IMG/VR virus record: IMGVR_UViG_3300021960_010709
Span: 1 to 28,075 of that record
DNA length: 28,075 nt
Strand: one strand, 5' to 3'
From: a virus
Part shown: positions 1-28,075 of the stretch, one piece after another
How the letters are laid out: the number at the start of each line of letters is the position of its first letter
Numbering within the stretch: the first letter of the stretch is position 1
Position numbers and translations under genes: made by a program
Notes under the pieces: model-generated
What the model was told of the DNA's origin: nothing
Databases searched by the model: none
What the model saw: the letters and a program-made list of their open reading frames with translations, nothing else

Positions 1-1
1 T

Positions 2-187
2 GCTAGTGACGGTATTGTAACGTTTGCTGACGATATCAAGATTAAAGATGCTGGTACAATTGGTAGCGCTTCCTCTCCTACAGCCATTGGAATTGCTAGT
101 GACGGTATTGTAACGTTTGCTGACGACATTAAGATTAAAGACGGAGGCACTATTGGGGTAGCCTCTAAAGCCGAGGTAATAACAATA
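2..187 (+). repeat. 93-bp in-frame tandem repeat in the fibre-like gene
   Basis: Two adjacent 93-bp (31-codon) units start at 2 and 95. Their first 32 bases are identical, followed by mostly synonymous or conservative differences. A third, strongly diverged unit (AADG in place of ASDG) begins at 188. The array probably continues upstream beyond the window edge. The near-identity of the first 32 bases suggests recent duplication or ongoing homogenisation. Confidence 0.8.
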
Positions 188-727
188 GCTGCTGATGGAG
201 ACACTGCAATTGCTGGGGGTCTAGGTATTGCCGGTAACACTGCTCCTGTAGCCGCTGCTATTAGTCTCGGAACCCCCGCTAATGCAGTAATTAGAACACA
301 TGCGGCTTCTGGAAAAGCAAATATCATTGTTGGAGATGCGACTGCTACTTCTTCATATAACTTAGATGTTAGGGGTACAGCTAATGTAGGAGCATTTTTA
401 ACTCAAGGAGTTGACCCTCTTGCTAACGATCTTGCAACCTTTAATAGGCTAAATGCTAATATTAATGTGGTGCAAGATAATGTTGCTGCTGTTGCAGGAA
501 CTACGCTATCTCCTGCTACAAACGTTGTTACTAGTGTGGCAGGAGCAAATGCTTATGGAATTGGAGCAGCTGTATCAGTTATTGGGAGAACACGGGTGTC
601 TTTATCAGGAATAGGACAGCTACCTACTACAGACTATGTTGTACCTGGTTCTGGCGTAATACAGCTCACAGACCCTTCCGCAACAATTCCTGCGGGAATA
701 CCTATTCACATTAATTATTGGAACTAA
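2..727 (+). CDS. Tail-fibre-like repetitive structural protein, 3' end only
   Basis: The frame is open from the window edge to a TAA at 725-727, so this is the C-terminal ~241 residues of a longer protein. It is rich in Gly, Ala, Thr, Ser and Val and opens with tandem 31-residue units carrying an ASDGIVTFADDIKIKD-type core. Further on come short beta-strand-like stretches and a compact C-terminal end (IPIHINYWN). Low-complexity beta-rich repeats with a distinct C-terminal part are typical of phage tail fibres and related virion appendages; receptor binding or trimerisation by the C-terminus is inference. A GTG at 467 could be read as a start, but the uninterrupted upstream frame with repeats argues against it. 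It sits 1 nt before the radical SAM gene. The missing N-terminus prevents a firm family call; another beta-rich virion protein is possible. Confidence 0.7.
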   Translation, partial: ASDGIVTFADDIKIKDAGTIGSASSPTAIGIASDGIVTFADDIKIKDGGTIGVASKAEVITIAADGDTAIAGGLGIAGNTAPVAAAISLGTPANAVIRTHAASGKANIIVGDATATSSYNLDVRGTANVGAFLTQGVDPLANDLATFNRLNANINVVQDNVAAVAGTTLSPATNVVTSVAGANAYGIGAAVSVIGRTRVSLSGIGQLPTTDYVVPGSGVIQLTDPSATIPAGIPIHINYWN

Positions 728-728
728 C

Positions 729-1715
729 TTGGAAAAAATACGACAACTAACTACTGAATTAACTTTTCGTTGTAACGCAAAATGCCCGGCATGTCACAGA
801 TTAAAACCACTTAGAGTTAATTTAAATGACGCTAAATATACAATAACTCTTGAAAATTTTAAAACTTTGTTTTATCCAGAATTATTACAAAACCTAGAAT
901 GGTTAATATTTAATGGTAATTTTGGTGATTCAATAATGAATCGTGAGTTTAGAGAGATTATAAGTTATGTAAAATTACATGATACAAAATTATTAATTCA
1001 TACTAATGGTGGGATACACGATAAAGATTATTGGACAGATGTTGGAAATATTTTAACAAAACAAGACATTATTAATTTTGATTTAGATGGTCTTTCTGAT
1101 ACTCATTCTCTTTATAGAATTAATACTACATATGAAAAAGTGTTAGAAAATGCTAAAACAGTAATTGATTGTAACAGTACGCAAGTTCATTGGAAATATA
1201 TAGTATTTGATTATAACCAACATCAAGTAGAAGAAGCCAAACAAGTAGCTATAGATTTAGGTTTTACTACTTTTAGTACTGTTACTACTAATAGAGATTT
1301 CCATCCCCCAAAAGATGGAATTTATAGACACCACAAGCGAAAAAAAGATTTATCAAAGATTCCTAAAAAAATTATCTGTTCATGGGATGATTGGGGTAAA
1401 TGGTATATTTCTCCAGAAGGATTAGTGTTTAGATGTTGTTGGACAGGAGGGCACTATTATGATGAAAATAATTCTAAGTTTTATTACATAAAAGATTATG
1501 AACACTTATTTAACGGACTTGAGGTTCCCTTAGAAAAAATTTTAAACTATCAATATTGGGGAAAATTACAACAGTTTTTACAAGGGTACGATAGAAGCTT
1601 TAGTTTGTGTAAATCTCAATGCGGAAAAATTGTAAGCAGCAGAGAAAAAGTAGAAGAAGACTTAAAGACGGGAGAAATTACCCTTTTTAATTCCTCAAAT
1701 CAAATTGATAATTAA
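729..1715 (+). CDS. Radical SAM enzyme
   Basis: This 328-residue protein has the radical SAM [4Fe-4S] motif CxxxCxxC at Cys15, Cys19 and Cys22, preceded by a typical first beta strand. A Gly-rich stretch (about residues 62-70, NGNFGD) takes the place of the usual GGE motif. A C-terminal Cys set (CSW, FRCCW, LCKSQC, roughly residues 218-300) resembles the auxiliary-cluster (SPASM or twitch) region of peptide- or sugar-modifying radical SAM enzymes. The start is TTG at 729, one base after the fibre stop, with only a weak upstream Shine-Dalgarno, so coupling to the fibre gene is likely. The substrate is unknown. Position suggests modification of a virion or host surface component, which is inference. 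Its base composition is much more AT-rich than the fibre gene before it. Confidence 0.85.
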   Translation: MEKIRQLTTELTFRCNAKCPACHRLKPLRVNLNDAKYTITLENFKTLFYPELLQNLEWLIFNGNFGDSIMNREFREIISYVKLHDTKLLIHTNGGIHDKDYWTDVGNILTKQDIINFDLDGLSDTHSLYRINTTYEKVLENAKTVIDCNSTQVHWKYIVFDYNQHQVEEAKQVAIDLGFTTFSTVTTNRDFHPPKDGIYRHHKRKKDLSKIPKKIICSWDDWGKWYISPEGLVFRCCWTGGHYYDENNSKFYYIKDYEHLFNGLEVPLEKILNYQYWGKLQQFLQGYDRSFSLCKSQCGKIVSSREKVEEDLKTGEITLFNSSNQIDN

Positions 1716-1722
1716 ATAAATA
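1715..1722 (+). promoter_or_regulatory. Candidate T4-type late promoter
   Basis: AATAAATA overlaps the radical SAM stop codon and matches the NATAAATA late-promoter element reported for T4-like cyanophages (T4 itself uses TATAAATA). It would start a transcript ~70 nt ahead of the structural gene at 1798. In AT-rich DNA this octamer can occur by chance. Confidence 0.3.
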
Positions 1723-1797
1723 GAGTCAACCCTACTATTCAAATAGATAATCAAATTAAAATTGGCTTTTTAAATTAAGCTGTTTTATAATACTAAT

Positions 1798-2454
1798 ATG
1801 GAAAATCAAATAACTATTTTAGGAATTACTACTAAAAACTTTGACATTTGCCCTGGGGCAGTCGAAGCGTTTACTGCTATTAGTAACTATGTAGAAGACA
1901 TGAGTGCTACGGATAAAGGTTATGTTTCTAGCGCTTTGTCAGAGATGGACACTCTTCTTGCATTGGAAAAAGCAGTAGTTGCTAGAGGAACTGTTTCAGA
2001 GGAAGAACTATCAGCCGCTTTTGGTTTTTCAAATTCGATCTTATACTTTGTTGGACTCGCTGCGAGACATTTACTAGATAGTATGCAATTTTTGTCTAGT
2101 TTTTCTTTTATGGAAATGCATCTTACTCAAATTATGCATCCAACAGATTCTATTAATACTTTAGTTAATAAAGAAGAGGAAAAAACAATGAAAATTAAAG
2201 ACGGACACACAGATGTTGCTTCTGCAATGAGACAGTGTAGACAAATTTTAGAAGAAGTTGCGGATATCCAACAAGCGTTACCTTCGGATATGGAAGCTTC
2301 TTTACCTAGTTGGTGGACAAATAAATTAGCTGTTTCTTCGGCGTATCTAAACTCACTAAGAGATTATATTGTTTATAGTAATTCAGAAACAACCACACTA
2401 TCTCAAGGAGAGTGTGAAGTAGAGATTAAGTTAGATGCCACTGAAGAAGGGTAA
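1798..2454 (+). CDS. Conserved phage protein of unknown function, helical
   Basis: This protein has 218 residues, mostly predicted helical and acidic. An N-terminal part (1-130) contains a hydrophobic segment (about 78-105, SILYFVGLAARHLLDSMQF). A C-terminal part (131-218) carries a KDGHTDVASAMRQC start and a SWWTNKLAVSSAYLNSLRDY segment. I recall similar C-terminal segments in small uncharacterised proteins of marine phages; that is memory, not a search. The ATG at 1798 has no Shine-Dalgarno, and a TATAAT lies only 6 nt upstream. An internal ATG at 2188 is preceded by AAGAAGAGGA, so the C-terminal 88 residues may also be made separately. The gene sits among virion genes, so a structural or assembly role is plausible but unproven. 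Its 3' end overlaps the next gene by 20 nt. Confidence 0.6.
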   Translation: MENQITILGITTKNFDICPGAVEAFTAISNYVEDMSATDKGYVSSALSEMDTLLALEKAVVARGTVSEEELSAAFGFSNSILYFVGLAARHLLDSMQFLSSFSFMEMHLTQIMHPTDSINTLVNKEEEKTMKIKDGHTDVASAMRQCRQILEEVADIQQALPSDMEASLPSWWTNKLAVSSAYLNSLRDYIVYSNSETTTLSQGECEVEIKLDATEEG

Positions 2455-2635
2455 AAGCCAAAAAACAATATCGGCTAATATAAAAGAATTAAATAAGAAG
2501 AGTGTAGGTAAATCTAGAAAAAAATCTATCGCTACACTTTCAAAACGGCGTGGAGTTTCAAAAGCTAAAGCCCAGAAACTGCAAGCTGTCGCGATTGCCT
2601 TAAGCAAAGCTGGGAAATCGCGAAAAGGTAAATAA
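2435..2635 (+). CDS. Small Lys-rich basic protein
   Basis: This 66-residue, strongly basic protein (about a third Lys plus Arg) has no hydrophobic segment. It ends in a QAVAIALSKAGKSRKGK tail, a segment I recall from short phage proteins annotated as DUF6496-like. Such proteins occur in marine phage structural regions, and nucleic-acid binding or capsid association is plausible from charge alone. The start ATG lies inside the end of the preceding gene, with GGAG about 25 nt upstream, so expression is probably coupled. Function unknown. Confidence 0.6.
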   Translation: MPLKKGKSQKTISANIKELNKKSVGKSRKKSIATLSKRRGVSKAKAQKLQAVAIALSKAGKSRKGK

Positions 2636-2657
2636 CCTATAAAAGGAGAATAAACTA

Positions 2658-3389
2658 ATGGCAAATAAGGCTATTCATAAGGTAAGCCCTGAGCTAACAG
2701 ATAATGCTCAGTTTAAAAGCGTACACGAAATTCCCACTACAATTTTAGGTTCTGGAGATACTATTCTAGTATATCCCGGAACATATGCCGACCCTCGCAC
2801 ATCTAATGTTGGAGATGTAGCAATTGTAGGTGTTGGTGATAGAGATGAAGTTATTTTTAACGGATTTTCCATCCCTGATGCCACTTCTCAAGGATCAAAT
2901 GTTGTTATTAAAAATGTAACAATCAATGCTGCAGGACTAATCGTAGGTAACACAGAAGTTACAGTTAAAGTATATGATTCTGTTCTTAACGGCACTGTTG
3001 GTAATGCAAGAAGTGCTGCTCTTGCCCTCGCAAATGGTGCGGTTACGGCAGGTGTTACAGACGCTAATGCTGCTGGAGATGCTGGTGTAAGTATGAACGC
3101 GGCAATTACTCTTGATCATTGTGAGTTAGGAACTACTGTAGGACCAGGGTACGGTATTGTACAACACTGTTCTGGTACTGTTACCCTAAGACACTGCACG
3201 ATTGCTAGTGATGCTGGCGCTCTGTCAAACGGTAATATGACTATTGAACACTGTACATTCACGGGAGCTAATAACTATGCTTCTACAATTGCTGCAGGAC
3301 TCGCACCAACAATTACAGTTCGTGGTTCTCATGCTGCTGCTGCTAACGCAGGTAATCATACGGAGACAGTTGTAGCTGCAATTTCGTAA
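2658..3389 (+). CDS. Right-handed beta-helix virion protein
   Basis: This 243-residue protein has a short N-terminal segment and then rung-like repeats: GDTILVYPGTYADP (about 33-46), VAIVGVGDRDEVIFNG, VVIKNVTINAAG, ITLDHCELG, VTLRHCTIAS and MTIEHCTFTG. The recurring hydrophobic-x-hydrophobic-x-H-C pattern every ~20-30 residues is characteristic of parallel beta-helix (pectate-lyase-like) folds used in phage tail spikes and head decorations. No polysaccharide-lyase active site is evident, so a structural role is favoured over an enzymatic one. A strong AAAGGAG Shine-Dalgarno precedes the ATG. No signal peptide is visible. Its Ala/Gly-rich composition and higher G+C than the neighbouring genes resemble the fibre gene at the window start. 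Confidence 0.65.
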   Translation: MANKAIHKVSPELTDNAQFKSVHEIPTTILGSGDTILVYPGTYADPRTSNVGDVAIVGVGDRDEVIFNGFSIPDATSQGSNVVIKNVTINAAGLIVGNTEVTVKVYDSVLNGTVGNARSAALALANGAVTAGVTDANAAGDAGVSMNAAITLDHCELGTTVGPGYGIVQHCSGTVTLRHCTIASDAGALSNGNMTIEHCTFTGANNYASTIAAGLAPTITVRGSHAAAANAGNHTETVVAAIS

Positions 3390-3391
3390 AA

Positions 3392-3649
3392 ATGATTTCT
3401 GATAGTGGGGTGATTATTTCTAAAAAAGAGTTAGTAACTGTACAAGTTTACTACTGGATGCCAGATTATAATAATATTATACAAGAATTTTTATGGCAAA
3501 CTTTAGATATAACCCCCCACTTTTTCAGAGTTCATAGATTTTTAAACTTCTGGCATAAAAATATTGATGCTATAATAAAAGAAGTTAATGTCGCAAATAT
3601 GGATGGAAATTCATATAATATTTCAAAAGGAGAAATTTACAATGGCTAG
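3392..3649 (+). CDS. Small conserved marine-phage protein, unknown function
   Basis: This 85-residue protein begins two bases after the preceding stop, suggesting translational coupling; no separate Shine-Dalgarno is clear. The central segment VQVYYWMPDYNNIIQEF...FFRVHRFLNFWHKNIDAIIKEV is the type of sequence I recall from small uncharacterised genes in marine T4-like phages. It contains several aromatic residues and no cofactor motif or membrane segment. The position between the beta-helix gene and three small virion-associated genes suggests a structural-module accessory, but I cannot assign a function. Confidence 0.55.
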   Translation: MISDSGVIISKKELVTVQVYYWMPDYNNIIQEFLWQTLDITPHFFRVHRFLNFWHKNIDAIIKEVNVANMDGNSYNISKGEIYNG

Positions 3650-3896
3650 AAAAGTAATCGGATTTGATGTTACTGGTATGGCAGAAAATTATAAGAACGC
3701 AGGTTCTGTAGATAAAGCTGCTGCAGGAGGGTCTTCTGCTAAAGGTAACTATAACCAACCAGGTGGTATGGTTAATAAAAACAATCCCATGAAAGCTGCT
3801 AAAGGGTATATCGACGCTACAGGGTCGATGGGTGAAAACACACCTTCTGCAGAGATGGGCGGTGCCCCAAGTAAGGGTCGCGGATATAATAAATAA
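3642..3896 (+). CDS. Small Gly/Asn-rich phage protein, unknown
   Basis: This 84-residue protein starts at ATG 3642, chosen because AAAAGGAG lies 9-10 nt upstream; an in-frame ATG at 3588 would give a longer N-terminus without a Shine-Dalgarno. The sequence is low in hydrophobic residues and rich in Gly, Ala, Asn and Lys (AAAGGSSAKGNYNQPGGMVNKNNP), so it is probably disordered. It overlaps the preceding gene by 8 nt. The gene runs with the flanking small genes as one transcription unit. Function unknown; a virion-associated linker or internal protein is possible. Confidence 0.6.
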   Translation: MARKVIGFDVTGMAENYKNAGSVDKAAAGGSSAKGNYNQPGGMVNKNNPMKAAKGYIDATGSMGENTPSAEMGGAPSKGRGYNK

Positions 3897-3907
3897 GGAG
3901 AACCAAT

Positions 3908-4147
3908 ATGGTCGCAAAACCCGGAGGTCTAGGCGATAAAAAGTTAGTTCAAATAGGCGGAAGTAACCAGTACGGCTTTATTGAATATGATGATAAACGC
4001 GTAGAAAAAGCAAAACAAAGGTATTTAGAAGGAGATTCTGTTACCTCTACTCTTAAAGCTGTTTATAATGGTGAGGGCGTTAATGTGAGTGATATGCCAA
4101 ATAGGACTTTGGATTACGGTACTCCCTCAAAAGATAAAAACCCTTAA
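3908..4147 (+). CDS. Small phage protein, unknown
   Basis: This 79-residue protein has a good AAGGAGA Shine-Dalgarno 7-8 nt before the ATG. The N-terminus is Gly-rich (KPGGLGDKKLVQIGGSNQYGF) and is followed by a charged helical stretch (DKRVEKAKQRYLEGD, about 29-43). No membrane segment, Cys motif or recognised domain is visible. Its stop codon overlaps the start of the next small gene (TAATG). I do not recognise it. Confidence 0.55.
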   Translation: MVAKPGGLGDKKLVQIGGSNQYGFIEYDDKRVEKAKQRYLEGDSVTSTLKAVYNGEGVNVSDMPNRTLDYGTPSKDKNP

Positions 4148-4317
4148 TGTCTTATTTAGCTCCTGATTTTCTAAGAAGAACGTCAGGACGGCTAGTTAAG
4201 ATTACAAAAAAGGGTAGATATTTAAAAGACGGCGGGTATAAGCCGAGAAAAACTAAGTCTCCTAAAGTAAAAGTTTTTAAAAAAGGAAAGTTTATACCTA
4301 AAGAATACTCATACTAA
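4147..4317 (+). CDS. 56-residue basic protein, last gene of the plus-strand unit
   Basis: The reading frame starts at the ATG sharing one base with the preceding TAA (TAATG) and ends at TAA 4315-4317, directly before a terminator hairpin. The product (MSYLAPDFLRR... to ...KFIPKEYSY) is very basic, with about 15 Lys/Arg, mainly in the second half, and has no hydrophobic segment. Stop/start overlap, the codon-filled interval up to the terminator and the similar charge to the 2435 gene support a real gene. Function unknown. Confidence 0.6.
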   Translation: MSYLAPDFLRRTSGRLVKITKKGRYLKDGGYKPRKTKSPKVKVFKKGKFIPKEYSY

Positions 4318-4347
4318 AAAAGCCCTCTTTTACGAGGGCTTTTTTTT
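4316..4347. terminator. Bidirectional intrinsic terminator at convergent junction
   Basis: A 7-bp stem AGCCCTC/GAGGGCT (4321-4327 with 4334-4340) with a 6-nt loop is flanked by six A on the left and seven T on the right. It can therefore terminate both the plus-strand structural unit and the minus-strand unit ending at 4346, whose stop codon overlaps the T tract. Confidence 0.9.
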
Positions 4348-4906
4348 ATGCTCTATTTTTTACCCACCTATTCTTAGGCTCACAGACATATACAGACGCT
4401 TTACTAGTTTGTATGACTCTACTATATATATCATTTCTTTTTTCTATATCCACACTTAAAAAAACTAAATCTTCGTGTCCTAAAAATCCATAATCAAACT
4501 CACAGCCGTCTGCATGAATAACTTTAATTCTATCATTAATGTTAGCAGAATCCAATAATAATTGACTTATTCTTATACAGTTTTCATCGTAATCTATCCC
4601 AATTAAGTTAATATGTTCATATTGTTTATAAACATCAAATAAACTATAAGGATAAAATCCAGAACCTACTAGAACTATATTTTTACATGATTTAAACTTA
4701 TATCTTTCTTTTCTGTTTACTAAAGTTTTGATTATCCATGCGTTTTTTTCACAATTAGTAAAACCAAGACTGAAATCCATATGCTCTTTAAATAGCTTAA
4801 TCCAGTTCCATTCGTTAGCTTTTTGGTCATGTTGCCATCTTACTTTTATTGTTTTAAGTTTATTGGCTGCATCTGTATAAGGTGTTAGCTGTTTCTTTTG
4901 CACCAT
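4346..4906 (-). CDS. Nicotianamine-synthase-like SAM-dependent methyltransferase-fold protein
   Basis: This 186-residue Rossmann-type protein has a first strand and glycine motif VLVGSGFYPYS at about 79-89, an acidic residue ending strand 2 (LIGIDYDENC), then RIKVIHADGCEFDY and a fourth strand DLVFLSVDIE. The GSGxxPxS form plus IDxDxxC is closer to nicotianamine synthase and CntL-type aminobutyl transferases than to ordinary DNA or small-molecule methyltransferases. Those enzymes move the aminobutyrate part of SAM; whether this one does is inference from one motif. At 186 residues it is shorter than the usual ~270-300. It overlaps the upstream glycosyltransferase by 47 nt, with no other in-frame start before residue 43. 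It is the last gene of the minus unit. Confidence 0.55.
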   Translation of the reverse strand: MVQKKQLTPYTDAANKLKTIKVRWQHDQKANEWNWIKLFKEHMDFSLGFTNCEKNAWIIKTLVNRKERYKFKSCKNIVLVGSGFYPYSLFDVYKQYEHINLIGIDYDENCIRISQLLLDSANINDRIKVIHADGCEFDYGFLGHEDLVFLSVDIEKRNDIYSRVIQTSKASVYVCEPKNRWVKNRA

Positions 4907-5996
4907 TCAAATTAAACTCACATTTTTTAGGAAATTTATCATACTCATCTAGTATTTCTTGTATTTGTTTTGATATATTATTTAAGTTTTTCACTGAACA
5001 AACTTTAAATAAATCATAAGGTTTCATCACATAGCTTCTAACAAATTGTTCTACTTTTCCCCCATCTTCCCTGGGAATAATAATACTAGGTGTTCCACTT
5101 GAAATTATTTCCATAGTACTATTATAGCCTCCGTATGTTATAAACATCGTACTAGACTCTATAAGTTTGGCTAAGTTTGGTATGTAATCTACTACCAGTA
5201 TATTTTTAGCTTTTCTTTGTCCAATTCTGTCTTTTAGTTTTTTATTTGCTAATAGAACAACAAAATCTAATTCAGGAAAATTTGTTGCTGCTCGTAAAAT
5301 ATGTGCAAAGATAGATAAAGTTTCTTCTTTGTTTAGCCCAACACTTACATAAACTTTATTATTTTTTTTACTATGTTGTCCCTGATTAGGGTTTGTAACA
5401 TATCCTGTATATTTTATTTTATCTTCTATATCTTTATTGAGCGATGCAGGATCACAAAAAGCTAAAGAATCTGGCAATAAAGGAAGTACTTTTGGGTCAC
5501 CGTGTATTAATACTTTATCTAAATAATATTTTACTACTAAATTTTGAGTTGTAGCAACCCAATCTTTTAGTCCTTGTTCATGTGGCTCATCCCAAGGAAA
5601 ATCCCTAATACTACAAACAATTTTTATGTCCCGCTTTTTAGCTGCTTCAAAAAAAGCAAACAATTCAAAAGCCCATTGATGTCTACAAAAAGGAAAACCC
5701 TCAGAGACTATTAATTTAATTGGATTATCGTCTAAAAACTGTTTCCACCTATCAATTCTTTTTAGGATTAAGGGTTCTTTCATTAGAGCTTTAAATATAT
5801 TAGGCTCTGAATGATCATAATCTTTTGGTTGCACTAAAGTAAATTCTTTTTTTATACCTTCTATTTTAAGAGGGGGCTTGAATAAATGATTTACTATGTA
5901 ACAATCTGTTAGTTTTGCTGTTTCTTCTGCAATATGCTTTATTCTCATACTGTGGCCTAAACCACTATAATACTGTGTTAAAAATAAAATACTCAT
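4860..5996 (-). CDS. GT-B-fold glycosyltransferase (MurG/GT28-like)
   Basis: This 378-residue protein has an N-terminal Gly-rich start typical of GT-B enzymes (LTQYYSGLGHSMR, about 6-18). Its C-terminal half has VYVSVG (about 205), a strand/helix pattern, and the nucleotide-sugar-binding segment GGYNSTMEIISSGTPSIIIPR (about 289-309) followed by an EQ pair. This matches family 28/1-type C-terminal domains. It would transfer a sugar from a nucleotide donor; the acceptor is unknown. No membrane helix is evident. It overlaps the phosphomannomutase-like gene upstream by 32 nt and the methyltransferase-fold gene downstream by 47 nt. With the neighbouring sugar-phosphate enzymes it probably forms a glycan or glycolipid-type pathway. 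Confidence 0.75.
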   Translation of the reverse strand: MSILFLTQYYSGLGHSMRIKHIAEETAKLTDCYIVNHLFKPPLKIEGIKKEFTLVQPKDYDHSEPNIFKALMKEPLILKRIDRWKQFLDDNPIKLIVSEGFPFCRHQWAFELFAFFEAAKKRDIKIVCSIRDFPWDEPHEQGLKDWVATTQNLVVKYYLDKVLIHGDPKVLPLLPDSLAFCDPASLNKDIEDKIKYTGYVTNPNQGQHSKKNNKVYVSVGLNKEETLSIFAHILRAATNFPELDFVVLLANKKLKDRIGQRKAKNILVVDYIPNLAKLIESSTMFITYGGYNSTMEIISSGTPSIIIPREDGGKVEQFVRSYVMKPYDLFKVCSVKNLNNISKQIQEILDEYDKFPKKCEFNLNGAKETANTLYRCSQ

Positions 5997-6693
5997 TTTG
6001 TAAAATATCCCATGTATGTTGCCAATTACCTACTTGATAGGTTATACCTTTGTGATTATCTGCAATCGTTTTTTTCAAGGGGTAGTCATTTCCTTCTGGA
6101 TCGGTTCTATCTCCGAAAAACAGCAATTGATCTTTTTTACTAAAATCTTTAATAATTTGACTTTTGTCATACCCTTTAGGAGATATATCTATACCAGTCT
6201 CCCCTCCTACTTTTGCTTCTAAGTCTGGAAACAATAGATTAAAATTACGTGCGAGACAGTCTCTTTCTGCACATGCTTTGTCCCATACAGTATACTTTGC
6301 ACGTTGTTTATTGTTAGCGTTACGTCCTACTACACTAAAGTTTACCATACCTGGACGATGTTCAAAATGTAGTCCTGCCCGAATATTAAAATTACTTACA
6401 ATTAATTGTTCACTTAACCAATCCTGCGCATTTTTAGGAATAACCCATTCGTTTGCTCTAATATTTATATCCTTTTCCCAAACATCATTGCCATTGCAGT
6501 TATAAACACGCTTACACAAGTTATAAGTAGTTTCGCTAATTTGTTCTATTGTTTTAGGTTTGTCGCTACCGGTAACTAGATATACTTCATTAGTTAAACA
6601 AAATTTATTAAAGAACTTCTTAAATTTTACATCAATAATACCTCTACTAGGTGTTATCGTCCCGTCTACGTCAAAAATAAACTTATTGCTCAC
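5965..6693 (-). CDS. Eukaryotic-type phosphomannomutase (HAD superfamily)
   Basis: This ~242-residue protein has the HAD nucleophile motif FDVDGT (Asp8 and Asp10), then VTGSDK in place of the usual VGGSD. A cap domain follows with FEHRPGMVNFSVVGRNA, closely parallel to the FRNGMLNVSPIGR substrate loop of eukaryotic PMM1/PMM2. It then has GGETGIDISPKGYDKS and FFGDRTDPEGND, matching the Mg2+ and core motifs. Length agrees with PMM (~245). The known reaction interconverts mannose-6-phosphate and mannose-1-phosphate, feeding GDP-mannose. The GTG at 6693 is favoured because GGAGA lies 7 nt upstream; a GTG at 6699 is also possible. A plain sugar phosphatase role cannot be excluded. It overlaps both neighbours. 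Confidence 0.75.
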   Translation of the reverse strand: MSNKFIFDVDGTITPSRGIIDVKFKKFFNKFCLTNEVYLVTGSDKPKTIEQISETTYNLCKRVYNCNGNDVWEKDINIRANEWVIPKNAQDWLSEQLIVSNFNIRAGLHFEHRPGMVNFSVVGRNANNKQRAKYTVWDKACAERDCLARNFNLLFPDLEAKVGGETGIDISPKGYDKSQIIKDFSKKDQLLFFGDRTDPEGNDYPLKKTIADNHKGITYQVGNWQHTWDILQNEYFIFNTVL

Positions 6694-7090
6694 AAACACG
6701 TCTCCGAAGGTCGCTTGAACTAAAACGGTGGTCTCTTTTATTAAAATGTAATTCTATATCACGTTTGCGACAAATATCCTTACCAGTAAAGTCTTTGTCT
6801 CGATACTCTTCTCCTAATATACGAACATCAATTGGATACATACTGAGTATATCTTCTAAATCTTTTTCTAACCCATAAGGGATAATTTCGTCTACGTACA
6901 CCACCCCTTTTAGTTGTGTATATCGCTCAACTACTGTCTGTATTGGGGAATTTTTTTCTTTTCTATCTAAACTAGGATCAACTTGTAAACCACATATGAG
7001 ATAATCACAATGCTCTTTTGCTTCGCGCAACATAATTATGTGCCCTGCATGTAGTAAATCAAATGTTGAACAGGTAAACCCTACAATCAT
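6683..7090 (-). CDS. TagD-like cytidylyltransferase (nucleotidyltransferase superfamily)
   Basis: This 135-residue protein carries the HxGH signature (His14-Ala-Gly-His17) after the FTCSTFDLLH strand, and a C-terminal RFSSSDLRRR segment in the place of the RTxGISTT motif. Length and layout match glycerol-3-phosphate or similar cytidylyltransferases, which use CTP to make CDP-alcohols or CDP-sugars. The exact substrate cannot be read from the sequence. Its ATG overlaps the thyX stop (ATGA) and its end overlaps the phosphomannomutase-like gene, so it links the nucleotide block to the sugar block. It could supply an activated polyol for the adjacent glycosyltransferase (inference). Confidence 0.75.
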   Translation of the reverse strand: MIVGFTCSTFDLLHAGHIIMLREAKEHCDYLICGLQVDPSLDRKEKNSPIQTVVERYTQLKGVVYVDEIIPYGLEKDLEDILSMYPIDVRILGEEYRDKDFTGKDICRKRDIELHFNKRDHRFSSSDLRRRVCEQ

Positions 7091-7755
7091 TCGTTAACAA
7101 ATTCTTTAATCATAGGAAAAATTGGCTCTATAACATTAGCACAAGCACGCGCTACTTCCATATGTTCTTTTTGAGTACCGTGTCCGCTACGGAGTTCAAT
7201 ATAATGAACCCAAGAACGTAAAGATCCGCTCATGTATAAAGTTGTTTTAGTAATTCCTTCCGGTAATACTTTGCGCGCTTGTTCTTTAGCAATACCTTTT
7301 TTAATAGCCCAGTCGTATTCTTTCTTAGCCAACTGTGCAATACGCATCTGTGCATGAAGCCAATCAACTTGTAGTTTTTCGTCATCCACTTCTACTGAAT
7401 TTTGCCTGTTCTTTTCGTCTTGTAAACGTGCCTCACTGAATTCAACCATGTCTCCTTGCGCTTCTGGATTAGCGTATCGTTGGCTAAATTCTTGAAAAGC
7501 AAAACTGCGATGTCTTACAATTTGATGCGCAATGTCACGAGTAGTTTGTATCTCTAAACAAGCATTGACCATTTCTAACGGAGACCAGTGACCGTGCTTA
7601 ATGAGATAACGAATAAGTTTTTCTGATGTTTCTTTATTCATTTGATTTGCGGGATTTGATACTCTAGCACAGTATGCTATTATGTCTTGTAAGTTATCAA
7701 ATCCTATAAATCCTTCTTCAGGTGGCTGTGAGTATGATATTAATTTTACGTTCAT
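7087..7755 (-). CDS. thyX: Flavin-dependent thymidylate synthase ThyX
   Basis: This 222-residue protein contains the ThyX signature RHRx7S as RHRSFAFQEFSQRY (81-94) and the C-terminal ITKTTLYMSGSLRSWVHYIELR region that binds dUMP and FAD. It makes dTMP from dUMP with methylene-tetrahydrofolate, NADPH and FAD, in the cytoplasm as a tetramer. The ATG at 7755 is chosen because it overlaps the stop of the small membrane gene as ATGA and AAGGA lies upstream; a TTG at 7767 would leave no space after the Shine-Dalgarno. Together with the dUTPase it provides a dUTP to dUMP to dTMP route for phage DNA synthesis. Confidence 0.95.
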   Translation of the reverse strand: MNVKLISYSQPPEEGFIGFDNLQDIIAYCARVSNPANQMNKETSEKLIRYLIKHGHWSPLEMVNACLEIQTTRDIAHQIVRHRSFAFQEFSQRYANPEAQGDMVEFSEARLQDEKNRQNSVEVDDEKLQVDWLHAQMRIAQLAKKEYDWAIKKGIAKEQARKVLPEGITKTTLYMSGSLRSWVHYIELRSGHGTQKEHMEVARACANVIEPIFPMIKEFVNE

Positions 7756-7967
7756 AGTCTTAACCAAGTCCTTAACCTTTTATTTAAATCTCTTATTTCT
7801 TTAGTCATATATGTTATAGCAAACAACATTATATTGCCTAATAAGATAAAAAACAACTGTGATAAGGTAATTTTCTCAATATAAAACAAATAAGTTTCTA
7901 TTAATAAGAATTCTATATTTATTTTAAATAACCAAAATATAGGGTCTTTTAATTTATTTAACACCAC
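7752..7967 (-). CDS. Small two-helix membrane protein
   Basis: This protein of about 71 residues has two hydrophobic segments (approximately DPIFWLFKINIEFLLIETYLF and LSQLFFILLGNIMLFAITYM) and a basic C-terminus (KEIRDLNKRLRTWLRL). The start is uncertain: a strong AGGAGG inside the end of the dUTPase gene points to the GTG at 7967, with a TTG at 7976 and a GTG at 7964 as alternatives. The ATGA overlap with thyX and the overlap with the dUTPase gene support real translation. The two-helix architecture could fit a holin-like or membrane-anchoring protein, but no specific family is recognised. Confidence 0.55.
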   Translation of the reverse strand: MVLNKLKDPIFWLFKINIEFLLIETYLFYIEKITLSQLFFILLGNIMLFAITYMTKEIRDLNKRLRTWLRL

Positions 7968-8544
7968 TACTACCAAAACCTCCTCTATTAACTACAAGTT
8001 GTTCTGTAGCAGCATTATCTAATGAAATGGTATCTTTTTTATTTTTAGTGATACCTCTCTCTTTCATTTTTTCTTCTTGAACCCACCGATTTCCTTGTGA
8101 TAAAATTACACTAGTCTCAATTGCCTCTACATACTCAAAAGAAACTAAAGGTACAGGTCTAAAACACGCTTGAGCAATTCTATCTCCTTGAGCAACCATA
8201 AAAGTTTCTTTACCAGAATTATATAGAATTACTTTAACTTCATTCCTATAAGCAAAATCTACTGTACCAGGACTATTAACAATCATAATTCCATTTTTAA
8301 AAGCTAACCCGCTCCTAGGCCTGATTTGTATTTCCCAATAAGGTTCCTCAATTTGAAAATATAATCCTGTTCCTACAATTACTCTTTCATTTGGCTCAAT
8401 CCAGATATCTTCTTCTTCACAAGCTCTTAGATCGTATCCCGCATCAAAAGGATATTGTTGTTGTAGGTTCCACGTAATTCCAAATTTTTCTTCTAACCGT
8501 TTAGCTAGTTCACTTTTTTCAATTTTAACACTAAGCTGTAACAC
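7954..8544 (-). CDS. dut: dUTPase (trimeric type)
   Basis: All five trimeric dUTPase motifs are present in order: DAGYDLRA, RPRSGLAFKNGI, a GTVDFAYRNEV form of motif 3, GDRIAQ, and the C-terminal RGGFGSSG. The enzyme hydrolyses dUTP to dUMP and pyrophosphate. The protein (~196 residues) is longer than the usual ~150 because ~50 residues (NRWVQEEKMKERGITKNKKD and flanks) separate motif 4 from motif 5. GTG 8544 is preferred because GGGAGG lies 9 nt upstream; an in-frame ATG at 8583 would overlap the exonuclease gene by 53 nt instead of 14. It works with ThyX next door. Confidence 0.93.
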   Translation of the reverse strand: MLQLSVKIEKSELAKRLEEKFGITWNLQQQYPFDAGYDLRACEEEDIWIEPNERVIVGTGLYFQIEEPYWEIQIRPRSGLAFKNGIMIVNSPGTVDFAYRNEVKVILYNSGKETFMVAQGDRIAQACFRPVPLVSFEYVEAIETSVILSQGNRWVQEEKMKERGITKNKKDTISLDNAATEQLVVNRGGFGSSGVK

Positions 8545-9382
8545 CTTGTAGTTCCTCCCAAGCTTCTTCTCCGTGTTTACCACATTTAATAGACTCTTCG
8601 TTGTGGTCTTTCAGAGTAATTAATTTTTGATTCCGTAAAAGTAAATCTTTACTTTGGTTTAGGTTTTTTAAGAATTTTGATTTTGCAGGAGTAATAGGTA
8701 AAGCTTTTAATAAGTTTTCTAATGTTTTGTGTTCCCTTGCTAAGGCTTGGGCTCTTTTTGGTCCAATACCCTCTACCCCTATTATATTATCGCTTTTATC
8801 CCCCTCAATTATTCTGGAAAGCATATATTCTTCTGGAGTTACTTGATATTCTTCTAGAAGGGTATCTATATTAATTTCTTTTCTTGAGAACATATTAAAA
8901 ATAGATGTTTTATCGCTAATTAGTTGAAACAAGTCTCGGTCACTTGATACTATCCATGTGTGTTCAAAAGACTCTCCAATATTATTTACAAGATATGCAA
9001 TAATATCATCAGCCTCTACGCCTCTAAACTTGTAATTTTCAAACGGTATTTGGTCGGGGATACTGTTTAGACAAGAGAAAAATTTATCAAATTTCTCCAC
9101 AGTTTCTGGATCAGTTGGTTTTTTCCTATTTGCTTTATAGGAATCTAAAAGATCATTTCTATAATAACTTCTCCCGAAGTCAAAACAAACAATTACTCTT
9201 TTAGCTTGATAACTTTTTCCTAAACTTTCAATAGTTCTAGTAAAATCCTCAGTAAAGTTATCTACGTTTTTTCTTTGTAGCCATCTAAAGGCTAAATTGT
9301 TAGCGTCAATTAATAATAGATTAGTGGCAGCTGCAGAGGCATTCTCTACTTCTACCAAATCATTCCATGTTTTTGTGTTCAT
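8531..9382 (-). CDS. PIN-domain 5'-3' exonuclease / RNase H (flap-endonuclease family)
   Basis: This 283-residue protein has the FEN-family acidic residues in order: LLLIDANNLAFR near the N-terminus, FDFGRSYYR (arch region), FRGVEADDIIAYL, VSSDRDLFQL, then EGDKSDNIIGVEGIGPKRA, the helix-three-turn-helix that binds DNA. T4 RNase H (rnh) and host Pol I 5'-nuclease domains share this layout and remove RNA primers and flaps during replication. ATG 9382 is chosen for the AGGAAAA Shine-Dalgarno 3-9 nt upstream, and a near-consensus promoter lies just ahead. It ends inside the dUTPase gene. It is slightly shorter than T4 RNase H (305). Confidence 0.85.
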   Translation of the reverse strand: MNTKTWNDLVEVENASAAATNLLLIDANNLAFRWLQRKNVDNFTEDFTRTIESLGKSYQAKRVIVCFDFGRSYYRNDLLDSYKANRKKPTDPETVEKFDKFFSCLNSIPDQIPFENYKFRGVEADDIIAYLVNNIGESFEHTWIVSSDRDLFQLISDKTSIFNMFSRKEINIDTLLEEYQVTPEEYMLSRIIEGDKSDNIIGVEGIGPKRAQALAREHKTLENLLKALPITPAKSKFLKNLNQSKDLLLRNQKLITLKDHNEESIKCGKHGEEAWEELQGVTA

Positions 9383-9407
9383 TGGTTTTCCTTTCTGTAT
9401 ATAATTT

Positions 9408-9436
9408 ATTATACTACAAAACCTATATACAGTCAA
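9408..9436 (-). promoter_or_regulatory. Near-consensus sigma70 promoter for the exonuclease-dut-thyX unit
   Basis: On the minus strand TTGACT (9431-9436) and TATAAT (9408-9413) are separated by exactly 17 nt. Predicted transcription would start near 9401, giving a ~20-nt leader that contains the Shine-Dalgarno of the exonuclease gene. This is the best sigma70 match seen in the window and fits an early-type promoter read by host RNA polymerase. Confidence 0.8.
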
Positions 9437-9448
9437 GAAGTATTGTTC

Positions 9449-10453
9449 TTACTTTGCTTTTCTACTCAAATCCAAAGTCACACAATGAAAACCACCACTA
9501 ATAATTCTATCATGTCTTAGTTCCAAAGGAATGACCTCAATTTTATGTTTATTTAACTCTTCTATTAACTGTTTTTGTTTTCTATCCACTATTGCTAAAT
9601 TTGGATTTACGCTCAAAAGATTTAATCCAATCCACTCACTTGCTGCCCAAGGGACATCATATTTTTTAGGAGCAGAATAACATTCATCAATCCAGATTTT
9701 ATCCCAAGATTTAAATAGTTCTGGTTGATTATCTTCCGTAACTCTACTAGCATTGTATAAAACTAATCCTTCTCTTAGGGGAATAATAGTACTATCTAAA
9801 TGCGCATAAGAATATAGATCATGTAAAATATGCACCTTATATTCATTACCTAAAATTTCTTGTAACCACTGTCCTCCTAATTCGTTTCCTGTGTTACTAA
9901 TTTGATAAAGAATATCGTTATTAATTTTCATACAATTTGCAGCTTCAAACATAGGTTCTTTGTTTAAAAGCGTAGGTTTTCTATTTATATCATCTGTTTG
10001 ATAATTTTCATCTCTAAAGCTCGGTCTTGCTGCCTTTATCCAATCGTATCCTTTTTCTTCATTGTACTTTTTAAATATATATTCATAAGCTTTGTTTTCG
10101 TTTTTTCTATTTTCAATAGGACTTGGTGTTTCAATTATTTTATTCCCTATTACTAAGGTCAAATCTCTAGGACAGTGCCAATGCCAATCAAAAAGAGTAT
10201 TCATACCTATTTCAGGTCTATAAACTTTTACCCCTAGCTGCTCTAAGGTTTGGGCTAGAATTTCTAAATCATCAATTTGCTCTCTTAAAATTTCTGATCG
10301 CCAAGTGCCTACTAATGTTTCAATATATTCTTTCTCATATTCGGGGTATACACAACTCATAAGACTCGTTGTTGGAGTAGGTATCTTACTTCCGGTTGCC
10401 GCACCTACTATAACTTCTTCTAAATGATCCCACTCATTGTTGCAATTGCTCAT
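9449..10453 (-). CDS. StrB1/GATM-family amidinotransferase
   Basis: This 334-residue protein has the amidinotransferase landmarks in order: EWDHLEEVIVG at the N-terminus, CPRDLTLVIGNKIIETP (94-110), PMFEAANC (168-174), SNTGNELGGQWLQ (186-198), AHLDSTIIPLREGL (His218, Asp220), and the nucleophile segment GGFHCVTLDL (Cys324). It moves an amidino group from arginine to an amine. The GNELG...WLQ, HxDSTI and C-terminal GGFHC blocks resemble streptomycin-pathway inosamine-phosphate amidinotransferases (StrB1) as I recall them, more than vertebrate glycine amidinotransferase. The usual FDAAD/N motif reads FEAAN. It overlaps the aminotransferase-like gene upstream by 20 nt; GGGAGA precedes the ATG. 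The acceptor is unknown. Confidence 0.8.
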   Translation of the reverse strand: MSNCNNEWDHLEEVIVGAATGSKIPTPTTSLMSCVYPEYEKEYIETLVGTWRSEILREQIDDLEILAQTLEQLGVKVYRPEIGMNTLFDWHWHCPRDLTLVIGNKIIETPSPIENRKNENKAYEYIFKKYNEEKGYDWIKAARPSFRDENYQTDDINRKPTLLNKEPMFEAANCMKINNDILYQISNTGNELGGQWLQEILGNEYKVHILHDLYSYAHLDSTIIPLREGLVLYNASRVTEDNQPELFKSWDKIWIDECYSAPKKYDVPWAASEWIGLNLLSVNPNLAIVDRKQKQLIEELNKHKIEVIPLELRHDRIISGGFHCVTLDLSRKAK

Positions 10454-11357
10454 TCATTCTCCCATCCCAAACTCTAGAAAAACACAGTCTATTTGTATCA
10501 TTCCCTCTGCTATAAATTGGATACTGATTTAATTTATCAATGCCAAAGTATACACAAGGTGAAATCTCTACGTTATAATTATTACAATAATAATCTTGTG
10601 CGTCTCTATATTTGTCGTAAATATAACTAGCTGAAAATTCTTTCATCATTTTTGCGCCTAAATGTGCGCTCATCAAATTTATATAATTATAATTGTTTTC
10701 GTTAATCACATAAAGTTGATCTTCAAACATTTTTCTTTGAAGACGAATACCTATTCGATGATGTTCTACAGGAAATACTTTTGATAAAGATGACACAACA
10801 TACTCAATACAAGGATGTTCTAAATTTATGGTTAGTCCTTTTGCTAGATTGATATAGGCGAGGTCTACCATAACAGGTACATTTTTCTCATCACAAGCAT
10901 CTAAAAGATCTTCTAGATAGTCAGGAACAGCTCCTGTATCGGAGAAAGGCACGCTAATCAATACTACATCGCCTTGTTTTATTTCTTCTTCCTCTAACCA
11001 CGCAAATTTCTCATACCATAGTCCGTGCATCATTTGGTGATAAAAGTATTCCCCTTTAGCAAGCCTTAGTTTCTTATTCCTGTATCGAATATAAAATTGT
11101 GCAAAAGACTCTGTTGTGCCTTGTGTAAAACAAGCATGAGTATATTTCTCAATCCCAATTAAATTGTGGGTTGAGGGCATCCACTCCATATAGGTATTAA
11201 GAAACTCTTTTCTTATTTCATCAGGGCTCCTCTTTTGCCAAGATAAATCTTTAATAATAGTATTTCTATGCTCTACCGTTTCGGTATCATAGACGCTATA
11301 TGCACCTCCAAAAGGTTTATCTTTATTGTCTGGTAGATTTGTGTAACGTGTTACCAT
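10434..11357 (-). CDS. PLP-dependent aminotransferase-fold (type I) protein
   Basis: This ~307-residue protein has fold-type I features: FTQGTTESFAQF (phosphate-binding turn), VLISVPFSDTGAVPDYLEDLL (strand and loop), VPVMVDLAYINLA (Asp that pairs with the PLP pyridine nitrogen), and VVSSLSKVFPVEHHRIGIRL, where the Lys of SSLSK would be the Schiff-base lysine. It is shorter than typical aminotransferases (~390), mostly at the C-terminus. ATG 11357 is chosen as the less overlapping start; an ATG at 11405 is an alternative. The amino acceptor is unknown. An aminotransferase next to an amidinotransferase suggests amination of a carbonyl substrate followed by guanidination (inference). Confidence 0.65.
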   Translation of the reverse strand: MVTRYTNLPDNKDKPFGGAYSVYDTETVEHRNTIIKDLSWQKRSPDEIRKEFLNTYMEWMPSTHNLIGIEKYTHACFTQGTTESFAQFYIRYRNKKLRLAKGEYFYHQMMHGLWYEKFAWLEEEEIKQGDVVLISVPFSDTGAVPDYLEDLLDACDEKNVPVMVDLAYINLAKGLTINLEHPCIEYVVSSLSKVFPVEHHRIGIRLQRKMFEDQLYVINENNYNYINLMSAHLGAKMMKEFSASYIYDKYRDAQDYYCNNYNVEISPCVYFGIDKLNQYPIYSRGNDTNRLCFSRVWDGRMNEQLQQ

Positions 11358-11880
11358 AATAAAATCCCGACACCTGTAAGGTGTATTTATCTTCAAGGCC
11401 CGCATTTGCAGACAAATGTATCACTTGGTTATTAAAAATATAACCTTCATTAGCTTTCCAATGTGTACAAGGTTCTTCATCAAATTCTAGATAGTGTCCA
11501 GATTTCCAATCTTCTAGAAATATATTTGCTCTAACCTTCATTTCTTTCCTATCTGGAAACGCTGTAGTAATCTTGTGGAACATGTCTCTATGTTTTGGTA
11601 TAATATTACCTGGTTCTTGTTTAATTACAGATACAGAAACTACCTCTATGTTTGTTTGTTTACCAAGCTCCTCATAATCAACCTCACCTCTTTCAAAAAA
11701 CTTTTGATGAATAGCAGTGTTGTCTAACACTAAAGACTTCGGCATATTGTTGTCTGGGTGTAAATCTGCCTGTTCTATTTTTTGGTGTTGAATACAAGAA
11801 CCCCGATAGTCTTCCCACTTTACATTGAAAAAGACTTCAGTATTTATAGTAATTTTAATAGGTTCTAAAATTCTAAACAT
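11323..11880 (-). CDS. 2-oxoglutarate/Fe(II)-dependent oxygenase-like protein
   Basis: This 185-residue protein shows a double-stranded beta-helix oxygenase pattern: EPGNIIPKHRDMF (His97-x-Asp99), MKVRANIFLEDW, HYLEFDEEP, ANEGYIFNNQVIHLSANAG (distal His155), and YTLQVSG. HxD...H is the Fe(II)-binding facial triad. The layout recalls aspartyl/asparaginyl beta-hydroxylase-like enzymes (cupin fold), with no assigned substrate. The gene starts inside the end of the StrG-like fusion gene and overlaps the aminotransferase-like gene, so the products are probably made together. Hydroxylation of a pathway intermediate is inference. Confidence 0.65.
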   Translation of the reverse strand: MFRILEPIKITINTEVFFNVKWEDYRGSCIQHQKIEQADLHPDNNMPKSLVLDNTAIHQKFFERGEVDYEELGKQTNIEVVSVSVIKQEPGNIIPKHRDMFHKITTAFPDRKEMKVRANIFLEDWKSGHYLEFDEEPCTHWKANEGYIFNNQVIHLSANAGLEDKYTLQVSGFYYGNTLHKSTRQ

Positions 11881-12929
11881 CTCTTTATATAGTCTAATCC
11901 TTTTTTGGAGTTAAGTAGGAAGTTCTCATCACAGAATAGAACATGTATATCTTTGTCCACACACTGCTCAAATAACTCTATCCTTCTATTTATTGAACTG
12001 CTTAATCCATGCATACTTAACAAGGCAATTCCTTCTACCTCTGTCTCAGTGATAAAAAATTCTAGATGAGGATTCCAGTCTGTAAGAGTATATTCGTTAT
12101 GCCATCCTACTGGTTTTACTCCTAATTTGTCCACATAGTTCTCTATAAAACTTCTTGCTATATAAAATGGCATAGTTCCAAGATAATCTCCAGCAGGGTC
12201 ATTAAATACAATCCAACGTCTATTGATATCTATCTTTGGAGTTTCAACTATAGTGTTTGGAAATCTGAAATAACTACCAGGCTTACGATAACCATATTTT
12301 GTACCCTTATACATCGCTCGTATATCAAGACCAATACGAGTTTTTCCTGTAGTATTGTTTATGTTACCATGCCAGTGATCTTGGTCAAATAACCACGCCT
12401 GTCCTTGTTTTATTTCTACAGGATAAGACATTTGATAACATAATTCTTGCATTTTCGCCATTGAAAGTTTTTCTTTAAAAAATACATTTGTGAGATTTTT
12501 TGAATCTTCTCTTGAGACTACTTGCATAGAATTAGACCCAAATGCATTTGATACTGGAGTCCATATTGTATGCATACCCTTACTGTAGGCAGTTAAGTCT
12601 CCTGTGTGAAATGTTAATAAACTACCTTGTCTTTGTTGATCTGGTAGCACAACGTTTAGAGTAGGCGTTGCCTGTATAAGATAGTCACCGTCCCCAATTA
12701 TGTCATAGAAGTAATCATCTACCCAACCAGAAAACTCTTTGGTTCTAACGAATTGTTCAATTTTCTTTCTTAGAGGAACAATCTCCGTTCTATCAAAATA
12801 TTCATGTAGGTTTTCTATATCAGGACAACTTGGTTTTATTTCTTGTATTACAGATAATATTCTATCGTACCAAGGAAATTTATTCAAATCATAATCTACT
12901 ACATTATGATCCCAATCAATAATTTTCAT
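11865..12929 (-). CDS. StrG-like 2OG oxygenase fused to a LIC12192-like domain
   Basis: This 354-residue protein has two parts. Residues ~40-210 resemble StrG-type oxygenases of sporadic carbohydrate clusters: FHTGD (108-111; one residue longer than HxD), MHTIWTPV...GSNSMQVV (119-138), and HWHGNINNTTGKTRIGLDIRA (185-205), giving the distal His and the Arg that binds 2-oxoglutarate. Residues ~245-345 (AGDYLGTMPFYIARSF, VEGIALLSMHGLSSSINRR, HVLFCDENFLL) match what I recall of the LIC12192-type carbohydrate-cluster proteins, usually separate genes. An AGGA Shine-Dalgarno precedes the ATG. The fusion ties both activities to one substrate. Function beyond this is unknown. Confidence 0.65.
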   Translation of the reverse strand: MKIIDWDHNVVDYDLNKFPWYDRILSVIQEIKPSCPDIENLHEYFDRTEIVPLRKKIEQFVRTKEFSGWVDDYFYDIIGDGDYLIQATPTLNVVLPDQQRQGSLLTFHTGDLTAYSKGMHTIWTPVSNAFGSNSMQVVSREDSKNLTNVFFKEKLSMAKMQELCYQMSYPVEIKQGQAWLFDQDHWHGNINNTTGKTRIGLDIRAMYKGTKYGYRKPGSYFRFPNTIVETPKIDINRRWIVFNDPAGDYLGTMPFYIARSFIENYVDKLGVKPVGWHNEYTLTDWNPHLEFFITETEVEGIALLSMHGLSSSINRRIELFEQCVDKDIHVLFCDENFLLNSKKGLDYIKRCLEF

Positions 12930-14085
12930 TTGTTAGTCCTAGCAAATAGTTTTCCATATTTTCAATTCTATTATCAATATGATTATAATTATATTCTAAT
13001 ATATGATCAATTCTACTATTAAACTCTTTTAACTCATCTAAACTTTTATTACATAGTTTTTCTAGTTCTATCATAGCCATTATGAATCTTTTTTGATTAT
13101 CTGTTTCATCATCATAGCTTTCATCAATAAAGGGATGAAATGTTTCGTATCCTATATCTTGTAAAGCTTTTAAAGTATGGGGTTGTCCAATTAATATAAA
13201 AGGTTTTCTCCACATCATAGGGCGAAGAGATTTTTCTGTAACAAGTATTCTTCCTGCAAAAGCTGCATTGTAATATGCTTCTAAGACTAAAGAAAAATAA
13301 GAGTTATTTTCTATGTGTTCTGCAAGTTTATCTACCTCTTTTATTTTAATACTTGTATCACTTAAAATATGTTTAAATATATTAGGCATATTATCTGTGA
13401 TATAATTAATATCTTCACAAGTTTTATGGGTATAATCTGCGTAATCTAATAAATTTTTCTTTTTTAACCCTTTTAATGTAGCTTGTCTAAAATCATAATT
13501 TGAATTTTCACTATTATTTAACACACAAAACTTTTTTTCTTTTGCAGCATACCGCTTTTTAATTCTAGGTCGAATAATATCTAATTCGTGATTAACTCCA
13601 ACTTGTAAATTAAAACTTTCTTCAAATTTTAATTTATTATTAACTATAAATATTATTTTTTCTTTTGGTATATGATAAAATAAACTTTTTATTTGAGAAA
13701 AATGTCCTTCATTGACTGGTTCCATATCTATACCAATTAGTATGTATTTTATATTTTCTATAAAATTTTCATCATATATAGTAAAATTTTTAAACCCTTT
13801 AGTTGATAAATAATCTAATTGTTCTATAGATTGACCACAATAAAATTGAATTGGGTATATCGCTTTTTGTTCTTTAGTAACTTCTTTTGTATTTATAAAC
13901 TCTAATTTATTTTGTTGCCACAATCTCATTATTATATAAGGAATTGTACAACCACCCTCGGTTCTTTTACTAAAAATTTTATCTTTATAAAAATTATCAA
14001 AAACAATAGAATCATTTAAGTTAGGCAAAGGACCTTTTTCATCAAACCTATCAAAAGCTACTTTTAATTTCTTTAATCCAGTCAT
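12916..14085 (-). CDS. Putative glycosyltransferase-like protein
   Basis: This 389-residue protein is very rich in Lys, Asn and Ile. The recognisable part is C-terminal: SYFSLVLEAYYNAAFAGRILVTEKSLRPMMWRKPFILIGQPHTLKALQDIGYETFHPFIDESYDD. This TEK-x5-6-W-x-KPFILIGQP...LGY pattern is one I associate with glycosyltransferase-like proteins in phages and capsule clusters, comparable to exostosin or GT10 ends. The N-terminal two thirds are not assignable. No Shine-Dalgarno is clear. It overlaps the nuclease gene upstream and the StrG-like gene downstream, making it the first member of the cassette. A donor-sugar transferase is plausible, but the call is tentative. Confidence 0.45.
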   Translation of the reverse strand: MTGLKKLKVAFDRFDEKGPLPNLNDSIVFDNFYKDKIFSKRTEGGCTIPYIIMRLWQQNKLEFINTKEVTKEQKAIYPIQFYCGQSIEQLDYLSTKGFKNFTIYDENFIENIKYILIGIDMEPVNEGHFSQIKSLFYHIPKEKIIFIVNNKLKFEESFNLQVGVNHELDIIRPRIKKRYAAKEKKFCVLNNSENSNYDFRQATLKGLKKKNLLDYADYTHKTCEDINYITDNMPNIFKHILSDTSIKIKEVDKLAEHIENNSYFSLVLEAYYNAAFAGRILVTEKSLRPMMWRKPFILIGQPHTLKALQDIGYETFHPFIDESYDDETDNQKRFIMAMIELEKLCNKSLDELKEFNSRIDHILEYNYNHIDNRIENMENYLLGLTNENY

Positions 14086-14491
14086 TTAAGAGTCCCATTT
14101 TAAATTTACAATCAAAAACATTGCATTCTATATAATGTTCTATCTCAACCTCATCGTCCCAACACACATAATCTTTAGAGCGATTCCATCTATAAATAAC
14201 TAAAGGTTTTTTCTTCATAACTTCTGCTTCTCTTTGTGCTTGACGCCAAAAATTTAACAGGTCAGAAGATGTTGCAGTAAGTAGTCCATTCCAATTAACT
14301 TCTTTATAATGTTTACACTCGATACAATAAGGCCACGCAGCGGTATCATGAGGAGTCCAAAGGTCTCCCTTTAAATACTCTAATGACCCACTGAGTGGCA
14401 TGCGTTTAAATTCTATATTTAATTCTTTAGTAAGTAAATCTCTTATTTTGGCTTCATATGCAGAACCTTTAATCTTACTCTTACTTGACAA
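14051..14491 (-). CDS. PD-(D/E)xK nuclease, Holliday-junction-resolvase-like
   Basis: This 146-residue protein has a PD-(D/E)xK layout: GSAYEAKIRDLL (Glu13), KGDLW (Asp43), IECKH (Glu58-x-Lys60), and a downstream FWRQAQREAEVMKKKPLVIYR helix-strand unit. This is the order used by RecU/Hjc-like resolvases and phage endonucleases. The start is TTG at 14491, preceded by AAGAAG. It probably processes branched DNA with gp46/gp47 in the recombination-dependent replication pathway (inference). It overlaps the glycosyltransferase-like gene by 35 nt and sits 15 nt downstream of phoH. Confidence 0.75.
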   Translation of the reverse strand: MSSKSKIKGSAYEAKIRDLLTKELNIEFKRMPLSGSLEYLKGDLWTPHDTAAWPYCIECKHYKEVNWNGLLTATSSDLLNFWRQAQREAEVMKKKPLVIYRWNRSKDYVCWDDEVEIEHYIECNVFDCKFKMGLLNDWIKEIKSSF

Positions 14492-14506
14492 CTAATTTCT
14501 TCTTTC

Positions 14507-15217
14507 TTATATGATTCCTTGCTCTCTAAGTTCATTTTTAGCAAGTATGTATGATTTTACTAGATCGCTTCTAACAATATCATCACATGAGAATTCTATA
14601 TTAGCAAATTGTGGTAAATGATTCAAGATTTTTATGAATTTTTTTAATCCTTGCTTTTCATTTTCTTTGACAAAGTCAGTTTGATAGAAATCACCACAAA
14701 ATAGTATTTTACAGTCTTTTCCTATTCTAGTAATGACAGAATCTAATTCGTGAAAGTTAAGATTTTGACACTCATCAATAATAATTATTGAATTATCAAA
14801 AGTTATTCCTCTAACAAAAGAAGTAGGTAAAAACTCAATTACTCCTTGTTGTTTAAGTTTTTCATAAGCATCTTTACATTCAAATAGCTCTGCACAAATT
14901 GACATATAGGGGTCTTCATAAACTTCTATCTTTTCCTGTTTATCTCCAGGTAAATATCCTATATCTCTAGTAGGGACTACACTTCTAATAACGTATAAGT
15001 TAGTGTATTGTTTATTTGATTTTTCTAATACTTCTTCTAGTGCAAGATAAATTGATATAAAAGTTTTCCCTGTTCCAGCACTTCCATGAAGTATTAAACT
15101 TTTGTTTTCTTTTTTATAAGCGTCAAAAGCATTTTTTTGGTTTGCAGTAAGAGGGCTGACAGTAATTAAATCGTCTAATTTTAGCCAGCGCCCATTACCG
15201 TTTCCGTTTTTACTCAC
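14507..15217 (-). CDS. phoH: PhoH-like P-loop NTPase
   Basis: This 236-residue protein has Walker A GSAGTGKT (45-52) and Walker B IIIIDECQN (Asp148, Glu149). PhoH family members have these and the QNxxxxE-type helix; here QNLNFHELD. PhoH proteins are common in marine phages, with an unclear role; RNA-binding ATPase/helicase-like activity has been proposed. The start is GTG at 15217, overlapping the stop of the small Cys-rich gene by 8 nt. It follows the nrd genes and precedes the nuclease. The Pho name does not prove phosphate regulation here; no Pho box was seen ahead of it. Confidence 0.88.
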   Translation of the reverse strand: MSKNGNGNGRWLKLDDLITVSPLTANQKNAFDAYKKENKSLILHGSAGTGKTFISIYLALEEVLEKSNKQYTNLYVIRSVVPTRDIGYLPGDKQEKIEVYEDPYMSICAELFECKDAYEKLKQQGVIEFLPTSFVRGITFDNSIIIIDECQNLNFHELDSVITRIGKDCKILFCGDFYQTDFVKENEKQGLKKFIKILNHLPQFANIEFSCDDIVRSDLVKSYILAKNELREQGII

Positions 15218-15341
15218 TCTTTATTGAACTTTCAGAGCAATTACATTCAGTACATAAAGGTTGTTTGTCTGTATGCTCACACTCCCCACACCAATGATTT
15301 TCACAATGGCAATCGTGTTTACAATTATTACATTTTTTCAT
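15210..15341 (-). CDS. 43-residue Cys-rich zinc-binding-type protein
   Basis: The frame opens at ATG 15341 with GGAG 7 nt upstream, one step after the NrdB stop, and ends at TAA 15210-15212. The product has nine Cys and four His in 43 residues: CNNC (4-7), CHC (11-13), CGEC (18-21), CTEC (30-33) and a further Cys at 35. The paired CxxC arrangement predicts binding of one or two zinc ions. It overlaps phoH by 8 nt. Close fit to both neighbours supports a real gene. A role as a nucleic-acid-binding ribbon or a redox or metal partner of Grx-NrdB is only possible. Confidence 0.65.
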   Translation of the reverse strand: MKKCNNCKHDCHCENHWCGECEHTDKQPLCTECNCSESSIKSE

Positions 15342-15352
15342 GTATTTCTCCA

Positions 15353-16603
15353 TTAAGCTGCTGTTTGATATACGCTATCCCAAGACCCTGTTAAGCCAGC
15401 AACTTCATATTCTGTTACTCTATTCTCAAAGAAATTGGTGTGATCTGCACCATTTAACACCCACTCTAACCAAGGTAAAGGATTTTCTTTGACTCCAAAA
15501 TTAGGTTTAAGACCTAATTGTAGTAACCTACGATCTGTTATATATTTAATATATGTTTTTACTTCTTCTGCTGTTAGTCCTTCTATATTCCCCATGTTAT
15601 ATGCTAGGTCAATAAATTTATCTTCTAACTCTACAGCAACTCTAGACATTTCATATATCTCACTTTTAAACTTGTCTCCAACAATTCTAGGAAATTCAAT
15701 ACAGTATTGTCTAAAAAGTTTAGAATTACCCTCAACATGGATTGACTCATCCCTGATTGACCATTCAACTACTTTTCCCATACCCTTCATTTTACCAACT
15801 CGTTGAAAATTAAGAAGCATGACAAAAGAAGCAAATAGGGCAACCCCCTCATTAAATACAGATTTAGCTAGAGCTAATCCCAACCCTCTTTGAGAGCTTA
15901 TACTAGAATCTGTCATAAAATCAATTTTATCAACCATTTCTTTATATTCTAGAAAAGCATGATATTCACTATCAGGCAATCCTAAAGTTTCATTTAGTAA
16001 AGCATACGCTCTTTGATGAACACCTTCTCGACCAGCAAAAGAACCAAGCATATTTCTAATTTCATTATTCTTAAATTTAGGTATAAATTGATCATAGTAA
16101 TTTTGTCCAACAGCTACATCTGATTGAGTGAATAATCTTAGAATATTAGTAACATATTCTTTTTCAATTTTACTCATTTTACCATTTTTCCAATCAGTTA
16201 CGTCTTCTGATAAATCTAGCTCATCCTCAATCCAATGAACTTTTTCGTGTCTCTTAGTAATTTCTACTGCCCAAGGATATTGAAAGGGTTTAAAAGTTTT
16301 AGAGAATTGAGTTAATCCTCCTGCTCTTTTTAATAATAAGGTGTCTGCAAGTTTCATTAATTGATCATATCCACCAATTCTCTCATCATCTATGAAAATT
16401 TGTGGCACAGAATTAACTCTTTTTTGTTTAGCGCTACTCTTACCAATAGTTTCTTCTAGATCCTGTAAACTTTGGTAAAAAGCTAAACGATCTTCTTCAT
16501 TGTCCATGAGCTGTTCTTCATACTCAAAACCATGTTCTGCTAACCATCTTTTTGTCATTAAACAAAAAGGACAATCTGTTTTACTAACTATTCTAATATC
16601 CAT
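15353..16603 (-). CDS. nrdB: Glutaredoxin-NrdB fusion (class Ia ribonucleotide reductase small subunit)
   Basis: This 416-residue protein starts with a glutaredoxin domain (1-~92): CPFC at 11-14, SVPQIFID (cis-Pro) and GGYD. It then has an R2 domain with di-iron ligands Asp130, Glu193, His196, Glu252, Glu286 and His289, and the radical tyrosine at Tyr200 (EGVHQRAY), so it appears to be a Tyr-radical class I R2. The C-terminal tail (...SVYQTAA) would dock on NrdA. ATG 16603 is chosen because GAAGGA precedes it and overlaps the nrdA stop. The glutaredoxin domain could re-reduce NrdA directly. The domain has ~20 extra residues before the cis-Pro region. Confidence 0.92.
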   Translation of the reverse strand: MDIRIVSKTDCPFCLMTKRWLAEHGFEYEEQLMDNEEDRLAFYQSLQDLEETIGKSSAKQKRVNSVPQIFIDDERIGGYDQLMKLADTLLLKRAGGLTQFSKTFKPFQYPWAVEITKRHEKVHWIEDELDLSEDVTDWKNGKMSKIEKEYVTNILRLFTQSDVAVGQNYYDQFIPKFKNNEIRNMLGSFAGREGVHQRAYALLNETLGLPDSEYHAFLEYKEMVDKIDFMTDSSISSQRGLGLALAKSVFNEGVALFASFVMLLNFQRVGKMKGMGKVVEWSIRDESIHVEGNSKLFRQYCIEFPRIVGDKFKSEIYEMSRVAVELEDKFIDLAYNMGNIEGLTAEEVKTYIKYITDRRLLQLGLKPNFGVKENPLPWLEWVLNGADHTNFFENRVTEYEVAGLTGSWDSVYQTAA

Positions 16604-16607
16604 AATT

Positions 16608-18410
16608 TTATCCTTCACATGCCACGCAGGAATCATCTTCTGAATCCCCGTAGTCTTTTAGTTGATCTCTTGCAATTTTCATTGAAACATTTTCTGCTCT
16701 TTGTGTTGACTCTGTTCTTAAATAATACATTCCTTTACACCCATGCTTCCAAGCAGCAAAATGTGTATTATGTACATAAGCTTTCGAAGCTCCTGCCGGG
16801 AAAAACACATTTAATGACTGTCCTTGACATAAGTATTTTTGTCTCTCTCCCGCCTGCTCTACTATTTTTATTTGATCTAATTCAATAGCTGTTTTAAAAA
16901 TAGATTTTAATTCTTGGCTTAAGAAGTCTAGATGTTGAACTGACCCACCGTTTGTAATAATAGAAGTCCAAACTTCTTGAGTGTTTTTACCTAATTTTTC
17001 TAATTCTTCTTCTAGATAACCATTCTTAACTAAGTGGGACCCTGCTCTAGTACGGTGGGTATAAGCATTTGCTTTTAAAGGCTCTATTGAAGGAGATGTG
17101 TTTGCAATAATAGAACTATTAGCATTAGGTGCAATTGCTAACATATGAGAATTTCTCCTACCAGTTCCTTGCATGTCCGGGCACTCTCCTAGTTCTTCTG
17201 CTAATTTTTTGGTTTCTTCTACTGCTTTAGCTTTTATTAACTTAAACATCTGTTCGTTAAGTTTAAAAGCTTCCGGCGAGTCAAAAGCAACCCTATGTTT
17301 ATGAAAATAAGAATGTAGACCCATTGCACCTAATCCAAGGGACCTCTCACTTTTGGCCGAATACTTAGCTCTTTCAATTTGAGGAGGAGCGTAATCAATA
17401 AAAAATTGTAAAACATTATCTAAAAATCTAATAAGATCGTTGACCATTTGAGAATCTTTCCACTCATCAAATAATTCTAAATTTACTGATGATAAACAAC
17501 ACACTGCGGTACGATTATCATTAGTAGGTAAGTGAATTTCGTTACAAAGGTTTGACCCCCTAAGTTTAAGTCCTTTATCTTTTAAAGTCTGGGGTAATGC
17601 TTTGTTAGCAGTATCAATAAAATTGAGATAAGGTTCTCCTGTTCTAAACCTAATTTCCAAAAGAGTTTCCCACAGTTTTCTCGCCCTAACTTGGTCTCTC
17701 ACGCTATGATCATTAGGATCTAAAAGATACCAATCTTTGTCTTTTTCTACTGCGTCCATAAATTTATCTGTAATATTAACAGCATTATGCAAGTTTAAAC
17801 ATTTACGATTAATATCACCTGTAGGAACCCGCATATTAATAAATTCAATAATGTCAGGGTGGTCAATATCAATATAAGCAGCATAAGAACCTTTACGGGT
17901 TTTACCTTGTCTATACGCAGTCATATCAGCATCTACTGTGTGTAAAAAAGGCATAGGTCCGGGAGCTTTATCAGATACGGCCCTAACATCGCTCCAATGT
18001 CCTCCAACACCTCCTCCTTTAACAGATAACCAGCGAAGTTCTGAACTGTGAGAAATTAACCCCTCTAAAGAATCAGGAACATAAGTTAAAAAACAAGAAA
18101 TGGGTAACGCTTTAGTTGCCTCTCCTGGCAAAGGGGCGTTTGATAGGACAGGGGAAGAATACATAAACCAATTATCAGATACATAATTATAAATTCTTTG
18201 AGCTAGGTCCATATCCCCACGACAATAAGCAGTTGCTGCACGAGCATAAGCATATTGAGGAGAAGTCTCATCCTCACGACAATAGTACTCCATTAAAAGT
18301 TTTCTAGCTTGTTCTGTAAGCTTGTTGTCTTTAGATAAGTCTATTTCTATTCCTAAATGAGAAACTATTGTTTCATTAGGAAATTCTAAAATTTCCGCTG
18401 TGTTCTGCAT
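16608..18410 (-). CDS. nrdA: Ribonucleotide reductase large subunit NrdA, without ATP cone
   Basis: This 600-residue protein reduces ribonucleoside diphosphates with NrdB. The thiyl-radical triad is in GSNLCNEIH: Asn287, Cys289, Glu291. The substrate-site disulfide pair is Cys106 (ISCFL) and Cys304 (AVCCL), and the mobile tail pair is CVAC near the C-terminus (595, 598). It is shorter than E. coli NrdA (761) and begins without the ATP-cone domain, so dATP feedback inhibition is probably lost, as in cyanophage enzymes. GAAGGA precedes the ATG, and it lies 3 nt after the gp46 stop. It ends next to the NrdB start in one operon. Confidence 0.93.
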   Translation of the reverse strand: MQNTAEILEFPNETIVSHLGIEIDLSKDNKLTEQARKLLMEYYCREDETSPQYAYARAATAYCRGDMDLAQRIYNYVSDNWFMYSSPVLSNAPLPGEATKALPISCFLTYVPDSLEGLISHSSELRWLSVKGGGVGGHWSDVRAVSDKAPGPMPFLHTVDADMTAYRQGKTRKGSYAAYIDIDHPDIIEFINMRVPTGDINRKCLNLHNAVNITDKFMDAVEKDKDWYLLDPNDHSVRDQVRARKLWETLLEIRFRTGEPYLNFIDTANKALPQTLKDKGLKLRGSNLCNEIHLPTNDNRTAVCCLSSVNLELFDEWKDSQMVNDLIRFLDNVLQFFIDYAPPQIERAKYSAKSERSLGLGAMGLHSYFHKHRVAFDSPEAFKLNEQMFKLIKAKAVEETKKLAEELGECPDMQGTGRRNSHMLAIAPNANSSIIANTSPSIEPLKANAYTHRTRAGSHLVKNGYLEEELEKLGKNTQEVWTSIITNGGSVQHLDFLSQELKSIFKTAIELDQIKIVEQAGERQKYLCQGQSLNVFFPAGASKAYVHNTHFAAWKHGCKGMYYLRTESTQRAENVSMKIARDQLKDYGDSEDDSCVACEG

Positions 18411-18413
18411 GGT

Positions 18414-20246
18414 TTATCCTTCTATTTTGCTGATATTATTTTGTTTGGTAATTGAAACTTTTTCAATTAGGGGATGGGTAAAATCGTGGGAGATCAAGAA
18501 AACGTTTAAGTCATTTTCTTGTTGTAAAATTTCAACTAATCTCTCTTTGCCCGACTCGTCTAATACTCCTGTCACTTCGTCCAAGAAAAGAAGATTGATA
18601 TGACTACCGCCAAGGCGAGATAAAAGTTTTCTGATAGATAGTAGAATAGAAGTTTGTATCCTACTAAATTCTCCTCCAGAAACGCTTTCAATTGTTGTTT
18701 CTTTACCATGATTGAATATAACTATATTTAGTTTTTCACCCGTAAGTCTAAAGATTAACTGAAACTGCCCGTCTGAAAATTCTGACAGATAATGATTAAT
18801 TGTTTCTTCTAATTCTTTAGCTAAATTTTCTAATTTAAAAGCAACTATACCTGTAGTGCTAAAGGCTTTTCTTAAAATTGTAAGATTCTGAACCTTTGAT
18901 TTAAGATTAATTATATCAGAATTGACCACATCTTGTCTATTTAAAAATTGTGCTTTTTGTTCTGTTAGAGTATCTACTTTAGTATTGTGTATTTTAACTT
19001 GTTCATTGTGTTCTACTATCTCTTGCCTAGCTTCTTCTTGATCTCTTATTTGAATTTTTAAAGATTTTTCTTTTCTTTCTAGTTTTCCATAGTCAGGGTA
19101 ATCTTTAGGAAGTGATGTGTCTATTAATTGAGAAAATTGTTCAAACTTTTCAATTGATTTTTGATTATTGTTAAAGACATCAGTTTCTTCTACAAACTTA
19201 TTTCTTTCTTCTACAAGAACTTTAAGTTCATCATTTAATCTATTTATTGTTTTAGTCGAAGAAAACAAATCTTCTTCTAAATTACCCTTCATTTGCATTG
19301 CTTGACTATTGTCTATTGATTGTCCACAAGCGTAACAACTATCTGCAGTATCTATAGCCTTAAGTTGTTTATTTACGTTATCCATATGATTTTTTGTTTT
19401 TGCAATATCACTTTGAAGAGTTTCTAACTCTTCAAAAAGCGTTGGATTTACTTCGGGAGATTTTAGTGACATATCGAATTTTAGAGCATCTCTGTCAGAG
19501 AGTAATAAATTGTTTTTGTCTATTCGTTTACATTGACTTACGTATTGTTTTAACTCTGCTTGAATAAGACCTAATTCTTCTCTAATGGCTTCGTTGATTG
19601 TGGGAATTTCTTTTAATTCTTGCTTTTCTCCAATATTGGCTTCTGCTAAGAATCTATTAATACCATTAAGCTCTCCATCTAGCTTATTTAAATCTTTTTC
19701 TACTTCAGAAATTTTTAGCTTTAGGGTATCACCAATAGCAATATATTTTTCTAATCCAAATAGGTTTATTAAAAACTTTTTTCTGTTTGTATCTGTTGCT
19801 TTGATAAAATCTAATAAATCTGTGGAACTTTGATAAGTTAGTTGAGAAAATATTTCAAAGTCCATTCCCAAGATTTCAGCAATCTTTTTATATGTATCTA
19901 AAACTTTATGCTCAGTTAGGTCTGTTGTCCCATTATAAAAACTAACCTTACCAGAATTTCCGTTCCTAGAAACGGATACCGCATAAGGCTCTTCGTCCAC
20001 ATTAAAAGTTAAAGAACCAGACCAAGATTTACCATTACCATATCTATTAAGAATATCTCCTTTTTTTATTCCTTTGATGTTTTTTCCAAACAAAATTTCT
20101 TGAATAATTAAAGCAATAGTAGATTTACCACTACCATTAGACGCTGTTAATTGTGTTATATCAAAAGAATTTAAATCTAATGTATTATCTTCTCCATAAC
20201 TAAACATATTATTAATTGTTAAATCTTTTAGCGTTATTTTAGCCAT
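18414..20246 (-). CDS. 46: gp46-like SbcC/Rad50 recombination ATPase
   Basis: This 610-residue SMC-like protein has Walker A ASNGSGKST (35-43), a long coiled coil interrupted by a zinc hook CYAC (Cys303, Cys306), the ABC signature VSGGEFSR (~522-529), and Walker B LLFLDEVTG (Asp556, Glu557). It partners with the gp47/SbcD nuclease, which is encoded just upstream with one gene between. The complex degrades and resects DNA ends and supports recombination-dependent replication. The length is close to T4 gp46 (560). It overlaps the PP-loop gene by 8 nt. Confidence 0.93.
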   Translation of the reverse strand: MAKITLKDLTINNMFSYGEDNTLDLNSFDITQLTASNGSGKSTIALIIQEILFGKNIKGIKKGDILNRYGNGKSWSGSLTFNVDEEPYAVSVSRNGNSGKVSFYNGTTDLTEHKVLDTYKKIAEILGMDFEIFSQLTYQSSTDLLDFIKATDTNRKKFLINLFGLEKYIAIGDTLKLKISEVEKDLNKLDGELNGINRFLAEANIGEKQELKEIPTINEAIREELGLIQAELKQYVSQCKRIDKNNLLLSDRDALKFDMSLKSPEVNPTLFEELETLQSDIAKTKNHMDNVNKQLKAIDTADSCYACGQSIDNSQAMQMKGNLEEDLFSSTKTINRLNDELKVLVEERNKFVEETDVFNNNQKSIEKFEQFSQLIDTSLPKDYPDYGKLERKEKSLKIQIRDQEEARQEIVEHNEQVKIHNTKVDTLTEQKAQFLNRQDVVNSDIINLKSKVQNLTILRKAFSTTGIVAFKLENLAKELEETINHYLSEFSDGQFQLIFRLTGEKLNIVIFNHGKETTIESVSGGEFSRIQTSILLSIRKLLSRLGGSHINLLFLDEVTGVLDESGKERLVEILQQENDLNVFLISHDFTHPLIEKVSITKQNNISKIEG

Positions 20247-21201
20247 TCTGTAACCTTTTCATATAATTATCTATCATAATTTTCCACTTTTCTGCGCCTA
20301 TATTTTCGAGTATTTTTTTTGGGTTATTTTTAATTAAATTAAAAACTAAGTAATCCCATGTGATAAAAGATTGCCATCTATAATTATTAAATTTAGAATA
20401 CTCTTCTATTAAATTTTCTTGTATTAATGGCATCTTTTCCCATCCGGTTCTTTTTATTCTTCTTGGCAAATCAGGGTACGACTCATATAAAAAGTCGTTG
20501 TTCTTCTCTCCAGGCTGCTTACCGTCCCAGTTCCTAGAATAGTGTAAAAAAATAGGCTCTAAACTAGTAAAAGTAAAGAACTTTTTATTAGTGTTAATTG
20601 CATATTTAACTAGATTAGGAGAATCTTCCCACCACCCCCATCCAAAAGTAGGGTGAACGTCTGGATTATGTCCACTAAAAACTAATATAGTATCATCGTC
20701 CACAAAATCAAAAAGCCTAGTAAGACATATTTGGCTCATTGAGTGTGTGAATTGTCCTAATTTATGAGCTTTTGTAAATATATCTTCTACTACTCTTTCT
20801 TGCGTTAATTTTATGACTCTGTAAGGAATATTTCTATCTTTACAATATTTAGCTGCATACACAATATCAAAATCATTAAGACCGTCAAATAGTCTTAAAG
20901 ATAATACATCAAAAGGAATTCCTAGTTGATAAAAAGTTTCTGCAGTAACTTCTCCGTCTATTCCACCACTTAAAGCTAAAGTAAATTTATAATTGCTATA
21001 CTTCTCTGCAAACTTTGTAGCTAAAAGAGTTAAATCTTCTTTTATAGTTTTATGAGATTTATTATAGGGAGAAACATTTGCTCTTACCCCAAGTGTTGGT
21101 ATATATTCGTCCCCCCAATATCCACGATCAGGGCGCATATGGGTACCGGTTTGTAGATACTCCCAATATACACGATTTAAAGATAAATCAAGATCATACA
21201 T
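20239..21201 (-). CDS. PP-loop ATP pyrophosphatase (asparagine-synthase/QueC-like fold)
   Basis: This 320-residue protein has a PP-loop at 78-84 (SGGIDGE) inside TLALSGGIDGEVTAETF, followed by FDVLSLRLFDGLND, where the second-strand acidic residue sits, and an FSGHNPDVHP loop. PP-loop enzymes adenylate a carbonyl or ring group with release of pyrophosphate (QueC, Asn synthase, TilS, GuaA and others). The canonical SGGxDS Ser is Gly here. The sequence does not match a named subfamily I can identify. It is inserted between gp46 and gp47 with 8-nt overlaps on both sides, an unusual location. A modified base or small-molecule role is inference. Confidence 0.65.
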   Translation of the reverse strand: MYDLDLSLNRVYWEYLQTGTHMRPDRGYWGDEYIPTLGVRANVSPYNKSHKTIKEDLTLLATKFAEKYSNYKFTLALSGGIDGEVTAETFYQLGIPFDVLSLRLFDGLNDFDIVYAAKYCKDRNIPYRVIKLTQERVVEDIFTKAHKLGQFTHSMSQICLTRLFDFVDDDTILVFSGHNPDVHPTFGWGWWEDSPNLVKYAINTNKKFFTFTSLEPIFLHYSRNWDGKQPGEKNNDFLYESYPDLPRRIKRTGWEKMPLIQENLIEEYSKFNNYRWQSFITWDYLVFNLIKNNPKKILENIGAEKWKIMIDNYMKRLQNG

Positions 21202-22159
21202 TTAAATTTAGCTCTAAAAACTCGTCTATTACTTTTTTAGAATTACCAACCTTAATGTGTTCAAGATATAAACTTAATTCTTCAACAATAGTTTTATCTT
21301 TTAAATCTAACTTAGAGTCTTCATTGGGTTTATGTGCTATCTTTTTATCTAAAAGTTTAGAGTCTTTTATTTTACTTAGTTCATCTAAATTTCCAGTAAC
21401 TTCATAAATAGTGTGATGATAGGTATCTTCAACAAGTTTATCATCAACTTCTACAGTTTTTCTAACTAATTTAGGTAAATCTAACACTTTAAAATCTACA
21501 CTATGATTTTGATGATCTATGAAATCAATAACATTAACTCCATACTTTTTGTTTGCATCCCTATCAAAAGTGACATTCATCGGGCTACCACTATAATAAG
21601 CAGGATAATCCAAGTAACGATGATTAAAGTGTATGTCACCGAGAAGTATGAGTTGCCAGGGACGAAGCTTTTCAAAATCGTACTCGGGAGTGATGTGTGG
21701 CGGCACTTCTCCCCTAATATGAGCAACCAAAACATCACCTTGTTCATACGTCGGCAGATTGTCTGTTTGCATTTCTCCGTATGGGAAAAAACAAAACCCT
21801 TGACCCCTAACCTCTTCACGTTTATTTTCTGTAATAAGTACCACATTTGGATTCGTAATAGCGTGTTGTTCATGAAAATGCTCCAAAAATGTTTTGCCTT
21901 TTCTAGTGGCTTCATGGTTTCCCGGAATTATATATGTTGGAATTGTGACTGAGTTTGCAAAACGCAAAAAAAGGCATACCTCATCTGCTTCAGGTTTTCT
22001 GTCGAAAACATCACCAGCTAAGATATGCACATCACAGTCTTTTTCTAATTTGTGAATTTCTTCAAAAAATAGTCTAAAACGATTCGCTTGCCACTCATAA
22101 GGCACTTTTTTCTTATGTAAATTAATGTGCCAATCAGCACTGTGTAGAATTTTAATCAT
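21194..22159 (-). CDS. 47: gp47-like SbcD/Mre11 nuclease
   Basis: This 321-residue calcineurin-like phosphoesterase has the metal-binding set in order: SADWH (Asp9, His11), AGDVFD, PGNHEA, VLVAHIRGE and GDIHFNH. The C-terminal ~100 residues are Lys- and Asp-rich and would contact the gp46 ATPase. It acts as the nuclease of the gp46/gp47 complex. AAGGTGG lies 10 nt before the ATG. It is the first gene of the long minus unit, 37 nt from the stop of the preceding gene. The length is close to T4 gp47 (339). Confidence 0.93.
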   Translation of the reverse strand: MIKILHSADWHINLHKKKVPYEWQANRFRLFFEEIHKLEKDCDVHILAGDVFDRKPEADEVCLFLRFANSVTIPTYIIPGNHEATRKGKTFLEHFHEQHAITNPNVVLITENKREEVRGQGFCFFPYGEMQTDNLPTYEQGDVLVAHIRGEVPPHITPEYDFEKLRPWQLILLGDIHFNHRYLDYPAYYSGSPMNVTFDRDANKKYGVNVIDFIDHQNHSVDFKVLDLPKLVRKTVEVDDKLVEDTYHHTIYEVTGNLDELSKIKDSKLLDKKIAHKPNEDSKLDLKDKTIVEELSLYLEHIKVGNSKKVIDEFLELNLNV

Positions 22160-22196
22160 GCTTTATTTTACCACCTTTTTGTCAATTTGTCTATGT

Positions 22197-22742
22197 TTAT
22201 TTTACTTTGTATACTGTTATAAATATATCCTCGTGTATATTGTGTTGCACCCAATTTAACTTTTTTTGTTGAGCAAATTTTAAAATATTTTTATTCATAT
22301 CTTTAATATGTTTTTGCATACCTTCGTCATTTACATAGTAATCATAATTAGGATATTTTATATTCCACCCACCTGCTTGTTTCCACCAATCAAAACTATC
22401 TGCATCATTTCTATAAATTAAGATAACCCAATCATTAGGAAAAAGTTTCGTAATTTCTGGTAGCACATAAGACCATTCATGACTTTTATGTAATTTACAC
22501 CCAACTCCTGAGTATGGCATATCTAAGAGGTTTGAATCTAAGATAGGACTAAACTCCATCCCGGTGCCATAATAAACACCGAGATGGCCGCTATAGTCAT
22601 GATGGACATACATTCTTGAAGGATTCCTGTCAGAGATGTCGAACCTGTCATCTTCAAGTTCTTGAGCGATACCGCTCCACCTACTTCCAGGAACTCCTGT
22701 AAAGAATATTCTTTCGGGTAAATTACCTTTTAAGAATTGCAT
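22197..22742 (-). CDS. Sulfotransferase-like P-loop protein
   Basis: This 181-residue protein starts with RIFFTGVPGSRWSGIAQ (~11-27), a PAPS/nucleotide-binding-type loop, and has a NDWVILIYRNDADSFDWWKQAGGW stretch in the place of the 3'-phosphate-binding strand of sulfotransferases. I recall similar proteins in marine T4-like phages. ATG 22742 is chosen; a TTG at 22751 is also in frame. No transmembrane segment is seen. It overlaps the TctC gene by 20 nt, suggesting the same transcript. The acceptor, if any, is unknown; a P-loop kinase-like protein is the main alternative. Confidence 0.5.
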   Translation of the reverse strand: MQFLKGNLPERIFFTGVPGSRWSGIAQELEDDRFDISDRNPSRMYVHHDYSGHLGVYYGTGMEFSPILDSNLLDMPYSGVGCKLHKSHEWSYVLPEITKLFPNDWVILIYRNDADSFDWWKQAGGWNIKYPNYDYYVNDEGMQKHIKDMNKNILKFAQQKKLNWVQHNIHEDIFITVYKVK

Positions 22743-23745
22743 TATACCCAAGCACTTCTTTTTGCCAATACACTAAGGTTGTTAAAGTTTTCTTAGTAGT
22801 CATAGAGTCTAACTTACTAACTACATCAATCAGCTCTTCCCCCTTCCACCAATCATATTTACCAACACTTTTCTCAATGTCTTTGATGGCTTCTGGATCG
22901 TTTAACATGCTTTCTAAAGCGGCTCTTACTTTTGCAGTATTAGGATTATTTTTGTTCATCCAAAGTGCTTTTTGAAGTGTGTCTCTATAAGACTTAACTA
23001 GCACATAAGCTCCATAAAGCTTACCTCTGGGTTGTTCCCCCCATTTTTCTACAAATTGTTTGGTAAAAGATTTATTTGGATGATTAGGGTCATCTACAAT
23101 TTTAAATCCTTGAGCTGAAGTTACTCCATGTGTAAATAATACTTCTCCTGCTTTTTGGGCATGTTTTTTATATGCAGCGGGGTTTTCTCTTGTAATATTC
23201 AAATCACCCCTTCTATACGCCATACGTCTTTCCCCGCCTGACATTCCTTTTACAAAAGTAATTTTATCTTCATAACACTTTTTATAAGCCGAGAGAGACT
23301 TTAGATTACCACACAGATACAAAGTCAAAGCCATAACATCAGGAACATTACCGCTTCCTCCAGCAAAAACTGCTTTATCTTTTAGGCCTTTGTGTCCCAT
23401 TACAATAGTTAAGTTCATGCCACCAATAGGATCGTAATCCAAATAGTTATAATCAACTTTTTCTGTTAGAAAAGAGACCCCGTTTCCTCCATGAGAAACC
23501 ATGATTGTCTTTTCATCAAAACGTAAGTCCTTGTGAAATTTATTAAACCCTGGGATGTCTCTAGCTCCCGGAATATGTTTTAGTACGATTTTTTCTCCCA
23601 AATGTTTTTGTAGATGTTTGGAAATAATAGAAGCCCATTGAGACGTACCTGCCCCCGGCTTTTGTGGAATTACCATCGTGTAGTCAGCTTTTGCTACACT
23701 AGCTGATAGTAAAATAATCGCAGATGCGAGTAGTAGTTTTTTCAT
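22723..23745 (-). CDS. TctC-like periplasmic solute-binding protein of the TTT family
   Basis: This 340-residue protein has a signal peptide (MKKLLLASAIILLSASVAKA, cleavage after residue 20), then YTMVIPQKPGAGTSQWASIISKHL, the ligand-binding start typical of Bug/TctC proteins, and KIVLKHIPGARDIPGFNKF. It would work in the periplasm of a Gram-negative host and deliver a carboxylate-type ligand to TctA. The ligand cannot be read from sequence. The ATG overlaps the tctA stop (ATGA). Residues CGNLKS...KCYED contain two Cys that could form a disulfide. Phage-encoded TctC is unusual. Confidence 0.8.
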   Translation of the reverse strand: MKKLLLASAIILLSASVAKADYTMVIPQKPGAGTSQWASIISKHLQKHLGEKIVLKHIPGARDIPGFNKFHKDLRFDEKTIMVSHGGNGVSFLTEKVDYNYLDYDPIGGMNLTIVMGHKGLKDKAVFAGGSGNVPDVMALTLYLCGNLKSLSAYKKCYEDKITFVKGMSGGERRMAYRRGDLNITRENPAAYKKHAQKAGEVLFTHGVTSAQGFKIVDDPNHPNKSFTKQFVEKWGEQPRGKLYGAYVLVKSYRDTLQKALWMNKNNPNTAKVRAALESMLNDPEAIKDIEKSVGKYDWWKGEELIDVVSKLDSMTTKKTLTTLVYWQKEVLGYNAILKR

Positions 23746-25067
23746 AATATATGCCTTGTTAATAATTGAACTGATAGTAGTTCAAACCTTTCAAATAATA
23801 TAAAGCCAATAATTATTGCTGGCTTAGAGATTTGTAGTTTGTGTGCTATTATTCCTATTACGGAAAAAATAGCAAACAGCAAGTAGTCTTCCCAACCCCC
23901 TGTATATTGTACACAACTCCATACAACTAGAATAAATATTACGGGAAAATAATATTTATAGGGTATATTAGTGATATAACATATTTTATTCAGAAAAAGT
24001 AACAATATAACTGCTACTATTATGGTTCCTCCCAAGAAACCAAAAATCATAGAATCAAATAGTTTTTCATCTTCAAATATAGAAGGGTCCCCTAGTTCTA
24101 TATTTAGATACATTAGTAATGCTAAAACAATAGCAGCAAAAGGGGCACCGGGAATACCAAATAAAACTGTGGTAATCATTGAGGTTGCTTTTTGCGCATT
24201 ATTAGCACCTTCGCAACCTATAACCCCTCTTATATTCCCTTTGCCAAAAGGAATTGTAGGGTTTTTTACAGAAGCTACTGTGTGTCCATATGCTATCCAG
24301 TCTGCTACTGCTCCACCTAATCCCGGTAAAAATCCTATAATTGCACCGAATATGCCACCTTTAAAAGAAATCCACCAATTTTTAAATGTTGCATAAATTC
24401 CTAGTTTAACATAGGATTTAGTAGCCTTTTTATATGGTTTTTTGTTACCAACTAGTGCGTCAAATATCTCTGGAATCGCAAAAACTCCAGCAATGACAGG
24501 CATTAGTTGTAGTCCATCTTTTAAATATTCCCAATCAAAAGTTAACCTAGATACGTTAGTTACTGGATTAGTTCCCACTAAGGCAAAAAGAATACCTAAA
24601 CCTAACCCTACAACTCCTAAATACCATTTTTTTCCTAAAACAAAGATAACACACAAAAATGCTATCAAATTAATTATCCACAGTTCAAGTGATCCTACAT
24701 ATAGATAAACGAAATCTAGTTGTCTAATAAAACAAAATACAAGAACTCCCCAAAGAATACCATTTAGAGTAGAGGAAGTTATTGCAGAAGAAAGAGCAAA
24801 ACTCGCTTTTCCTCGTTGTGCTAGTGGATATCCGTCTTGGATAGTGGCTGCAGAAGAGTTAGCTCCTGGTATCCCTAGTAAGACACTAGAAAACGTATCA
24901 GCAGTAGTTGACGCTGCAACTACTGCCATAATAAATATTAACGCTGAATATGGGTCTGGAAATATATATAGAAAACTAAATAGAATTATTAGTCCTGTTG
25001 TGGCACCAGCAGTAGGTATTAATCCTACTAACAGCCCGTATAAAACCCCTCCAATTAACTCAATCAT
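23742..25067 (-). CDS. TctA-like large membrane subunit of a TTT-family transporter
   Basis: This 441-residue protein is highly hydrophobic with about ten membrane segments. Family motifs are LLGIPGANSSAATIQDGYPLAQRG (about 63-86), FLPGLGGAVADWIAYG and NNAQKAT, and LFGIPGAPFAAIVLALL. This pattern is the TctA signature; typical TctA is ~500 residues, so this one is slightly shortened at the N-terminus. With TctC it would form a secondary transporter in the host inner membrane. No TctB (small four-helix subunit) is seen next to it. The gene overlaps the methyltransferase by 8 nt and tctC by 4 nt. Confidence 0.85.
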   Translation of the reverse strand: MIELIGGVLYGLLVGLIPTAGATTGLIILFSFLYIFPDPYSALIFIMAVVAASTTADTFSSVLLGIPGANSSAATIQDGYPLAQRGKASFALSSAITSSTLNGILWGVLVFCFIRQLDFVYLYVGSLELWIINLIAFLCVIFVLGKKWYLGVVGLGLGILFALVGTNPVTNVSRLTFDWEYLKDGLQLMPVIAGVFAIPEIFDALVGNKKPYKKATKSYVKLGIYATFKNWWISFKGGIFGAIIGFLPGLGGAVADWIAYGHTVASVKNPTIPFGKGNIRGVIGCEGANNAQKATSMITTVLFGIPGAPFAAIVLALLMYLNIELGDPSIFEDEKLFDSMIFGFLGGTIIVAVILLLFLNKICYITNIPYKYYFPVIFILVVWSCVQYTGGWEDYLLFAIFSVIGIIAHKLQISKPAIIIGFILFERFELLSVQLLTRHIL

Positions 25068-25548
25068 TTTTTAAATAGTCAAATTTAAACCTTCCGTTTG
25101 CTGCTTCTCTGATGTTAGTAGTTTTTAAGTTAAAAACTTGTCCATAATGTAGAGCAAGAGAGGTTGTCCATTTGTCATACCAAGGTAACATTGTTCCATC
25201 AACGTGAGGATACCCTGGGTTAACTTTCATCATTATTTTTCCTTGTGAATCAAGCAGAGAAACTATTTTTCTTAGTCTATCTTCAATCCACTGAATCGAA
25301 TAAAAATTTATAGAACCATAACAGATAATCAAATCATATTTACTATTTGATTTAAAATCTATAATATCAATAAGTTCGTCTGCTTCTTCACAAACTATAT
25401 CAATTCCCCAAAAAGTGTTTTTAGCGTGCTCTTTATATTGATTATGCCCACAACCAACATCTAAAACATTATTCGCAATGCTAACCGATTTTACTACATC
25501 AGGGTCAATTTCTGTTGTTTTCCAAGTTGTTTTAAAGTATTCTTTCAT
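25060..25548 (-). CDS. Class I SAM-dependent methyltransferase
   Basis: This 162-residue protein has motif I NVLDVGCGHNQY (~27-38), a GIDIVCEEADE strand 2 with an acidic end, and DLIICYGSINFYSIQW (motif IV-like). The short size suggests a small-molecule or sugar methyltransferase; the substrate is unknown. The ATG overlaps the upstream stop (ATGA), and its end overlaps tctA by 8 nt, so it is part of the transporter transcript. The link with transport is positional only. Confidence 0.75.
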   Translation of the reverse strand: MKEYFKTTWKTTEIDPDVVKSVSIANNVLDVGCGHNQYKEHAKNTFWGIDIVCEEADELIDIIDFKSNSKYDLIICYGSINFYSIQWIEDRLRKIVSLLDSQGKIMMKVNPGYPHVDGTMLPWYDKWTTSLALHYGQVFNLKTTNIREAANGRFKFDYLKND

Positions 25549-26354
25549 TCATTTTCACGTTTTTTTAAATTAACAATACTATTTTGCTTATCAATATGAT
25601 CATATATTTTTTTTCTTTCATTGTAGTATAATATGTAAGCTCTAACAGCTTTTTTTCTTGGATAAGAAAAGTTTAAAAAATTAGATAACTTTTCAAATTC
25701 TTGTTCGTACAATGAATAATCTTCTCCAAAAAAATTCTCAATATCAAGATTAAGAATTCTAGAATCTTTGTATGAATTTTCTTTATTAAATAGTTCTTTT
25801 TGTTCTTTGTAAACAAGTCTTTTTAAAAAGATATCAGGCAACCGATTAGTTACAATATTTTCGTCTGTTTTTATTACACAATTTACTATTAAATTTATAT
25901 TCGGATGCGCGTCTAATAACAGTTTTGCAGGAGTATGTGTATTTGACCATGTAAAAGATTTTTTTCCATAAACCACTTTGTTAAAAAAATCTTTCATTGT
26001 TTCTGGCTCGGTTTGTTGTAATTTATTTTTTATATCCTCGTTAATCTCTTTTTCAGTTTGCCAAGTAACTTCACATCCAGCTTTTATACTGCCTAATGTG
26101 TTAAAAACATTAGGAATATGCGCTGTTGTATAAAAATTACCACCTATAGTTTCTTGATAGTCTTGAGTCTCAGGATACTGTAAAGGACAAGTTATTTTTT
26201 CATCATAATCCCATAAATTAAAACGAGGATTCCACCAATAATCTTCCTGATGAGCAGAAATAATTCTTTGTACAGCATTCCCTCCTGACCACATAGGCCA
26301 ACACACAAAAGTAGCTTTTTCTGTTAATTTTATTCTTAATTCATCTATATGCAT
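25545..26354 (-). CDS. Unknown phage protein, sulfotransferase-like candidate
   Basis: This 269-residue protein begins KATFVCWPMWSGGNAVQRIISA (~13-34), which looks like a nucleotide-binding loop of sulfotransferase-like proteins, and ends with ILNLDIENFFGEDYSLYEQEFEKLSNFLN, a C-terminal helical pattern seen in such proteins. Apart from these two stretches no motif stands out. It is rich in Lys, Asn and Ile (extremely AT-rich DNA). The ATG at 26354 has no Shine-Dalgarno (GAAAACTGATA upstream). It is the first gene of the transporter unit and lies 12 nt after a terminator stem. Confidence 0.4.
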   Translation of the reverse strand: MHIDELRIKLTEKATFVCWPMWSGGNAVQRIISAHQEDYWWNPRFNLWDYDEKITCPLQYPETQDYQETIGGNFYTTAHIPNVFNTLGSIKAGCEVTWQTEKEINEDIKNKLQQTEPETMKDFFNKVVYGKKSFTWSNTHTPAKLLLDAHPNINLIVNCVIKTDENIVTNRLPDIFLKRLVYKEQKELFNKENSYKDSRILNLDIENFFGEDYSLYEQEFEKLSNFLNFSYPRKKAVRAYILYYNERKKIYDHIDKQNSIVNLKKRENE

Positions 26355-26365
26355 TATCAGTTTTC

Positions 26366-26393
26366 AAAAGAGTAGTCCGAAGACTACTCTTTT
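26366..26393 (-). terminator. UUCG-tetraloop terminator after the PiT gene
   Basis: A perfect 12-bp inverted repeat (26366-26377 with 26382-26393) encloses CGAA on the plus strand, which reads TTCG on the minus strand. The RNA loop is therefore C(UUCG)G, an extra-stable tetraloop. The stem ends in UUUU on the minus strand. It lies downstream of the PiT stop and upstream of the unknown 269-residue gene. Confidence 0.75.
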
Positions 26394-26422
26394 AATCTAT
26401 CATATTTTGTGTAGATTGTCAA
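26394..26422 (-). promoter_or_regulatory. Candidate promoter for the tct-containing unit
   Basis: On the minus strand the perfect -35 TTGACA (26417-26422) is followed by 17 nt and a weak -10 TAGATT (26394-26399). Predicted transcription would start inside the terminator stem (near 26387), so the hairpin and this promoter overlap. It could restart transcription just after the terminator for the genes from 26354 to 22197. Confidence 0.5.
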
Positions 26423-26435
26423 CTAAAATATTGCT

Positions 26436-27392
26436 TTAATATCCATTAGGAATAGCTATATAGTGAATGAATAGTACGATTCCGACACTGGCACCCAATC
26501 CGATCATCATTTTAAAGAAATCACGAGTTACCAACGGGAACACTTGTTTCATTTTTGTGTTTCTCACTGAGGCGATTGCTAGTTCACGACCAGTTAACAG
26601 CCCTACGAATACCCACGTGGTTGACATTGGAATATCGTTTAACTCCTTAAAGAACCATAAACACAACCAATATACTAGGTCAATGATTGTAGCTGAACGA
26701 ATATATCGAGTGCTTGTTTTTTCTAGAACGATATTTTGAATTTTACCGCCTCGCTCTCTGAACATCCATCCTAGTCCTACAACAAATACTACACTGATTA
26801 GAACCATTAAATCCCATGGAATTTGTCTGGGAAGAAACACAGCAATGTTGGCCATATCATGTGATAACCAAGTCCACCACAAAAATCCTGTAGTACACCA
26901 TTGCGCTACTCGCCAATAAGATTTATATTTTTCATTGACGGGTTCTTTCTCATTCATCACTCTAGATACGATATGCCATATTGCATATGCTGCGACAGCC
27001 GCGACTGCATATCCCATCATTGATTTCATTAGCATCTTTTCTAGCACAAATGTTGATGCAAATGCTGATAACACTAAGAATGAAGTTGAAACTGGAACTC
27101 CTATTCTAGTTAGTAGCAACAGCAAAGCCGGAGCCGTTGCATGATACCACTGCACTTCTTGCCACGGAATCTTATTTAGCCTGCCATATGAAATGTCTCC
27201 GCCATTTACATACCAGCCATACCATAATGCCCATAACAAAACAGACGACGCGGCAAACCACATCGTCTTCCAATTAAATCTCTCGTTATTAGAAGCGATC
27301 CATGTGCCGAGAGTTTGCACAGAATCGTTTGCGATGACACTATAGGCAGCTAATAAAAAGCCAATTGTCATCCATATCGTTAGGTCGGTCAT
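26436..27392 (-). CDS. PiT-family phosphate permease
   Basis: This 318-residue membrane protein has about nine to ten hydrophobic segments. It carries the two half-repeat motifs of PiT/SLC20 transporters: ANDSVQTLGTW (~21-31) and a second, diverged SHDMANIAVF (~178-187). It also has VPVSTSFLVLSAFAS and PMSTTWVFVGLLTGRELA, where the P-x-S-T-(S/T) patterns are typical of PiT membrane turns. It is shorter than E. coli PitA (499) because the central cytoplasmic loop is reduced. It would import phosphate across the host inner membrane. AAAGG lies ~9 nt ahead of the ATG. Blocks I counted are ~38-50% G+C, above its AT-rich neighbours. A Pho-box-like promoter lies upstream. Confidence 0.75.
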   Translation of the reverse strand: MTDLTIWMTIGFLLAAYSVIANDSVQTLGTWIASNNERFNWKTMWFAASSVLLWALWYGWYVNGGDISYGRLNKIPWQEVQWYHATAPALLLLLTRIGVPVSTSFLVLSAFASTFVLEKMLMKSMMGYAVAAVAAYAIWHIVSRVMNEKEPVNEKYKSYWRVAQWCTTGFLWWTWLSHDMANIAVFLPRQIPWDLMVLISVVFVVGLGWMFRERGGKIQNIVLEKTSTRYIRSATIIDLVYWLCLWFFKELNDIPMSTTWVFVGLLTGRELAIASVRNTKMKQVFPLVTRDFFKMMIGLGASVGIVLFIHYIAIPNGY

Positions 27393-27441
27393 ATTTTATA
27401 CCTTTCAGTTGTTGTTATGCAACCCTTTAGGTTACTTTTAG

Positions 27442-27475
27442 AGTATAGCATAAATATGTTACAGTTTCATTACAA
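27442..27475 (-). promoter_or_regulatory. Candidate Pho box plus -10 ahead of the PiT permease gene
   Basis: On the minus strand TTGTAATGAAACTGTAAC (27458-27475) is two 7-mers separated by 4 nt: TTGTAAT and CTGTAAC, each matching CTGTCAT at five of seven positions. It is followed after exactly 10 nt by TATACT (27442-27447), a good -10. This geometry is that of PhoB-activated promoters, where the Pho box replaces the -35. No -35 is otherwise seen. It would let the host PhoB/PhoR system induce the phage permease under phosphate starvation. Confidence 0.6.
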
Positions 27476-27519
27476 TTTCTGCCCCAAAAGAGTAAAGATA
27501 AAATCTTATTTTTTAAGTG

Positions 27520-27548
27520 TTGACGAAGATCAAAAAGTATGCTACTAT
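27520..27548 (+). promoter_or_regulatory. Extended -10 promoter reading rightward on the plus strand
   Basis: TTGACG (27520-27525) is followed after 17 nt by TACTAT (27543-27548). A TGC precedes the -10 to give an extended -10 element. Transcription is predicted to start near 27555, on the opposite strand to all adjacent genes, and to enter a GC-rich stretch with hairpins. Confidence 0.65.
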
Positions 27549-27554
27549 TGGGGC

Positions 27555-27707
27555 ATAGCTGGTAAACAACTTTAACACAGAGTGTAAAAGCTGTGGAACA
27601 AGGCTCGCACATTACACATATTGCTGTCTCGGAGAGACACAACGTAAGAACGTAGTTCTACAACGCTACGCCACCCTTGCGTCTTTCTTATCGGTAAGAT
27701 TTCTTCT
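27555..27707 (+). ncRNA. Candidate structured small RNA (antisense-oriented)
   Basis: About 150 nt after the extended -10 promoter hold no gene on either strand and are GC-richer (about 51% over 27590-27680) than the surrounding AT-rich DNA. Possible pairings: 27582-27587 with 27612-27617, continued by 27592-27595 with 27608-27611; an alternative stem 27576-27580 with 27591-27595; 27625-27630 with 27634-27639; 27651-27655 with 27666-27670; and a weak terminator-like stem 27686-27690 with 27695-27699 followed by TTTCTTCT. The 3' end overlaps the end of the DUF6065-like gene in antisense. No tRNA or tmRNA pattern was found. It could instead be a 3' structure of that gene's mRNA. Confidence 0.4.
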
Positions 27708-28075
27708 GCCACTTCTTGCGTCTATACCATTCTTTTCTGTCATTTCTCATATCCTCTCTAGTCTCATGCGCTCTTGTTAAAACCCCTTCTTTTAGGTTTG
27801 TAATAGAGCTTTTCCATTCTTGTCGTTTAAAAGGGATAACTTGAATCATCGGTGTTCCCATTTTTAGCTCAATTTGGTGACCAACATCTAGCCCTGGAAA
27901 TACACAAGGTAAGTTTACTGTATTAAAATATTGATCGGTGTCAACAATCCCCGATAACGGAACATAAGGTAATTCTGGTCTATTAAGTGGGGGCACAAAC
28001 ATGCAAGATGTGTTGGGAGAAGTTTCTATAATCCAAGGATTATAAAACTTTATTACTTTAAACTGTGAGAAGGGC
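27688..28075 (-). CDS. DUF6065-like protein, 3' part only
   Basis: The minus-strand frame is open from the window edge to the TAA at 27688, so this is the C-terminal ~128 residues of a longer protein. The segments FYNPWIIETSPNTSCMFVPPLN, LSGIVDTDQYFNTVN and KMGTPMIQVIPFKRQEW match what I recall of DUF6065 proteins, a family of unknown function found in phages and bacteria (usually ~200-250 residues). An internal ATG at 28002 is not the likely start, since the DUF-like sequence continues upstream of it. The tail is very basic (HETREDMRNDRKEWYRRKKWQKKSYR in part). No function is known. Confidence 0.7.
   Translation of the reverse strand, partial: PFSQFKVIKFYNPWIIETSPNTSCMFVPPLNRPELPYVPLSGIVDTDQYFNTVNLPCVFPGLDVGHQIELKMGTPMIQVIPFKRQEWKSSITNLKEGVLTRAHETREDMRNDRKEWYRRKKWQKKSYR

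Follow-up and report, generated by a model that had tools for sequence, protein, structure and literature searches.

A predicted SAR11-type Pho box in front of a divergent PiT-like transporter gene of a phage

The most abundant cells of the ocean include SAR11-type bacteria, which are often phosphate-limited, and the locus described here raises the question of whether a phage of such bacteria leaves the control of a transporter gene to the phosphate alarm of its host. The analyzed stretch of viral DNA, in the following termed the window, has a length of 28,075 nucleotides and corresponds to positions 1 to 28,075 of the IMG/VR record IMGVR_UViG_3300021960_010709; the phage itself is uncultured, marine, and widespread. 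An earlier note on this DNA had described two 7-mers, TTGTAAT and CTGTAAC, that lie 4 nt apart and 10 nt before a TATACT −10 element, and this is exact on the minus strand. The half-sites at 27475-27469 and 27464-27458 are separated by a GAAA spacer and together form a putative Pho box (TTGTAAT-GAAA-CTGTAAC, 27458..27475, minus strand) of two direct repeats with an 11-bp period, an assignment that is based on sequence, statistics, and conservation. The 10 nt ATATTTATGC separate CTGTAAC from the −10 element (27442..27447, minus strand) that follows on the 3′ side. By definition, a Pho box consists of two direct repeats of 7 nt with 4 nt between them (PMC4415409), and the window site has this architecture; it also overlaps the −35 region and ends exactly 10 nt before the −10 element, where about 10 nt are expected. 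The end of the box is found 65 nt 5′ of the ATG (27392) of an open reading frame of 318 aa, which is preceded by a Shine-Dalgarno-like GAAAGG, placed by sequence at 27401..27406 on the minus strand. A −35 element is not entirely missing from the promoter, because a weak sigma-70-like ATGAAA, with a 17 nt spacer to TATACT, overlaps the box. This combination scores 9/12 as a sigma-70 promoter and could, judged by its sequence, permit some PhoB-independent transcription.

The gene behind this promoter (26436..27392, minus strand) had been regarded as a PiT permease gene in the earlier note, and this assignment stands with respect to fold and profile but not with respect to the Pfam threshold. Scans of the protein against Pfam, PHROGs, and NCBIfam gave nothing above threshold; PHO4 (PF01384) scored 10.5 and 14.6 bits, under the gathering cut-off of 33.7, and a bacterial relative reached 15.4 bits. 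A profile of phage and bacterial relatives, however, matched one solved structure, the sodium-dependent phosphate transporter TmPiT from Thermotoga maritima (PDB 6L85, E 6e-8). An AlphaFold model from phage sequences alone (pLDDT 42) was discarded, and bacterial homologues were then added; the model from 42 sequences had a pLDDT of 82 and a pTM of 0.81 and could be superimposed on 6L85 with 290 aligned residues (Z 21.2, rmsd 3.6; next row Z 6.6), and Foldseek gave an E-value of 2.8e-5 for this pair. The comparison with canonical SAR11 PHO4 by hhalign was weaker than the structural match (73.6% probability). The common fold extends over the whole protein, and the motifs of both repeats are kept: N22-D23 and PVST 100-103 (P100-S102-T103) in the first, HD..AN 178-182 (D179 and A181-N182) and PMSTT 255-259 (P255-S257-T258) in the second. 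The first-repeat ND and PVST and the second-repeat ST are shared with TmPiT, whereas the identity in the structural alignment is only 16%, the length is 318 instead of about 400 residues, and the second GAND motif reads SHD in the window protein. The label "PiT-like" is therefore right, as the predicted fold is that of TmPiT despite the sub-threshold PHO4 score: according to the model, the protein has a PiT fold, and the gene product represents a divergent PiT-like clade below the Pfam PHO4 threshold. At least 599 stretches in viral contigs match the protein, and no match was found among the cultured phages of INPHARED, a set that may not include the records closest to the window. Bacterial relatives with 61-66% identity belong to Pelagibacteraceae, other marine alphaproteobacteria, and Flavobacteriales. 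The substrate is presumably phosphate, although a protein with the PHO4 fold could carry another oxyanion, such as sulfate.

Is the box more than a resemblance, and to which type does it belong? In the window, YTGTAAY-N4-YTGTAAY occurs once versus 0.01 times in dinucleotide shuffles, and the same holds for YTGTAAYNNNNYTGTAAY, with a single occurrence versus 0.01 expected. The earlier note had suggested a scan with alphaproteobacterial and cyanobacterial PhoB matrices. With a matrix built from 17 distinct SAR11 pstS sites, the window site ranked first on both strands with 18.7 bits, followed by a site with 13.1 bits, and a site of the same quality was present somewhere in 2 of 200 shuffled windows. 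The cyanobacterial and cyanophage consensus (PyTTAAPyPyT/A), on the other hand, did not match the box and was found 14 times in the window versus 21 expected, which is no excess. An E. coli-type Pho box had to be rejected as well: the window site agrees with CTGTCAT-N4-CTGTCAT in just 10/14 letters, which is why a scan of the window with this consensus, permitting up to 3 mismatches, misses the box and gave no site at all.

The promoters of the host Pho regulon carry the same motif. All 30 Pelagibacteraceae pstS promoters (15/15 distinct) hold half-sites, two or three each, that recur every 11 bp. The search pattern for these sites had been derived from the phage motif, and the matrix is thus not entirely independent of it. 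Shuffle, spacer, and strand controls were run for this reason: shuffles reached 12/14 in 1.1% of the promoters, the spacer of 4 nt was best by far, and the opposite strand had no sites. The pstS genes were found by PF12849, since the PstS model TIGR00975, which had no match in 12 host genomes, is probably unsuited to alphaproteobacterial PstS; the PF12849 matches L173-L175 were dropped, as they look like tungstate-type binding proteins. The pstC gene of L439 has TTGTAATAAAACTGTAAC, which differs from the TTGTAATGAAACTGTAAC of the window only in the spacer, and the two half-sites are identical to those of the window in L453 as well. These additional Pho-box-like sites lie between pstS and pstC of SAR11 (L439:2550-2578 and L453:2545-2562). 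In the marine alphaproteobacterium L121, a homologue of the PiT-like gene is divergent from phoR-phoB, and the intergenic gap holds CTGTAACAAATCTGTAACATAAGTGTAAT, with a second box just before phoB; the PhoB protein reaches 321 bits with TIGR02154 (curated cut-off 296), and a PhoR-like kinase is encoded alongside. This neighborhood favors phosphate as the substrate of the PiT-like family. The box before the PiT homologue is kept in L125, L129, L131, L133, and L136, and phoRB is absent beside the homologue in L125, L131, L133, and L136, the four with neighbors listed. The genes around these host loci encode LpxH and a glycosyltransferase and, in sister genomes, PhoR and PstS; their order is similar to that of the HIMB59 phosphate islands (PMC10734472), which would be in line with an assignment to this group. 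Matches in "Rhodobacteraceae Water_Bin34" were set aside, as they appear to be phage contigs in the bin, and two of them carry the phage leader described below. The boxes at pstS and pstC of SAR11 and between phoRB and the PiT homologue of L121 thus have the half-sites and the period of the window box. They differ in being host chromosomal promoters, and pstS mostly has three recognizable half-sites versus two in the window. With its matrix score and its pstC-identical half-sites, the window box is by sequence a SAR11-type, marine alphaproteobacterial Pho box.

OmpR-family regulators share an 11-bp tandem binding mode, and the 7-mers might thus be bound by another regulator of this family, encoded by host or phage and responding to another signal. 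The failure of the E. coli PhoB consensus within 3 mismatches would agree with such a regulator. However, the same repeats mark the core of the Pho regulon—all distinct SAR11 pstS promoters, pstC, and the surroundings of phoR/phoB—and there is no regulator of that type among the scanned window genes, and we therefore regard this explanation as improbable. The likely explanation, in our view, is a Pho box of the SAR11/marine alphaproteobacterial type that binds PhoB and is positioned just upstream of the −10 element of the promoter for the PiT-like gene and, probably, for the array of genes that follows; host PhoB would then switch the gene on at low phosphate. As the promoter has a SAR11-type docking site, the phage can probably let the host phosphate alarm switch on its gene. 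In an infected cell that runs short of phosphate, host PhoR would phosphorylate host PhoB, the two 7-mers, which overlap the −35 region, would be occupied by two PhoB molecules in a head-to-tail arrangement, and the bound PhoB~P would recruit RNA polymerase to TATACT. The PiT-like protein would then supply an extra phosphate importer while the phage makes DNA. In SAR11 infected by the pelagiphage HTVC027P, the host transcripts of pst and phoB increased (PMC12753301), and the Pho circuit can therefore be active during infection. The co-directional genes 3′ of the PiT-like gene (4346..26354, minus strand) encode methyltransferase-like, TctA, TctC-like, SbcD/gp47-like, SbcC/gp46-like, NrdA, NrdB, PhoH, flap endonuclease, dUTPase, and ThyX proteins. 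The Pho promoter could also serve these genes, as far as orientation permits a conclusion on co-transcription, and the array with its SbcCD-like nuclease, ribonucleotide reductase, PhoH, and ThyX would then perhaps be turned on together with the importer. The genes of the TctA and TctC-like components of a tripartite transporter (22723-25067, minus strand) are placed between the PiT-like and the gp47-like genes; they are absent in L003, the closest long relative, and the sole viral relative found of the TctC-like protein is encoded on the L057 contig, which also carries a Pho box.

The earlier note had proposed that a Pho box precedes a phage PiT-type gene, with spacing and position as in PhoB-activated promoters, and both points are borne out by comparison with other phages. 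We compared 158 distinct viral PiT upstream regions, pooled from four scans (coding strand, within 250 bp). Perfect YTGTAAY-N4-YTGTAAY sites are present in 17 of them (0.017 in shuffles), and at least 13/14 letters agree in 26 (0.4 in shuffles). When distinct perfect sites are counted, there are 12 in the 39 kb before PiT genes versus 4 in 826 kb elsewhere, and 3 of these 4 stand before the first gene of a dCMP deaminase-ORF-PiT operon (L048/L053/L057); of the 16 sites in the phage DNA covered (about 865 kb), 15 hence precede PiT or its operon. Among 19 whole records (about 1.1 Mb), all 7 perfect matches precede the PiT-like gene. Among spacers between 0 and 14 nt, 4 nt gave 12 distinct forward sites, 11 nt gave 1, and all others gave 0, which makes the 4-nt spacing effectively unique, and nearly all top-scoring sites of the SAR11 pstS matrix on phage DNA precede the PiT-like gene or its operon. 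The distance of 10 nt between box and −10 element is kept in the window, L003, L048, L053, L057, L210, and L214, with differing first genes; the −10 element at this distance reads TATATT in L048/L053/L057/L210 and TATAAT in L214, and the L053 box has three half-sites (CTGTCAT-AAAA-CTGTAAC-AAAA-CTGTGAT). In L032, L063, L246, and L253, a TAAATA that resembles T4-type late promoters follows 11 nt after the box. The boxes in L155, L156, L159, and L160 were taken as chance occurrences, as the L159 site is within a coding sequence and the others are the same sequence.

The absence of the two 7-mers from homologous phages had been named as an observation that would speak against a Pho box, and this turned out to be half true: most viral relatives have no forward box within 250 bp, and many of them have a hairpin leader instead, while others keep the box. 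In the phages L004, L011, L013, L046, L198, and L333, the box is inverted relative to the PiT-like gene, and activation from such a position is less easy to explain. It could thus be argued that the box is a relic without present function that arrived together with a phosphate gene of the host, or that it is a repressor site. The inverted boxes in the first five of these phages would agree with this, as would the presence of a box at the host homologue itself in the L121/L131 group, beside phoRB in L121. However, the box of the host homologue (L121, L131) is on the opposite strand, i.e., inverted relative to the gene, and the phage boxes differ from it in orientation and position, keep their fixed distance to the −10 element, and stand before another first gene in L048/L053/L057. 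These differences indicate selection in the phage, and a leftover or repressor site is therefore very unlikely. It is extremely improbable that the repeats are a chance AT-rich resemblance at an ordinary sigma-70 promoter that drives the gene, as the sigma-70 score of ATGAAA-17-TATACT and the equally good sites in shuffled windows stand against a box with unique spacing and constant distance to the −10 element that recurs before the same gene in diverged phages; by its sequence distribution, the motif before viral PiT genes is not a product of chance.

The preferred reading, control by a PhoB protein of the SAR11 type, implies a corresponding host. Permuted alphaproteobacterial tmRNAs are encoded by the box-carrying relatives G004, G014 (in which the box is inverted), and G015, and an alphaproteobacterial tmRNA is also present in leader-carrying relatives. 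The tmRNA was found in relatives only, with none in the window; an alphaproteobacterial host of the window's phage is likely, and this host would presumably be a SAR11/HIMB59-type bacterium. The gp46-like and flap-endonuclease proteins have about one third identity to those of cultured phages. Loci with phage-encoded permuted alphaproteobacterial tmRNAs include L026:2544-2913, L042:4076-4449, and L074:2986-3348; for G001, a low-scoring tmRNA match (16.8 bits) was set aside because it falls in the PiT-like gene. A glutamine riboswitch (glnA leader) is located at L063:1650-1698 of a phage contig.

Cyanophages offer an established case of phage genes controlled by host PhoB, with the cyanobacterial box in use, and the study in question cautions that a predicted Pho box is no reliable guide to binding (PMC10976474). 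In cyanophages, pstS, phoA, and other genes (P-SSM2 pstS; S-PM2) are likewise phage genes for phosphate acquisition under host PhoR-PhoB, a control that is predicted for the window. The differences are that cyanophages have cyanobacterial hosts and the PyTTAAPyPyT/A box, whereas the window has YTGTAAY-N4-YTGTAAY, relatives with alphaproteobacterial tmRNA, and a PiT-like permease. A PiT-family gene has also been proposed as an auxiliary gene of soil phages, in a study whose main text contains neither the word promoter nor the term Pho box (PMC10987575). Searches of an open-access library turned up no account of Pho boxes in phages that infect SAR11-type hosts, and as cyanophage PhoB control is established, the arrangement can be seen as a variant of a known tactic that is new in host group, box type, and gene. 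If our reading is correct, the nutrient status of the host directly tunes phage expression outside cyanophages as well, with another box and another transporter. The comparison has also produced a SAR11 Pho-box matrix that can be applied to other phages and hosts.

The hairpin leader that many relatives have is a second device at the same gene. It is found directly before the start codon in 85 of the 158 viral PiT upstream regions (L019:2935-3000, L026:2935-3000, L063:2935-3000, and about 80 more viral loci) and consists of GTGAGC, a 5-bp stem around GGTAAAR, and AAGCA, followed by the ribosome-binding site. All 5 stem pairs covary, 100% of 225 cells pair, and the covariation is 0.73 versus 0.22 in shuffles. 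In 9 of 16 phage records, the leader occurs as one copy, always directly before the PiT-like gene, and a box is also present farther upstream in 11 leader-type regions, with inverted orientation in one case. The window has no leader, none was found in the host loci tested, and Rfam had no family for it at the gathering cut-off in ten sources, nor by E-value in L026. It is conceivable, if rather doubtful, that one phage PiT-like family is governed by interchangeable devices, either a Pho box in forward or inverted orientation that is read by the host, or a phage-specific hairpin. The hairpin could then act as a translational operator or as a new cis-regulatory RNA that perhaps responds to phosphate or some other ligand, and it would replace or supplement the PhoB switch. 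Pho-box and hairpin-leader versions of one gene represent a natural experiment on the regulation of nutrient genes in phages.

A further structured element may be encoded on the other side of the window promoter, in a region that had no Rfam family over the cut-off. A divergent promoter (TTGACG-17-TACTAT, 27520..27548, plus strand), which is kept in relatives, precedes a candidate structured RNA (27549..27690, plus strand) that comprises three triloop hairpins and would be transcribed away from the PiT-like gene. Changes on both sides are seen in 4 of 13 pairs among 6 sequences, and promoter and candidate RNA (27520-27690) are common to L003, L048, L053, L057, and L214.
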